This document shows positions 1 to 58,649 of a DNA stretch of 58,649 nucleotides, piece after piece. The DNA comes from Treponema sp. Its GTDB lineage: Bacteria; Spirochaetota; Spirochaetia; Treponematales; Treponemataceae. Location: NCBI GenBank assembly GCA_017470605.1, contig JAFUYH010000037.1, positions 1-58,649 on the forward strand, in the 5' to 3' direction. Within the stretch, counting starts at the first letter, position 1; every line of letters starts with the position of its first letter. The notes beneath the pieces were generated by a model. The model was given only the letters and a program-made list of their open reading frames with translations, was not told the DNA's origin and searched no databases. The position numbers and the translations under genes were made by a program.

Positions 1-1
1 A

Positions 2-140
2 CGGGATTGCAAACGCATTTATAAGCCGAGGCGAAGCCTTTTTAATCATTTTCCTATACGGCTTATACCATGCGGTTTGCAAGAACGTGCAGTGGTAGCA
101 CTTTTTACAGTTTCGGCTCTTTTATAATGCGTTTGCCCTG
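2..140 (+). repeat. MITE-like 139-bp element, left copy
   Basis: Identical, in reverse complement, to the last 139 bases of the window. The element has imperfect terminal inverted repeats: GCAAACGCATTTATAAGCCG starts at position 9, and the reverse complement of the other end reads GCAAACGCATTATAAAAGAG before CCG. It has no coding capacity. This fits a miniature inverted-repeat element or a related short interspersed repeat. Its position at both contig ends suggests many genomic copies. Bases 141-218 hold nothing I recognise except the leader of the next gene. Confidence 0.75.
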
Positions 141-218
141 ATCCATGTGGTGATTTTTCAGAAATCGGCAGGGCAACAGATGCTTGAATCCACTATCCTC
201 ATCGTGATAAAGTAAGGC

Positions 219-635
219 ATGGTATCAAAAAGAAATTCTTCATCAATGCAGTGGTTTGCTGTAGTAACTGTGATTTTTGTTATGATTTGTGCTTTCCTTA
301 TGCATCGTCATCGCAGTCAGCTTACAGAAGCCATGCGTTTACCTTATCACCCTGTAAATCTTGAATTAATAGAAGACGGAACTTATTCTGCCAAAACCTA
401 TACAAGTTTTCTTCATCTGCAGCTGGAAGTAACTGTAAAAGACCATTGCATAACGGCAATTAATGTAATTGAAAATGCAGGGGTTGATGGCGAAACTGCC
501 CGTCCCATTATTGACAGGATGATAAAAGAAAACAAAGTTGTTGTTCCTGCAGTTAAAGGCGCAGAAATGGGCAGCATGGTTTACATCAGTTGTGTAAGCA
601 TGGCCCTCACAAATCTGGAAAATGATGAAAGTTAA
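219..635 (+). CDS. membrane-anchored FMN-binding-domain protein
   Basis: 138 residues. One hydrophobic segment (about residues 10-28) anchors the protein, and the rest is an exported domain. The DGTYSAK start, the strand pattern LQLEVTVKDHCITAINV and the closing segment resemble the small FMN-binding domain of RnfG/NqrC-like proteins (PF04205). In that family a SGA(T/S)-type motif carries covalent FMN. Here the equivalent place reads KGAEMGS, so covalent flavinylation at that site is doubtful. The gene overlaps queH by 14 bp, so the two are probably co-transcribed. A redox or electron-transfer role is family inference only. Domain assignment is moderate and function is unknown. Confidence 0.6.
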   Translation: MVSKRNSSSMQWFAVVTVIFVMICAFLMHRHRSQLTEAMRLPYHPVNLELIEDGTYSAKTYTSFLHLQLEVTVKDHCITAINVIENAGVDGETARPIIDRMIKENKVVVPAVKGAEMGSMVYISCVSMALTNLENDES

Positions 636-1314
636 TTATCAGAAACTTCTTGATGAAGTCATTAATGCGCTCAGTCAGGAAAGTCCGCAAAAAAAGCCAA
701 GTCTTCTCCTTCATGCCTGCTGTGGGCCCTGTTCATCTTACGTGCTGGAATATCTGGCCGGATTTTTTCAGATAACGGTTTTCTATTACAATCCAAATAT
801 TTATCCGCCAGAAGAATATCAGCGGCGTCTTGAAGAACTGAAAAACCTTTATAAACGTTTTCCTCCTGCCTTAGAAAATTCAGTCCGCATTGTAGAGGCT
901 CCCTACATTCCAGAAGATTTTTTTACAGCCATAAAAGTCCGTGAAGAGCCAGAACTTGCCCGCGAAGCCGAAAAAGGAGAACGCTGCCGCCGTTGTTATG
1001 CCCTGCGCCTGGAAAATTCTTTCTCCTATGCCCTTGAAAATCATTTTGACTATTTTTGCACGACCCTTTCTATAAGCCCTTTTAAGGATGCAGAGAAAAT
1101 CAATATCATAGGAGAAAATCTTGTAAAGGAATTTTGCAGCAGTCATCCGGAATCTGAAACTTTTCCCAAATGGCTGTATTCTGATTTTAAAAAGCGTGGC
1201 GGCTTTAAGCGCAGTCTGGAACTGAGCGCAGAATATAATCTTTACCGCCAGCAGTATTGCGGCTGTGTCTACTCCTTGCAGAATACACAGCCCCATGAAC
1301 CTTCATCTACATGA
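622..1314 (+). CDS. queH: epoxyqueuosine reductase QueH
   Basis: 230 residues, matching the QueH (DUF208) family, which reduces epoxyqueuosine to queuosine in tRNA as the non-homologous replacement of QueG. The cysteine pattern expected for the FeS/Fe cofactor is visible: LLHACCGPCSS with C33, C34 and C37, the pair C122 and C125 in ERCRRCY, and the terminal C213 and C215 in YCGC. The segment FYYNPNIYPPEEY is also family-typical. The start is ATG at 622 or 625; both overlap the end of the upstream gene and imply translational coupling. No other queuosine gene is present in the window. Confidence 0.93.
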   Translation: MMKVNYQKLLDEVINALSQESPQKKPSLLLHACCGPCSSYVLEYLAGFFQITVFYYNPNIYPPEEYQRRLEELKNLYKRFPPALENSVRIVEAPYIPEDFFTAIKVREEPELAREAEKGERCRRCYALRLENSFSYALENHFDYFCTTLSISPFKDAEKINIIGENLVKEFCSSHPESETFPKWLYSDFKKRGGFKRSLELSAEYNLYRQQYCGCVYSLQNTQPHEPSST

Positions 1315-1354
1315 TATTAACAGCCCCTTATCATCATCCTCTTATAAATTCTAT

Positions 1355-1404
1355 TTGCGAATTTCCCATAATACTGCTATAATGTTTTGTCATTTAAATA
1401 TAAT
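1355..1404 (+). promoter_or_regulatory. sigma-70-type promoter(s) for the 1413-5884 block
   Basis: TTGCGA at 1355-1360 is followed after exactly 17 bp by a perfect TATAAT at 1378-1383. A second TATAAT at 1399-1404 ends 8 nt before the ATG at 1413. No Shine-Dalgarno lies between, so a leaderless transcript from the second box is possible. Confidence 0.6.
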
Positions 1405-1412
1405 AGAATAAA

Positions 1413-3011
1413 ATGAGTTTATTTCAGACCATTTCAAATTTTTTTGATTCATTATTCAGACGCTCCTCTCCTGAAGTTCAGAAAAAACAGCTTTTAAAAA
1501 AGCTGGAAGCTGAAATAAAAGAATTCAATCCAGCCCTATGCAGAAACGGAATGTTACTTCCAAATTTTGGAGAAACCATTTTTGCACTCTATAAAAATGC
1601 CCGCCCTCTGGATAATCTCTTTAGCGTTACGCTCAGTATAGCAGATATTCCACGCCAGCACCGTTTTGAAGCCCAGCTCATAGTTACCGGCTACAGTCCC
1701 GAAAGTCAGGACATTTTAAGCAGCCTGTCATTTGAAAACCGTAAGGAAGAAATTGAAGCAGAACCGCAGCATCAGGATAGAATTTTTATCCGCCAGCGTA
1801 AGAATATGGAAAAAGTCATAAAAGAACTTAATACAGAATCTTTCAAAAAAATGGATGCAGACATTATCAACCTCCGTCTTTTTGTAGAATTCTGTCACTA
1901 TAACTTTATGCCTTTCCTGCAGCTTTTTGATTCTGCTTTTATTCCATCAGATTTTTCATATAAGCCGGTTTATTCAGAAGTTGCCATAGGAAAAACTTCA
2001 AATCTTCTGGAAGACCTCTGCTATCATCTTGCTTCTTTTCATATTGATTCAGCACTGGCTTCTGCAGTTCTTGCAGTTGCCCGCCTGCGAAAGGGAACAG
2101 ACCTTTCTGATGTAGAAAAAGACAACTATCTTGGGAACCTGAAAAAAATCAATTTTGTAATGAATCATGTTCTTACGCTTGATAAATTAAAAGTTCTCCT
2201 TCGTCTCTGTCATGAAGACATGAATTACGAACCTCAGATTGCAAAGCCAAGCGGTTCTCCTCGTCAGGAATTTGCAAATATGCTGCAGTCTCGCTATGAA
2301 GCAGAAGAACAGCGTATAAAAACAGAAATTCAAAATGAAACAATAACAGAAGAACTTTCAAATCTTTTTCCAAACACCCCTCTTATGGAAGTTGGAGCTT
2401 ATAATCAGACCTTTAACACAACACTCCAGCAGGAAACTTCACTTTCATTAAAATGGCTTTTACCGCTTAAAGTTCTAAAAACCTTCCTTACAGTTTATGT
2501 AACAGACGGAGTAAAAAATCTTCTTAATGATATTTCCATAGAAGGTTTTTTCAATAATCCTGAATATAAAACAAGCTTTTCATCTATGGTTTTTGCCGTT
2601 GCAAATGCTTCAGATGAAGTAAAAAACTTTGAAGCCTCTTTTGCAAACGGACAGAAAAATTCTATTTCAGTTCTGCAGGGCTATATTACAGACAGCAAGA
2701 GGGATAAAGATTTTTATAACAGGCTTGAAAAAAGCATTACTATAATTAATGAAGAAGCCCATAACCTTCTTCAATCTCAGGTAACTGTTTTGCATAATTT
2801 AAGTCGTGAACTTGGAGAACTTCTGGAAGATGCCAAAAAACCTTCATGCGAACTTATTTCAAATCTGAAAGTGCTGATGATGTCTTCAAGAAATAGAGAT
2901 CAGACTAATATATTGGAATCTCAATATCAGAATTGGAATATTTTTTTTGAAATTATGAAAAACTATGTTATCATTAATACTAGCAATAATAGCGAGATGA
3001 CTCATGACTAA
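1413..3011 (+). CDS. conserved spirochaete protein, DUF5312-like
   Basis: 532 residues, no signal peptide and no membrane segment, rich in charged helices with likely coiled-coil stretches near residues 280-320 and 430-480. It resembles a family of long cytoplasmic proteins conserved in Treponema (I believe DUF5312), whose function is not known. It is the first gene of a tight block. Its stop overlaps the diguanylate cyclase start by 8 bp, so it may share regulation with c-di-GMP signalling. The name is a recollection of the family, not a search result. Confidence 0.6.
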   Translation: MSLFQTISNFFDSLFRRSSPEVQKKQLLKKLEAEIKEFNPALCRNGMLLPNFGETIFALYKNARPLDNLFSVTLSIADIPRQHRFEAQLIVTGYSPESQDILSSLSFENRKEEIEAEPQHQDRIFIRQRKNMEKVIKELNTESFKKMDADIINLRLFVEFCHYNFMPFLQLFDSAFIPSDFSYKPVYSEVAIGKTSNLLEDLCYHLASFHIDSALASAVLAVARLRKGTDLSDVEKDNYLGNLKKINFVMNHVLTLDKLKVLLRLCHEDMNYEPQIAKPSGSPRQEFANMLQSRYEAEEQRIKTEIQNETITEELSNLFPNTPLMEVGAYNQTFNTTLQQETSLSLKWLLPLKVLKTFLTVYVTDGVKNLLNDISIEGFFNNPEYKTSFSSMVFAVANASDEVKNFEASFANGQKNSISVLQGYITDSKRDKDFYNRLEKSITIINEEAHNLLQSQVTVLHNLSRELGELLEDAKKPSCELISNLKVLMMSSRNRDQTNILESQYQNWNIFFEIMKNYVIINTSNNSEMTHD

Positions 3012-4107
3012 GTCAAAGGGTATAAGAAATAAGAAAAGTTCTCAGAAAAAAGATGCAGTATCGCAGCAGGCTTTAGAGCAGACTGTTCAGTATGAAAAGA
3101 AAATTTATGATTTGGAACAGATGCTTGATATTGCAAAATCATTCTGCCAGAATCTGGATTTTAACAATCTTCTTGAATCTATTGTTTATATCTGTATGGC
3201 GCAGATGCACGTTCTGGGAGCAGAAATTTTTGTACGAAACCTTATGAAAGATGACTGTTTCATTCTTGAAACAGAACGTTCCCGCACAGATGAAATTATT
3301 ACCCTGCCGGTTGTAGACCCTATTTCTGATAAACTTCTGGAACTTCGCAATGCTATTACTTATGAAGAATTAAAAGCCGCCGTTCCAGACAGTCCTTCTT
3401 TCAAAGTGCTGGATATGTATAATCCTACACTCATAGTTCCTCTTATTCAGAAAAACCACTTGAACGGACTTCTTCTTTTGCAGGAAAGAATTGCCATAGA
3501 AGATGACGTTTCCTATACCGAATATGAACGTGCCCAGATGATGACGATTGCATCTCTGGCTTCCGTTGCCATTAACAATGCATCTCTTGTAGAAACATCT
3601 TCTACAGATATGATGACAAAGTTAAAACTTAAATACTACTTTTTTAATGTACTTTCAGATGCAATAGACAACGCCTTTTTACAGCAGCAGAAACTTTCTG
3701 TCCTTATGTTTGATATAGATTTCTTTAAGAAATTTAATGATACTTACGGGCATGAATGCGGCGACTTTGTACTTATAGGTGTCGCAGATTTAATTAAGAA
3801 AAGCCTTCGTGAATCAGATGTTGCAAGCCGCTATGGTGGAGAAGAATTCACCGTTATGCTCACAAATACAGGAATGGAAGAAGCCATGCTTGTAGCAGAG
3901 CGAATTCGTGCTGCCATAGACGAACATGATTTTGTTTTTAACGACCAGCATCTTCATGTAACAATTTCTGTAGGTGTTTCGGTTTTTGATGCTTCAAGCA
4001 ACCTTGTAAATTCGCCAAGTGAACTGGTAAATCAGGCAGACCAGGGATTATATATGTCTAAGAGCAATGGACGCAATAAGGTGACTTACTTTGAACCAAA
4101 GAAGTAA
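3004..4107 (+). CDS. GAF-GGDEF diguanylate cyclase
   Basis: 367 residues, cytoplasmic. An N-terminal coiled coil (about 20-45) leads to a GAF-like sensor domain (about 45-195) and a C-terminal GGDEF domain (about 200-365). The active-site motif is intact as GGEEF at 278-282, with FDIDFFKKFNDTYGH upstream. An inhibitory I-site is present as RESD at 269-272, five residues before GGEEF. It should therefore make c-di-GMP from two GTP and be product-inhibited. The ligand of the GAF domain cannot be read from sequence. It overlaps both neighbours (8 and 17 bp), indicating one operon. A PilZ-like candidate effector lies at 51111-51998. Confidence 0.93.
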   Translation: MTKSKGIRNKKSSQKKDAVSQQALEQTVQYEKKIYDLEQMLDIAKSFCQNLDFNNLLESIVYICMAQMHVLGAEIFVRNLMKDDCFILETERSRTDEIITLPVVDPISDKLLELRNAITYEELKAAVPDSPSFKVLDMYNPTLIVPLIQKNHLNGLLLLQERIAIEDDVSYTEYERAQMMTIASLASVAINNASLVETSSTDMMTKLKLKYYFFNVLSDAIDNAFLQQQKLSVLMFDIDFFKKFNDTYGHECGDFVLIGVADLIKKSLRESDVASRYGGEEFTVMLTNTGMEEAMLVAERIRAAIDEHDFVFNDQHLHVTISVGVSVFDASSNLVNSPSELVNQADQGLYMSKSNGRNKVTYFEPKK

Positions 4108-4750
4108 ACTTTTCTTCCGCCGCCCATTTAAATATTCCTATTCAAGAATTACTCTTTTATTAATTGCAGTTAATTGTCTGGTTTTTGCCCTGTCATATTT
4201 TTTTATGGATATGTATCAGTATCTGCATTATTACGGCGCTTTGAATGCATATCTTGTAGAATACAATCATTTTTACTGGCAGTTTATAACTTATATGTTC
4301 CTTCATCAGAACATTTCTCATCTTTTCTTTAATATGGTGGGTCTTCTTATTTTTGGACTTTCTCTGGAGCGGGCAATAGGTTCCAAAGAATTCCTGCTTT
4401 TTTATCTGATTACCGGCACTTTAAGCGGAGTTTTTTCTTTTCTTGTTTTTAAATTTACAGGTCAGTACCGCGTTTTTTTAATAGGAGCAAGCGGGGCAAT
4501 TTATGCCGTTCTTTTTGCTTATGCAGTCTTTTTTCCTCGCTCTATAATTTATATATGGGGAATTATTCCGCTTCCAGCCCCGCTTATGGTTGTTCTTTAT
4601 GCCATTATAGAACTTGGCAGCCAGTTCTTTTCTTCTGATAATGTTGCCCATTTAACACATCTCTTTGGATTTTTATCTGCCTGGTTATATTTTGTAATAA
4701 GGATGGGAATTCATCCCGTAAAAGTATGGAAAAATACCTACAGAAAATAA
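4091..4750 (+). CDS. rhomboid-family intramembrane serine protease
   Basis: 219 residues with about six transmembrane helices. Rhomboid hallmarks are intact: H72, H77 and N81 in HQNISHLFFN, the catalytic serine S134 in GASGA, and the partner histidine H190 in THLFGF. It should cleave membrane-spanning substrates within the bilayer. The start is TTG at 4091, inside the 3' end of the diguanylate cyclase gene (17-bp overlap). Its 3' end overlaps the next gene by 25 bp. Substrates are unknown. Confidence 0.92.
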   Translation: MNQRSKLFFRRPFKYSYSRITLLLIAVNCLVFALSYFFMDMYQYLHYYGALNAYLVEYNHFYWQFITYMFLHQNISHLFFNMVGLLIFGLSLERAIGSKEFLLFYLITGTLSGVFSFLVFKFTGQYRVFLIGASGAIYAVLFAYAVFFPRSIIYIWGIIPLPAPLMVVLYAIIELGSQFFSSDNVAHLTHLFGFLSAWLYFVIRMGIHPVKVWKNTYRK

Positions 4751-5481
4751 AAAGCATATTCTTTATCCTCGTTTTTCTCATTTTTCCGGCAGACTTTTTT
4801 GCTCAGGTTCCCTCTGTAATTCAGAACATCAGAATTCCACTGCGGGCAGAACTGGATGCTTACCCGGCCATAGTTCAGGAAAAGGACTTAGACCAAGCCC
4901 CAGAACAGGAACTGGAACAAGGGGCGGCAAAGTCACAGGCAAAGGAAGATGGTCAGTATGATTACCCAATCAGGAGTCTGAAAGAAACTGCCCCCTACAT
5001 TATTGGGGGAATGGTCTACGGCTGGGAATTTTATTACACACCTTCCGACAAACAGCGCAATGTAGAAGAAATTCTTGAAGTCACAGAAATTGTTTCTGCA
5101 GAATATCTGAAATCAGGAATTGAATATTCTTCTCCCTGGATACAGGACAATTATTTTAACTGCTGGTGCTCCTATCGCCGTAATGAGTCTCAGATTCAGA
5201 ATTACAATCTCTGGGCTTCCATTCAGAATCCTATAATACAGGGCAGAGGTTACGGCAGTGTAAGAGACGGCTTTGATGGCTTAAAGACTGCTGCAAACGA
5301 TGCCCTGAAAAATGCAGTCAGAAGCTATTACCGTAATCTTATAAAGAATAAACCAAAGGCAATTACCGGAAAAGTCCTGATTAGAAATCTTCCTCAGATT
5401 GGAATTGATGCAGGAAGATATGTTATAAATCTTGATTTTTTTCTGGAATGCGGTAAAATAGTACAGTACGAAGTTTACTAG
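4726..5481 (+). CDS. exported protein of unknown function
   Basis: 251 residues. An N-terminal hydrophobic segment (about 8-24) ends at FFAQ, a plausible signal-peptidase I site. Residues 45-75 are low-complexity and rich in Glu and Gln. The remainder is a globular domain with many aromatic residues and a region of repeated amphipathic character (DGFDGLKTAANDALKNAVR). It resembles periplasmic proteins annotated only as hypothetical in treponemes. It overlaps the rhomboid gene by 25 bp and is followed 10 bp later by another small exported protein, so it probably belongs to the same operon. Confidence 0.7.
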   Translation: MEKYLQKIKSIFFILVFLIFPADFFAQVPSVIQNIRIPLRAELDAYPAIVQEKDLDQAPEQELEQGAAKSQAKEDGQYDYPIRSLKETAPYIIGGMVYGWEFYYTPSDKQRNVEEILEVTEIVSAEYLKSGIEYSSPWIQDNYFNCWCSYRRNESQIQNYNLWASIQNPIIQGRGYGSVRDGFDGLKTAANDALKNAVRSYYRNLIKNKPKAITGKVLIRNLPQIGIDAGRYVINLDFFLECGKIVQYEVY

Positions 5482-5491
5482 GAGTGTTAAT

Positions 5492-5884
5492 ATGAAGAAA
5501 ATATTTACTTTACTTTCTTGCCTTTTTATAGCCTCAGCAGTTATGTTTGCTGCACCTGTAGATGATGATTTTACATATGAAGAAGAAAAAGTTACGATGG
5601 AAACAATCGTTCCAGAAAATCAGCATTGCACAGATAAAAATGCATCTATAAAAATCGAATATATGCCAATGTATGATGAAATCAGAATCTACTATGAAAC
5701 TCTGTATGTATCATACGACCGCGGAGAGGCAATGAACTCTGTAATTGCCTGTGTAGAAGATTTCATGAAAGAAAAAAAATATACCCGCTATCGCTATCTT
5801 AAGCCAGAAAATCAGAAACACTTTAAAGATGACCGCGGACAGCGCAAGTCTCAGTGGTCAGCTTATATAAAATTAGAGCGTTAA
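5492..5884 (+). CDS. small exported protein of unknown function
   Basis: 130 residues with a classical signal peptide ending near VMFAAP (cleavage about residue 20). The mature part is acidic at its start and basic at its end (KKYTRYRYLKPENQKHFKDDRG). A Shine-Dalgarno (aggagtg) precedes the ATG. It is the last gene before a strong terminator at 5921-5953, closing the 1413-5884 block. I recognise no domain. Confidence 0.7.
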   Translation: MKKIFTLLSCLFIASAVMFAAPVDDDFTYEEEKVTMETIVPENQHCTDKNASIKIEYMPMYDEIRIYYETLYVSYDRGEAMNSVIACVEDFMKEKKYTRYRYLKPENQKHFKDDRGQRKSQWSAYIKLER

Positions 5885-5920
5885 ACCTATTCAATTTTTA
5901 TGTAAAATATTGTAGAATAT

Positions 5921-5953
5921 AAGCCGTCAGTTTTCTGACGGCTTATTTTTTTT
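5921..5953 (+). terminator. rho-independent terminator
   Basis: Perfect 10-bp stem AAGCCGTCAG / CTGACGGCTT with a TTTT loop, followed by a T-rich tract. It ends the block at 1413-5884. Confidence 0.93.
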
Positions 5954-5958
5954 ATGCC

Positions 5959-5982
5959 GGTGGTTGAGCTTGTCGAAACCAC
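5959..5982 (+). repeat. palindromic repeat family A copy
   Basis: GGTGGTTGAG at one end and CGAAACCAC at the other form an imperfect hairpin. Related copies lie at 37671-37709, 38110-38148, 38165-38205 and, diverged, 43638-43662. This copy sits between the terminator and pheS and can be read in the pheS frame from a TTG. Confidence 0.7.
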
Positions 5983-6005
5983 ATTGTGCATTTGGGAAAA
6001 CAAAA

Positions 6006-7562
6006 ATGGACATAAAAAACATCATTAAAAATCTTCACCCTCTAGAAATCAAGGTTTTATTAAAGTATTCAAAAGATGACGAACTTACTTCAGAAAAACT
6101 TCAGAAGGAACTTGCATATAAGGAAGGTCATGCAAATCAGGCTTTTTCATGGCTTTCTGGAAAATCGCTGTTAAAAGAAATCCGCAGAACTCCTCATACT
6201 TATTTTGAAATTACAGACATGGGACGTGCCCTTGCAAAGACAGGAACCGTAGAAGAACGCATGGTAAACTTCTTAAAGGCAAACGGCGCCCATACAATGC
6301 CGGAAATTGCTGCAGGAATCGCTCTTGAACAGAAAGATGTTGGTTCTGCCTTTGGCCCTCTTGTAAAAGAAGGCGTTCTTAAAATGAATGCAGAAAAGAA
6401 GGTTGAATATACAGGTGCCGCACTTCCTGAACGTATTTCCCTTACAATGGGTCTCATTAAAAAGGCCTGTGACGCTGCAGACGGACTTCTTAATAAAGAT
6501 GACCTTTCTGCCGCAGAAGTGTCTGCCATGGAGGGGCTTGCAAAAAAACGAGGTGCAGCAGATTCTCCATTCAAGATGATTGAACGCGAAACTGTATTTT
6601 ATAAACTTTCAGACGGTTTTGAAAAAATACGTGATGCCCTTAAAAATGCCGGCGTTACAGGAAATGAAATTGGTGAAATTACACCAAAAATGCTTGCTGC
6701 AGGAGACTGGAAAAACGGTACCTTCCGCGGTTACAACATTGCCATTCCTCCAGCCCGCATTATTCCTGGCCGCACAAACCCTTACGTTCAGTTCCTTGAA
6801 AGCGTAAAAGACAAGCTTTGTTCTCTTGGTTTCCAGGAATTTGACGGGCCGCTTGTAGAAACAGAATTCTGGAACGGTGATGCCCTCTTTATGCCGCAGT
6901 TCCACGCTGCCCGCGATATTCACGATGTTTACCGCATTAAAAATCCTACTCATGCAAAATTTATTGAAGAACCATATCTGAGCAACGTAAAGGCTGCCCA
7001 CGAAACTGGTGGAAACACCGGCAGCCGCGGCTGGAATTACACTTTTGATAACGAGTTCACACGCCGCCTTATTCTGCGCTCTCAGGGAACAGTTCTTTCT
7101 GCACATCAGCTGCATAAGGCAGAAGTTCCTGGCAAATACTTTGGTATTGCCCGCTGCTTCCGCTACGACAAAGTAGACGCAACCCACCTTTCAGACTTCT
7201 ACCAGACAGAAGGTATTATCGCCGGTAACGACGTTACTTTGCGCGACCTTCTTGGTATGCTCAAAATGTTCGCAACAGAAATTGCCGGAGCAGAAGAAGT
7301 AAAATATGTTCCGGGTTACTTCCCGTTCACAGAACCTTCTATTGAAGTTCATATCAAGCACCCTGTTTTGGGCTGGTTTGAGCTTGGCGGTTCCGGTATT
7401 TTCCGTCCGGAAGTTACAAAGGCCATGGGCCTTGACTGTCCTGTTCTTGCATGGGGTATCGGTATTGACCGCATGGCCCTTATGGCTCTTGGCCTTAATG
7501 ACCTGCGTGAACTTTTCTGTGAAGACATTGAAAAAGTTCGTCTTCGCAAGGCTAAGTTCTAG
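6006..7562 (+). CDS. pheS: phenylalanine-tRNA ligase alpha subunit, archaeal type
   Basis: 518 residues from the ATG at 6006. It charges tRNA-Phe as part of an alpha2-beta2 enzyme. The N-terminal winged-helix-like DNA/tRNA-binding repeats (about 1-210) are typical of archaeal/eukaryotic PheS, which spirochaetes are known to carry. The class II core follows, with motif 2 (GIARCFRYDKVDATHLSDFY) and motif 3 (GIGIDRMALMALG). An in-frame TTG at 5964 would add residues encoded by a palindromic repeat, so I reject it. pheT is not adjacent, unlike in most bacteria. Confidence 0.94.
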   Translation: MDIKNIIKNLHPLEIKVLLKYSKDDELTSEKLQKELAYKEGHANQAFSWLSGKSLLKEIRRTPHTYFEITDMGRALAKTGTVEERMVNFLKANGAHTMPEIAAGIALEQKDVGSAFGPLVKEGVLKMNAEKKVEYTGAALPERISLTMGLIKKACDAADGLLNKDDLSAAEVSAMEGLAKKRGAADSPFKMIERETVFYKLSDGFEKIRDALKNAGVTGNEIGEITPKMLAAGDWKNGTFRGYNIAIPPARIIPGRTNPYVQFLESVKDKLCSLGFQEFDGPLVETEFWNGDALFMPQFHAARDIHDVYRIKNPTHAKFIEEPYLSNVKAAHETGGNTGSRGWNYTFDNEFTRRLILRSQGTVLSAHQLHKAEVPGKYFGIARCFRYDKVDATHLSDFYQTEGIIAGNDVTLRDLLGMLKMFATEIAGAEEVKYVPGYFPFTEPSIEVHIKHPVLGWFELGGSGIFRPEVTKAMGLDCPVLAWGIGIDRMALMALGLNDLRELFCEDIEKVRLRKAKF

Positions 7563-7566
7563 AATA

Positions 7567-7590
7567 GATTGTCCGGGTGAGCCGGGCAAT
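7567..7590. repeat. palindromic repeat family B copy
   Basis: attgtCCGGgtgagCCGGgcaat forms a near-perfect hairpin in the gap between the convergent pheS and lipid kinase genes. Similar sequences occur at 17489-17523, 46349-46375 and 58439-58468. It may serve as a weak bidirectional terminator, because no better one is visible here. Confidence 0.55.
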
Positions 7591-7604
7591 TACACAGTTA
7601 TTAC

Positions 7605-8780
7605 TTATGCTTCAACTTTAGACAGAACCCTAAGGCAGGGTTCTGTTTTTTCTATTATAAGCGGAAAGTGAGCCGAAGTAAGCATGGCAACTTCGCCATC
7701 GCTCTGAAAAAGAATCGGCTTGTCATAAAAGATGCGCACTTTGCTTGCATCAAATGCTTCAGAAAGGCCTGTATTAAAATGCAGGCCTTTAGCATACCCG
7801 CGGCTTTCCTTTATAATTTTCAGAAGATTCATTTTTGGCGTAAGGCAGATGTTTCTGCTGTCTGGAAGAACTTTCTGTCCGCCTCCATAAACCCTGAATC
7901 CGCTTACACCAAAGGCAAAAAGCGTAATGGCACCTTCTCTTTCATCAAATTTCTGCCCTTCAGAATCATAAAATTCTATTTTTGCAGTGCCGCTCTTAAA
8001 ATCCTTATTAAAAACAAGGGCACTCAAAGGCACCGCCGCATGATAAAATTCGCCGGGCATATTCTTTTTTATGGAATTAGTCAAATAAACTACATAAGCA
8101 TCCAGACCTATACTTACAATGTTAAAGCCATACCAGGGAGCCTTGTAATTAATGTCACCATATTTTTCTGGATTTTTTCCGTCTTTTAGGGCAGCCGTCA
8201 TTAATTCATCATCAGAAAGGGGTTTTTCCGGATAAACCTTTACGGCACAGGTATTTTTATAAACCAGCTGACTTTTAAGAATGTCAAAAAGTTCTGGAAT
8301 GGAATGACCATCCGTTCCGTCATTTCCTGTTCCCAGCGGCAGGCGCAGAAGGGTAATGTTATTTAATATTGCCTCTTTTTTCTTTATTTCAGTCTGGGCT
8401 TCCTTATAAAGAGTTTCCTGCACTTCCAGACAGGTCCCGTCCCCGCCGCAAGTCACCAGAATCATTTCGCAGTTTTTCTGCTCCAGGGCAATATACTCTG
8501 CAACAACTCCGCGTGCCAGCTCCCTTGCATGCCCCGAATACTGCGTAGCAAGAACCTTATAAGAAAGGCTGGCCGTACACTCAGCAGTCTTTTTAGCTGC
8601 GGCAATTTCCTCTAAAAACAGCTTCCCATAAGCAGAAGATTTCCTGTGGTTTGTAAAACAGCCTGCCGTCTTATTCACTATAAAGGCAAGCCTTACGTTT
8701 TTTCCTGCCCACAGTTTATTTCTTGAAACAAGAGCACTTATACAGTCAGCAACAATTTCTGGTGTAAGAAAAGAATTCAT
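7605..8780 (-). CDS. diacylglycerol/lipid kinase family protein
   Basis: 391 residues from the ATG at 8780. The nucleotide-binding signature is VTCGGDGTCLE, followed by LLRLPLGTGND, both diagnostic of the DAGK catalytic domain (PF00781). The C-terminal half has the expected beta-rich lipid-kinase fold with YGFNIVSIGLD. It should phosphorylate a lipid such as diacylglycerol or a sphingoid base; the exact substrate is open. A longer in-frame reading to 8924 would run into the divergent gene at 8866 and lacks family similarity. The start at 8780 sits 6 nt after a TATTAT box, suggesting leaderless transcription. Confidence 0.85.
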   Translation of the reverse strand: MNSFLTPEIVADCISALVSRNKLWAGKNVRLAFIVNKTAGCFTNHRKSSAYGKLFLEEIAAAKKTAECTASLSYKVLATQYSGHARELARGVVAEYIALEQKNCEMILVTCGGDGTCLEVQETLYKEAQTEIKKKEAILNNITLLRLPLGTGNDGTDGHSIPELFDILKSQLVYKNTCAVKVYPEKPLSDDELMTAALKDGKNPEKYGDINYKAPWYGFNIVSIGLDAYVVYLTNSIKKNMPGEFYHAAVPLSALVFNKDFKSGTAKIEFYDSEGQKFDEREGAITLFAFGVSGFRVYGGGQKVLPDSRNICLTPKMNLLKIIKESRGYAKGLHFNTGLSEAFDASKVRIFYDKPILFQSDGEVAMLTSAHFPLIIEKTEPCLRVLSKVEA

Positions 8781-8786
8781 TAAATA

Positions 8787-8816
8787 ATAATATGTATAAA
8801 ATAAATTGCCTGTCAA
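8787..8816 (-). promoter_or_regulatory. promoter of the lipid kinase gene
   Basis: On the minus strand a consensus TTGACA (8811-8816) is followed after 18 bp by TATTAT (8787-8792). Only 6 nt separate it from the start codon at 8780. Confidence 0.7.
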
Positions 8817-8828
8817 CAAAAAAAGTCT

Positions 8829-8857
8829 TTTACATTTTAACGTTTTTAGTCTAGAAT
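8829..8857 (+). promoter_or_regulatory. promoter of the ATPase-HDOD gene
   Basis: TTTACA (8829-8834), a 17-bp spacer, then TAGAAT (8852-8857). The ATG at 8866 begins 8 nt after the -10 box and there is no convincing Shine-Dalgarno. Confidence 0.65.
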
Positions 8858-8865
8858 AGAAGAAT

Positions 8866-10365
8866 ATGATGAATGAGATTGAAGAGCGGCTGGAAGTTGA
8901 TCGCGATAAGATAAAGAATGCCATCCGTCTTCAGATGCCGATAGAAATTACCTCATATACAATTCCTCGTAATATGGAAGTGTACATTCAGCGGGTTTTA
9001 GATTTATTCCTCGATGAATGTCATCAGGAGCATTTAAAGGATGCACTTTCCTTCTGTCTTGGCGAGCTTTTAACAAATGCAAAAAAAGCAAATACAAAAC
9101 GAGTCTATTTTGAAGAAAAAGGACTTGATATAAATGACCCCGTACAATATGAAGACGGCATGAAGGACTTTAGGGAAGAAACCTTTGATAACATCAACTA
9201 TTATCTGGAACTTCAGCGCAAAGCCGGTCTTTATGTAAAAATTGTACTCCAGCTTAAAGAAGATAAAATCTACATAGAAATAAGAAACAACAGTCTGCTT
9301 ACTAAAATAGAGCAGGAACGTATTCAGGAAAAACTGGATAGCGTTCAGCAGTATAAGAGCATGGATGAAGTAATTGGAACCGTTCTTGACCAGACAGAAG
9401 GTGCCGGACTTGGAATCATCATCGTAATTCTTATGCTTCAAAAAGTAGGGCTTTCAAAAGAAAATTATCAGGTATTTACAGAAGATAATGAAACAATCAC
9501 AAGAATTATTCTTCCGGGAAATGAAAATATCTTTGCCGCTGTAGAAATCATGTCTTATGAACTTTCTTACATGATAGAGCAGATACCTGTAATAAAAAAT
9601 CATTTTAGTGTTATAAATGCTCTTGTTGCTAACCCGGAGTTGGACCGTACTGCAATAAAGCAGGTTATTCGTGAAGACACAGGACTTGCCCTTCTTGCTC
9701 AGAAATACGCCATGGAAAAAGACGCTAATGCAGTGGGAATAAAAAAATGTCTTTCTCTTCTTTCAGACCAGGAACTGCGTTATGTCTATTCAGACAGCAA
9801 TCCTTCCATCCGCATAGTAGATAATACTCCGCTTCTGGAAACTATGGTATTCCATGCACAACGCACTGCATATTTTGCCTATAACCTTTTCAAAAATTAT
9901 ATAGAAAAAAATCAGGCAGAAGAACTTAATGCAGACATCATGTATTCGATTGGTCTCTTTAACAGCATAGGATTTATGCTGATTGAAACTCAGACTGCAG
10001 AACAGCGTCAGTATATGGAAGAGCTTTCCCAGCAATATGAAGAAGACTGGAATAAAATTATGGATGTTTTCAATTTTGGAAACACCGCAAACTACATAAA
10101 GCGCATTTATGCAAAGAAATTCCAGATGCCTCCTTTTGTTACTTACCTTATTTCCTGTTGGAACAGCAGGCGCGGTAAACTGCCGGAACGTTTTGAATTT
10201 GCAGTTGATATGCTCTATATTGCAGAAATGATGCAGTATTATGACGAAAAAATAGCAGACTTCTATCAGATAGATAAAAAGATTTTACGCAGATATGATA
10301 TTTCTGATGAAAAACAGTTCAAGAGCATGATTACAAAAATGAAGACTTCTCTTGATAACGACTAA
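8866..10365 (+). CDS. histidine-kinase-like ATPase fused to HDOD domain
   Basis: 499 residues, soluble. Residues about 30-220 look like a GHKL/HATPase_c fold: an N-box-like ELLTNAKKAN, then RNNSLLTK and a G-box-like EGAGLGIIIV. Residues about 230-480 resemble an HDOD domain (IPVIKNHFSVINALVANPELD..., then two helical bundles), a signalling output module related to HD hydrolases but without catalytic metal residues. I see no phospho-acceptor histidine domain and no transmembrane segment. It may act as an anti-sigma-like or regulatory ATPase. The start is 8866 or 8869. It is divergent from the lipid kinase gene. Confidence 0.75.
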   Translation: MMNEIEERLEVDRDKIKNAIRLQMPIEITSYTIPRNMEVYIQRVLDLFLDECHQEHLKDALSFCLGELLTNAKKANTKRVYFEEKGLDINDPVQYEDGMKDFREETFDNINYYLELQRKAGLYVKIVLQLKEDKIYIEIRNNSLLTKIEQERIQEKLDSVQQYKSMDEVIGTVLDQTEGAGLGIIIVILMLQKVGLSKENYQVFTEDNETITRIILPGNENIFAAVEIMSYELSYMIEQIPVIKNHFSVINALVANPELDRTAIKQVIREDTGLALLAQKYAMEKDANAVGIKKCLSLLSDQELRYVYSDSNPSIRIVDNTPLLETMVFHAQRTAYFAYNLFKNYIEKNQAEELNADIMYSIGLFNSIGFMLIETQTAEQRQYMEELSQQYEEDWNKIMDVFNFGNTANYIKRIYAKKFQMPPFVTYLISCWNSRRGKLPERFEFAVDMLYIAEMMQYYDEKIADFYQIDKKILRRYDISDEKQFKSMITKMKTSLDND

Positions 10366-10396
10366 AGCAGGCTGGTGCTGCTGCTTCCTGCTTTTT
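10364..10396. terminator. bidirectional terminator between convergent genes
   Basis: AAAGCAGG at 10364-10371 pairs with CCTGCTTT at 10387-10394. The outer A and T bases extend the stem and provide a T-rich side in either direction. It lies in the 29-bp gap between the 3' ends of two convergent genes. Confidence 0.7.
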
Positions 10397-11240
10397 AATT
10401 TCCCAGCTGTTCTATCCACTTTTGCATAAGAATACCAAAAGCCACTCCAACATTTAATGAAGCCTTTAATCCTTTCATCGGGATAGAAACCCTTCCGTAT
10501 TCTGCACAGTGCAGGGCTTCCGGGCTGACTCCTAATTCTTCAGAACCGATTATGCATATTCCCTGCTTTGGAAAAACAAAATCATTAATATCAGTTCCGC
10601 CGGTTTCAAGTGTAAAGACAGGCAGATTTTTATATTCTTCTTTTATGCGGAGTTCCTGTAAGGAAAGCTGTTCCCAGCCCAGAGTTTCTATGCAGCCCAT
10701 TCCAGAACGTATGGCGCGGGGCTGGGTCGGGTCAATGCAGTGAGGGGAAATAAGCACTTTTTCTGCTCCCATTGCTTCTGCTGTTCTAAAAATTGAACCA
10801 ATATTAAAAGGGGAGCGGATATCTTCTGCATAAACGCATACTCCTGGGAAAAAGTCTCTTTTGCGTACGGTTCCGTCTGCTTCTGTGGCAGAGGCATGAG
10901 GAGCAATAACCAGATCCCATTCTGCGGGGAAAGTCCCGATTATTTTTAAAAGATGATTTCTGGCGCAGTTACAGAGCCTTAGTTCTTCCTGTTTGCCGAA
11001 TGGCTGGGCAGCAAGCAGAACGCTCAGTTCAGCTGCCGCAGATTCCGGAAGTTTAGGGTCTTTTAGCAGGATTCTTGTAATCTGCTTTATGTATTCTTCG
11101 CGCGAGATATTTGTAAAAGTGTATTCAGTGCCCTTTTCTGCAATTCCAAGAATATCGCGTTCCAGGGCACCAAATGTGAGTGCAAGTTTACGGCGTTTCT
11201 GACCGCCTTCCAGCTGAAATAGTTTTCCTGGTTCTATCAT
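10395..11240 (-). CDS. SpoU/TrmH-family RNA 2'-O-ribose methyltransferase
   Basis: 281 residues. The C-terminal SPOUT domain carries the three family motifs: NIGSIFRTAEAMGA (motif 1), IGSEELGVSPEAL (motif 2) and IPMKGLKASLNVGVAFGI (motif 3). The N-terminal ~120 residues form a poorly conserved extension, probably for RNA binding. It should methylate a ribose in rRNA or tRNA using AdoMet; the target position cannot be assigned. It lies 13 bp downstream of the iron-ADH-like gene on the same strand, so the two are probably co-transcribed. Confidence 0.88.
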   Translation of the reverse strand: MIEPGKLFQLEGGQKRRKLALTFGALERDILGIAEKGTEYTFTNISREEYIKQITRILLKDPKLPESAAAELSVLLAAQPFGKQEELRLCNCARNHLLKIIGTFPAEWDLVIAPHASATEADGTVRKRDFFPGVCVYAEDIRSPFNIGSIFRTAEAMGAEKVLISPHCIDPTQPRAIRSGMGCIETLGWEQLSLQELRIKEEYKNLPVFTLETGGTDINDFVFPKQGICIIGSEELGVSPEALHCAEYGRVSIPMKGLKASLNVGVAFGILMQKWIEQLGN

Positions 11241-11253
11241 GTGTGTTAGGCCG

Positions 11254-12402
11254 TTAGTATGCCAGTTTTATAAAGCTGAACAGGTCATCCGTACTCATGC
11301 TGCGGGGAAGCGTGTTCATAATATCCATAGAACCCACATCTTCAATTGCAAGAGAAAGATTTTCTACCGTCAGCTGCAAATCCTTTAAACGGGTTGGCAG
11401 GGTGTATTTTGCTATTTTCTGACGAACATATTCAATAAGCGCTTTTACTGCATCATCTCCTGTTATGTCTGCAGGGCAGGCACGCAGAAGGCGGGAAATT
11501 TTTTCCAGTTTTCCTGCTTTGAACTTGGCTGCATCTTCTAGAGCATAAGGAAGGATGATTGAAGAAACCAGTGACTTACTTTTGTGGAAGCGTGAATTAA
11601 TGCCCAAAGAAAGAAGGCTTCCGATGCCCAAAGATGCAGTTGCTGCTGCAAGAGAAATCATTACCCCGGCTTGAGAAAGAAGCACTTCTTCTGGAGTGGA
11701 AATTTCAAGGGAAGGGGAACCGTCCAGAGCGTAGGAAAGGATTTCCAGACCTTTTTCTACCAGCATGTCACTAAAGAAATTCGCTCTTTGAGAAAGGTAG
11801 GCTTCAGTTGCCATTCCAATCAGTTCAAGAGAAAATGTTGCCTTCTGGTTTTCTGTAAGGGAAAGCATCATGTTAGGGTCAATCAGAACCAGTTTGCACA
11901 AAGGATTCTGAACCTTCATAATCTTAAGCTGATTGCTTCTTGAATCTGTAATCGGAATTGAAGAAGTAAAACAGTGAGGGCAGCGGAATGTTGTAGGAAT
12001 GCAGATACATGGAATTGAAGCAGTTGAAGGAATTGCTCCATCAATAAATGAATAAAAATCGTGAGATTCATAGTAGAGTGCAGAAACAGCACGTCCAATA
12101 TGCATGGCTTTTTCGCCGCCCACTGCTATAATTCCATGAACATGACCTTCTCTGGCCAGACGCAGTCCACGTTCAATTACTCGTGAAGTATTTCCTTCTG
12201 CAATTTCTGCAAAAACAAAACTTTCTACTTTGCGGTCTATAAGAGACTGTAATATTTTTTCTGCCAGTTTGGCTTCATTAAGAAGCGGATCCATTACTAC
12301 CATGTAGCGGGTTCCCCATTCTTTTACCTGCTGACCAAGCCTGCTGATTGTATATGGTCCTAAAACAATATTTGGACTGATTCTGAAAATAAAGTCTGAC
12401 AT
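11254..12402 (-). CDS. iron-containing alcohol dehydrogenase-like protein, degenerate active site
   Basis: 382 residues with the overall pattern of the Fe-ADH/glycerol dehydrogenase superfamily: an N-terminal dinucleotide-binding half and a C-terminal helical half. Key positions deviate. The NAD(P)-binding GGGS loop reads VGGEKAMH (94-101). The first metal-ligand segment, normally D-A-L-T-H, reads LELIGM (192-197). The usual GxxH ligand is replaced by GIGS (259-262). A catalytically dead or re-purposed paralogue is therefore likely. TAGAAT on the minus strand (12410-12415) ends 7 nt before the ATG. It is followed 13 bp later by the methyltransferase. Confidence 0.7.
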   Translation of the reverse strand: MSDFIFRISPNIVLGPYTISRLGQQVKEWGTRYMVVMDPLLNEAKLAEKILQSLIDRKVESFVFAEIAEGNTSRVIERGLRLAREGHVHGIIAVGGEKAMHIGRAVSALYYESHDFYSFIDGAIPSTASIPCICIPTTFRCPHCFTSSIPITDSRSNQLKIMKVQNPLCKLVLIDPNMMLSLTENQKATFSLELIGMATEAYLSQRANFFSDMLVEKGLEILSYALDGSPSLEISTPEEVLLSQAGVMISLAAATASLGIGSLLSLGINSRFHKSKSLVSSIILPYALEDAAKFKAGKLEKISRLLRACPADITGDDAVKALIEYVRQKIAKYTLPTRLKDLQLTVENLSLAIEDVGSMDIMNTLPRSMSTDDLFSFIKLAY

Positions 12403-12417
12403 AATATTTATTCTAGC

Positions 12418-12454
12418 AAAAAAAAAGACGGAATTCTACATTCCGTCTTTTTTT
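12418..12454. terminator. bidirectional rho-independent terminator
   Basis: AAAGACGGAAT pairs with ATTCCGTCTTT across a 5-nt loop, with A-run and T-run flanks. It terminates flgM (minus strand) and lies just upstream of the iron-ADH-like gene. Confidence 0.9.
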
Positions 12455-12483
12455 AACAGCAAATCTTTGCTTAATTTATTAAA

Positions 12484-12771
12484 TTAAAGTCCGATTGCCG
12501 AAAGGAATTTGTCTGCTGCAGAATTGATAACTGCATTGTTCAGGTAGTTAGGATCCTTAATTTTTTCTTTCAGCTCTGCAATTCTGTCTGCACGTACATC
12601 AGGAGTTTCCTTTGCAACCTGCTCCAGATAGTAAGCTTCTGCCATTTCTTTTGCTTCTGCAGAAACGCTGATTGAATCAACATCTCTAGAAACTTTTGCA
12701 GAGCTCTCTGTTTTGCGGAGATTCTGAACATTGTTCACCTGTGTTACATTGCTAATACCATTTATCATCAT
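12484..12771 (-). CDS. flgM: FlgM-like anti-sigma-28 factor
   Basis: 95 residues, the usual FlgM size. FlgM holds the flagellar sigma factor inactive until the hook-basal body is complete. The N-terminus is disordered (TQVNNVQNLRKTESS), followed by DSISVSAEAKEMAEAYYLEQ and the conserved C-terminal sigma-binding helices with PDVRADRIAELKEKIKD. The ATG at 12771 or 12768 has a nearby GAGGGGTAGGA ribosome-binding region. It lies 21 bp downstream of rsmI and a strong terminator follows, so it is likely the second gene of an rsmI-flgM unit. Confidence 0.85.
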   Translation of the reverse strand: MMINGISNVTQVNNVQNLRKTESSAKVSRDVDSISVSAEAKEMAEAYYLEQVAKETPDVRADRIAELKEKIKDPNYLNNAVINSAADKFLSAIGL

Positions 12772-12792
12772 AACATCCTACCCCTCTACCTT

Positions 12793-13500
12793 TTAATTAT
12801 CGGTAGATTCATCAGAATTCTTAATATTTTTTACACCAGAAATAAAAACTGCAAACTCACCTTTTATGGATTGTCTGGAAGAATAATCTGCGTAAAGCTC
12901 TTCTGCTGTTCCGCTGCTTATTTCTTCGTGCAGTTTTGTCAACTCACGGCCCACAACAATGCGCCGCTTACTTTCAATATCGGCAATGTCCGCAAGAAGT
13001 TTAGTAATTCTGAACGGACTTTCGTAAATAACTACTGCATTTCCTGTTGCAAGCAGTTCCTTTACACGACTCTTTCTTTTTCCAGGTTTAGGAGAAAGAA
13101 AGCCTTCAAAAATAAGTGTTTTTCCGCCTGTTCCGGCCACACTTACCAAAGTTGCAAAAGCCGCAGGCCCAGGAATAGGCACTACTTCAAATCCTGCTTC
13201 CCGCACAACATCTACCAGAACAGCCCCCGGATCCGAAACTCCCGGTGTTCCAGCATCGCTGGCATAAGCTACATCGTGTCCTTCTTCCAGCAGTTTTACT
13301 ACTTTGTCTGCGGCAAATTTTTCATTCTGGGCCCGGCATGAAACAAGCGGCTTTTTTATTTCAAAGTGATTCAAAAGCTGCAGTGTGTGCCTTGTATCTT
13401 CTGCTGCAATAAAATCTACGCTTTTAAGTGTTTCTATTGCACGAAAAGTTATATCCCCCAAATTTCCAATGGGAGTTCCCACAACAAAAAGTTTTGCCAT
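12793..13500 (-). CDS. rsmI: 16S rRNA (cytidine1402-2'-O)-methyltransferase RsmI
   Basis: 235 residues, cytoplasmic. The tetrapyrrole-methylase-type fold is clear from VVGTPIGNLGDITFRAIETL at the N-terminus, AAEDTRHT, SDAGTPGVSDPG and IPGPAA. RsmI adds a 2'-O-methyl group to C1402 of 16S rRNA in the decoding centre. The protein is somewhat shorter than the common ~280-residue form and lacks the usual C-terminal small domain. The ATG lies 5 nt from a perfect TATAAT with a 17-bp spaced TTGTAT, so the transcript is probably leaderless. flgM follows 21 bp downstream. Confidence 0.93.
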   Translation of the reverse strand: MAKLFVVGTPIGNLGDITFRAIETLKSVDFIAAEDTRHTLQLLNHFEIKKPLVSCRAQNEKFAADKVVKLLEEGHDVAYASDAGTPGVSDPGAVLVDVVREAGFEVVPIPGPAAFATLVSVAGTGGKTLIFEGFLSPKPGKRKSRVKELLATGNAVVIYESPFRITKLLADIADIESKRRIVVGRELTKLHEEISSGTAEELYADYSSRQSIKGEFAVFISGVKNIKNSDESTDN

Positions 13501-13505
13501 ATCAT

Positions 13506-13534
13506 ATTATATGATGAAAGTGAAAAAAATACAA
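13506..13534 (-). promoter_or_regulatory. promoter of rsmI-flgM
   Basis: Minus-strand TTGTAT (13529-13534), a 17-bp spacer and TATAAT (13506-13511). Five nucleotides separate the -10 box from the rsmI ATG. The region 13535-13736 is AT-rich and holds only short imperfect palindromes. Confidence 0.7.
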
Positions 13535-13736
13535 CGGAATGTTTACGGGATTTTTAGATTCATAGGGAATGTCGTCCAGTTCGTAAAAGCCCGCCATTAG
13601 CCCATGTATGCTTTTTGAGAGCTGCCTGCAAGTGCCGTTCAACTGCCCTTATCATATAAATAGACCGACTTTAATCATTTTGTTCATTTTTTAGAGAAAA
13701 AAAATTTAAAAACTAACGAAATTTTCAATTTTTTTG

Positions 13737-13764
13737 TTGACAATTAAAAATAATGCGATATTAT
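13737..13764 (+). promoter_or_regulatory. strong promoter of the sugar ABC importer
   Basis: Perfect TTGACA (13737-13742), a 16-bp spacer and TATTAT (13759-13764). It is directly followed by operator-like palindromes and a ~90-nt leader before the binding-protein gene. Confidence 0.8.
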
Positions 13765-13769
13765 TATAA

Positions 13770-13804
13770 CTACAACGTTGTAGTAGGTTTACGAAAACGT
13801 TGTC
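13770..13804. promoter_or_regulatory. tandem LacI-family-like operators
   Basis: CTACAACGTTGTAG (13770-13783) is a perfect 14-bp palindrome. A second, imperfect site GAAAACGTTGTC (13793-13804) is centred 22 bp away, about two helical turns. Both share the AACGTT core typical of LacI/PurR-type operators and overlap the expected transcription start, so repression is likely. No LacI-type regulator gene is in the window. Confidence 0.6.
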
Positions 13805-13857
13805 AGAAACAAAAAAAACTTAAGCGCCGAAAGGCAAAAAAAACAGGAGAAACTAAA

Positions 13858-15141
13858 ATGACAAAGAAAGTTGTTATTGGTGCTGCTATGATGGCTTTGG
13901 CTGTAACATCTTTGGCTGCTAAACCAAAGAAAGGTTCAGAGGGAAAGGTCCTCAACATTTACGTATGGAACGATGAATTCCCTTCACGTTTCAATGATTA
14001 TTTCAAATCAAAGGTTCCAGCTGATGTAAAGGTAAACTTTGTTCAGACACCTAACCAGGGAAATGCTTATCAGGATAAGCTTGATGAAGCTCTTCTTGCT
14101 CAGGAATCTGCAAAAGCTGATGACAAGGTAGATATCTTCCTCGTAGAAGCAGACTATGCTCTTAAATATGTTGACACTGCTTATACATTGGATGTAGTGA
14201 AAGATGTTGGTCTTTCAAAGAAAGATCTTGCTAACCAGTTCAAATATACACAGGACATCATGACAGACTCTAAAGGAAAACTTAAGGGTGTTTCTTGGCA
14301 GGCTTGTCCAGGTGGATTCGTATATCGCCGTTCTTATGCAAAGGCTGTTCTTGGAACAGACGATCCAGCAAAAGTACAGGAAGCAATTTCTGACTGGGCT
14401 AAATTCGATGCAGTTGCTGCAAAGATGAAGGCTGCCGGATACTTCATGCTTTCTGGATACGATGATGACTTCCGCGTATTCCAGGACAACGTAAAGTCTC
14501 CATGGGTAAAGGGTAACAAGATTGTAATTGATCCACAGATTAACGCTTGGATTGAACAGACAAAGAAATATACAGACGCTGGATACAACAACAAGGCTTC
14601 TCTCTGGTCAGCTGAATCTACAGCTGGTATGATGGCAGACGGAAAAGTATTCGGATACTTCGGACCAGCTTGGTACGTAGACTTCTGTATGCCACACGAT
14701 GCAGGTTCTGCATTCGGTGACTGGGCTTTCTGTAAAGGACCACAGGGATACTCTTGGGGTGGAACTTGGATCTGTGCTGCTGCTGGAACAGATAACATTT
14801 CTCTTATCAAAGACCTTATGCTCACACTTACTTGTGACAAAGACACAATGGTTAAGATTGCTAAGGGTGCTGGTGACTTCACAAACAACGAACCTGCTAT
14901 GAACGAAGTTGCTAAGTCTGACTATAAGAATGACTTCCTTGGTGGACAGAACCACATGGCATTCTTCATCCAGTCTGCTGCATCTATCGATAAGAGCAAC
15001 ATGACAAAGTATGACCAGGGTATGAATGAAAAGATTCAGGCTGCTATGAAGGAATACTATGACGGAAACGTTGACCTCAACACTGCTTGGGAAAACTTCT
15101 ACACAGCTATCCTTGAACTTTATCCAAATCTTAAGAGATAG
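13858..15141 (+). CDS. carbohydrate ABC transporter substrate-binding protein
   Basis: 427 residues from the ATG at 13858, which has a strong AGGAG ribosome-binding site. An N-terminal signal peptide ends near VTSLAAK. The mature protein matches the extracellular solute-binding family 1 used by CUT1 sugar importers (LNIYVWNDEFPSRF near the start, ADYALKYVD, GMMADGKVFGYFGPAWY in the middle). There is no lipobox cysteine, so it should be soluble in the periplasm. Codon use is more biased than in its neighbours (few rare codons), which fits high expression. An earlier in-frame start at 13753 would lie within the promoter and is rejected. Confidence 0.92.
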   Translation: MTKKVVIGAAMMALAVTSLAAKPKKGSEGKVLNIYVWNDEFPSRFNDYFKSKVPADVKVNFVQTPNQGNAYQDKLDEALLAQESAKADDKVDIFLVEADYALKYVDTAYTLDVVKDVGLSKKDLANQFKYTQDIMTDSKGKLKGVSWQACPGGFVYRRSYAKAVLGTDDPAKVQEAISDWAKFDAVAAKMKAAGYFMLSGYDDDFRVFQDNVKSPWVKGNKIVIDPQINAWIEQTKKYTDAGYNNKASLWSAESTAGMMADGKVFGYFGPAWYVDFCMPHDAGSAFGDWAFCKGPQGYSWGGTWICAAAGTDNISLIKDLMLTLTCDKDTMVKIAKGAGDFTNNEPAMNEVAKSDYKNDFLGGQNHMAFFIQSAASIDKSNMTKYDQGMNEKIQAAMKEYYDGNVDLNTAWENFYTAILELYPNLKR

Positions 15142-15158
15142 TTTACTATCTGATTAGT

Positions 15159-15198
15159 AAAAAGGGGGAATGCGTATACGCAAGCCCCCTTTTTTTTA
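15159..15198 (+). terminator. intra-operon terminator
   Basis: A GC-rich hairpin (AAAGGGGG / CCCCCTTT, with inner tgcgtatacgca) followed by eight Ts separates the binding-protein gene from the permeases. It probably allows only partial read-through, giving excess binding protein over permease. Confidence 0.88.
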
Positions 15199-15219
15199 GC
15201 CAAAAATAAAGAGGATTTT

Positions 15220-16458
15220 ATGTCAAAAAAGAAGCACACAGTACAGTATGATAGATGGGGTTATTTCTTTATTGCTCCTTTCTTTATCATCTATGTTATT
15301 TTCTCATTAATTCCATTACTTACAACTTTTGTTTACAGTTTTTTTGAATATTACAGAGACGGACTTGATATTATTGGTCCAAACGCATCTGTTTCACGCT
15401 ACTTTAGCGGACAGGAAGAATATTATCAGTGGCAGATTGACGATTCAGTTGATGCCCTAGACGGTCTTTCAGTAGATTATGAAGGAGTTACAGCAACTCT
15501 GGAATTAAAAGATGAAATTCTTAATACCGTCACAGAAATTGCAGAAGATATTAATATTGATAAATATACAAAAAAAGTTACTAAAATTGTTGCAGACGGA
15601 GCCAAAAAAGAACTTCCTGCAACAAAGGTAATAGAAAGTGCCCGCGACGAGTTAAAGAGTCGCCAGTCAGCAATCACAAGAAACTTTGGCCTTGTTTTTG
15701 CTTCTGGAGACAACATGGGCAAATATTTCTGGAACACAATGGTTATGTGGATTCTGGGCTTTATTCCTCAGATTCTTGTTTCCCTGCTGCTTGCAGTCTG
15801 GTTTACAAATACAGAACTTCGTCTTAAGTTCCAGCAGTTCTTTAAGAGTGTAATTTACATGCCGAACCTTATCATGGCTGCCGCATTTGCCATGCTCTTT
15901 GTTTCACTTCTTTCACCAAATGGCCCGATTAACGGCATCTTAAAGAATATCTATAATTCTATGAATGCTTCAGAAATTGCAGCCGGAACAATGAAGGAAA
16001 TGGAACCATTCCGCTTCCTTACTTATACAGGCTGGTCTCGTGCAACTGTTGCCCTCATGAACTTCTTGATGTGGTACGGAAACACAACAATCATGCTTAT
16101 GGCTGGTGTTATGGGTATTGATAACAGCCTCTTTGAAGCTGCCCGCATAGACGGTGCAAGTTCAATGAAAATCTTCTTTAAGATAACAATTCCACTCTTG
16201 CTGCCAATCTTTGTATATGTACTTATTACATCACTCATTGGTGGTATTCAGATGTTCGATGTTCCACAGATTTTGACAAATGGTAATGGTGCTCCAAACC
16301 GCACTACTATGACAATCATCATGAAGCTGAACAAGCATCTTGCAAGTAAGAACTACGGACCTGCAGGTGTTACTTCTATGCTTATCTTTGCAATTACCGG
16401 CGTTTTGAGCGGTTTTGTATATAAGATGACAATGAAGAATTATCAGAACAAGAGATAG
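15220..16458 (+). CDS. sugar ABC transporter permease, MalF-like
   Basis: 412 residues, inner membrane. The EAA loop that contacts the ATPase is clear: EAARIDGASSMKIFFKITIP. Between the first helix (about 15-38) and the second (about 172-195) lies a hydrophilic ~130-residue insert (DGLDIIGPN... to ...NFGLVFASGDN), placed like the large periplasmic P2 loop region of MalF. Such loops contact the binding protein. The core has six further hydrophobic segments. It forms a heterodimer with the next gene product. No ATP-binding subunit is encoded nearby, so a shared MsmK/UgpC-type ATPase is probably used. Confidence 0.92.
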   Translation: MSKKKHTVQYDRWGYFFIAPFFIIYVIFSLIPLLTTFVYSFFEYYRDGLDIIGPNASVSRYFSGQEEYYQWQIDDSVDALDGLSVDYEGVTATLELKDEILNTVTEIAEDINIDKYTKKVTKIVADGAKKELPATKVIESARDELKSRQSAITRNFGLVFASGDNMGKYFWNTMVMWILGFIPQILVSLLLAVWFTNTELRLKFQQFFKSVIYMPNLIMAAAFAMLFVSLLSPNGPINGILKNIYNSMNASEIAAGTMKEMEPFRFLTYTGWSRATVALMNFLMWYGNTTIMLMAGVMGIDNSLFEAARIDGASSMKIFFKITIPLLLPIFVYVLITSLIGGIQMFDVPQILTNGNGAPNRTTMTIIMKLNKHLASKNYGPAGVTSMLIFAITGVLSGFVYKMTMKNYQNKR

Positions 16459-16469
16459 GAGAAAGAAAA

Positions 16470-17408
16470 ATGGAAAAGATTCAAAGTCAAAGCAAAAACC
16501 TTAATATTCGCCGATTTCTGTGCTATCTCGTGCTTATTCTGCTTACAATCGCTTCGCTCTTCCCATTCTATATTATGATTGTGAACTGCACCCGAAGCCA
16601 CATGCAGATTCAGAGAGGATTTTCTATTCTGCCAGGCAGCAGTTTTATGAAGAACTTTTTGAACCTTGCAATCAATAAAAATATTGATTCAGAGTTCTGG
16701 CAGAGAACTTTGGAAAAATATGGAGTTGCCCTTTCTTCTAAAACTGGTAACTATGCAGAAAACTATCCTATTCTGCGCGGTATGCTGAACAGTCTTTTGA
16801 TTGCAGTTCTTCAGGCTGGCTTTACAACATACTTCTCTGCAATGACTTCTTACGGTATTTATATGTACAACTTTAAGCTTAAGAAGTTCTCTTTCAGATT
16901 CATAATGGCAGTTATGATGGTCCCAACACAGGTTTCTACACTTGGTTTCCTGCGCCTGCTTGATAAGCTGCATCTTATGAATAACTATCTGGCATTCATT
17001 GTTCCGGCAATTGCTGCTCCAGTTGTTTTCTTCTATATGTATCAGTCTATGGAAGCAACCTTGCCTTATTCTATTGTAGAAGCCGCCCGTGTAGACGGTT
17101 GCAATGAATTCCGAACCTTTAATCAGATTGTAGTGCCAATGATGAAACCTGCATTTGCCGTTCAGGCAATCTTTGCATTCGTTTCTTCATGGAACAATTA
17201 CTTTGTTCCTGCTCTTGTTATATCAAAGAAAAACTTGTGGACTGTTCCTATCGTAATTGCCAATGCCCGCAATGCTGATTATTTGAATAATGACCAGGGT
17301 ATAAACTACATGCTTATGACACTTGCAATTGTTCCTTTGATGATTGTTTACTTTGCTCTTTCTAAGTACATCATCGCTGGTTCAACCGCTGGTGGCGTAA
17401 AAGAATAA
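16470..17408 (+). CDS. sugar ABC transporter permease, MalG-like
   Basis: 312 residues, about six transmembrane helices. The EAA loop reads VEAARVDGCNEFRTFNQIVVP. It pairs with the upstream permease to form the CUT1-type translocation path. A GGAGAAAG ribosome-binding site lies in the 11-bp gap, so the two permeases are co-translated. The C-terminus ends in the typical FALSKYIIAGSTAGGVKE tail. The sugar cannot be named from sequence. Confidence 0.92.
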   Translation: MEKIQSQSKNLNIRRFLCYLVLILLTIASLFPFYIMIVNCTRSHMQIQRGFSILPGSSFMKNFLNLAINKNIDSEFWQRTLEKYGVALSSKTGNYAENYPILRGMLNSLLIAVLQAGFTTYFSAMTSYGIYMYNFKLKKFSFRFIMAVMMVPTQVSTLGFLRLLDKLHLMNNYLAFIVPAIAAPVVFFYMYQSMEATLPYSIVEAARVDGCNEFRTFNQIVVPMMKPAFAVQAIFAFVSSWNNYFVPALVISKKNLWTVPIVIANARNADYLNNDQGINYMLMTLAIVPLMIVYFALSKYIIAGSTAGGVKE

Positions 17409-17463
17409 TACGTTGTGAAGGCCTATAGCCGCTAAACTACTTCGTTTTTTTCAATCCTCCTAA

Positions 17464-17545
17464 GGGGATGTTCAATAAAGTAAATGTCATTGCCGCACTT
17501 GGGCAAGTCCGAAAATGACACTTTTAAGGCTTATTGAACATCCCC
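17464..17545. repeat. nested inverted repeat, likely terminator
   Basis: Perfect 15-bp arms GGGGATGTTCAATAA (17464-17478) and its complement (17531-17545) enclose a second imperfect palindrome (TGTCATT...AATGACA, about 17487-17522) that resembles repeat family B. A CTCTTTT tract follows. It probably ends the sugar importer operon. The remaining sequence to 17688 is AT-rich and includes a near-palindrome around 17655-17673 and the aaaggtg ribosome-binding site of the giant gene. Confidence 0.7.
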
Positions 17546-17688
17546 TCTTTTATTTATATTTTGTTATTTAGTTTGTTCTTTTGTTGAATTTATACTGGAA
17601 ATTCCTTAAATTCATTATAGTTGTGATGATGGGCATTTTTTTGCCGATAATGAAATGTATTTTTATATAAAATACAAAAGGTGTTGCC

Positions 17689-20600
17689 ATGAAAAAGTCT
17701 AGAGTTTTTGGAATTTTATCTTCTGTTTTTGTTTTCTTATTCTTATTTTCAACTTGTGAAATTGGTTTGGGTGCTTCTGTAGATACAGAGGCTCCTGCTT
17801 TAAGCGTTACAATTCCTTCTGCAGAAAAGGTAACTGTTTTACGCGGTGATTTTCCTGTGCGCGGAAACTATAAGGATGATGGAAGCATTGCATCTGTGGA
17901 CATTGTTCTTAAACAGAATGATAAAACTGCAGGTGAATATCAGGCAGAAATAACACCAACTCCAAAAGTAGCAGGTGAAGGTACATGGTCAACTGTAATT
18001 TCACCTGATGAAGCAGGAATTCCAGATGGTTCTTATTCTGTAGAAATAACAATTTCAGATAAGGCTGGTCATAAAACATCATCAGTCAGTCAGATTGTTA
18101 TAGATAATACAGCACCAATTATTGTTTTAACACGTCCTTCTACAAAAGAAGGCTCTTCAAGTCCAGATACTTACGGACAGACTTTCTCTCTGGAAGGACA
18201 GGCAGCAGATGATAACAATGTAAGCCTTATAGAAGTTCAGATTTATAGTGATGCTGATTGTACAAACCTTGTACATACTGTTCCTCTTAAAAACGTTCCA
18301 AATTCCATTAATATGGATGTTGCAAAATTTGTAAAGGATGATGTAGAAAACGACTATTATAAAATTTACGGTTCTTCTACCACAGACGCTGGAGAAAAAC
18401 AGCTTTACTGCAAGATTATAGCCTACGATGGAGCAGAACATTATCCTGAAGACGGGTCAGAGCAGACTGATGAAGATAAAAAGGGTAACTCTACAGAAGA
18501 ATATTATCTATATAAAGACATATCTACTTCTATTTTACAGAATTATAAAATTACAGAAGTTTATGAGATGCTGAACGGAACTTATGCCGGTTCAGATTCT
18601 TCACGTGCGGCAGCAAGTTTAAACGTAAGGGAACTTCTGAATCAAAATGTAACTAAAAAAGGCTTTTTTGCCTTGAATCCAAAGAATAATCCAACTTTTT
18701 CTGTTACCGGGCAGAGTCCTCTTGCTATGGACGGTACAGATTTTACAGGTACTGCACATAATATTTCTAACGGGCAGAGTGTAGTTGTAGAAGTAAGTCC
18801 TGGTCTGGATGGTATTCTTCTGGATGAATCAAGCCTTAAAGTATATGCCCGCCTTTGTGACGCAAAGGGCGTAGAAAATACTTCCGCTGCAAAAATCTAC
18901 ATGCCGGTAAAAATGGCTGCAAGTGGTACTTCTTACCGTTTTACTGCAACAATAAATCTTTCTGACGGTTTTAAGATTGGCCAGAATTATGTTTTTGGTG
19001 TAGAAGGCTATGACCAGAGTGAAGCAAAAAATCCAATCCTCCCTTCCGGCAAAGCCTACGGCTTCCACATGGCCACTACAGGGAAGGCACCGACACTTGT
19101 GCTTACAAATCCTGCAAGCACAACAACATATATTGGAAAAAATAATGCAAAACAGACATTCAGTGGAAGCATAACCGTAGAAGCAGGAACTCCAGTTTTA
19201 ACAATTTATAATGGAAGTTCAGTTGTAAAACAATTTGAATTTACAGAATCACAGGCACAAGAAGTTGATGCCGGTCTGCAGTATTCATTTTCTTATGAAT
19301 ACACTGCCTTTGGCAATTCCAGTGCACAATATAACTTTAAGGTAGATGCAGTTCAGGATACCCTTAATACAAGTATTGAAAGAACAGTTGTATATGACAG
19401 GGATCCACCAGATGTAAACATTCTTAGTACATCACCTGTAGTAGATAATATTCTAAAGTATAAAGAAGATGATGAATCTGGAAATCCTGTTGAAGGAAAT
19501 AAATATCTTAACGGCAATGTTGACTTTACTGTAGCAGTAGTTGATGATTTTGACGTTGTAAATGCATCATCTGTTATATGGAACGTTTTGAAAGATGACA
19601 AAGTCATAAAATCAGCGGTTATTTCAAATCCTACACGTGAATCTTTTACCTTAAATACAACTGAATTTGATGAAGGTAATATTACATTAAAAATTGCTGC
19701 TGCAGATAGAGCCGGAAACTCTATTGAAGAATCTTATAATTATATAATTGACCAGAAAACAGATATTCCTGTAATACTGCCTGGAGATTCAGACAGTATT
19801 ACATTCTTAAATGATACTATTGCAAAATATAATGCACAGACAGGAACAAAAAAAGGTATTGCAACTGTAGGTTCTACTCTGGTATTTAAGCTTCATGATG
19901 ATGACGGATTAAAATCTATAACTATAAAGAATTCTAAAAATTCAATTAATTCTGATTCTGATACAGTTACTGAATGGGAAGATTATAGTCAAAAAGAAAG
20001 TGAGCGTTCAATCATAGAGCCTCATTCTTTATCAGGAACAGATACTACATTCTCTTATATGCTGCCAACAGATGGCGGTTATTACAAATTTAATGTAGTT
20101 GTTGAAGATAAAAATGGAACTAAGAATGAAAAAACTTTTGTATTAAATGTTACAAAAGCCGCTGCGGAAATTAAAACTGTAAGCCCAGACAGAAAATATG
20201 CAAAATCAGGTTTGAAAATAAAAAATGCAATTAAGATTGTTGAATCACAGGAACCATATATTATTACTAGAACAATAGGTTCCAATACAGAAAAATTTGA
20301 AAATCTTTCTAATTCAGCTTTTAGTGATGACGGCTTTATTGATGAAATTGATGTAAAAAGTCTGCTTCAAAATGGAGCAAATACAGTTTCTTACCATATT
20401 AAAGACGGCAATGAAAGGGATGGTAATACTCTGGATGTTATATTAACAAGAGATGATCTTGAACCGGAAAAAGTAGTAATAACTTCTCCTGCAGCTGGCA
20501 GAACAGGAAATAATTCCCTTACAGATATTTCGTTAACATTTGGCGGAACATTGAATGATAAAGACAGTGAAATAGAAAAACTATGGTATTATTTTGCAAA

Positions 20601-23600
20601 GTCATCTTCAGGAGAATTTACCCCTCCAGAGGACAGTAATTACCAGAAAATTGATGCCGCAAATGGAAGTTTTGGAATTCCAATGGTCTTTGATGAAAGA
20701 ACTGCAGAACCTGAAAGCGGACATCTTTGTGAAGGTAAATATACCCTTTACATAAAAGCAGAAGACAAGGCTGGAAATATTACTGCTAATCCTGTTTCTG
20801 TAAGATTTGATGTGGATAGAAACCCTCCTAAAATAAATGCGGCAACAATTACTGAAACTGCAAGCACGAAACTTTCTGGTAACGTTTATTACTTTAATGG
20901 AGCACTTACAGGAAGTGCCAGTGCAAGCGATACTGCTGGAAGTGCTGATATAACTATTAAATTAGGAAATGAAGAAAAAACTGCTGATTGGAATGGAAGT
21001 ACATGGACTCTAGGGGCAGACCAATTTAAAGATAATGAATTGCAGACTTTGACTATTATTGCAACAGACAGTGTAGGCAAGACTGCAGACAAAGCATTTT
21101 CTATTTATAAGGATGTTACAGGTCCTAGTGTAACTCCTACAAATCCAGGAACTGTATTTGCAGTGCCAACAATAAATGGTTCTGTTACAGATAATAATGG
21201 GGTAGGTGTTGCAAGTATTCTTTGGAGCAACAACGGAACAGATTACAGTCCTGTTTCATCTTATACAGGTGGACGAAATGACTGGTCATACAAATTTACT
21301 TCTGAAGAATTTGGAAATGCCGAAGGTGAAAGAACTTATTACTTTAAGGCGAAAGATGCTCTTGGAAATGAAGGAAGCGTTCTGTCTGTAACATTTAATT
21401 ATGATGCAAATATTCCGGAAGTAATAATAGGCGGTTCGTACACAGAAAATAAACAGTATTATGCAAAAAGCGGATTTACTCTTGAAGGAAAAGCATGGGA
21501 TACAAACCTTTTAAGCGAAGTTATAATTACTCAAAATGGAAGTCCTGTTAGTGATGTTAATCTGACGGGAGCAGAATCAGGGAAATCTTCTGAAAATGCG
21601 GCAACCTGGTCTAAGACATTTACAACAGGTACAAGTACGGGGGGGGCATTGGCTGACGGTGCTTATACATTCAAAATAAGTGCCAAAGATTCTGCAGATC
21701 GTTCTTCTCAGGAAATATCTAGAAATATAATTGTAGATACTGTAGCTCCTGTTGTTACATTAACAGGCTTGCCTGGAAAACAAGATACAAAGAATAAAGG
21801 ATATACATTTACAGGAAGTGCTTCTGATGCAACTTCTGGTGTAAAAGAAGTAAAACTTACAATTTCAAATGGAACAGAAACTCACACAGTTACCGTAGAT
21901 GGAACAACAAGATGGTCATATACTCTTGATTGTGCTTCTGAAGAATGGAAAGATATCTTTGGAGAAAATGGCGACGGTCAAGGTGTAAAATATGTTTATG
22001 TTTCTGCAACAGATGAAGCAGGCCTTTCTAGTACAGGTTTTACTTATACAAAAGATTCAACATCTTATAATGATAATGATAAAAAACTAAGTTTCATTTA
22101 TGATACAGCAGACCCTGTTCTTAGTATAAATGAGTCTGGCTTTATAGAATATATGCCAGCATCAGGACTTACTGTAAGTGGAAGTGCAACAGATACTTAC
22201 CCTAATGGAGCTTTAACACTTACAATTACTGAAAAAAAAGATGGAAATGAAACTGCTGAAAGTAAAAATGCTGAAAAGAATAGAGTGACAATAGGTTCTG
22301 ATGGCAGTTTTACAAAGACATTGCCGCTTTCAGGTTCTGTTTCATCAGATTGTAAATATACATATCAGTTTGTTTTAAAAGATGTTGTTGGAAATACAGT
22401 ATATTCAAAAGAGTTTAATACAACAGTAGATAGAACTGCTCCAACAGTCACAATCACAACGCCTAAAGAAGATTCAACAAAAACTGGTATTAACGCAATA
22501 GAAGAAGCCTCTTATAAATTTGAAGGAGGGGTTACAGAAGAAAACAGTCTTTCTGGAATTTATTATGCAATTAAAAAGAAAAATGACAGTGCTCCAGCGG
22601 CAGTTTCTGCTGGTATAGATGCTTTGGATTCTTCTAAATGGACAGAAAATGGCTTTACTGGTGCAAATGCAGGAACTGCCAGCTGGAATTTCTACCAGCA
22701 GTTTAATAGTGGAACAACAGATGAAAGTGGAAAACTTTCTGAAGGACAAGACTATACATTGTATGTATATGCAGTAGACAAAGCAGGAAATGTTTCTACA
22801 CAGCAATCTCGAAAGTTTGACGTAGACTTGTCTGCTCCTGCAGTTACTTCTTCTGTTACAAAGAATACATATAATTCTACGGATCTTAGCTCAAATAGTG
22901 GAAGTTTTGATGTTACAGGAACTGCTTCTGATACATACGGTCTTGCTTCTGTAATAGTTCATGCTAAAAAATCAGATGGAACTGAAAAAACTCTTACAGT
23001 TACACTTAATAGTGATAATTGGTCGCAGACCTTTATTTTCGGTTCATCTGCCAATACAAATGCGGAAAATTATCTTGCAGAAGGAAAGTACGAAATTTGG
23101 GCTGTTGCAACAGATTTTGTTGGCAAGTCTACACTATCTGATAAACTTCAGGTAACAATTGACTATACGGCACCTGAGATTGATGAAAGTAGTCTTCTTT
23201 TGAATAAACAACCATTTAAAGCAGATAACTGGTATGAATCAAAAACAATTCCTCTTTCTATTTCTGTAAATGATGGAACTGGTTCTGGAATTTCTATGGT
23301 TGAGGTAACTTCTAAGCCAGAAAATGCTGATGCTGCTTGGACTGTAGAAACAGCTCCAGATGAGGATTGGTCTCCTCTTTCTCTGTTGAATGGTTCTTAT
23401 ATGGGAACAACTCAGTTATATGGTTCTGATGGAGAAAAATCTTTCTATATTCGAGCCACAGATATTGCAGGAAACCCTGCCACAATAAAAGAAATTTCTA
23501 TAAAAATAGACTCTTCCGCTCCAGAGTTAGATTTGTATAAATACCAAATTGGCAACGGAGCACTTTCTTCAAATGCGATAGCCTTTATAAATGGTGAAGC

Positions 23601-26600
23601 AATCCTTACTGTTTACGGAACATATTCAGATTCTCAAAGTGGTGTACAAGAACTGAAATTCACAGGGACAAAGAACGATGCTCAGCCAACCGTAACATAT
23701 TCTACAAAGACAGTTACTGACTCTATTGATGATGATTATGAAGAATTTGCAGAAGAAAATAAAACAAATATAAAATCTTGGAAGGCCGTATTTACAAACG
23801 GTGATTCTGGCATTATCACAACTGGCGACCTAAAAGTAACCGGCTATAATAATTCTGGTACAAGGGGCTTACAGACAGAAAAGAAACTTTTTACCCTTAA
23901 TCGTGATATAACACCTCCAACGCTGAGTAACTTAAACATTACAGGCAGCTCTACAAAGTATTCAGTTTATAAGACAGCTGATAATTCCTACTATGTAAAT
24001 AATACAGACGGCAAATTCACAATTACAGGACTTGCAGAAGACCCTGTACCTCAAAACGGTCAGGCTTCTGGTGTGGCAAAGGTTGAATTAACAATAAGCG
24101 GCCTTGCAGCAGATAAGCAGCCAGCTTCGTCTTCTACCGCATACTTTAAGGATTTGGATCTTACTTCTTTATCTGGCGATTCAGTGCTTGCAACTTTGAC
24201 TGTAACCGATAATGCAGGAAACTCTTCTTCAACAAGTCTTACAATTAATTTTGATGTTACAGGTCCTGTCGGCAAACACGAAATTGATAACAAAGGTAAA
24301 GATTTATACTTCCGCTTTGGAGAACAAAACCGTGCAGATGATGACGGAAAGTCAGGCAGTACATGGACTCCTTCTTATGATGCTGCTTTAGATGATGATG
24401 TAGGCGGAAAATATTCTCCTGATACTTATGGTAATCTTGGAACATTAAAAATCCGCGGTAAATTTGATGATTCTGGAAGCGGACTTGCTTTAATTTATTA
24501 CAAACTCTTTACAACAGAACCTTCAGAAAATGACCTTAATCAGTTCTTGAGCAATTATAAGTCTGAAAATAATGGATATTTCTCTCCACTTTCTGCAAAT
24601 GAAACAAGACGTGTATTCTATACCAACGAATCTGGAGTAAAAACTTATATAGAAGTTGAAAGTTCTTATAAAACAACAATAGCAGGCTTGTCAGAAGGAC
24701 AGAACTATCTTGTTCTGCTGGCAGTTGATAATGTAGGTAATGCAAAAATAGATGAAGTCAAAATAGATGAGTCTACATATAAAAATTACAGAATAAATGT
24801 AGACCAGACTCTTCCTGTTGTTTCTGCAGATTCCAGCGAGGTAATTTATACCAATGCAGAGACCAACGAAACTGTTTCTGGAACCTACATTGATGACGCC
24901 GCCTGGCTCAAAAAACTTACTATAAACATTGGTTCAAATGCCATACCTGCCTCTTCAACTTCAGACGCAATTGCCAATGTTTCTATAACTAAAGATGGAA
25001 CTTCGTTTACATCAGATGACTTAAAAGGTGAAAAATATTCATATTTAAAGAAAGGTTCTAGAATTAAAATTGATGACAATTATTATTACGTAACAGATGT
25101 TTCTGCCCTTTCAACAAGCGGTCAAATTTCATTTACGCCAGTTTTTGCAAGTGAAACAGGTTCTTATTCAGTATACTTTGGTTCTGGAACATGGTCTGCT
25201 GTAATTCCTGCCGATACTCTGAAAACTTATGCAGATAATGGACGTTCGGTAACGGTTTCTGCCGTTGCAACAGACAATGCAGGAAGCGGCAACACAACAA
25301 CGGAACCTTCTGTGGCAACAATTGTTGTAGACAGAACTTATCCAGAAGTAACAATTGATTCTATTAATTCTATAATAAACAAAGATGTAAAGTTCACTGT
25401 AAATGCAAGCGACAGAAACCCTCTGTCTGCCATAACTTTACAGTACAAAAAGAAGTCTGAATCAGATACAGCTTGGAAAACCTATGCTTCAATTACTTCA
25501 GACTCAGAAACCTTAAATAATCCGCATAAGTGGGAAATTACTGTAGACACAGCAGATTCTACAAAATTTGATGATGACACAGATTATGACTTCCGTGCTT
25601 ATGCAAAAGACCTTGCCGGCAATGAAGGAAATGCAGGTACCAGCCGAACCGCTTCTGCCTATTCAAGTTCTAAAGTTCGTTCCGCAAAAGTTTCCCAGGA
25701 CAGCGACAGGCCAGTTATCAAGATTACAGATTTAACATTGCCAGCAACAGCAGGTTTAACAATAGCTTGCCCTGTTACAGATTTAAGCTTTACAATTTCT
25801 GATGATGACGGAGCAATCACTGCTGAAAATGTTTCTTATCAATTGACAGCAATAACAAATGGTAATGTAACAGAGCCTGCAGACTCTGGCTGGATAGATA
25901 GTGAAAATGCAGAAAACAAACTTACCTATACAAACGGTTCTTTTGTTTTGAAGAACTTAACCCAAGGAGAACAGGCTCTTTGGTTCAAGATAATAGATAG
26001 TATTGGTACAACCTTTGCTTCTGATAATTCTTCTGAGTCAAAGCTTACATCTCCAAGGATTACAGACAGTTCTGCAAATAATACTGTATATTCAGCTAAT
26101 ACGGCATTAAAACTTAAGGTAGATACACAGGCTCCAGAAATTTCAGATTTGAAATTCCTTAGAGTAAGTTCAAGTGCTTCTTATTCAAGTACAGATTGGA
26201 ATGAAGAGTCAAAACTTAGTTCGCAGGTATTTGGAGGTCCTGATTCTAATTATCAGAATAAATTTAAGTTAAGTCTTTATGCTTATGATGCAAATACTGT
26301 AACTTCTGTAAAACTGACTGTTCCTTCTTCTGATGGTGATGTAAGCGGGGCTGTCTATGAATATGAATTCACAAAGGCAGAAACAACTGTTGACGGTCTT
26401 ACCTCTGCAAAAAATGTGAACGGAAATAATTATGATTTATGGGTATCTCCAGAAATTTCTGTTGAAAAGTTTGTTTCTTCTTCACGAACAGGTGTAATAG
26501 AAGTTACAGAAGGAGTAAAGCCTAGAACAGTAAATGTAACATTAAATATAGACAATACACCACCTCATTTAGGAAAGAATTTCACACCAACTGCTACCGA

Positions 26601-29600
26601 ACCTGTAGTAGGAGAAGTAAAAGTTCGTGGTGAAGTTGCAGATAATGATGGCGGTAGTGGATTCAGCAGCACCGGATTAAAATATTATATTCCAAAGAGT
26701 TCGGAAACAAATGCTTCATCTGTTGCAGATTCTAACTGGACTGAACCTACATCTCCGGGTTCTTCAACATGGCAGATAGTTTTATCAGATTTAAATTCTT
26801 TGCTAATTTATGATTCAGAAAATGAAACTGTATCTGATGACTATAAAAACTATGGAAATGATCTTGATGGTCTTTATAGCATTCCTATCTGGTTTAGATT
26901 AGAAGATAAAGCTGGTAATGTCGGCTATGACACAAGTTCTGTTAAGATTCTGTACAATCCTAATGCAGATAAGCCAATGGTTGCCATTACAGAGCCTGTT
27001 CATGACACTCCTGCAGATAACCCGACTTATGTAATTGCGGGTGGAAAATTCAAGATTCGCGGTTCTGCAAAAGATAATGTAGGAATTAACGGCGTATACT
27101 TACAGTTTGATATGGACGGTGACGGCATTTACGAAAATGGAAATGGAATTACAGGAGCACCTACATTAAACCTTGTTAATATACCAAACAAAAAGACCAA
27201 TGGCGTACAGGAAAGGGGTGTTCTTGCAAGTGGAACAGATAACTGGTCTTATGACTTTGATGCTATAAGTCTTACAGATAACATTACAATGAAAGTAAGG
27301 GCTATTTCTGTAGATAGAGGTCATGATACTGATAAGAATCTTTATAGTTCATGGACTCCTGTTTTGAATATCATAATAGAAAATGTAAAACCGCAATTCT
27401 CTGAACCTGAACTTAGAAAATATAGTTCTGCATTTACAGAAGGAGCAACCGCAGCTGCAACAACAAGTGCCGCAGATAATTATATTGCTCAAAAGAACTA
27501 CCAGAAAAATATGTATATAAAAGAATCAAATACAGAAGGTTCTGAACACTGGTATGTTTATGGTGAAATTTTTGTTAAGAGCGAAAACTATATAACAGAA
27601 GTTTCTACTACAGGCTCAAATATAGGTTCTTGGAAAGGTGCTGCAGGTACAAAAACTTCACAAGATGGTATTATTTCCTGGTCAGATAATGCTGGTGTAA
27701 CTCAAAAATATTTAATTCCTATTGAGCGTGTTAATACAAATTCATGGGAAACAACTGTTACGGCAAAAGGCAAGAATACAACCGATTCAAAGAATGAAAA
27801 TGAATACACATTAAATATTACAATAGACAATAACGCCCCTATTTTTAGCGATAAAAATGCTGCCGCTGATATTGCAAGCCTAGGAGAAATAAAACTTTAC
27901 AAAGACAGCTATGGTGGAAAAGTCCTTCTTCCTAATTCAACAGGAGAAAATGCTCTTTATAATAAAAATGCACTTGTTACAATTACTGGAAAAGTTGAAG
28001 AAGACGGAAGTGGATTTGAAAAACTTGCTTTCTTCTTTAAACGTGGTGACAAAATCTACAGTGTAAAGGAAAATTATAATTGCACTTTTGAAACCAATTC
28101 TGACGGCTTGCCTGTATTAAAAGGTACCGCAGTCGTCAATACAGACGGAATCAGAGCTGATTCATACAAAGTTGAAGTAAGCGGAATATCTGCAAATAAG
28201 AACATTCGCAAAGGTGGCCTTGTAAAAATTGGAGGCGTTTACAGAAAGATAACAGATAAAACAGGTGATGTTGTTACTTTTGACACAGAATGTAAGACTT
28301 CATTTACAGATGTAGAATTTGTCTATGCTATGGTGGTTGATTCTTCTAAGGAAAATTTAAAACAAGATTATAGCATAGGTGATGATGACGGAGACGGAAT
28401 GTATGAAAACTTCAGTAATGTAGGTAATTACTACACTTGGGAAGTTGCCGTTGATTCCAAAAATATTCCAGACGGCCCAATTGAAATCGGCTGTGTTGTT
28501 TTTGATAATGCTGGAAATATAACAGCTGGAAATACAAAAACTTATATCAGCAATAATCCTCCTCGTATTACAAGTGTAATGCTTGGTACAGACTTGAATG
28601 CAGATACAAAATACGATTTAAGTTCTGAATTTGATACATTCTATTATAGTCAGTCTGACAATGGCATTGCAAATAAGAAAACAGGAACTGATATTTGGAA
28701 TCTTGATGCTAAGAAAAATAATGGAGAATATTGGACTGCAAAGAAAGACCTTGTTGTAATTCCAGAATTTGTTGGTGGTAATGGAAGTATTTATTATACA
28801 TATTCCAAGAAAACAGGAAGTGCAGGTGCAAAACTGACCGTTGCTGAAAATCTTGTAGAAAGTGATTCGGCTAAATTGATAACTGCACATAACTCGTTTA
28901 TAGGGGAACTTCCTGCTGCCGAAGAAGGTAACACTAATGGCGCTCTCGTTTTAGTAAATGGAGATACAGATACTCTTGGCTATATTTCAACAACAGGTGA
29001 TTATGAAAAAGGTTCTAATGACGGTCTAAATGTTTACAGATTCAGCTTCTGGGATTCTACAGCAGGCTGTACTGTTGGAACAGATTCTCAGTGGTCTCTG
29101 GTAAATATTACAATGAAGCAGGATTTATCAGACGGAACCGCCCCAACAGGCGAAATTATACCATTCTATTGGAAAAGTAAGGCAGATAATGACAATTCTG
29201 TGCAGTGGGATAGTAGCGGAAAAGCTCTTGGACACATAGAACTTCCATCAGATTTGCCTAATGGAACATTTAAAGATGATAGCGGAGAATACGACCGTGA
29301 CCCTAAAGTTTCCGGTAAGATTGAGGTTGAAGGAACTGCTTATGATGAAACAATGCTCAAGACAATAACAGTTACTTTTGATAACAAGAGCGTTAAGGCA
29401 ACATATTCATCTTCTACAGGCTGGACTTACGCAACAAATTCAGATGATTTCAAACTGACCGTTACAGATGCCAATGGCCCAACTCAGGAAGGTCACTCTG
29501 TAACATGGCTCTACGAAGTTGATACTTCAAAAGCCAGTGCCGTAGCCGCAACCGACCGTGTTATTAAGGTAGAAGTAACAGATGCAAGTTCCGCCAACTC

Positions 29601-31746
29601 CGGTAATGGAAATGCAAATACCGTGGGCACAACCCAAACCGGTGGCACCGACGGAACTGGCACTAAGACGCCTTATTACAAGGTGGATGTGGTGCCGTAT
29701 ATTACTGAGGTTACAACAAATCTGAGTAGCTTCAATAGAAATAAGCCGTCAGTTTATTCAAGAACAGCAATTGGCAATTATGCTGTACGCTCAGGTGAAA
29801 GTATTACAATTAAAGGCTTTAACTTAAAGAATTCTCAAAACAGTGTTGTAACAATTGGTGGTAAAAATAATTCGTTTACTTCTACATCACAATCTGCAAC
29901 AGAAATTACAGGAACAGTCGCTAACGCTGCAACTTCTGGTGAGCTTGAACTGTATGCTTCTGATGGAACCAATAATATTTATGCACTCAATAATACGAAT
30001 AATAATGATTCTCGTGGAAAAGCAGCTTCTCTTGGTTCAGATAATAGCAATGGTTACAACCGTCAGCCAAACGGATTAAACAACAATCTGCTTACAGATG
30101 ATGTTGTACTCGATGTTTATGAATTTACAACTGTTGCAACTCCAAAGAATGGTAGTATTTCAGATCCATTTATGCGAATAAATCCAAAGACTGGACAACC
30201 AGGCTTCTGTTTTAGTAATGCAGTTTTGTATTTCAACATGCCTGGTTTTGAACAGACAAATACAACAACTTATAGTCATACAACCTTTGGTGCAGATAAC
30301 GGTGGTTATGTAAATGGAACATTCGCATGGGATGCGAACGGAAATTCTTTTGGAATTGCAACCTGTACCGATACTGGTTGGCCTGCAGAATCTGTTTCTA
30401 CTGTTTTGTTCTCGAAGCGTTCACCAACATTAAATGCAAATATGTGGAATACTCAGCAGGCATATAAAAATGCTATCTACCAAAGAGGTATTGAGAGTAC
30501 AACAATCTGTTTGACAGAAGATCAACCTACTGATTCTTCAAAATACACAACAGATACTGCACGAGTAATGTCTCCTGCAATTGCAACATCTGTTTCTGGC
30601 AATACTACCACCTTGTATGTTGCATACTATGATCGTCTTACAAAGCAGGTTAGATTCCGTTCAGGAACTGTTGCAAACGATGCAAATACCATTGGTGGTG
30701 CATTACAAGATATTTTCTATAGAACAACAAATGGTTCAACCTTGCGAGGAGCGCCTGACTCTATTTATGTAGATGGTTCTTCAAAATCTGGAACCGATGA
30801 TTCTTCTACTACTATATCGCAAAACACAGTTACAGGTACTTCAAATGGACGTATAGAAATCGTAGCTTCAAAGAGTCTAGGAGATTCTTATCTTGCAGCT
30901 TACAGAAATGATACAACTTATGGTCCTGGAGAATATGTTGATATTGGTATAAGTGGTTCTTATGTTGTCATTACATGGTACGATTCTGTAAACCGTAAGC
31001 TTATGGTTTCTTATGAAAATCCTTCAAGCTTACAGCATGATTCAGTTGTTGCAACTGGAACTCTTGCCCGTTCTGGCGACTGGCAGTCAAATGCCTTTGC
31101 AGTTGAAAATTCAACTGGTGTTGGTTTGTATGTAAAGATGGCAGTAGATCCTGCTAACGGTATACATCTTGCATATTACAACAACAATGGTGCAGACTTG
31201 AAGTATGCTTATATTTCTCAATCAGACCTTACACAGAAAAAGGTAACTAAAGTTCAAACTGTTGATGCATATAATAATACTGGAGCCCGCCCAACAATTG
31301 ATGTAACTCGTGTTGCAGATACAAGTGTAACTGGTGGTTATAAGTATGTGCCATATATTGGATATCAGATGAATTCAAACTTGAATACAACAGCTTCTGC
31401 TCGTGTTGCTTATCCGGTTAAGTTTGATGATAACGGAATCCCTGCTGGTGATGGTGCAGACAGTCAGGATATGTGCACTGGTAACTGGGAAATAAAAACT
31501 GTTCCAACACAGAATACACCAATTGATGCAAAGGTAAGTGCTGGTGTCTGGACTTCTGGAACTGACAAAGTTCACACAGCAATACCAAGCGGAACTGATA
31601 CATTTGAAAATCAGAGTGCCACAAAAACAATCAACGCTCAGGCAACAGGCCAGAGAGCCATTATCTGGGGTAACGGTACATTGTATCCTGTAATTTCTTA
31701 TGCAGTCAGCGAAGAAGGTAAACTCGAAATGGCTCAGATGAAGTAA
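17689..31746 (+). CDS. giant Ig-repeat surface lipoprotein with switchable C-terminus
   Basis: 4685 residues. The N-terminus has a signal peptide and a spirochaete-like lipobox (FLFSTC, Cys about 24), so it should be lipidated and displayed on the envelope. Residues ~30-3960 form a chain of about 26 Ig-like beta-sandwich modules, each ending near AGN and each starting after a linker such as VDTVAP, VDRTAP or IDNTPP. This architecture fits adhesins and long surface fibres. Around residue 4005 a TIG/IPT-like segment begins (RSGESITIKGFNL), followed by a C-terminal beta-rich region with repeats like LYVAYYDRLTKQVRF and IHLAYYNNNGADLKYAY, possibly a propeller. A 42-bp recombination repeat at codons ~3992-4006 divides constant from switchable parts. 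Ligand unknown. Confidence 0.85.
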   Translation: MKKSRVFGILSSVFVFLFLFSTCEIGLGASVDTEAPALSVTIPSAEKVTVLRGDFPVRGNYKDDGSIASVDIVLKQNDKTAGEYQAEITPTPKVAGEGTWSTVISPDEAGIPDGSYSVEITISDKAGHKTSSVSQIVIDNTAPIIVLTRPSTKEGSSSPDTYGQTFSLEGQAADDNNVSLIEVQIYSDADCTNLVHTVPLKNVPNSINMDVAKFVKDDVENDYYKIYGSSTTDAGEKQLYCKIIAYDGAEHYPEDGSEQTDEDKKGNSTEEYYLYKDISTSILQNYKITEVYEMLNGTYAGSDSSRAAASLNVRELLNQNVTKKGFFALNPKNNPTFSVTGQSPLAMDGTDFTGTAHNISNGQSVVVEVSPGLDGILLDESSLKVYARLCDAKGVENTSAAKIYMPVKMAASGTSYRFTATINLSDGFKIGQNYVFGVEGYDQSEAKNPILPSGKAYGFHMATTGKAPTLVLTNPASTTTYIGKNNAKQTFSGSITVEAGTPVLTIYNGSSVVKQFEFTESQAQEVDAGLQYSFSYEYTAFGNSSAQYNFKVDAVQDTLNTSIERTVVYDRDPPDVNILSTSPVVDNILKYKEDDESGNPVEGNKYLNGNVDFTVAVVDDFDVVNASSVIWNVLKDDKVIKSAVISNPTRESFTLNTTEFDEGNITLKIAAADRAGNSIEESYNYIIDQKTDIPVILPGDSDSITFLNDTIAKYNAQTGTKKGIATVGSTLVFKLHDDDGLKSITIKNSKNSINSDSDTVTEWEDYSQKESERSIIEPHSLSGTDTTFSYMLPTDGGYYKFNVVVEDKNGTKNEKTFVLNVTKAAAEIKTVSPDRKYAKSGLKIKNAIKIVESQEPYIITRTIGSNTEKFENLSNSAFSDDGFIDEIDVKSLLQNGANTVSYHIKDGNERDGNTLDVILTRDDLEPEKVVITSPAAGRTGNNSLTDISLTFGGTLNDKDSEIEKLWYYFAKSSSGEFTPPEDSNYQKIDAANGSFGIPMVFDERTAEPESGHLCEGKYTLYIKAEDKAGNITANPVSVRFDVDRNPPKINAATITETASTKLSGNVYYFNGALTGSASASDTAGSADITIKLGNEEKTADWNGSTWTLGADQFKDNELQTLTIIATDSVGKTADKAFSIYKDVTGPSVTPTNPGTVFAVPTINGSVTDNNGVGVASILWSNNGTDYSPVSSYTGGRNDWSYKFTSEEFGNAEGERTYYFKAKDALGNEGSVLSVTFNYDANIPEVIIGGSYTENKQYYAKSGFTLEGKAWDTNLLSEVIITQNGSPVSDVNLTGAESGKSSENAATWSKTFTTGTSTGGALADGAYTFKISAKDSADRSSQEISRNIIVDTVAPVVTLTGLPGKQDTKNKGYTFTGSASDATSGVKEVKLTISNGTETHTVTVDGTTRWSYTLDCASEEWKDIFGENGDGQGVKYVYVSATDEAGLSSTGFTYTKDSTSYNDNDKKLSFIYDTADPVLSINESGFIEYMPASGLTVSGSATDTYPNGALTLTITEKKDGNETAESKNAEKNRVTIGSDGSFTKTLPLSGSVSSDCKYTYQFVLKDVVGNTVYSKEFNTTVDRTAPTVTITTPKEDSTKTGINAIEEASYKFEGGVTEENSLSGIYYAIKKKNDSAPAAVSAGIDALDSSKWTENGFTGANAGTASWNFYQQFNSGTTDESGKLSEGQDYTLYVYAVDKAGNVSTQQSRKFDVDLSAPAVTSSVTKNTYNSTDLSSNSGSFDVTGTASDTYGLASVIVHAKKSDGTEKTLTVTLNSDNWSQTFIFGSSANTNAENYLAEGKYEIWAVATDFVGKSTLSDKLQVTIDYTAPEIDESSLLLNKQPFKADNWYESKTIPLSISVNDGTGSGISMVEVTSKPENADAAWTVETAPDEDWSPLSLLNGSYMGTTQLYGSDGEKSFYIRATDIAGNPATIKEISIKIDSSAPELDLYKYQIGNGALSSNAIAFINGEAILTVYGTYSDSQSGVQELKFTGTKNDAQPTVTYSTKTVTDSIDDDYEEFAEENKTNIKSWKAVFTNGDSGIITTGDLKVTGYNNSGTRGLQTEKKLFTLNRDITPPTLSNLNITGSSTKYSVYKTADNSYYVNNTDGKFTITGLAEDPVPQNGQASGVAKVELTISGLAADKQPASSSTAYFKDLDLTSLSGDSVLATLTVTDNAGNSSSTSLTINFDVTGPVGKHEIDNKGKDLYFRFGEQNRADDDGKSGSTWTPSYDAALDDDVGGKYSPDTYGNLGTLKIRGKFDDSGSGLALIYYKLFTTEPSENDLNQFLSNYKSENNGYFSPLSANETRRVFYTNESGVKTYIEVESSYKTTIAGLSEGQNYLVLLAVDNVGNAKIDEVKIDESTYKNYRINVDQTLPVVSADSSEVIYTNAETNETVSGTYIDDAAWLKKLTINIGSNAIPASSTSDAIANVSITKDGTSFTSDDLKGEKYSYLKKGSRIKIDDNYYYVTDVSALSTSGQISFTPVFASETGSYSVYFGSGTWSAVIPADTLKTYADNGRSVTVSAVATDNAGSGNTTTEPSVATIVVDRTYPEVTIDSINSIINKDVKFTVNASDRNPLSAITLQYKKKSESDTAWKTYASITSDSETLNNPHKWEITVDTADSTKFDDDTDYDFRAYAKDLAGNEGNAGTSRTASAYSSSKVRSAKVSQDSDRPVIKITDLTLPATAGLTIACPVTDLSFTISDDDGAITAENVSYQLTAITNGNVTEPADSGWIDSENAENKLTYTNGSFVLKNLTQGEQALWFKIIDSIGTTFASDNSSESKLTSPRITDSSANNTVYSANTALKLKVDTQAPEISDLKFLRVSSSASYSSTDWNEESKLSSQVFGGPDSNYQNKFKLSLYAYDANTVTSVKLTVPSSDGDVSGAVYEYEFTKAETTVDGLTSAKNVNGNNYDLWVSPEISVEKFVSSSRTGVIEVTEGVKPRTVNVTLNIDNTPPHLGKNFTPTATEPVVGEVKVRGEVADNDGGSGFSSTGLKYYIPKSSETNASSVADSNWTEPTSPGSSTWQIVLSDLNSLLIYDSENETVSDDYKNYGNDLDGLYSIPIWFRLEDKAGNVGYDTSSVKILYNPNADKPMVAITEPVHDTPADNPTYVIAGGKFKIRGSAKDNVGINGVYLQFDMDGDGIYENGNGITGAPTLNLVNIPNKKTNGVQERGVLASGTDNWSYDFDAISLTDNITMKVRAISVDRGHDTDKNLYSSWTPVLNIIIENVKPQFSEPELRKYSSAFTEGATAAATTSAADNYIAQKNYQKNMYIKESNTEGSEHWYVYGEIFVKSENYITEVSTTGSNIGSWKGAAGTKTSQDGIISWSDNAGVTQKYLIPIERVNTNSWETTVTAKGKNTTDSKNENEYTLNITIDNNAPIFSDKNAAADIASLGEIKLYKDSYGGKVLLPNSTGENALYNKNALVTITGKVEEDGSGFEKLAFFFKRGDKIYSVKENYNCTFETNSDGLPVLKGTAVVNTDGIRADSYKVEVSGISANKNIRKGGLVKIGGVYRKITDKTGDVVTFDTECKTSFTDVEFVYAMVVDSSKENLKQDYSIGDDDGDGMYENFSNVGNYYTWEVAVDSKNIPDGPIEIGCVVFDNAGNITAGNTKTYISNNPPRITSVMLGTDLNADTKYDLSSEFDTFYYSQSDNGIANKKTGTDIWNLDAKKNNGEYWTAKKDLVVIPEFVGGNGSIYYTYSKKTGSAGAKLTVAENLVESDSAKLITAHNSFIGELPAAEEGNTNGALVLVNGDTDTLGYISTTGDYEKGSNDGLNVYRFSFWDSTAGCTVGTDSQWSLVNITMKQDLSDGTAPTGEIIPFYWKSKADNDNSVQWDSSGKALGHIELPSDLPNGTFKDDSGEYDRDPKVSGKIEVEGTAYDETMLKTITVTFDNKSVKATYSSSTGWTYATNSDDFKLTVTDANGPTQEGHSVTWLYEVDTSKASAVAATDRVIKVEVTDASSANSGNGNANTVGTTQTGGTDGTGTKTPYYKVDVVPYITEVTTNLSSFNRNKPSVYSRTAIGNYAVRSGESITIKGFNLKNSQNSVVTIGGKNNSFTSTSQSATEITGTVANAATSGELELYASDGTNNIYALNNTNNNDSRGKAASLGSDNSNGYNRQPNGLNNNLLTDDVVLDVYEFTTVATPKNGSISDPFMRINPKTGQPGFCFSNAVLYFNMPGFEQTNTTTYSHTTFGADNGGYVNGTFAWDANGNSFGIATCTDTGWPAESVSTVLFSKRSPTLNANMWNTQQAYKNAIYQRGIESTTICLTEDQPTDSSKYTTDTARVMSPAIATSVSGNTTTLYVAYYDRLTKQVRFRSGTVANDANTIGGALQDIFYRTTNGSTLRGAPDSIYVDGSSKSGTDDSSTTISQNTVTGTSNGRIEIVASKSLGDSYLAAYRNDTTYGPGEYVDIGISGSYVVITWYDSVNRKLMVSYENPSSLQHDSVVATGTLARSGDWQSNAFAVENSTGVGLYVKMAVDPANGIHLAYYNNNGADLKYAYISQSDLTQKKVTKVQTVDAYNNTGARPTIDVTRVADTSVTGGYKYVPYIGYQMNSNLNTTASARVAYPVKFDDNGIPAGDGADSQDMCTGNWEIKTVPTQNTPIDAKVSAGVWTSGTDKVHTAIPSGTDTFENQSATKTINAQATGQRAIIWGNGTLYPVISYAVSEEGKLEMAQMK
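29664..29705 (+). other. proximal inversion site inside the lipoprotein gene
   Basis: 42 bp identical in reverse complement to 35099-35140. It encodes KTPYYKVDVVPYI near residue 3992-4006 of the giant protein. The half-site CTTATTACAAGG faces inward. The outer half-site ACTGGCACTAAG matches the complementary arm in 8 of 12 positions, as if constrained by coding. Confidence 0.8.
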
Positions 31747-31963
31747 GTTAAAACAATGCACAGACAAGCAGAATATCCGGATCGAATTAGCGGTGCCATC
31801 TGAAGCTTTATAATCATCCAAAGTTTTTCCTTTTTCAGGTGTTTTTTTAATTATTTTCACAGAATTTTGGTAAAAATGAAATCTAGCGGCCATTATATAT
31901 ATAGGGGGTATGTAAAACAACTAGACATCCAAATTTAAAGAGTTACCCCATCAAGGAGATTTC

Positions 31964-32806
31964 ATGGACACAGAAAAAAGTATTTATCACCACAAACCAA
32001 TTGAAGAACTTACATTTACAGATGACGGCATGTTTCAAGCCGTGCTACATGAACCTGACATCTGTGCCGAACTGATTGAACGTCTTCTGCACATAAAAGT
32101 GCACCACGTAGACTATCCCGAACTAGAAAAACAGATTGCGCCGTATTACACAAGCAAAGGTGTCAGATTAGACGTCTATGTGAAGGATGAGGATAAGATT
32201 ATTGATATAGAACTGCAGGCACATCCTAAACTGGCTCTAGGTAAGCGCACCCGCTATTATCAGTCGATGATCGACATGGACAGCCTGATGAAGGGCGAGA
32301 ACTATACCAAACTTAAGGATAGTTACATTTTGTTTATTTGCAAATTCGACCCGTTCAGCGATGAACAAGAGAGAAAGTATGGACTCCCCTGTTACACTTT
32401 TAGAAATATCTGCCAGGAAAATTCCGCAGTAAATTTAAATGACAATTCCGTAAAAGTCTTTTATAATGCAAAAGCATACAAAGAAGAAAAGGACGAGCGG
32501 ATTCAAAAACTGCTCCACTTTATATGCACCAACGAGCCGGGTGAAGATGAATTTTCAAATCGCCTTGCCAGACTTGTTGAGAAAATCAAAGATGATGAAA
32601 AATTCAAGGATACCTATAACGCAATGAATTTACATGATTTTGATATACAGATGGCCGCCAAGCAGGAAGGTGAACACGACGCAAGAATTGAAGCTGCTAA
32701 AAGTTTCTATGCTAATGGAGCTTCAATCGAGTTGATTGCAAAGTCTCTGAACATGACTGAAGAACAGGTCAAAGAGATTGTCAGCGAAGTTGTTGTCGCA
32801 CATTAG
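31964..32806 (+). CDS. Rpn/PD-(D/E)XK nuclease-family putative transposase
   Basis: 280 residues. Matches the Rpn-type recombination-promoting nuclease / PD-(D/E)XK transposase family (PF12784). FTDDGMFQAVL opens the domain, D70 is in GVRLDVYV and the E83-x-Q85 pair is in IIDIELQA, giving the D...ExQ nuclease core. RYYQSMID follows. The C-terminal ~60 residues are a helical tail with an HTH-like ASIELIAKSLNMTEEQVKEI. A strong AAGGAG ribosome-binding site precedes the ATG. It lies inside the invertible segment and would flip with it. These genes are often multicopy in treponemes; a role in the switch is unproven. The 217 bp upstream hold only an AT-rich promoter-like stretch. Confidence 0.85.
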   Translation: MDTEKSIYHHKPIEELTFTDDGMFQAVLHEPDICAELIERLLHIKVHHVDYPELEKQIAPYYTSKGVRLDVYVKDEDKIIDIELQAHPKLALGKRTRYYQSMIDMDSLMKGENYTKLKDSYILFICKFDPFSDEQERKYGLPCYTFRNICQENSAVNLNDNSVKVFYNAKAYKEEKDERIQKLLHFICTNEPGEDEFSNRLARLVEKIKDDEKFKDTYNAMNLHDFDIQMAAKQEGEHDARIEAAKSFYANGASIELIAKSLNMTEEQVKEIVSEVVVAH

Positions 32807-32808
32807 TC

Positions 32809-33039
32809 AAAGATGATGAAAAATTCAAGGATACCACCTATAACGCAATGAATTTACATGATTTTGATATACAGATGACCGCTAAGCAGGAAGGCGAACA
32901 AGCAGCAAGAGTTGAAGCTGCTAAAAATCTTCTCAAAATGAATCTAGGAACTGTTGAACAGATTGCACAGGCAGAAGGCCTTTCTATTGAACAAGTCAAG
33001 GAATTGGAAAACGAAGTGATGGCATCTCAGGCTAACTAA
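32809..33039 (+). pseudogene. truncated second C-terminal tail of the Rpn-family gene
   Basis: Directly after the stop of the Rpn-family gene, about 100 bp of that gene (from about 32586) are repeated almost exactly, with a 3-bp insertion, and then diverge into another tail. The readable part is KDDEKFKDTTYNAMNLHDFD... ending LGTVEQIAQAEGLSIEQVKE. It lacks the nuclease core and a ribosome-binding site, although an internal ATG at 32848 opens 63 codons. It is probably the remnant of a tandem paralogue or of a tail-swapping recombination. Confidence 0.7.
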
Positions 33040-33091
33040 TGTTTCGTTAGCCAGCTCCGCAGACAGAAGAAGAAACGTAAGAAAAAAAATA

Positions 33092-33226
33092 GCACCCGCC
33101 GATGTCACAACCACCAACGGGTGCAAAGCCTAGAAAACTAGGTTAACCTATTTGGAGGCAAGACGCTTGATTGCGTATACCTTTCTTTTTAATGTAAAGC
33201 ACTTACTGTGAAAAAGCAAGTGCTTT
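33092..33226. other. cluster of hairpins at the 3' side of the silent cassette
   Basis: Four ordered inverted repeats: GCACCCG/CGGGTGC (33092-33124), CCTAG-AAAA-CTAGG (33129-33142) overlapping the 12-bp palindrome TAGGTTAACCTA (33139-33150), ACGC/GCGT (33163-33176) and AAAGCACTT/AAGTGCTTT (33196-33226). The last could terminate convergent transcripts. The cluster could be a structured RNA, a mobile-element end or regulatory DNA. I cannot assign a known family. Confidence 0.4.
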
Positions 33227-33240
33227 GATGGTATATACTT

Positions 33241-35121
33241 TTAGTGTCCGCTGCCATTACCTACATAGTAAGCAACACGATAGAGGTCTCCAGGTGTAAA
33301 GCCAACGGCGGCTTCCCACTCTGCACTTGCCGGTGTCGGGTGAGCTTCAATACAAGACTTTACATTTGAGACTTTCTGGCTCAATGCAGCCGTCATTGTT
33401 TCCCATCCGCCTTCTGCCGTGCCATTGCAATCCAAGTCAAGGGTTGAATCCCAGAAAGCAATGTTCATACCGTCAAAGCTGTTGATTCGGCCAAGATATG
33501 AAATATAAGGAACGGTTCCTTTCACTGTAAGGTCGATGTTTGTTGCAGAATCAGCAACTACGACACTCTGACCAAAGGTGTACTTTGTAGAACCATCTGC
33601 AGAGGTATTTGTTGATTTAATGTAACACAATTCGCCCTTTGTATTCTGGAATACAATGTGAAGATAGCCAGATGAATCAATATCACAGGCAATGTAGTCT
33701 ACCATGGTTCCATAGTTGTTATCATCTGAGGATAATACATCCTGAACTTTCCAGGTTGTCGCAGAACCTTTTGGCGTTGTACTCAGTGCACGAGCGAGTT
33801 TAAGAACTCCATTGTCAGCATCATAATAAACAATTACAGGATAATTAGATTTTGTCAGAGCAAGAGACAATGACTCTCCCGTTGCTTCAGTTCTAGCAGT
33901 ATCTTCAAACTGATCTGTGCCCAATGAGTAATTATTATTATCAAATTTAATTACATATCTTTCTGAACCGTCATCAGTAGTATATGTCTCAAAATCTGCA
34001 CAGTCATAATATGTTGCATTCCATCCTTGACCGACCCGATGACTTGTCGTCGTTGGGGTAAGTCTTGTTGGATAATTATCATCCTCAGAATCTTTGCCTC
34101 CATCGATATTAATCCATGATATTTCATGATAATCAGCATAATCATAACCTGTATATACTGTATTATTATAATACATATTAAAACTTTCTGAAGGATTATA
34201 ATCTCCCGCAATTTCAGAATAATGAATTGAATTAGTTACAGTATCATAATATGCAACATGAATGAGTCCATCGTTTGCAGTGTCAACGCGCTTAATGTTC
34301 AAATTCTTAAACTGTTGTAACTGCTGATTATGATAGAATAATTCAAACCTAAATGCATTATTATCTTGTCTAGAACAATCTATTGCAGGTGCATTGCTGT
34401 CGTATGCATAAAGTCCACCAGCACTAGTTGAATTTGAAGTCCAGTTAAATGAGTTTCCTCCATGATAATTTGCAGAATAGAAAACATTTACTTTATTAGC
34501 ACCAGCGACTGAAATTGCAGTTTCTTCAGGTGGATCATAGCCATGATAAACTTGTGTCGCAGTCTGGCTTGTTATAGCAGCATAGTAGACATCAGATTTA
34601 GAGTAATTACTCCAAGATGCATACAATGTTCCACCAGAGCCCATTGCCATTGACGGATAAATCGGCAGTGTACTTCCTGCAAAGTAGTCGTCTGCATTAC
34701 TTTGCCATACGCGTACATAACGGGTATCTGTCCAATAGTCTGTAGAAGAAACATTTGCTGTGTTTTCCTTGTTGTAGTCAGCACTGTCTTTATTCAAATT
34801 GTTCAAAGACTTAATACTTGTTCCGTCTTTTGTCATAGAAACTGTAAGATATCCGTCTTTTGCAGTTGCAGGCATTGTAAATGAAAGTTTAGAGCCAGCT
34901 GTAACTACGGTAGGAGAAGTCAGATTGTAATCTGTTCCAGTACCATCAGCTTTTGTGTTCAAAGTAATTGCAAGTGTATAACCTGTAGGAGCATCCAGGT
35001 TAAAGCCTTCAATCGTGTTTTCAGTTTCTCCACGCAGCAATGGAGTTGCACCAGAACGCGCCCTGTTTGTGTTGTACTTGCTGTTTCGGCTTACCTTCGT
35101 AATATACGGCACCACATCCAC
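33241..35121 (-). CDS. silent alternative C-terminal cassette of the giant lipoprotein
   Basis: 626 codons open on the minus strand, beginning inside the distal 42-bp repeat (VDVVPYITKVSRNSK). There is no ribosome-binding site, no signal peptide and no credible start: reading upstream in frame meets a TAG about 46 bp before the nominal GTG, so it should be silent in this orientation. Its layout parallels the expressed C-terminus: a TIG-like opening (RGETENTIEGFNL against RSGESITIKGFNL) and then beta-rich repeats such as LIHVAYYDTVTNSIHYSE and YLHIVFQNTKGELCYI. The sequences are otherwise strongly diverged. After inversion it would become the C-terminal ~625 residues of the lipoprotein. I see no stop codon within it. 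Confidence 0.8.
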   Translation of the reverse strand: MDVVPYITKVSRNSKYNTNRARSGATPLLRGETENTIEGFNLDAPTGYTLAITLNTKADGTGTDYNLTSPTVVTAGSKLSFTMPATAKDGYLTVSMTKDGTSIKSLNNLNKDSADYNKENTANVSSTDYWTDTRYVRVWQSNADDYFAGSTLPIYPSMAMGSGGTLYASWSNYSKSDVYYAAITSQTATQVYHGYDPPEETAISVAGANKVNVFYSANYHGGNSFNWTSNSTSAGGLYAYDSNAPAIDCSRQDNNAFRFELFYHNQQLQQFKNLNIKRVDTANDGLIHVAYYDTVTNSIHYSEIAGDYNPSESFNMYYNNTVYTGYDYADYHEISWINIDGGKDSEDDNYPTRLTPTTTSHRVGQGWNATYYDCADFETYTTDDGSERYVIKFDNNNYSLGTDQFEDTARTEATGESLSLALTKSNYPVIVYYDADNGVLKLARALSTTPKGSATTWKVQDVLSSDDNNYGTMVDYIACDIDSSGYLHIVFQNTKGELCYIKSTNTSADGSTKYTFGQSVVVADSATNIDLTVKGTVPYISYLGRINSFDGMNIAFWDSTLDLDCNGTAEGGWETMTAALSQKVSNVKSCIEAHPTPASAEWEAAVGFTPGDLYRVAYYVGNGSGH

Positions 35122-35157
35122 CTTGTAATAAGGCGTCTTATTACAAGGTTGATGTGG
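35099..35157 (-). other. distal inversion site with full palindromic core
   Basis: Contains the 42-bp repeat (35099-35140). The outer flank completes a near-perfect palindrome at 35113-35156: arms of 20 bp with one mismatch, core CCTTGTAATAAG-gcgt-CTTATTACAAGG. Paired 11-12 bp arms around a short centre are the usual form of a tyrosine recombinase core site. The recombinase gene ends 26 bp further on. Confidence 0.75.
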
Positions 35158-35182
35158 GCGCTAGACTTGACAGGAAGAAAAA

Positions 35183-35989
35183 TCACCAGGTTACAGTTTT
35201 GTTGATTAGATCTTCTTGTTCTTTGGAGGTTTTTCTAAGGTAGATTCGGGTGGTAGAAAGGTTTTCGTGACCTAATAAATCTGCTAAAAGAGAAATGTCG
35301 GGGCAGCGAGATAGAAAATTTTTAGCAAAGAGATGGCGAAAGGCGTGAGGATGAACAGATTTTGGGTTTATTTTGTATTTCTTGGCATAAGTTTTTAGTT
35401 GAATTGCAATGCCTTTGGCACTTATTTGCTTATTATATTTGTTAAGAAAGAGGTAGCCACTTTGGCGTCCTTCGGAAATCAGCCATTTTTGTATTTCTTT
35501 TGAAAGCTTGTCTGGTAAATAGATTCTTCTGTATTTTTCGCCCTTTGCATATAAATCAATAATGTTTTCTTTGATATCTTCAATTTTAAGTCTTGTTAAT
35601 TCACCAATTCGCATTCCTGTCGCGCCTAGAACCCAGACTATGAGAAGCCATTTTACTTTGCCGTCTCTTTTCAGTTGATTTTTCAGGAGCTCGTAATCTG
35701 TGTTAGAAATTATATTATCAGTAAAGCTTTTGTTCTGAATTTTTATAAAGGATAAAGAAAGTTTTTCTTTGTGAGAAAATTTTAGATATTGATTTATTCC
35801 CTGAATCCTTAGATTAACAGTTTGTGCCTTATAATTTCTTGTCAAAAAGTCCTTATATTGAATTAAGTTCTGTTTTGTAATCCATTTATATTTTGAAAAA
35901 AAGTGATTGACTGAGCTAGTGTAAGCTGTAATTGTGTTTTTAGATAAATTTTTGTTCAAAAGATAAGTTGTAAAGTCTGAGATATTCAT
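35183..35989 (-). CDS. tyrosine recombinase, probable DNA invertase
   Basis: 268 residues. The N-terminal SAM-like core-binding domain is at about 1-85, and the catalytic domain is at 90-268. All catalytic residues are visible: R127 in GATGMRIGEL, K149 region, H215 and R218 in HAFRH, H241 in LLGHENLSTT and nucleophile Y250 in TRIYLRK. Its size is like XerC/D and phase-variation invertases rather than large phage integrases. An AGGAG ribosome-binding site precedes the ATG at 35989. It lies just outside the invertible segment, so its own orientation does not change. It is more AT-rich than flanking housekeeping genes, suggesting acquisition. Acting on the 42-bp sites is inference from adjacency. 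Confidence 0.9.
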   Translation of the reverse strand: MNISDFTTYLLNKNLSKNTITAYTSSVNHFFSKYKWITKQNLIQYKDFLTRNYKAQTVNLRIQGINQYLKFSHKEKLSLSFIKIQNKSFTDNIISNTDYELLKNQLKRDGKVKWLLIVWVLGATGMRIGELTRLKIEDIKENIIDLYAKGEKYRRIYLPDKLSKEIQKWLISEGRQSGYLFLNKYNKQISAKGIAIQLKTYAKKYKINPKSVHPHAFRHLFAKNFLSRCPDISLLADLLGHENLSTTRIYLRKTSKEQEDLINKTVTW

Positions 35990-36157
35990 TTTTTTCTCCT
36001 GTGAGGTTTATTTGATTTGTTAAGATTATCTAAGGCTATCAGAAATTATTGATTAAGATTTTTTCCCTATTGTTGTTTCGCCTTTTAGGATTTATAATTA
36101 AAAGAATGGTGCATCGAAGTATTTCGGTTAGCCATATTGAATTTTAAGGACGATTTT

Positions 36158-37660
36158 ATGGATTTAATGAAATTACAGAACGGTAGTGATATTCGTGGTG
36201 TTGCTCTTGAAGGAGTTGAAGGCGAAAGCGTGAACCTTACTCCTCAGATTGCAAAGCAGATTGGCTGTGCCTATGTAAGCTGGCTTGCAAAAAAACTTGA
36301 TGTGGACGCTGTGGCCCTTCGCATTGGTGTTGGCCGCGATTCCCGTATTTCGGGACCGGAACTTGCTGACGCCCTTATGGAAGGTATGCTTTCTGCAGGT
36401 GCTCAGGTTACGGACTGCGGAATGGCAACAACTCCTGCCATGTTCATGTCTATCGTTTTCCCGGAAACAAACTTTAACGGCTCTGCAATGATAACAGCCA
36501 GCCATCTTCCTTTTAATCGTAATGGAATTAAGTTTTTTGATGATGATGGCGGACTTGAACACGAAGATATTACAGAAATCTTAAATCTTGCGGGATTTTT
36601 GAATCCTGCTCCTGTTAATTTTGATGTTCAGAAGTGTGATTTAATCACTTTGTATGCTGATTATCTGCGTGGTAAAATTGCTGATGCCCTCAAGCCTCTT
36701 GGAAAAGGCGAAAAACCTCTGGAAGGTCTTCATATTGTTGTAGACAGCGGAAACGGTGCTTCAGGATTTTTTGTTGATAAGATTCTGCAGCCTCTTGGTG
36801 CTGATACAAAAGGAAGCCAGTTCCTTGAACCAGATGGAAACTTTCCTAATCATATTCCGAACCCGGAAAACAAGCAGGCTATGGAAGCAATCCGTTCGGC
36901 AGTTTTGAATAATAAAGCTGATTTAGGTCTCATTTTTGATACCGACGTAGACCGAATGAGTGCAGTTTTGAGTGACGGAAGTGAAATTAACCGTGACTCC
37001 ATTATCGCCATGATTGCAGCAATTCTTGCTCCTGAATATCCTGGCTCTACAATCATTACAGACAGCGTTACATCAGACCGCCTTACTTACTTTTTGCAGG
37101 ATGTGCTTGGTCTTAAGCATCTTTGCTACATGCGCGGTTATAAGAACGTAATCAACAAGCAGAAGGAATTGAACGCAAAGGGCATTGTTGCGCCACTGGC
37201 TATGGAAACTAGCGGACATGGAGCTTTGAAGGACAATTACTTCCTTGATGATGGTGCCTTCCTTGCAGTAAAACTTGTGATTGCCCTTGCCCAGGCCGCC
37301 GCTCAGGGTAAAAAACTTGACAGTCTGATTGAAAAACTTCCTCCTCTTGTAGAAGAAGGCGAATACCGCTTTAAGATTAATGATGAAGATTTTAAGACTT
37401 ACGGTAAACGTGTGCTTGCTGAATTTAAGCTGCGTGCGCTGGAAGCTGAATATGACATGCCGGAATCTTTTGAAGGGGTTCGCATTTCATTTAAGGGGGA
37501 TGATGTTCAGGGCTGGATGCTTCTGAGACTTTCTCTCCACGACCCGGTTATGCCGCTTAATATTGAAGCTGCCCGCAAGGGTGATTTGCCAAAGCTGGTA
37601 GAAATTGCCCGCAAACTTACAGACGGCTTTGACCGCCTTGACCGCAGCTGCTTAAAATAG
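36158..37660 (+). CDS. phosphomannomutase/phosphoglucomutase family enzyme
   Basis: 500 residues from the ATG at 36158, preceded by AAGGA; the in-frame TTG at 36137 is less likely. The alpha-D-phosphohexomutase motifs are present: catalytic serine in TASHLPFNRNG (about S115), metal loop DTDVDR in place of DGDGDR, and the sugar loop METSGHG. The phosphate-binding C-terminal domain is about 380-500. It interconverts hexose 1- and 6-phosphates for polysaccharide or glycolytic use; the preferred sugar is not determinable. It is monocistronic by appearance. The upstream 35990-36157 is an AT-rich promoter region shared divergently with the recombinase. Confidence 0.88.
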   Translation: MDLMKLQNGSDIRGVALEGVEGESVNLTPQIAKQIGCAYVSWLAKKLDVDAVALRIGVGRDSRISGPELADALMEGMLSAGAQVTDCGMATTPAMFMSIVFPETNFNGSAMITASHLPFNRNGIKFFDDDGGLEHEDITEILNLAGFLNPAPVNFDVQKCDLITLYADYLRGKIADALKPLGKGEKPLEGLHIVVDSGNGASGFFVDKILQPLGADTKGSQFLEPDGNFPNHIPNPENKQAMEAIRSAVLNNKADLGLIFDTDVDRMSAVLSDGSEINRDSIIAMIAAILAPEYPGSTIITDSVTSDRLTYFLQDVLGLKHLCYMRGYKNVINKQKELNAKGIVAPLAMETSGHGALKDNYFLDDGAFLAVKLVIALAQAAAQGKKLDSLIEKLPPLVEEGEYRFKINDEDFKTYGKRVLAEFKLRALEAEYDMPESFEGVRISFKGDDVQGWMLLRLSLHDPVMPLNIEAARKGDLPKLVEIARKLTDGFDRLDRSCLK

Positions 37661-37670
37661 ACAGGAAATA

Positions 37671-37709
37671 CGGTGGTTTCGATACGTCCTTCGGGCTACT
37701 CAACCACCG
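37671..37709. repeat. palindromic repeat family A copy
   Basis: CGGTGGTTTCGATACG ... CTCAACCACCG, 39 bp. It supplies the stop codon (TGA) and the final residues GIGG of the convergent gene at 37700-38392, and separates it from the phosphohexomutase gene. Confidence 0.75.
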
Positions 37710-38392
37710 ATTCCAACAAACGCCGTGACCGATTTTTCTGGTGCCATAATCAGAGTGTCCATGAGTGTAAGTCCGATTCTGGTGCAGGGAAGCAGGCGGA
37801 AAAAGTCCTTCTGCACTTGCAGGGGAACATCGCCAAAGCCCGGGCTGTAACGAGGCTTCGTTTTCAGTCCCTCTGCCGCGGCGATTTTTTTTATCTCTTC
37901 GTTTACTAAATCAACTAATTCTTCTATAAACATTGCGCCGGTGGCCTGCAGAATGCTTGCGTAAACAGGATCCAGCGAACTGTGGCGGCGGATGAGGGCA
38001 TCTACCTGAGGGCCAATTGTGGCGGCAAGCAGGGCCACCTTTGAGCAGCCGGCTAGGTTCCTGCCCAGGTCGCGAGAGTGGAGTGTAACATCTGCAAATC
38101 GGAGTGTTACGGTGGTTGAGTAGTCCGAAGGAGGTATTGAAACCACCTGATCTGTCGGCTCATACGGTGGTTTCGATACACCGTTGTCGCGGCACTCAAC
38201 CACCGATAAATCATATATCTCAAAAACAGCTTGAGGCTTCATGGCCGCCAGCATTTCTGAGGCGGCCTTTTGCATGAGTGCGCTTACTTCGGCATCTGGC
38301 GGGGTTGTGCGGCGGTAGCCCAGGTAGCGGGCGGTTTCGCTCATATCTGGTGTGAAGTTTGTTTTGTCGGGAAAAAGGAAATTTACACTCAT
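37700..38392 (-). CDS. B12-dependent methionine synthase activation-domain-like protein
   Basis: 230 residues. Resembles the stand-alone reactivation domain of MetH: EtARYLGYRRTTPPD at the N-terminus, SKVALLAATIGPQVDALIRR in the middle, and PRYSPGFGDVPLQVQKDFFRLL plus IGLTLMDTLIMAPEKSVTAFVGI at the C-terminus, where AdoMet-binding residues lie. It probably helps reductively methylate the cobalamin of methionine synthase, which would suit its genome also making AdoMet (metK at 46499). Residues 63-95 are encoded by two inverted copies of a palindromic repeat inserted in frame, an unusual expansion. A TATAAT box (38400-38405, minus) ends 7 nt from the ATG. Confidence 0.85.
   Translation of the reverse strand: MSVNFLFPDKTNFTPDMSETARYLGYRRTTPPDAEVSALMQKAASEMLAAMKPQAVFEIYDLSVVECRDNGVSKPPYEPTDQVVSIPPSDYSTTVTLRFADVTLHSRDLGRNLAGCSKVALLAATIGPQVDALIRRHSSLDPVYASILQATGAMFIEELVDLVNEEIKKIAAAEGLKTKPRYSPGFGDVPLQVQKDFFRLLPCTRIGLTLMDTLIMAPEKSVTAFVGIGG
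38110..38205. repeat. two palindromic repeats inserted in frame in a gene
   Basis: Copy 1 (38110-38148, CGGTGGTTGAG...AAACCACC) and copy 2 (38165-38205, CGGTGGTTTCG...CAACCACCG) belong to repeat family A and are oriented head to head around a 16-bp spacer. Total 96 bp, exactly 32 codons, open in the frame of the MetH-activation-type gene. It encodes a Pro/Ser/Thr-rich insert. Confidence 0.8.
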
Positions 38393-38476
38393 GGTGGCGA
38401 TTATAGCATATTTATAGGTGGATTTCAGCAGTGAGAAATAGCTGGCGATGTGTTTTGAGGGCTTGTTTAGGAGTTT

Positions 38477-38624
38477 GGCTTATAAAAGAAAGCAAGAAAA
38501 GACCTTTTGGGGCTTATAAAATGGGAAATTTTATGGAATTTATAAGCCCGAAATGAAAACGAGCCATGAGAAAATAGAAATTTGGGCTTATAAAACCGTT
38601 GGAAATTCTGTTTTTATAAGCCCC
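38477..38624. repeat. cluster of GGCTTATAAA inverted repeats
   Basis: Five copies of the decamer GGCTTATAAA or its complement in about 150 bp: direct at about 38478, 38511 and 38585, inverted at about 38539 and 38613. Adjacent copies pair into two hairpins (38511-38548 and 38584-38624). The decamer also forms part of the ends of the 139-bp contig-terminal element. The remaining 38406-38809 is otherwise non-coding, with a GC-rich stretch at 38680-38770. A TAAAAT box lies at 38810-38815 before pyrE. Confidence 0.6.
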
Positions 38625-38822
38625 AAAACAAAACAAGCCCATGTTACAAGGAAAATTTGGATTTGGGATGAGGAGAAACTGCCGGGGCGTTGCGGGGGCG
38701 GCTAGCCCCTGCTAGAAGGGGTGGCGGAAGACCGGTAGCACGCTTGCGTGCGTACGGGCTGAAGCCAGGGGAAGACTTTCCCCTCCTTTATCTAAGCCTT
38801 CAAATTCGCTAAAATACAAACC

Positions 38823-39509
38823 ATGGAAAATTACAAGAAAGAATTTATTGATTTTATGGTGCGCTGCGAGGTGCTTAAGTTCGGGTCGTTCACGCTCAAG
38901 AGTGGAAGACAGTCGCCCTTTTTTATGAATGCGGGGGCTTATGTGACCGGCGGGCAGCTTGCACAGCTTGGTAAATATTATGCGCAGGCAATTCACGACA
39001 ACTTTGGTGACGACATCGACGTTTTCTTTGGTCCGGCCTACAAGGGGATTCCTCTGGCGGTTGTGACTGCGGTTGCCTACAGCGAGCTTTACGGAAAGGA
39101 AATTAAATATTGCTGCGACCGCAAGGAAGAAAAAGATCACGGTGCAGATAAGGGTGCAATCCTGGGCTACAAGATTAAGGACGGCGACCGCGTTGTGATT
39201 ATCGAAGACGTTACAACCAGCGGAAAATCTATTGAAGAGGTTTATCCTAAGATTAAGGCACTGGAGTCTGAGCCGGGGGCTATCAAGATTGTTGGTGAGA
39301 TTGTAAGCCTTAACCGCGAAGAGCGTGCCCCGGACAGCGACAAGGCTGCCCTTGATGTTATTACAGAAAAATACGGCTTTCCGGCCCGCGCAATTGTTTC
39401 TATGAGTGATGTGGTTGAGGCTCTTTATACAAACGGAGACCGCAAGGTTATTACTGATGAGATAAAGACTCAGCTGGATGCTTACTACTCTGAATGGGGT
39501 GTGAAATAA
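38823..39509 (+). CDS. pyrE: orotate phosphoribosyltransferase
   Basis: 228 residues. Converts orotate and PRPP to OMP in pyrimidine synthesis. The PRPP-binding loop VVIIEDVTTSGKS is intact, with FTLKSGRQSPFFMN near the N-terminus (orotate side), VFFGPAYKGIPLA and the mobile loop RKEEKDHGADKGAILG. The length is normal. The ATG follows TAAAAT by only 7 nt and lacks a Shine-Dalgarno. The stop overlaps the start of the next gene (TAATG), linking pyrE to the metal/cobalamin importer. Confidence 0.95.
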   Translation: MENYKKEFIDFMVRCEVLKFGSFTLKSGRQSPFFMNAGAYVTGGQLAQLGKYYAQAIHDNFGDDIDVFFGPAYKGIPLAVVTAVAYSELYGKEIKYCCDRKEEKDHGADKGAILGYKIKDGDRVVIIEDVTTSGKSIEEVYPKIKALESEPGAIKIVGEIVSLNREERAPDSDKAALDVITEKYGFPARAIVSMSDVVEALYTNGDRKVITDEIKTQLDAYYSEWGVK

Positions 39510-40417
39510 TGTGCTTCTATAGAAGAGAGCATTTGTTGAAAAACTTCCTTGTGCTATCAGCATGTTTTGCTCTTCTTTTTGTCGGCTGCTCAAAAAAGTC
39601 TGCTGCTGGGGCAGGCGGGGCGGGGACTGGCGAGGCTGCTGACACGCAGGAAATTCCCCAGAGAATTGTCACGCTTTCTCCTTCTGCAACAGAAATTCTT
39701 TATGCAATAGGCGCCGCAAATCAGATTGTGGCGGTTTCTGAATTCAGTGATTACCCGCCGGAAGCCTTGCAGCAGCCAAGAGTTGGCGGCTTTGATGGCA
39801 AAACTCTGAGCATGGAAAAAATCCTTTCTTTTAAGCCGGATTTTGTTTACATGACTCAGGGAATGCACAATTTTTTGATTGAGCAGCTGGAATCTTATGG
39901 AATTGCTTATTATCTTTCGCGCGGAGACAACATTCAGGCGGTTTGTCAGGAAATTGTAGAAATTGCCAGAATTACCGGGCACGAAGGTGAGGGCATGGCC
40001 ATTGCAAAAAAAATTGAAGGCCAGTGCGAAGAAGTTTACAAGTTTGAAAAGCCTGTTTTGCTTTACTATGAAGTCTGGAATTCTCCTTTTATGACTGCCG
40101 GTACAAAATCTTTTATTCATGATGTGATTACAAAGGCTGGGGGGCTCAATATTTTTGCCGACCTTGAGGAGCCTTACCCTATAATCAGTGAGGAATCTTT
40201 GATTGCCCGGGCGCCGGAGGTAATCCTTCTGCCTGTTTCAAACGGAATTACGGCTGATGACGTAAAGGCTCGCGCAGGCTGGCAGGACATTCCCGCCGTA
40301 AAAAACAACCGTATTTATCTGATAGACGACGCCCTCTTTTCCCGCCCTGCCACCCGCATCGGTGACTGTGTTCTGGAACTGAATGAACTGCTTGCAGGCT
40401 CTTTTTCGGAGGAATAA
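39509..40417 (+). CDS. iron/cobalamin-type ABC transporter binding lipoprotein
   Basis: 302 residues from the ATG at 39509, which overlaps the pyrE stop by one base; an ATG at 39494 is also in frame. The signal peptide ends in a lipobox LLFVGC. The mature domain is the helical-backbone (BtuF/FepB type) binding fold, with RIVTLSPSATEILYAIGA, VGGFDGKTLSMEKILSFKPDF and the C-terminal RPATRIGDCVLELNELL. It captures a metal chelate or cobalamin and delivers it to the permease encoded next. Substrate undetermined; a B12 role would match the MetH-activation-type gene nearby. Confidence 0.88.
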   Translation: MCFYRREHLLKNFLVLSACFALLFVGCSKKSAAGAGGAGTGEAADTQEIPQRIVTLSPSATEILYAIGAANQIVAVSEFSDYPPEALQQPRVGGFDGKTLSMEKILSFKPDFVYMTQGMHNFLIEQLESYGIAYYLSRGDNIQAVCQEIVEIARITGHEGEGMAIAKKIEGQCEEVYKFEKPVLLYYEVWNSPFMTAGTKSFIHDVITKAGGLNIFADLEEPYPIISEESLIARAPEVILLPVSNGITADDVKARAGWQDIPAVKNNRIYLIDDALFSRPATRIGDCVLELNELLAGSFSEE

Positions 40418-40418
40418 T

Positions 40419-41543
40419 TTGGCAGAATTTTGCGGAAGTGAGACGGAAACTAAATCAATATCTGGGGCTTCAATCAGGAGGAATAAAAATCCCCTCCTCC
40501 TGATAATTTCCCTTGTGATTCTTTTTATTTCCCTTATGCTTTCGCTTTTGCTGGGGGCGGAAGCCCTTCCGTTGGGAGTTTTGCTGGGGGGCGGAGACCG
40601 TTTTGAGAGAATCATTTTTTTTGATTTGCGATTGCCGCGTTCGCTGCTTGTGCTTGTGACAGGACTGCTGCTTGGGGGGAGCGGGGCTGTTTTTCAGCTT
40701 TTTTTCAGGAATCCGCTGGCGGAACCTGGCATAATGGGCATTTCTGCGGGGGCAACTTTGGGGGCGGTGAGTGCCGGGGTTCTGGGGCTTGGCGCTGGCG
40801 CAGCGGGTGTAGCTGGCATGGCCACTGGGCTCACAGGAGGCACTGCTGGTTTTGCGGCTCTGCTCCGTCTGATTTCTCCAATCAACCTTTTTGCCTTCTT
40901 GGGTGCTTTGGGCGCCGGGGCACTTGTTACTTTTCTGGCCTTCAGCCGTGCAGGGCGTTCTGCAGGCGGAGGTTCAATCATGCTGCTTATCTGCGGAAGT
41001 GCCTTGGGCACTTTATATTCTTCAATTTCTTCCATGATGCTGCTTACCACAAACCGCGAATTTCATTCACTTTATACCTGGATTTTGGGCAGTTTTAACG
41101 GTCGGGGCTGGAAGGAACTGATTTTTATTCTGATTCCAGCCATAGCTTCAATTATCATAATGTTCTCAATTTCAAAACCTCTTGATTTGCTTGCGGGAGG
41201 AGAAACTTCTGCGGCTTCTCTTGGGGTAGAAGTGAACCGCCTGCGTCTGCTTGTTCTGGTAAGCGGAGCCCTTGCCGTAAGTGCCGGGGTTTGTGCGGGG
41301 GGAACCATCGGCTTTGTAGGGCTGATTGCTCCGCACGTTGTCCGTAAACTTGCAAGCCCGCGTGCCCGCACTTTAATTCCATTCAGCATGATTTTTGGGG
41401 CAATTCTCCTGCTTCTGGCAGACACCCTTGCCCGCATCATCATTATTCCGTCTGAATTGCCAACAGGAATTATCACATCTATTCTTGGGGTACCATTCTT
41501 TCTTTCGCTTTGCCTTACAAATTCCCGCAGGACGGTGCAGTAA
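40419..41543 (+). CDS. FecCD/BtuC-family ABC permease
   Basis: 374 residues from TTG at 40419, which has GGAGGA six bases upstream and directly follows the binding-protein gene; an ATG at 40383 would overlap it by 35 bp. About nine to ten transmembrane helices. Family motifs include RLPRSLLVLVTGLLLGGSGAVFQ, NPLAEPGIMGISAGA, and CAGGTIGFVGLIAPHVVRKL near the ATPase contact. A Gly/Ala-rich stretch around residues 115-150 lengthens one loop. It forms the inner-membrane channel for the same substrate. Confidence 0.9.
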   Translation: MAEFCGSETETKSISGASIRRNKNPLLLIISLVILFISLMLSLLLGAEALPLGVLLGGGDRFERIIFFDLRLPRSLLVLVTGLLLGGSGAVFQLFFRNPLAEPGIMGISAGATLGAVSAGVLGLGAGAAGVAGMATGLTGGTAGFAALLRLISPINLFAFLGALGAGALVTFLAFSRAGRSAGGGSIMLLICGSALGTLYSSISSMMLLTTNREFHSLYTWILGSFNGRGWKELIFILIPAIASIIIMFSISKPLDLLAGGETSAASLGVEVNRLRLLVLVSGALAVSAGVCAGGTIGFVGLIAPHVVRKLASPRARTLIPFSMIFGAILLLLADTLARIIIIPSELPTGIITSILGVPFFLSLCLTNSRRTVQ

Positions 41544-41545
41544 AA

Positions 41546-42322
41546 ATGGAAAAAATAATTTGCAATAATCTGGAAGCTTCATACTTTGTCAGGAATGAAA
41601 AAAAATCTCTTTTTAAAAACCTTTCTTTTCAAGTAGAATGTGGTGAATTTGTCTGCCTCTGCGGGCCAAACGGAAGCGGAAAATCAAGCTTGCTTTCTTT
41701 GATTGCGGGGCTTGCTCCCTCTTCGCTAAAAGTTACTGGGGGAACAATCTTCCCTGATGCAAAAAAACTTCCCCGCCGCCAGGCCGCCTGCCTTCTAGCC
41801 TATCTGCAGCAGTCAGAATCCTGCGCCTGGGATTTTCCGGTGCTGGACTACGTGGTACAGGGCCGCTATGCACATTCTCAGGGCGGAAATTATTCTACTG
41901 AAGACTATCAGCTGGCCCGCGACTCTCTTGCAGTTTTGGAAATCAGCAGCCTGGAGAAGCGTACAGTTCACACACTTTCCGGCGGCGAATTTCAGAAAGT
42001 CAGAATTGCCCGGGCCCTTACCCAGGCCCCCCGCTTTCTTCTGCTGGACGAGCCCGCCGCCAGTCTGGACTTTGTTTACGAACCCCGCCTTATGAAGCTT
42101 CTTCGCGACCTTGCCCACCAGCAGAAACTTGGAATTCTGCTCTCTGTTCACGATGTAAATCTTGCCGCCCGATTTGCCGATAAAATGATTATGCTCACTT
42201 CTGGTGAGTCTGGTGCCCTCTTCGGCAGCCCAGCCCAAATTATGACAGCAGAAAATCTGGAAAAAATCTACGGAGTAAAATTCGAATGCAAAGAAAAAAG
42301 CTTTTTTCAATCATCACTATAA
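41546..42322 (+). CDS. ABC transporter ATP-binding protein (FecE/BtuD type)
   Basis: 258 residues from the ATG at 41546. Walker A GPNGSGKSS, Q-loop QQSESCAW, signature LSGGEFQKVRIARAL, Walker B RFLLLDEPAASLD and switch His in LSVHDVN are all intact. It energises the FecCD-type permease immediately upstream (2-bp gap). Its 3' end overlaps the next gene by 37 bp. Confidence 0.94.
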   Translation: MEKIICNNLEASYFVRNEKKSLFKNLSFQVECGEFVCLCGPNGSGKSSLLSLIAGLAPSSLKVTGGTIFPDAKKLPRRQAACLLAYLQQSESCAWDFPVLDYVVQGRYAHSQGGNYSTEDYQLARDSLAVLEISSLEKRTVHTLSGGEFQKVRIARALTQAPRFLLLDEPAASLDFVYEPRLMKLLRDLAHQQKLGILLSVHDVNLAARFADKMIMLTSGESGALFGSPAQIMTAENLEKIYGVKFECKEKSFFQSSL

Positions 42323-43158
42323 TCTGCCTTTGTACAGTCGTTCTTATTCCAATAGGGCTTGCCCTAATGTGGTTTACTACCCAGTGGAAAAAGCGCCGTA
42401 AAATCATCCTGACTGCAATTCTTGCTCCCCTCTACATTGCGCTTGTTGCATTCCTCCTTCTTCTGGAGCCTTCTTATAATACAAATGGTCTCGGTTTGCC
42501 CGGCAGCTACGACCAGGGCTACACCGCCTTTGATTCCACCGGCGGAAAGCCTTCCGACTCTAAAGCACAGCAGGACAAGCGTTCAAAGCAGAAGGGGGAG
42601 TCAAGTCAGTTTGATGAAGAAGAAGCAAAACTGAGCCGTCAGGAAGGTGAAGCCGCCCCTCAGGAAGAGCGACTCCCACGCTCCCTGCAAAAAAAGAAGG
42701 GCAGAATTGGAACTCAGGTCTGGTATACAATCCTTTTTTTCCTTTTGATTTTGATTTTAATAATTCTGCAGAATCTGCGTAATGGCCGTAAAAAAGAAGG
42801 TTACGAAAACCCTTATGTAGATACAAATCAGTACAAGCTTCCTTTTGACGAAAATTCCAAAATGCCAATGGTGCATTTTCTGGGGCTTCGTCTTGCCCAG
42901 GGGGAGCGCATTTATTTTGCAGTGAATACAGTTCAAAAAGATAATGAAGGTGATTTTGTAGTGACTAGTCAGCGGGTTTTGATTTATTCAAAGGAAGGTG
43001 ATTACGAATTCCCGCTCCCAGCTCTTACTGCCATTGCCTCAGTTTCAAACAGCGTCCTTCAACTTACTTCCGGCGACCGCAAATATTATGTTTTTGTCCC
43101 GGAAAATCAGATGAAGTATGCCCTGGCAGTTGTAAGGTGGGCTTATTCTAGAGTTTAA
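42286..43158 (+). CDS. membrane protein of unknown function
   Basis: 290 residues. Two hydrophobic segments near the N-terminus (about 8-30 and 40-60), a charged low-complexity stretch (about 85-135, Gln/Glu/Lys-rich), a third helix (about 145-163) and a soluble C-terminal domain (about 190-290). That domain has a PH-like strand pattern (FVVTSQRVLIYSKEGDYEFPLPALTAI). The PH-like reading is tentative. It overlaps the ABC ATPase gene by 37 bp and so is likely part of the pyrE-importer operon. Its 3' end overlaps yhbY by 11 bp tail to tail. Confidence 0.7.
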   Translation: MQRKKLFSIITIICLCTVVLIPIGLALMWFTTQWKKRRKIILTAILAPLYIALVAFLLLLEPSYNTNGLGLPGSYDQGYTAFDSTGGKPSDSKAQQDKRSKQKGESSQFDEEEAKLSRQEGEAAPQEERLPRSLQKKKGRIGTQVWYTILFFLLILILIILQNLRNGRKKEGYENPYVDTNQYKLPFDENSKMPMVHFLGLRLAQGERIYFAVNTVQKDNEGDFVVTSQRVLIYSKEGDYEFPLPALTAIASVSNSVLQLTSGDRKYYVFVPENQMKYALAVVRWAYSRV

Positions 43159-43441
43159 ACTTTCTGTCCTCTTCTTTTTCTGCTTCACGGAAGAGGATGG
43201 CAATGTTTCCGATAATTCTTACCTGCGTTGCATCTGTTTTTTCGCAAAGTTCACTAGTAAGTTCCTGTTTTTCGTCTTTATATTCGTTGAATTTTACCTT
43301 GATAAGTTCGTGGTCGGCCAGGGCTTTGTCTGCCATCTGAATAACGCCCTCTGTCATGCCGGCACCGCCAACAATTACAACCGGCTGCAAGTCATGAGCC
43401 GCCTTTTCTAAAATTTTTCTCTGTTTACTAGTTAATTCCAT
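43148..43441 (-). CDS. yhbY: YhbY/CRM-domain RNA-binding protein
   Basis: 97 residues, essentially one CRM domain. Conserved features are LTSKQRKILEKAAHDLQPVV, the GGAGMTEGV loop (GxxG-type RNA-binding turn) and the final VRIIGNIAILFREA. YhbY-type proteins associate with the pre-50S ribosomal subunit. The start is ATG at 43441 or TTG at 43447; the latter is better spaced from AAAAGG. Convergent with the membrane protein gene, overlapping by 11 bp. Confidence 0.85.
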   Translation of the reverse strand: MELTSKQRKILEKAAHDLQPVVIVGGAGMTEGVIQMADKALADHELIKVKFNEYKDEKQELTSELCEKTDATQVRIIGNIAILFREAEKEEDRKFKL

Positions 43442-43457
43442 AGTCAAATAATACCTT

Positions 43458-44738
43458 TTATATCAGTTTCACGCAACCGTAAGGAGTGTCGCTGAATTTC
43501 TTAAAATCTTCTATTATTTTAGCCGATTTTTGCGAAACTTGTGATAAGCGAACTCCCTTCGTCGTGCAATCTGTTGGGGTGCCAGTGCCCCCCGCGGTGC
43601 AGAGTGTGTCCCTCGCGGTGATGACCGTGCCCCCTGCGGTGATTGAGCCTGTCGAAATCACCAGCGGATTGATAAACCTCTGCTTTACCTTCAGATTTAC
43701 GCAAAAATATTCATCTTCATCTTTTGCCGCATCTGTGTGTTCAATACATGTCATCTGGCGGAAGGTTTGGTAGAGGCGGCAAAGTTTGATTTTCTCGTCT
43801 CGCGACGTCACACCCCCCTGCGCCTCGCAAAATCCCTCCAGCTTTTCAATCACCTGGCTTTCACTCAGAGTCATAAAATCATCTTCCGAAAGCACTCCAA
43901 GTCTTTCTGCAAGATTCATAATTTCGCCCAGCATCTGAAGGGTAAGTTTATCTTCATTCAGCTGCAGAATGTGCCCAATCATGCAAAATTTTTCACAGTA
44001 AAGTTCGGCAGTTTCCACAGTCTTAAAGCCCAGTTCTTCTACTCCGTCTTCAGCTCTAAGCACTTCCAAATCACTGTAGACCGTCTGTATTTCTTCCATA
44101 GTCCAGCAGTCGTTCAAAGCCATTCCAGAAGGAAACATATATTCCAGACGGTCGGCACTAAGCTGGGGAATCTCGTTGTCGGCGATAGGGTAGATGTGGT
44201 AATCTTCAACTTGCTCTGCTGTAAGGCCGTCTTCTGCAAGCAAGTTCATCAGTTCAGCGTCCTTCCTTATCATCCGGGCAGTTGGTGCTTCGGTAGCAGT
44301 CTGGGTAAGGGCATCTCCCTTTCTAAAATCTGAAACATGAGAAAAAACAGGTGTAGAAATATCGTGCAGTAGGCCTGCAATTGTCTGCGCCCTGTCGTGG
44401 GTAAAATGCCAGATTATCAGGGCCACTCCCTTACTGTGATCCAGGCGCGAATAGTAAAATCGGTTGCAAAAAAGCTTTGTCCAGTCTGAACCGCACAAAA
44501 GCCCGATTCCGCTAAGACGCTGCATTATGGGAAGAGCGATGTATTTGTCTATAAAAGCCGGATAATCATCCTGAGAACACAAAATATTGTGATATCTGCT
44601 GATTATTTTTTCACGGTCGCCACTTGCAGGAACAACTTCACCCCCAACGCTCGCCCCACGCGAAGAGCTAGTCTCCAGTGAAGAACCCGAGCCCTGTACA
44701 TTCAAAGCCGCCCAGTCATATTTTTCAAAAAAGTTCAT
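43458..44738 (-). CDS. HD-domain phosphohydrolase with in-frame repeat insert
   Basis: 426 residues, cytoplasmic. HD superfamily metal site: H101 in RLDHSKGV, H125-D126 in AGLLHDISTPVFSH and H134. Members hydrolyse nucleotides or phosphodiesters; this resembles HD proteins related to dGTPase-like enzymes, but the substrate is unknown. Two low-complexity regions stand out: residues ~15-42 (Ser/Gly-rich) and ~360-387, where three 21-bp tandem repeats and a family A palindrome encode SITAGGTV / ITARDTL / CTAGGTG. The gene lies 5 bp downstream of mscS. Confidence 0.82.
   Translation of the reverse strand: MNFFEKYDWAALNVQGSGSSLETSSSRGASVGGEVVPASGDREKIISRYHNILCSQDDYPAFIDKYIALPIMQRLSGIGLLCGSDWTKLFCNRFYYSRLDHSKGVALIIWHFTHDRAQTIAGLLHDISTPVFSHVSDFRKGDALTQTATEAPTARMIRKDAELMNLLAEDGLTAEQVEDYHIYPIADNEIPQLSADRLEYMFPSGMALNDCWTMEEIQTVYSDLEVLRAEDGVEELGFKTVETAELYCEKFCMIGHILQLNEDKLTLQMLGEIMNLAERLGVLSEDDFMTLSESQVIEKLEGFCEAQGGVTSRDEKIKLCRLYQTFRQMTCIEHTDAAKDEDEYFCVNLKVKQRFINPLVISTGSITAGGTVITARDTLCTAGGTGTPTDCTTKGVRLSQVSQKSAKIIEDFKKFSDTPYGCVKLI
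43579..43662. repeat. 21-bp tandem repeats plus diverged palindrome inside a gene
   Basis: Three imperfect units containing GCGGTG (at about 43584, 43605 and 43626-43640) are followed by the palindrome GGTGATTGAG...CGAAATCACC (43638-43662). All are in frame in the HD hydrolase gene on the minus strand. Confidence 0.65.
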
Positions 44739-44743
44739 TTCGG

Positions 44744-45655
44744 TTACTCCTGCGCATCTGGCACACTCTGCTCGGCTACAACACTTTCTTCTTTAATCTT
44801 AACATCCAGCTGATTAAATGGAATTGTAATTCCAGCGTCGTCCAGAACCTGCTTAATGGCGATGTACAGGTCATTTTTAGTCTGCAGGAAATCTGCCGGC
44901 TTGAACCAGGCGGCCACAGTCATGTTAATTCCGCTGGCTGCAAAGCCGTCAAACCAGACAGCGGGCGCCGGGTCAGAAACAACAGTCGGGCAGAGGGCAG
45001 GAGCTTTTTTCAAGGCTTCAAGCGCAGTCTTCATGTCTGTTGAATAATCAACCGAAACATTAATCGTCATTCTTCTAGTCTGATGAAAGTTTATGTTCGT
45101 AAAATTTGAGTTGATGATTGTAGAGTTTGGAATGCGCACCATCTGGTTGTCATAAGTATGAATGTGAATTGAAAGCAGGTTGATTTCATCTACTACGCCG
45201 GTCACGCCGTCTACGGTAACGGCATCTCCAATTTTAATAGAACCTTCGGTCAGAACAAAAAGTCCGCTAATCAGATTGCTTACAGAAGTCTGGGCTGCAA
45301 AACCGATTGCAACTCCCGCAATTCCCGCCGCACCAAGCAGGGCAGAAAGTTTTATGCCAAGCAGGCTGAGCACTTCAAGCACTACAAGAATATAAAAAAT
45401 GTATTTTACAAAATGACTGAGCATCTGCTGTTTATGGCTGTTCATTTTTGCAGATGAAGATTTTTTGATTGTCCTCAGGATGATTCTGTAAACTATCCAC
45501 ATTACAAGAAGCACCAGAATGCCGCCTAAAAGCTTAAAGAGATTAGACCATGTTACAAGTCCTTTTACCCAGTTCATAAATAAAGAAGTTTTAGAGATGA
45601 TTTCTTCGCTTGCGCTCTGTACTGCTTCTGCTGCGGTTGTAGTTGTTTCTTCCAT
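44744..45655 (-). CDS. MscS-family mechanosensitive channel
   Basis: 303 residues from the ATG at 45655, which has AGGAGA upstream. Three transmembrane helices (about 40-62, 80-100, 105-130). The pore helix has the small-residue pattern LLGAAGIAGVAIGFAAQTSVSN, followed by the beta domain (VDGVTGVVDEINLLSIHIHTYDNQMVRIPNS), diagnostic of MscS. It should open on membrane tension during hypo-osmotic shock. It precedes the HD hydrolase by 5 bp on the same strand. Confidence 0.93.
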   Translation of the reverse strand: MEETTTTAAEAVQSASEEIISKTSLFMNWVKGLVTWSNLFKLLGGILVLLVMWIVYRIILRTIKKSSSAKMNSHKQQMLSHFVKYIFYILVVLEVLSLLGIKLSALLGAAGIAGVAIGFAAQTSVSNLISGLFVLTEGSIKIGDAVTVDGVTGVVDEINLLSIHIHTYDNQMVRIPNSTIINSNFTNINFHQTRRMTINVSVDYSTDMKTALEALKKAPALCPTVVSDPAPAVWFDGFAASGINMTVAAWFKPADFLQTKNDLYIAIKQVLDDAGITIPFNQLDVKIKEESVVAEQSVPDAQE

Positions 45656-45701
45656 AATATTTTCTCCTGTATTAGAGGCCGGCAATTTTCTTCACCTTAT
45701 T

Positions 45702-46334
45702 CTAATCATTATGCTTACAAATATCATTAATTATACATTCTTCGCACTTTGGATTCCGTGCCGTGCAGACGTAGCGGCCGTGAAGCAAAATCCAGTGATG
45801 GGCATCGTGCAGAAATTGCGGGGGAATTCGCTCCAAAAGCGAAGCTTCCACTGTTTCGGGAGTATTACCTTCTGCCAGTCCAATCTTTGGCGAAACTCTC
45901 AAAAGGTGAGTATCCACCGGCATTGTCGGCTGCTTAAAAATCACATTCAAAACTACATTTGCAGTTTTTCGCCCAACTCCCGGCAGCGTCATAAGCTCTT
46001 CCCTGGTGCCCGGAACCTGTCCTGAAAAATTATCCAGAAGTTTGCGGCAAAGCCCCATAACATGTGATGCCTTGCTTTTATAAAGTCCGATAGATTTAAT
46101 ATAAGGAATTAAACCTTCTTCTCCCAGAGCAAGCATTTTTTCTGGCGTGTCTGCCACCTTAAAAAGAGGGGCGGTTGCCTTGTTTACGCTTTTGTCTGTT
46201 GCCTGAGCACTCAGCACTACCGCCACCAGAAGCGTAAAAGGATTCACATATTCCAGCTCGGAAGCCGGAGCCGGATTTGCTTTCTGCCAGCGGGAGAAGA
46301 CTTCGTGCATTTCGTTTTTGGAAAGAAGTTTCAT
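45702..46334 (-). CDS. nth: endonuclease III
   Basis: 210 residues from the ATG at 46334. Base-excision DNA glycosylase/AP lyase for oxidised pyrimidines. Helix-hairpin-helix LPGVGRKTANVVL carries the catalytic lysine, and the aspartate is in VDTHLLR. The C-terminal cysteines CTARNPKCEECIINDIC form the C-x6-C-x2-C-x5-C iron-sulfur site. An in-frame upstream start (46376) would append residues encoded by a palindromic repeat and is rejected. Confidence 0.95.
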   Translation of the reverse strand: MKLLSKNEMHEVFSRWQKANPAPASELEYVNPFTLLVAVVLSAQATDKSVNKATAPLFKVADTPEKMLALGEEGLIPYIKSIGLYKSKASHVMGLCRKLLDNFSGQVPGTREELMTLPGVGRKTANVVLNVIFKQPTMPVDTHLLRVSPKIGLAEGNTPETVEASLLERIPPQFLHDAHHWILLHGRYVCTARNPKCEECIINDICKHND

Positions 46335-46348
46335 AATTAAAAAATGAG

Positions 46349-46486
46349 ATTGCCCGGTCAAGCCGGGCAATGACACCTAGTGTCATGTTCCTGTAATGCC
46401 CCTGTTGTCATGTTCGTGTAATGACAGCTAGTGTCATGTTCGTGCAATGACCCCCAGAGTCATGTTCGGGCTTGACCCGGACATCT
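46349..46486. repeat. array of family B palindromic repeats
   Basis: The non-coding 164 bp between nth and metK is filled by repeats. A hairpin GATTGCCCGG/CCGGGCAAT (46348-46371) is followed by four units starting TGTCATGTT(C) at about 46381, 46406, 46432 and 46458, with a period of about 26 bp. Each is itself palindromic (TGTCAT...ATGACA). The array ends in GGGCTTGACCCGGAC. Confidence 0.75.
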
Positions 46487-46498
46487 TGACCTGGGCAT

Positions 46499-47713
46499 CT
46501 ATTTTACGGCAGCCTTAAGCTCTTCTACCTTGTCTGTTTTTTCCCAAGGGAAGCCTTCGCGGCCAAAGTGTCCGTAGCTTGCAGTTTTGCGGTAAATAGG
46601 CTGCTTTAAGTTCAGAGTCTTTGAAATTCCTGCAGGTGTACAGTCAAAAACCTTCTTTACAGCCTCTTCAATCTTGCTTACGGCAACTTTTTCTGTACCG
46701 AAAGTATCAATCATAATAGAAACTGGGAATGGAACTCCAATTGCATAAGCAAGTTCAACTTCGGCGCGGTCTGCCAGTTCTGCTGCAACAATGTTCTTTG
46801 CAATGTAGCGGGCCATGTAAGCAGCCGAACGGTCTACCTTAGAAGGGTCCTTTCCGCTGAAAGCACCACCACCATGGCGACCCATTCCGCCATAAGTATC
46901 TACAATAATTTTGCGTCCGGTAAGACCAGCATCTCCGTCCGGGCCGCCTGTTACAAAGCGTCCTGTTGGGTTAATGTAGAACTTAGTGTTTTCATCAAGC
47001 AGACCAGTTGGTTCAAGAACAGGCTTGATAATCTCTTCTTTGATTGTCTTTTCAAGTTCTTCGCGGCTAACTTTGTCGTCATGCTGATGAGAAACAACAA
47101 TTGCATCAATGCGCAAAGGCTTGTGGTTTTCATCATATTCAATTGTCACCTGACTTTTTGCATCAGGACGCAGCCATTTGATTTTTCCGCTGTGGCGCAG
47201 TTCATGGGCGCGCAAAAGAATCTGATGAGAATAATAAACAGGAGCCGGCATAAGGCTTGGAGTTTCATTGCAGGCAAAACCGAACATCATTCCCTGGTCT
47301 CCTGCACCCTGCTGACCTTCGTATTCAGCCAGACCGCTTCCAACTACTCCCTGATTAATATCAGCCGACTGAGCGTGAAGGCGGTTTTCAAAAATACAGT
47401 GTGCACCGTCAAGACCAACTTCCGGCGAGTTATAGCCAATATCAAGGGCAACTCCGCGTGCAATTTTTTCAACCTGCTTGTTAAAGGCATCCAGGTCTAC
47501 ATTTTTATCCTGAAAACCGATTTCGCCACCAACAAGAATAAAGTTTGTTGTAGAAAAAGTTTCGCAGGCAACGTGCGCGTTTGGATCAAGTGTAAGACAG
47601 TAGTCAAGAATTGCGTCAGAAATCTGGTCGCAAAGTTTATCAGGATGGCCTTCGCCAACTGATTCAGAAGTAAAAAGATATTTTTTTGATTTGTTTGTTA
47701 AGATAGCACTCAT
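46499..47713 (-). CDS. metK: S-adenosylmethionine synthetase
   Basis: 404 residues from the ATG at 47713, preceded by GAGGAGG six bases upstream; further upstream in-frame starts are rejected. Makes AdoMet from methionine and ATP. Motifs: GEGHPDK (N-terminal ATP site), [10 protein letters not shown] (the adenine-side loop) and [19 protein letters not shown] (P-loop-like). Length is slightly longer than in E. coli, mainly in the central domain. Links to the MetH-activation-type protein at 37700-38392. Confidence 0.95.
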
Positions 47714-47918
47714 ATTGAGCCTCCTCTTTAGCATGATTTTTCCTTTCATACGAAAGGAAATCCGCCCTGCAATTTGGATAAATCGACGGAACTTAAGAAA
47801 AACCCCCTATAAAAGAGACTATCATAGAGAATATTCTCTTCTAATATATTGCATAAAAATTAAAAATTCAATATTTTAATATTATATAATTATATAATCG
47901 GTCAGTTGGAGAATCAGA
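47714..47918. promoter_or_regulatory. divergent intergenic region with metK leader hairpin
   Basis: On the metK side (minus strand) a 9-bp hairpin, TTTCCTTTC-gtat-GAAAGGAAA, lies about 20 nt before the ribosome-binding site. A perfect 14-bp palindrome AGAGAATATTCTCT is at 47826-47839. Toward 47919 the DNA is almost pure AT (47860-47900), likely promoter sequence. I do not recognise a SAM riboswitch. Confidence 0.4.
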
Positions 47919-48230
47919 ATGTCTTTAAAAAAATCATTTACAAAAGACGGCATTTGCAAAGTTACTTTTACGGTTTCTGCAGAAGCAGCACAGGGAGCAA
48001 AAACAATAAATCTTGCAGGTGACTTCAACAGCTGGAGCAGTACAGATACGCCTTTAGAAAAAAAATCTGATGGTTCTTTCTCTGTTTCAATATCTCTTCC
48101 GGTTGATAAGGAATTCCAGTTCCGCTATCTTTTTGATGGCTGCCGCTGGGAAAATGATTGGAAGGCAGATAAATACATTCCGGCACCATTCAGTAATGCA
48201 GATAATTCTGTAGTAGTTACTTCAAAATAA
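47919..48230 (+). CDS. stand-alone CBM48/glycogen-binding-like protein
   Basis: 103 residues consisting of one early-set Ig-like module as found in AMPK-beta and isoamylases. Hallmarks are INLAGDFNSWSS near residue 31, FQFRYLFDG and the aromatic WENDWKADKY. The domain binds alpha-glucans such as glycogen. No catalytic domain is attached, and no signal peptide is present, so it should be cytoplasmic. It has its own AT-rich promoter region and a GGAGA ribosome-binding site. Confidence 0.85.
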   Translation: MSLKKSFTKDGICKVTFTVSAEAAQGAKTINLAGDFNSWSSTDTPLEKKSDGSFSVSISLPVDKEFQFRYLFDGCRWENDWKADKYIPAPFSNADNSVVVTSK

Positions 48231-48293
48231 GCATGATGATTAAGGCGGTTTTTTACTCCAAATGCTTTAACTGCCGCCTGTCATGCACCAAAT

Positions 48294-48959
48294 TTACTTA
48301 TCGCAAATCTTAAAATCTTTTAATCCCGATATTTTTTCTTTAAAATCTTCTACAAGCTGAACATTGTTCATTTTATCTGGAGTTTTTACGGTATAGGACA
48401 GTTCTGCCGTATTTTCTTCTGTGTGATACTTTATTGTCATGTCATGAATAATCATGCCATGAAATTTCATAATGTCCTGAATTTCTTCCGGGTGCAAACT
48501 GTCCCAGTTCAGGGTAAGCATTACGGTTTTTGTTTTAGAAGCGGGGAACATCTTTTTTTCCAGTTTATCCATCGTAAACAGAATAACCATTGTGATTATG
48601 AAGGTAATTGCTGCGGGAATAAAGAAACCCGCTCCACAGGCCATTCCTATTGCAGATATTGTAAAGATGATTGCTGCGGTCGTAAGCCCCCTGATATTTA
48701 ACCCCTGTTTTAAGATTGCTCCTCCGCCCAGAAATCCTATGCCTGTTATTACTCCGGCTGCAATTCGGGTAGGGTCGCCTTTCACAATCGGGGCAGCAGC
48801 CATTTCTATTGAAAGCATGGAAAGAAGGCAGCTGGAAATACCCATCAAAACAAGAGTTCTGATTCCTACAGTATGCTGGTGAGATTTTCTTTCCAGTCCC
48901 AAAATAAAACTGAAAAAAAGGATTAGTGCAAAACGGATTATACAGTCTTTATAGTTCAT
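48294..48959 (-). CDS. MgtC/SapB-family membrane protein
   Basis: 221 residues. Four to five N-terminal transmembrane helices with the family signatures LGLERKSHQHTVGIRTLVLMG, DPTRIAAGVITGIGFLGGGAIL and GLTTAAIIFTISAIGMACGAGF. A soluble C-terminal domain of about 75 residues follows (ACT-like by strand pattern, tentative). MgtC proteins are linked to growth in low magnesium and to acid/host survival; they are not themselves proven magnesium transporters. Convergent with the CBM48 gene. Confidence 0.92.
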   Translation of the reverse strand: MNYKDCIIRFALILFFSFILGLERKSHQHTVGIRTLVLMGISSCLLSMLSIEMAAAPIVKGDPTRIAAGVITGIGFLGGGAILKQGLNIRGLTTAAIIFTISAIGMACGAGFFIPAAITFIITMVILFTMDKLEKKMFPASKTKTVMLTLNWDSLHPEEIQDIMKFHGMIIHDMTIKYHTEENTAELSYTVKTPDKMNNVQLVEDFKEKISGLKDFKICDK

Positions 48960-49010
48960 AATTCCTCCTGTCTTAATCTGCAGAAAGCTGTTGCAGAAAA
49001 CTGTCCTGTC

Positions 49011-49739
49011 CTAGCGTGAAAACAGTCCAAAGCCTGTCTGAATCTTTGAACCAGCCTTGTTCCATGTGGAGGCCTGTTTTACGGTTTGCGGATTTTTCTG
49101 ATTAGAAATACTTTCCATTGCCTCTGTAAGCCATCTTGCCAGAGAAGATTCTGATTTATACAGTTCATTTGTCTGGCTGCAGCGGGCCAGAATAACAGAA
49201 AGATAGTTGCGTTCTGAAACATTTGTAGAAAAACTTTCTGCAAGAGAAATAAATGCCGCCTGTGCTGCACTGACAACTGTACTTGCAGGCACTCCTCCTG
49301 GTGTTTTTGCAGAAAGCATTTCATGTTTTGAAGGGTATTCCCTAAGAAGAAATGAGACAAGGGTTTTCTCTCTGGTCTGTTCAAGTCCTTTTAAAAGTTC
49401 ACCACAAGCATACATATATGGATATACCATTGCATCAATAGCGGCTGCAATTTCATCCGTCCGTTCTGAATCAAACTTTGTAGTGAAATAGTTTGTATCA
49501 AAATAAAAAATTACTTCGTTTATTTTCTGCAGTTTTGTTTCTGCTTTTACAAGAAATGAATAAGCAGAAACGGCAGAGCCCTTATTCCATGTAGAACCAA
49601 ACAGTTCCTGTGATTCAAAATTTACAGCATCTGCCTCTGTTTTTGTGCAGGTAAAAATCTTTCTGCCGGTACCCGCAACTGCCTTTGCAAAATCAAGGCC
49701 GTCCGGCAAATCTTTTCCAATAACCAATGTGTTAGGCAT
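49011..49739 (-). CDS. conserved protein with SDR-like N-terminus
   Basis: 242 residues, no signal peptide. The opening TLVIGKDLPDGLDFAKAVAGTGRKIFTCT and the later spacing of helices resemble a Rossmann-type short-chain dehydrogenase scaffold. However, the GxxxGxG cofactor loop is absent and no Tyr-x3-Lys pair is evident, so enzymatic activity is doubtful. I do not recognise a characterised relative. It is divergent from the SDF symporter gene, sharing a 57-bp promoter region; a minus-strand TATAAT (49747-49752) lies 7 nt before its ATG. Confidence 0.6.
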   Translation of the reverse strand: MPNTLVIGKDLPDGLDFAKAVAGTGRKIFTCTKTEADAVNFESQELFGSTWNKGSAVSAYSFLVKAETKLQKINEVIFYFDTNYFTTKFDSERTDEIAAAIDAMVYPYMYACGELLKGLEQTREKTLVSFLLREYPSKHEMLSAKTPGGVPASTVVSAAQAAFISLAESFSTNVSERNYLSVILARCSQTNELYKSESSLARWLTEAMESISNQKNPQTVKQASTWNKAGSKIQTGFGLFSR

Positions 49740-49749
49740 AAAACAAATT

Positions 49750-49786
49750 ATATCACACTCTGGAATGTCAATCCAGAGTATGATAT
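49750..49786. promoter_or_regulatory. operator-like palindrome in a divergent promoter
   Basis: Arms ATATCACACTCTGGA (49750-49764) and TCCAGAGTATGATAT (49772-49786) pair over 15 bp with one mismatch. They overlap both -10-like boxes (TATAAT minus strand, 49747-49752; TATACT plus strand, 49784-49789). A dimeric regulator could control both genes. Confidence 0.6.
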
Positions 49787-49796
49787 ACTCATCAGC

Positions 49797-51026
49797 ATGA
49801 AAGTATGGATAAAATATCTTATTGGTGTTGCGCTTGGTGTGCTTGCCGCATTCCTTTTACCAACAGATAATGCAGCGTTTTTGAGTTTTATATCTTTTTT
49901 GTCTGAACTGTTTATCAGAATGGGCAGATATATAATTCTTCCTCTTGTTTTCTTTACTGCAATAGTTTCCTTGAATAATCTGAGAAATTCAAAACTTTTA
50001 TGGCGCACTGCCGGTTGGACATTTTCCATCATTATACTGTCATCTTTAATTCTTACTGCAGTAGGCGTTATTTCAATCCTTTTGGTAAAACTTCCACGAA
50101 TTCCTATTACAGTTGATGTTGCTTCTGACGTTTATAAACTCAACGTAAAAGATATGGTTCTTTCACTTTTTCCGGAATCTGCATTTTCTTCAATTCTGGA
50201 AGGCTCTTTTCTTCTTGTTCCTCTTGTTTTTGCTTTTCTTATTGGCTGGGAAAGTGCTTCAGAAGAACTTACTTTTAAGCCTCTTTATACATTTGCAGAT
50301 TCTGCTTCAAAACTCTTCTATGCAATTGCAAATTTCTTTACAGAAATTCTGGCTGTCTGCACTGTAATTATTACCTGCTGTTGGGTCGTAAAATTTCGCG
50401 ATGTAATTTCACCGGGAATTTACACTCCAATGATGCTTATGTTCCTCATTGATTTTGTAATTGTTGTGGGACTTATCTACCCTCTGATTCTTCGTTTTGT
50501 ATGTCATGACCCGCATCCATACCGTGTACTTTACGCTTCTCTTGCTTCTTTGATTTTTTCTTTCTTTACTGCAGATTCAAACATTGCACTTTCTTTGAAC
50601 TACCGTCATGCAAGAGAAAGTCTTGGAATTAGAAGAAGGTGCCGCGGATTTACTTATCCGCTTTTTTCAGTTTTTGCAAGGGGCGGCTCTGCCCTTACAG
50701 CGTCAATTTCATTTATATTGATATGGCGTTCTTATTCCAGCCTCAGTATTCCTTTTACAGATATACTCTGGATTTTTGGACTTTCCTTTGGACTTTCATT
50801 CCTTCTTGGCGGACTTCCAACAGGCGGCTCTTTTATCCTGCTTACTATTCTGTGTGACCGCTATGCAAAAGGTTTTGAAACAAGTTTCCTTTTACTGCAG
50901 CCGGCTTCAATGATTATGTGTTCTTTTGCTGCGCTTTTTGATACTGCTACAGCAGTATTTGGAAGTTATATAGTTTCTGTAAAAACAAAGAGTGTTGAAC
51001 ACCATACTATACAACATTTCATTTAA
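49797..51026 (+). CDS. SDF-family dicarboxylate/amino acid:cation symporter
   Basis: 409 residues, about eight transmembrane helices plus re-entrant loops. Matches the glutamate/aspartate-Na+ symporter family (DAACS): RMGRYIILPLVFFTAIVSL early, the serine-rich FTADSNIALSLNYRHARES hairpin region, and LLGGLPTGGSFILLT with the final substrate helix DTATAVFGSYIV. The usual NMDGT cation motif is not clearly present, so coupling ion and substrate are uncertain. Possible leaderless start 7 nt after TATACT. Confidence 0.82.
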   Translation: MKVWIKYLIGVALGVLAAFLLPTDNAAFLSFISFLSELFIRMGRYIILPLVFFTAIVSLNNLRNSKLLWRTAGWTFSIIILSSLILTAVGVISILLVKLPRIPITVDVASDVYKLNVKDMVLSLFPESAFSSILEGSFLLVPLVFAFLIGWESASEELTFKPLYTFADSASKLFYAIANFFTEILAVCTVIITCCWVVKFRDVISPGIYTPMMLMFLIDFVIVVGLIYPLILRFVCHDPHPYRVLYASLASLIFSFFTADSNIALSLNYRHARESLGIRRRCRGFTYPLFSVFARGGSALTASISFILIWRSYSSLSIPFTDILWIFGLSFGLSFLLGGLPTGGSFILLTILCDRYAKGFETSFLLLQPASMIMCSFAALFDTATAVFGSYIVSVKTKSVEHHTIQHFI

Positions 51027-51110
51027 TTATTATCTTATATGGAAAATCACTTAATGAAATCACTTGTCTTTTTTCTGATTTCAATAGATAATTATTAATG
51101 AGGTTTTGAT

Positions 51111-51998
51111 TTGGGTATTTCCGTAAAAGAAATAGTAACTGGTAGAAAAACGTTTTTTATAACACCAGACACGTCTTTAATTCCAGAAACATATCTTGAA
51201 GATTATTTTGCATTGGGATATGAATGTTATTTTGTAGAAAATGACAAAAGAATAAAAATTTCTAAAAAAGTTGATGTAATTCTCTCTCTCTTTCGTGATG
51301 TTATTATTTTTTTTAATATCGATTATAATATCCCGGATATTGAATGGCCTGTATTTATCAAAAATGTCATAGACAGTTACAGCAACAGAGCTTCTATTGG
51401 TATTTTATATACAAAACGTCAGTCAAAAGAAGAAAGGGCCCGCCTTGAACATAAATATCTGTATGATATGGGAGTTCAGTGCGGATGTATTCAGCTGGAA
51501 TATCAGAAAAAACAGAATTTTGAATTAATTGAAAAAATATTATATGCAAATCAGGCACAGGGGCGTCGTAAAAACATTCGTGCCTTGTGTACAAATGCCT
51601 GTACATTTACTTGCAATCATGGCGGGGCTTCTCATACAGGAATTTTACAGGATATAAGTCTTTCTCACTTTTCAATTATCAGTCCTGATAATAAATTTAA
51701 AGTGCAGCTTTACGAAAAAATACCTGACTTCCATTTTAATATACGCGGTTTTATGTTCCGTTCTGATGCCGTTCTTATTATGGAACGTCCTCTGGAATAT
51801 CAGTCTTTGATGGTTTTTGCATTCGTTAATTCAACCGGGGCAAATGGACTTGACCAGCGAATTAATCAGCTTTTAATTCCGAATATTTATAAACTGATGT
51901 CTGCTAACTGTACTAATCTTTTAAATCAGCTTTATACCAGAATTGAAATGAGTGGTGTAGGTGAACTGGAAGAACTGGACGACGACGAAGTTATCTGA
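51111..51998 (+). CDS. PilZ-like c-di-GMP receptor protein
   Basis: 295 residues, soluble, TTG start with GAGG upstream. The C-terminal half carries the PilZ signature: RRKNIR (152-157, the RxxxR switch) and DISLSHF (181-187), close to the D/NxSxxG consensus with Phe instead of Gly. The N-terminal ~145 residues resemble a response-regulator-like fold by strand spacing (VDVILSLFRDVIIFFNID), unproven. It is a candidate effector for diguanylate cyclases such as 3004-4107, perhaps in motility. A hairpin terminator follows. Confidence 0.75.
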   Translation: MGISVKEIVTGRKTFFITPDTSLIPETYLEDYFALGYECYFVENDKRIKISKKVDVILSLFRDVIIFFNIDYNIPDIEWPVFIKNVIDSYSNRASIGILYTKRQSKEERARLEHKYLYDMGVQCGCIQLEYQKKQNFELIEKILYANQAQGRRKNIRALCTNACTFTCNHGGASHTGILQDISLSHFSIISPDNKFKVQLYEKIPDFHFNIRGFMFRSDAVLIMERPLEYQSLMVFAFVNSTGANGLDQRINQLLIPNIYKLMSANCTNLLNQLYTRIEMSGVGELEELDDDEVI

Positions 51999-52002
51999 TG
52001 TA

Positions 52003-52034
52003 AAAACCGCTGGTAGCTGCCGGCGGTTTTTTAG
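52003..52034 (+). terminator. rho-independent terminator
   Basis: AAAACCGC(t)GG pairs with CC(g)GCGGTTTT across a short loop and is followed by a T-run. It ends the PilZ-like gene. Confidence 0.88.
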
Positions 52035-52092
52035 TTTTAGCATTACTTTTCCTATTCCAAAACTCCCGCTTTTTCACTAAAATTAGCGAACT

Positions 52093-54516
52093 ATGGAATT
52101 TACACAAGAAACTATCGACGCACTTTCGGTTAACGAAGTGGAAATTATGAAAAAAATCGCGGAAGAGCTTAATATCCGCGTGCAGCAGGTTTCTGCTGTT
52201 ATCAGCCTGGTTGAAGAAGGTTGTACAATCCCTTTTATCAGCCGTTACCGCAAGGAAAAGCATGACAATCTTGATGAGGTTCAGGTTCGCGACTGTGACC
52301 ACCTCTATAAATCATATCATAACCTTGAAGACCGCCGCCTTGAAATTGTAAAGGGCATTTTTGCTCAGGGAAAACTGACAGAAACTCTTTACAATGCGGT
52401 TATGTCGGCTACTACAATGACTGCTCTGGAAGACCTCTGGGCTCCATTCAAGAAAAAGAAGAAGACCCGCGGTATGATTGCTGCAGAAAAGGGACTTGAA
52501 CCATTGGCTGATTTTATTTTAGCTGATAATGATGAGGCTGCCTGCGAGAAAAAGGCTGCCGAGTTTGTAAAAACTGATAATGAAGACAGTGCGCTGAACG
52601 TGGAGTCGGCCGCTGACGCCCTTGCCGGTGCAAAAGACATTATTGCAGAGCGCGTTAGCCAGGAAACTGCAAACCGCGAAGCTGTGCACGACCTTTATAT
52701 GAGAACCGGTACAATCAAGACTAAGGGAATCGTTCCTGAGGGACAGGACGCAACAGTTGCAGAGAACACTTCTACCTACAAAATGTACTGGGATTACAGC
52801 GAGCCTTTGAACGAAGTTAAGCCTCACCGCATTCTCGCAATTAACCGCGGCGAGCGCGAAGGTGCCCTGGAAGTTACAATTGATGTTGATGTAGATGCCG
52901 CAATTGCAGACCTTCAGCGACGTGCAGACATTCACAATAAGTATCATAAAGACGCTATTGAAGATGGCGTTGTTCGTCTTTTGAGCCCGGCCGTTGTCCG
53001 CGAAATCCGCAGTGATGAAGCAGATGAAGCTGATGTTCACGGAATCGGTATTTTCAGCGAAAACCTCAAAAACCTTCTGATGACCCAGCCTATTAAGGGA
53101 AGCCGCGTTCTTGGTGTTGACCCTGGTATCCGTACAGGTACAAAGTGTGCTGCCCTCGACGAAACAGGTAAGTACCTTGGTTACTTTAAGTTCTTCCAGG
53201 TTACAGACCCTGAAGGCTCTTACAAAATGATTAACGATGCCATCGACAAGTATGATATTCAGGTTGTTGCGGTTGGTAACGGAACCGGTAGCCAGGAAGT
53301 TCAGGCAATCGTAAGCAAGGTTATCAGCGATAACTATAATGATGTTGTTTATACCGTAGTTGATGAATCCGGAGCTTCAGTTTACTCTGCAAGTGATATT
53401 GCCCGCGAAGAATTCCCGGATCTGGACCTTACAATCCGTGGTGCCATCAGCATGGGCCGCCGCCTGCAGGATCCTCTTTCAGAGCTCGTAAAAATTGACC
53501 CTAAGGCAATTGGTGTCGGCCTTTATCAGCACGATGTAAATCAGAAAAAGCTTGCTGAACAGCTTGATGAAGTTGTAGGTTCGGTTGTAAACAACGTTGG
53601 TGTAAACCTTAATACTGCGTCCTACTCACTTTTGAAGTACGTTTCGGGCATCAACGCCACTACAGCAAAGAAAATTGTTGCCTACCGCGATCAGAACGGT
53701 AAAATCAAGAGCCGCGAAGACCTCAAAAACGTGCCTGGTCTTGGGCCAAAAGCCTTTGAGCAGTGCGCAGGTTTCTTAAAGATTGCAGAAAGTTCTGACC
53801 CGCTCGATAATACTTGGGTTCACCCTGAAAACTACGATGCAGCCCGCGAAGTTCTTCCATATATTCAGAATAAGGAAAAAGTTCCTGCCGACCTCATCAA
53901 AAAGATTGCAGAAAAATATAACATCGGTGAAACGACAGTACGCGATATTGTAGAGGAGCTTCAGAAGCCAAACCGCGACCCTCGCGACGGCTATCCGGCT
54001 CCAATCATGCAGAAGGGCGTTCTGCAGTTTGAAGACCTCAAAGAAGGTATGAAGGTAACAGGAAAAATCAAAAATGTAGTTGATTTTGGTGCCTTTGTTG
54101 ATATCGGTCTTCACGAAACAGGTCTTGTTCACCTGAGTGAGCTTTCAGACAGCTTCGTTGAAAACCCAATGGACGTTGTAAAAGTAGGGGACGTTCACGA
54201 GTTTACCATTATAGAACTCGACCGCGACCGCCGCCGCATTGCCCTTTCATTGAAGAGTGATGCCGCAAGCCGTGCCGGAACCGGACAGAAGAGCACAGCC
54301 CGCCGCGACAGCCCTCGTGACGGTGCTTCTGGCAGTGGAAGTGGTACCGGCCGCCGAGTAGTAGTTGTAAAAAAAGGTGGTGCATCAGGAAATTCCGGTT
54401 CACAATCCCGCGACCGCCGCGATGATACACGTCGCAGCCAGCCTTACGACCGCAATTCCGGCAGTGACGACGGCATGAGCTACAATCCGTTTGCCGCATT
54501 CTTTAATAAAAAATAA
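52093..54516 (+). CDS. tex: Tex-family S1 RNA-binding transcription accessory protein
   Basis: 807 residues. Domain order matches Tex: N-terminal helical HTH region (EEGCTIPFISRYRKEKHDNLDE), YqgF/RNase H-like domain (VDPGIRTGTKCAALDETGKY, about 340-460), helix-hairpin-helix motifs (LKNVPGLGPKAFEQCAGFL), and a C-terminal S1 domain (GMKVTGKIKNVVDFGAFVDI, about 650-720). A long Arg/Ser/Gly-rich disordered tail of ~90 residues (about 720-807) is more extended than in most Tex proteins and may bind RNA. The start is 9 nt after TAAAAT (52078-52083) without a Shine-Dalgarno. Confidence 0.94.
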   Translation: MEFTQETIDALSVNEVEIMKKIAEELNIRVQQVSAVISLVEEGCTIPFISRYRKEKHDNLDEVQVRDCDHLYKSYHNLEDRRLEIVKGIFAQGKLTETLYNAVMSATTMTALEDLWAPFKKKKKTRGMIAAEKGLEPLADFILADNDEAACEKKAAEFVKTDNEDSALNVESAADALAGAKDIIAERVSQETANREAVHDLYMRTGTIKTKGIVPEGQDATVAENTSTYKMYWDYSEPLNEVKPHRILAINRGEREGALEVTIDVDVDAAIADLQRRADIHNKYHKDAIEDGVVRLLSPAVVREIRSDEADEADVHGIGIFSENLKNLLMTQPIKGSRVLGVDPGIRTGTKCAALDETGKYLGYFKFFQVTDPEGSYKMINDAIDKYDIQVVAVGNGTGSQEVQAIVSKVISDNYNDVVYTVVDESGASVYSASDIAREEFPDLDLTIRGAISMGRRLQDPLSELVKIDPKAIGVGLYQHDVNQKKLAEQLDEVVGSVVNNVGVNLNTASYSLLKYVSGINATTAKKIVAYRDQNGKIKSREDLKNVPGLGPKAFEQCAGFLKIAESSDPLDNTWVHPENYDAAREVLPYIQNKEKVPADLIKKIAEKYNIGETTVRDIVEELQKPNRDPRDGYPAPIMQKGVLQFEDLKEGMKVTGKIKNVVDFGAFVDIGLHETGLVHLSELSDSFVENPMDVVKVGDVHEFTIIELDRDRRRIALSLKSDAASRAGTGQKSTARRDSPRDGASGSGSGTGRRVVVVKKGGASGNSGSQSRDRRDDTRRSQPYDRNSGSDDGMSYNPFAAFFNKK

Positions 54517-54558
54517 CACTTGCTTTATAACATCTTTATAGGGTAAAATAGTCAATAC

Positions 54559-54613
54559 AAAAAAGTGCTTTTATCAGATTGCAAAAAAATTCTAGGGTAA
54601 AAGCACTTTTTTT
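54559..54613 (+). terminator. terminator or leader attenuator
   Basis: AAAAAAGTGCTTTTA (54559-54573) pairs perfectly with TAAAAGCACTTTTTT (54598-54612). It either ends tex transcription or, because a TTGCTT/TAAAAT promoter-like pair lies just upstream (54526-54549), sits in the leader of the lipoprotein gene. Confidence 0.75.
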
Positions 54614-54639
54614 ATTTATAATAAAATGGAGGATAAGAT

Positions 54640-57219
54640 ATGAAAAAAATCTTACTACCCATGCTCGGAGTTGCAGTTTTATTGTTTTCAGCTTGTAGTT
54701 GGCAGCTTCCAAAAAAGGTGTCAGTTAAAACTCAGGCAGATTATGAATTAAGTCTCGGCAATGCTTTGTTCGAGAAACTGGATACAGATCAGCTTTTTGC
54801 AGATTTTGATTTGAAAACTTCCATTATGGAAGGAATCCAGCTTCCTAATTCTCAAGTCTATGATTATTTTCCAAACAGTAAAGATGAAACCCTGCAGCAG
54901 TTTTTGATTAAGATTCCTATTCAGGAAATACCGGTTAATTTTTCTGAATATATGAGCAATTCAGACTTTGCAACCGAAATGGGGGAGATGTCTATTAATG
55001 ATGAAAAAATAGAAATCCCTAATTTCAATGATGCAGGATTTAAAACTTCGCTTTCTGCAGATTCAGTTCAGACTGCCCTTGCAGCCCTTCTTATAGCAAG
55101 TGGTACTTCTGTTGATGGTGAAAAAGAACTGGAATATGAAACTTCTTCTGACAGTTCTTTCTCTTCTATAACACTTTCTTACGGACAGTATTATATTCAG
55201 GGTGATTTTTCTGATTATACTACAGTATATCTTAAAAACACTGATGGCAGTGAAAGTGCTTCTGCCACATTCTATGGCGGATTTGCACAAATTAATTTAA
55301 ATGATTTTACATTTACGCCTTCTACAAAAATCGTAACAGAAGAAGCAAAGTCTTATGACGCTGTGCTTTATGATTGTAAAGTAAAAAATGCAAGTGGCGT
55401 TACAATGCAAACCCCTGCACTTCCTGTAACACCTGTAGAATTTGAACTTCTTTCTACAGAGGCTGCAGAAAACTTTAAGAAAGCCGTTATTAAAACCGGT
55501 TCTATAGAAGTTGCTGCAACTTATTATTCTACATGGTCTGGTATTACAGCAAAATACGCAATAGGACTTTCTGGATCCCTTAACATTACAAAGCAGATTC
55601 TTGCCGGAAATACACTTAATCTTGCTGGTAAAGAAGTCAGCGGAACTTCAGCAACAACGCTTGATGCTGATGTATATCTGACTATGACAAATGCCAGTCT
55701 GGATTTTTCAGATTCTTCAAAAGATTACTCAATTTCTATTTCTGCTTCAAATTCAATTTCTGAATTTACTTCTGTAACTGTAAAGGTTGGAAAAGCTGAT
55801 GCTTTTAAAAAGAGCAGTTCAAATGATTTGCCAGAAGAATTCCAAAAAACTGTAAAAGAAATATGGCTTCTTTCAAGCGGAATTAAGGGTACATACAAGA
55901 ACACCCTTCCAGAAGGAAATCCAATTAAATTTTCCATTAAGTCTGATTTTCTGGGGCTGGATAAGACAGCAACTCTTGAAAGTGGTACAGAATCCGGCGA
56001 ATACAGTCTTATGTCTGGATTAAGCGAGGCTATATGCCGCAAAATTGGAAACGGTTCAGGGGAGTTTAACGCAATTGATTACGAAGCCAACATCCTGCTT
56101 CCGGGTGCTACTTCTGAAAATCCAAATCTTGTTACTCTTAATAATGTAAAACCAAGTGAAAGCTATACAATTGGAATTCAGATTGACTCTTCTGTTGATT
56201 ATGAAAAGATAGTAATTGATACTTCTGGATACGAGCAGGAAGGTAAACAGTCTCTTGGATTGAATATTTCTTCAATGTTTGCAGACTTATCATTTGGAGA
56301 TGTAAATATTGGTGAAAAAGTTCAGCTTTCAAGACTTCCTCTTTATCTTATTGCCGTAAAACCTGACGGTGATAGTTTTGAGAATGTTAAGTTTACTGGT
56401 TCTGTAAAAATGTACATGGGTGATGCTGAAAATAATGTTGTAAATGACTCTGAAAATAAGCCAGCCGAACTTGAACTTCTCCCAACCGGAAGCTTAGACT
56501 TTTCATCACTTCCAAAACTTAATGAAGATTCAAATAAACTTGTAACAATTGATTTTGCAAAAACAGTAAATACTAAGGGAGCTGATTTAGCAGAACTTCT
56601 TAATAAAAAGGTTGATTCAGAAGCTTCTCTTTGTATATCTTACAGCATTGAATTTTCAAATACTTCCGGTTCTTCTGAACTGACCCTTACTAAAGAGCTG
56701 ATGGAGTCATCAGAAGTTGGTTCCATTGCAATTTATGCTTATCTGGAATTACCATTGGAGTTTAATGTAACAGAAAATTTGAATCTGCCTGTAGTTGAGG
56801 CGGATGATTCAGAAGAGTCTTCTGCTTCTTCAGATGAATCTTCAAATCAGGAGTCTGATACACTTGATACTTTGCTGGAAGTTATTAAGGAAATAGGATT
56901 TACAATTAAGCCTTCAAAACTTCCTTTCCACTGTGAGCCTGCCATGGAATTTGAGCTTGGTCTTACTTCTGATGTTAAAAAAACACTTAAACTTGGAAAT
57001 GTAAATGAAGTATCAGAATTTACATTGTCTGGCAGTCAGGCTTCTTCTGTTATAAATGGGCTGGTAGGAGGCTCAAGCCTTTCTCCAACTGTAAACTTGA
57101 AGATTAACAAAGGTCTTATCAGCATTCCTAGAGAAATGGGATTTGATGCATCCGTTACTCTTACTTTAAGTACCGACGGCGAAATTGATGTATCAGAACT
57201 TATAGGAGGTAACAAATGA
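54640..57219 (+). CDS. large surface lipoprotein of unknown function
   Basis: 859 residues. Signal peptide with a spirochaete-type lipobox LFSACS (Cys 19). The mature protein is rich in beta-strand patterns, Ser/Thr and acidic residues, with repeated stretches such as SGTSATTLDADVYLTMTNASLDF. An acidic Ser/Glu-rich linker lies around residues 725-745 (SEESSASSDESSNQES). No known domain recognised. A GGAGG ribosome-binding site precedes the ATG. It overlaps the barrel-like gene by 4 bp (ATGA), so the two are probably made together and may form an outer-membrane complex. Confidence 0.75.
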   Translation: MKKILLPMLGVAVLLFSACSWQLPKKVSVKTQADYELSLGNALFEKLDTDQLFADFDLKTSIMEGIQLPNSQVYDYFPNSKDETLQQFLIKIPIQEIPVNFSEYMSNSDFATEMGEMSINDEKIEIPNFNDAGFKTSLSADSVQTALAALLIASGTSVDGEKELEYETSSDSSFSSITLSYGQYYIQGDFSDYTTVYLKNTDGSESASATFYGGFAQINLNDFTFTPSTKIVTEEAKSYDAVLYDCKVKNASGVTMQTPALPVTPVEFELLSTEAAENFKKAVIKTGSIEVAATYYSTWSGITAKYAIGLSGSLNITKQILAGNTLNLAGKEVSGTSATTLDADVYLTMTNASLDFSDSSKDYSISISASNSISEFTSVTVKVGKADAFKKSSSNDLPEEFQKTVKEIWLLSSGIKGTYKNTLPEGNPIKFSIKSDFLGLDKTATLESGTESGEYSLMSGLSEAICRKIGNGSGEFNAIDYEANILLPGATSENPNLVTLNNVKPSESYTIGIQIDSSVDYEKIVIDTSGYEQEGKQSLGLNISSMFADLSFGDVNIGEKVQLSRLPLYLIAVKPDGDSFENVKFTGSVKMYMGDAENNVVNDSENKPAELELLPTGSLDFSSLPKLNEDSNKLVTIDFAKTVNTKGADLAELLNKKVDSEASLCISYSIEFSNTSGSSELTLTKELMESSEVGSIAIYAYLELPLEFNVTENLNLPVVEADDSEESSASSDESSNQESDTLDTLLEVIKEIGFTIKPSKLPFHCEPAMEFELGLTSDVKKTLKLGNVNEVSEFTLSGSQASSVINGLVGGSSLSPTVNLKINKGLISIPREMGFDASVTLTLSTDGEIDVSELIGGNK

Positions 57220-58430
57220 AACGACTTGCAGCTTTAATTACTGCCGTTTTTGTATTGTGTGCGGCAGCCTTTTCTAAAGGATTTTTTGATGGTCGCGTCT
57301 TTGAATATAAGATTACTGCACCTGTGGATATATCAAATAACGTATTTGCTGTTAATGATATAATGAAAGAAACTGTTGTAATTGATTTAAGAAAGATTGC
57401 AGAAAGTATTCCAGATGATGGATTTGCTTTTGTAATGGGCTTTAAGCCAAATATTCAGGTAAACTTGAATATTGCAGCAGTTTCTGTTGGCACCAGAGTT
57501 GGTCTTGATGCCTATGGAAAAATCGGTATTTCAAAAGGACTTTTTGATTTTATCGGTAAAGGCTTTAAAACCGGAGATGAACTTGATGTAACTCTTTCTC
57601 CTACACTGGACCTTTTTGCATATTCTGAATTAAATTTTGGCTTAAAATTATCCAGATTTCAGCTTTATGTAAAACCGGGTCTTTTTACACCTCTGCTTAG
57701 CACTTCTGGTTCTAAGGGCGGAGTAAAAATCCTTAATACAGAAGACGGTTCTATAATCATTAAGACTGATGCTCAGGTTGATGTTTATTCTTCTATGAAT
57801 ATTGAAAAACTCATGGATAAGAATTTTGACCCAACAAATCTGAATGTTAAGAGCCTGATATTTGATAATTTGGGATTTGACCTTGCTATGGGAATGTCTC
57901 TTCCTCTTTCAAAAAGGCTTGTTGTTTCTGCAGATGCAAGAATTCCTATTGTTCCTGCAACAATTAATTACAGAACTTCTATGAGCTTTAGTTCAGAGTC
58001 AGAGATTTCTATGTCTTCAATGGAAAATGCAAACTTTGAAATGCCTAGTCCTGAGTTTTCTACAACAGAGATTTCCGGTTATAAACTGAACCGTCCAATG
58101 AAAGTTCTTGGCTATGTAGATTTCTATCCTCTTGGAAACTTCCTGGATCTTCGCCTTGGTGGTGGTTTGGGCATTTATCATCCGTTTATGGATACTGCAA
58201 AGGCTTATCCACAGTATTACCTTGGTATGACCTTAAATCTAATCAACATGCTTAAGCTTTCACTTTCTACTGAATATACAGACCAGGTTTTTGTACATCA
58301 GCTTGGCGCTGTAGTTAATTTAAGGCTTGTTGAAGTAGATGCCGGTGTTTCCATGCAGTCAAGTTCATTTACAAAGAGCTGGCTCATTACTGGTCTTGGT
58401 GCCTATGTAGTGCTTTGTGTAGGTTTCTAA
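57216..58430 (+). CDS. predicted outer-membrane beta-barrel protein
   Basis: 404 residues. Signal peptide cleaved near AAAFSKG. The mature sequence shows alternating hydrophobic/polar strands, many Gly and aromatic residues, and ends with a strand terminating in Phe (GAYVVLCVGF), typical of outer-membrane barrels. Segments such as LGLYHP-like GGLGIYHPFMDTA and PLGNFLDLRLGGG suggest surface-exposed turns. Translationally coupled to the preceding lipoprotein gene by ATGA overlap. Confidence 0.78.
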   Translation: MKRLAALITAVFVLCAAAFSKGFFDGRVFEYKITAPVDISNNVFAVNDIMKETVVIDLRKIAESIPDDGFAFVMGFKPNIQVNLNIAAVSVGTRVGLDAYGKIGISKGLFDFIGKGFKTGDELDVTLSPTLDLFAYSELNFGLKLSRFQLYVKPGLFTPLLSTSGSKGGVKILNTEDGSIIIKTDAQVDVYSSMNIEKLMDKNFDPTNLNVKSLIFDNLGFDLAMGMSLPLSKRLVVSADARIPIVPATINYRTSMSFSSESEISMSSMENANFEMPSPEFSTTEISGYKLNRPMKVLGYVDFYPLGNFLDLRLGGGLGIYHPFMDTAKAYPQYYLGMTLNLINMLKLSLSTEYTDQVFVHQLGAVVNLRLVEVDAGVSMQSSSFTKSWLITGLGAYVVLCVGF

Positions 58431-58438
58431 ATTGTAAA

Positions 58439-58468
58439 TTGTCATCGCCGTACTTGATACGGCAATCT
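58439..58468. repeat. palindromic repeat family B copy
   Basis: ATTGTCATCGCCG...CGGCAAT forms an imperfect hairpin next to the terminator, similar to the copies at 7567, 17489 and 46349. Confidence 0.5.
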
Positions 58469-58507
58469 AAAAGCCATTTTCGGGTTATGTCTGAAAATGG
58501 CTTTTTT
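58469..58507 (+). terminator. rho-independent terminator
   Basis: AAAAGCCATTTTC pairs with GAAAATGGCTTTT, followed by a T-run. It ends the lipoprotein/barrel operon. Confidence 0.9.
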
Positions 58508-58510
58508 ACT

Positions 58511-58649
58511 CAGGGCAAACGCATTATAAAAGAGCCGAAACTGTAAAAAGTGCTACCACTGCACGTTCTTGCAAACCGCATGGTATAAGCCGTATAGGAA
58601 AATGATTAAAAAGGCTTCGCCTCGGCTTATAAATGCGTTTGCAATCCCG
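58511..58649 (-). repeat. MITE-like 139-bp element, right copy
   Basis: Perfect reverse complement of bases 2-140. Carries the same imperfect terminal inverted repeats. It ends exactly at the window boundary. Confidence 0.75.

Follow-up and report, generated by a model that had tools for sequence, protein, structure and literature searches.

In the vsa locus of Mycoplasma pulmonis, site-specific inversion is described as linking the constant 5' part of a surface gene to the 3' end that a silent copy provides, and the tyrosine recombinase HvsR as controlling both the vsa and the hsd (type I restriction) loci (PMC2268961, PMC4948785). The anatomy of the locus analysed here, in a window of 58,649 nucleotides (the whole stretch of DNA that was analysed), fits this scheme of a constant start and a swapped 3' end, with both the surface location and the swap being predicted; however, vsa is a multigene family of a mollicute, whereas the window holds one giant spirochaete gene and one spare end. 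HvsR, likened here by its description, serves both kinds of locus, whereas in the window a separate relative of hsdS-linked enzymes lies at the surface gene. In Streptococcus pneumoniae, the PsrA / hsdS system (cod, Spn556II) is described with a full gene, silent inverted copies and a tyrosine recombinase at the locus, where a 15-bp repeat serves to exchange the gene's 3' portion; according to a 2016 paper, Treponema medium and T. denticola have homologous systems (PMC4948785, PMC7096588). The full gene, the inverted silent part and the recombinase at the locus are shared with the window as far as PsrA can be likened by description; the target there is hsdS, whereas in the window the proposed target is a giant gene for a predicted surface protein, and Methylase_S was found in none of the 16 window stretches scanned with Pfam, which places no hsdS among the neighbours scanned. 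HvsR and PsrA are thus precedents, and the switch proposed for the window is a variation on established inversion systems. Apart from these, inversions driven by the recombinase Rci in the shufflon of IncI plasmids are described as yielding variants of the pilus protein PilV. The shufflon swaps the PilV C-terminus using several segments and sfx sites, whereas in the window a single segment is bounded by a 42-bp repeat in coding sequence, with two core copies and one extra half-site. Intragenic invertons also change a protein by inversion within its gene, but the 5.4-kb segment of the window would bring in a whole spare end and has a recombinase gene at the locus.

The features of the locus, with the evidence for each in brackets, are as follows.

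17689..31746, forward strand: giant predicted lipoprotein gene, 4685 aa with Ig-like repeats, now with the proximal end (ORF, translation)
29664..29705, forward strand: proximal 42-bp copy, a predicted recombination site at residues 3992-4006 of the giant protein (repeat search, hsdS-site matrices)
29706..31746, forward strand: proximal C-terminal end, now joined, predicted to be beta-propeller-like (88% and 84% identity to the ends of database proteins P0076 and P0073; structure model)
31964..32806, forward strand: PD-(D/E)XK Rpn-family gene within the segment (profile search)
32836..33039, forward strand: partial copy of the Rpn gene tail (repeat search)
33092..33124, reverse strand: terminator-like hairpin and T-run beyond the spare end's stop codon (consensus scan, 4 found in the region against 2.5 expected)
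33241..35121, reverse strand: spare C-terminal end, a 626-codon frame that lacks a start and is open over 639 codons (translation, relatives, dN/dS)
35099..35140, reverse strand: distal 42-bp copy (repeat search)
35112..35157, no strand assigned: dyad of 46 bp formed by the distal site and a third half-site in opposite orientation, with 19-nt arms, an 8-nt centre and 1 mismatch (dyad search)
35183..35989, reverse strand: tyrosine recombinase, 268 aa, related to hsdS-linked recombinases (PF00589, E 1e-28)

We propose, with a probability of roughly 80%, that the giant predicted lipoprotein undergoes a two-state swap of its C-terminus through recombinase-driven inversion. The predicted recombinase would invert the 5.4-kb segment between the exact 42-bp inverted repeats so that the constant part of the protein, its first ~4,000 residues, would be followed by either of two C-terminal ends. 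Each end carries its own stop codon, and the terminator-like hairpin follows the spare end. At low confidence, such a swap would alter what the outer tip of the protein binds or shows. The preliminary description had reported the exact inverted recurrence of the 42 bp within the 3' part of the giant gene and 5.4 kb downstream, a tyrosine recombinase next to the distal copy, and beyond that copy an open frame in matching phase that starts within the repeat and has no proper start; all of these were confirmed at the coordinates above, the gap between the recombinase gene and the distal repeat being 42 bp. The sizes it gave, ~4005 constant residues followed by ends of ~625-680, also agree with the about 680 residues that lie past the repeat in the proximal end and the about 620 in the spare end.

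The giant protein has an N-terminus that is lipobox-like as judged by eye, and Big_13 and Big_3_3 domains were matched in it by Pfam profile search. The spare frame, read as KTPYYKVDVVPYITKV..., shares its phase across the repeat with the giant gene, read as KTPYYKVDVVPYITEV..., and continues for 626 codons without a stop. Because the two frames are in phase through the repeat, either orientation would encode an uninterrupted product, and inversion would change the end without turning the gene off, which agrees with the earlier proposal of an always-on switch and led us to reject an on/off switch. The earliest start-type codon of the spare frame is a GTG inside the repeat, and inspection by eye saw no signal-peptide-like start. 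Since the recombinase gene lies upstream on the same strand, the spare end may be transcribed by read-through from it. Searches of Pfam and NCBIfam found no function for either end, and weak structure models (pLDDT 73 and 60) predict, at low confidence, that both are beta-propeller-like.

The two 42-bp copies lie within a longer inverted pair (55 nt at 91%) and are identical at silent positions as well. With up to 3 mismatches allowed, the 37-mer core has just these two sites in its own genome, and it was found in none of the 96 other genomes searched. Shuffling the letters of the window five times left no exact inverted 20-nt match, so the repeat is not due to chance; together with the uniqueness of the core in the genome this control rules out a chance origin. 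Only one longer exact inverted repeat was among the window matches listed, a pair with a 140-bp copy at either end of the contig. As the window is the whole contig bounded by this pair, and repeats may limit assembly, a misjoin could have created the inverted repeat, but we hold this to be barely credible, for a near-identical stand-alone spare end is listed on a 158-kb contig, longer than the window, and 6 listed contigs carry the spare end of a second species.

Near-full-length matches to the spare end were present in 11 genomes, nine of them within frames of at least 1943 codons and two stand-alone, the latter in the genome of the window and in G208 (= RUG14753). One stop codon, perhaps the final stop, is listed within the matched stretch in four of the nine fused matches. 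The other database copy (P0001, 623 aa) differs at 2 residues and is also stand-alone. P0003, P0009, P0019 and P0021 are stand-alone database proteins that start on the junction motif or close to it; they may represent additional instances of the layout or fragments from contig edges. In T. bryantii the end of a giant gene is 78% identical to the spare end with aligned bodies at 27-32%, and the bodies of P0076 and P0073, whose ends resemble the proximal one, are 27% and 31% identical to that of the window. The closest giant to the gene of the window among the database matches listed reached 52% over residues 3500-4200. Giants with an end of the proximal type are widespread, with matches in at least 120 of the 200 genomes of the genus, and stand-alone ends of this type beyond those listed may exist; among the giants in the matches listed (120 of 560), 115 ends were nearer to the proximal type and 5 to the distal.

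Against three relatives the spare end gave dN/dS values of 0.137, 0.091 and 0.14, which are approximate as dS is near saturation, and contained no stops; from these alignments it looks to be kept under purifying selection. This bears on the possibility that the segment once inverted but is now locked in its present orientation with the spare end as a relic, for which speak the single orientation known, including in the second database copy, and the divergence of the recombinase, which sits on a long branch (0.96) of the homologue tree, itself without clear placement of it. We regard such a retired switch as unlikely, because the 42 bp are identical even at silent positions, the spare frame is intact and has a dN/dS of 0.09-0.14, whereas a random substitution level of 20% would have put on average 14 stops into it, and the recombinase frame is intact with motifs that we take to be of catalytic type.

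The recombinase has 18 homologues in the genus at 47-55% identity, and hsdS adjoins 13 of them, in 12 of 17 loci; its own genome carries two further homologues elsewhere at 30-31%. The hsdS loci contain complete genes together with partial copies in inverted orientation and short inverted repeats, the repeat lying 5' of the recombinase at some of them (L103, L107, L108) and 3' of it in the window. Near the other five of the 18 homologues hsdS was not found, nor was any target gene found at these loci (L069, L106, L112, L113 and L114); at L106 a 19-nt perfect dyad adjoins the recombinase gene. The hsdS repeat of the relatives is CAGACCTTATGAGAAGGTGGA. The window was scanned with matrices built on sets drawn from 33 sites that the analyst picked from 48 pattern matches, and with the 13-site PYEK hsdS matrix the window repeats ranked 1-2 of 117,244 positions at a width of 28 and 1-2 of 117,262 at a width of 19. 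With the 20-site matrix they ranked 2-3 (28 wide) and 1-2 (19 wide), and with all 33 sites 5-6 and 1-2, respectively, whereas a matrix built as a control on 13 N-terminal HYE(K/Q)F sites placed them only at 98-99 and 70-71. Besides, among 45 homologous DVVPY-type junctions in the fetched loci the window copies scored 19.4, the next 5.6 and the mean was -12.3. The window repeat is, as judged from these scores, a match to the sites present where related recombinases adjoin hsdS, and we infer that the repeats at those loci are true recombination sites. Since by sequence the recombinase belongs among homologues that lie mostly at hsdS loci, and the site matches, we infer that a surface-protein gene has become the target of an enzyme of the type that switches hsdS. 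The swap of alternative ends by inversion that had been put forward earlier is supported by the fused relatives of the spare end, by purifying selection and by the match to hsdS sites, and stays a reading from DNA comparisons. The connection to hsdS, the dyad and the two further species with a like layout were absent from that earlier reading.

The same comparison weighs on the view that there is no switch at all, an old end having been displaced by an inserted new one beside the integrase of an unrelated mobile element. The Rpn-family gene and the duplicated fragment inside the segment would suit an insertion, as would the exchange of ends between giants over evolution. Integration, however, leaves direct repeats and these are inverted, which rules out an attL/attR reading; the repeat resembles the hsdS-locus sites of related recombinases, homologous junctions resemble them far less, and the inverted layout recurs in two other species. 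We therefore judge displacement by insertion to be highly improbable, and return to inversion as the preferred reading. The first of these two species is represented by the metagenome-assembled genome RUG14753, with a 93-bp inverted repeat and a different recombinase whose relatives occur in 70 of 200 genomes, and the second by G109, with a 411-bp inverted repeat and no match to either of the two recombinases within 36 kb. Among the short-frame candidates, G103, G195 and G002 were dropped as none of them showed an inverted repeat of more than 20 nt, and the coordinates of G032 and G025 place these two at contig edges. The layout of G109 would also accord with a real inversion carried out in the window by general homologous recombination or by an enzyme other than the neighbour, but 42 bp is short for general homologous recombination and the site match is specific, and we find such other machinery quite improbable for the window compared with inversion by the adjoining recombinase.

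As the distal repeat belongs to the 46-bp dyad, the third half-site points the opposite way; when the matrices P and P+YH were applied at a width of 19, this outer half of the dyad took ranks 4 and 5. We give even odds to a broader reading, in which hsdS-type recombinases were captured by giant surface proteins of Treponema with site-like junction codons, end-swapping switches were built at least three times with three machineries, and the dyad may add an excised state.

The match of the sites would offer a testable case of a recombinase that shifted from the epigenetic switching of hsdS to the switching of a surface protein. A switch that alters the last domain alone would be a handle on binding by giant proteins and on how host-associated spirochaetes vary their surface identity. 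As the layout recurs in three species, it suggests selection for variable tips.

The Treponema sp. genome comprises 3.37 Mb in 53 contigs, of which the window represents one in full (G000:C39). A giant protein with a lipoprotein-like start (judged by eye) is encoded here, and a 42-bp sequence at its residues 3992-4006 recurs as an exact inverted copy at 35099-35140. The preliminary description of this repeat, of a start-less frame in matching phase and of an adjoining tyrosine recombinase was borne out by ORF, repeat and Pfam evidence, the features being arranged as follows:

17689-31746, plus strand: giant gene, an ORF of 4685 residues with Ig-like domains
between the proximal and spare ends: Rpn-family PD-(D/E)XK gene
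33124-33092, minus strand: terminator-like hairpin, next after the stop of the spare end
ending at 33241, minus strand: spare end, 626 start-less codons from the distal repeat, in phase with the giant gene
42 bp past the distal repeat: tyrosine recombinase of 268 residues

The inverted repeat is more than chance, since no exact inverted 20-nt match remained in five shuffles of the window and the genome has just two copies of the repeat core. The distal repeat belongs to a dyad (35112-35157) with 19-nt arms, an 8-nt centre and one mismatch, whose outer half (35135-35157) repeats the half-site a third time, facing against the distal repeat and direct relative to the proximal one. Because of this direct orientation excision is conceivable, and it is only an idea that recombination between the outer half-site and the proximal site would excise instead of invert. 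Among other repeats in the window, the tail of the Rpn gene is duplicated at 32586-32926 (91 nt, 92%; 29 nt, 100%), which has left a fragment of 63 codons, and an inverted repeat of 38 nt (92%) at 37672-38147 lies in and next to a short ORF that weakly matches Met_synt_B12. Both contig ends (2-141 and 58510-58649) are formed by a 140-bp inverted repeat (100%), so the genomic orientation of the contig may be ambiguous.

The proposal that inversion would swap the C-terminus of the giant protein was supported and extended; inversion itself, activity of the enzyme, surface display and a change of ligand are the parts of it that we infer. The spare-end profile matched 20 of the 200 genomes of the genus, near full length in 11, where the match was part of a long frame (at least 1943 codons) in nine and stood alone in two, namely this genome and MAG RUG14753 (G208). 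One stop codon, perhaps the final one, fell in the matched stretch in four of the nine long-frame matches. In Treponema bryantii XBD1002, a protein of 3882 residues terminates in a spare-type end 78% identical to that of the window, the bodies of the two giant proteins sharing 27-32% identity over their aligned parts. These matches mark the spare end as a genuine C-terminus. Downstream of the spare-type end, T. bryantii and genome G038 both have a convergent Rpn-family gene, which is the order expected of the window once inverted; the Rpn proteins are only 31% identical. Because dN/dS is low (0.137 with T. bryantii, 0.091 with G038 and 0.14 with the RUG14753 copy that stands alone, rough values at a pS of 0.54-0.65) and the frame has no stop codons where random substitution at 20% predicts about 14, the spare end appears to be kept, and a never-expressible end should not look so.

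The ends of two database proteins, P0076 and P0073, were 88% and 84% identical to the proximal end, with bodies only 27% and 31% identical to that of the window, and in 50-residue bins the identity between P0073 and the window rose from 20-56% to 70-92% at the VDVVPYI motif, where body and end join. Among the best 120 of 560 giant matches, all with a related body, the end was nearer the proximal type in 115 and nearer the distal type in 5. These alignments identify the ends as modules swapped at the VDVVPYI junction over evolution. In AlphaFold models of the distal (pLDDT 73, pTM 0.80) and proximal (pLDDT 60, pTM 0.71) ends, beta-propellers made up many of the listed Foldseek matches; the distal end matched sialidases and Photorhabdus PLL lectins (target TM up to 0.59) and the proximal end sialidases and the CV39L lectin (target TM 0.58). 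Since query TM was at most 0.34 for both, the models suggest a beta-propeller-like general fold only.

Homologues of the window recombinase (47-55% identity) were found in 17 of the 200 genomes, its own included, and recombinases further away were 27-35% identical. Sequence around each of the 18 other copies was fetched, giving 17 loci, several ended by contig edges. The type I restriction specificity gene hsdS adjoined 13 of the 18 copies in 12 loci of 11 genomes (L070, L071, L072, L073, L103-L105 and L107-L111; Pfam Methylase_S, with one PADLOC specificity-subunit match), commonly as a complete hsdS gene, a partial one in inverted orientation and the recombinase. Inverted partial copies together with short inverted repeats occur at several of these 12 loci, which are apparently hsdS-shuffling loci. 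In the tree, the window recombinase lay on a long branch among the hsdS-linked homologues, without firm placement. At L106, a recombinase homologue without hsdS has a perfect 19-nt dyad closely upstream (7690-7737), for which no partner site was found in 18.5 kb.

The hsdS copies are joined by exact short inverted repeats, CAGACCTTATGAGAAGGTG, whole or mostly, in L070, L107, L108, L109 and L110, CCATTATGAGAAGTTCGCGGATGG in L071 and TTGTTATTATGAGAAGTT in L103 and L104, which are presumably the working sites of their recombinases; no short exact inverted pair was found in L072, L105 and L111, the comparison covering the hsdS loci other than L073. A pattern scan over the 12 hsdS loci gave 48 matches, of which 15 were discarded as judged to fall outside the relevant part of HsdS and 33 were sorted by eye (13 PYEK, 7 other inner and 13 N-terminal HYE(K/Q)F sites). 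With the PYEK matrix the two window repeats ranked 1-2 of 117,244 positions (28 wide) and 1-2 of 117,262 (19 wide); at these widths they ranked 2-3 and 1-2 with a 20-site matrix, 5-6 and 1-2 with all 33 sites, and 98-99 and 70-71 with a control matrix of N-terminal sites. A shared protein motif as the cause of this match was ruled out by far lower scores at homologous DVVPY-type junctions: among 45 of these in the fetched loci, the window's two copies scored 19.4, the next 5.6 and the mean was -12.3, with the RUG14753 junction copies at -6.6 and -12.1.

The closest precedent for this switch appears to be HvsR, which is reported to act at both vsa and hsd loci (PMC2268961, PMC4948785); as to layout, the closest appears to be PsrA (PMC4948785, PMC7096588). 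Among the Treponema papers listed, from a library without most subscription papers, no title or abstract start described a switch of this kind.

A scan of genome contigs for the end family gave 12 loci, ten of which run on into a long upstream frame (at least 875 codons); L079 lies close to a contig edge and L077, from RUG14753, stands alone with 34 open codons upstream. In RUG14753, the giant-gene junction is connected with the spare end (P0002, on 6 contigs in the protein database) by inverted repeats of 93 bp that differ at 5 positions, and the recombinase next to them (439 aa, PF00589) did not match the window's enzyme at E 1e-6. In a third species (G109; one contig, estimated completeness 81%), a giant gene stands tail to tail with a stand-alone frame of 992 codons (L186, 2363-8406), the two being connected by 411-bp inverted repeats with 2 mismatches, their ends 39% identical to each other and the locus adjoined by Rpn-family genes; neither the window nor the RUG14753 recombinase was matched within the 36 kb fetched. 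At another G109 locus (L185, 2-7260), a giant gene is apparently in two overlapping frames near its end (2-4645 and 4642-7260), by frameshift or sequencing error. The layouts in RUG14753 and G109 support the view that spare inverted ends are a recurring device with differing machinery.
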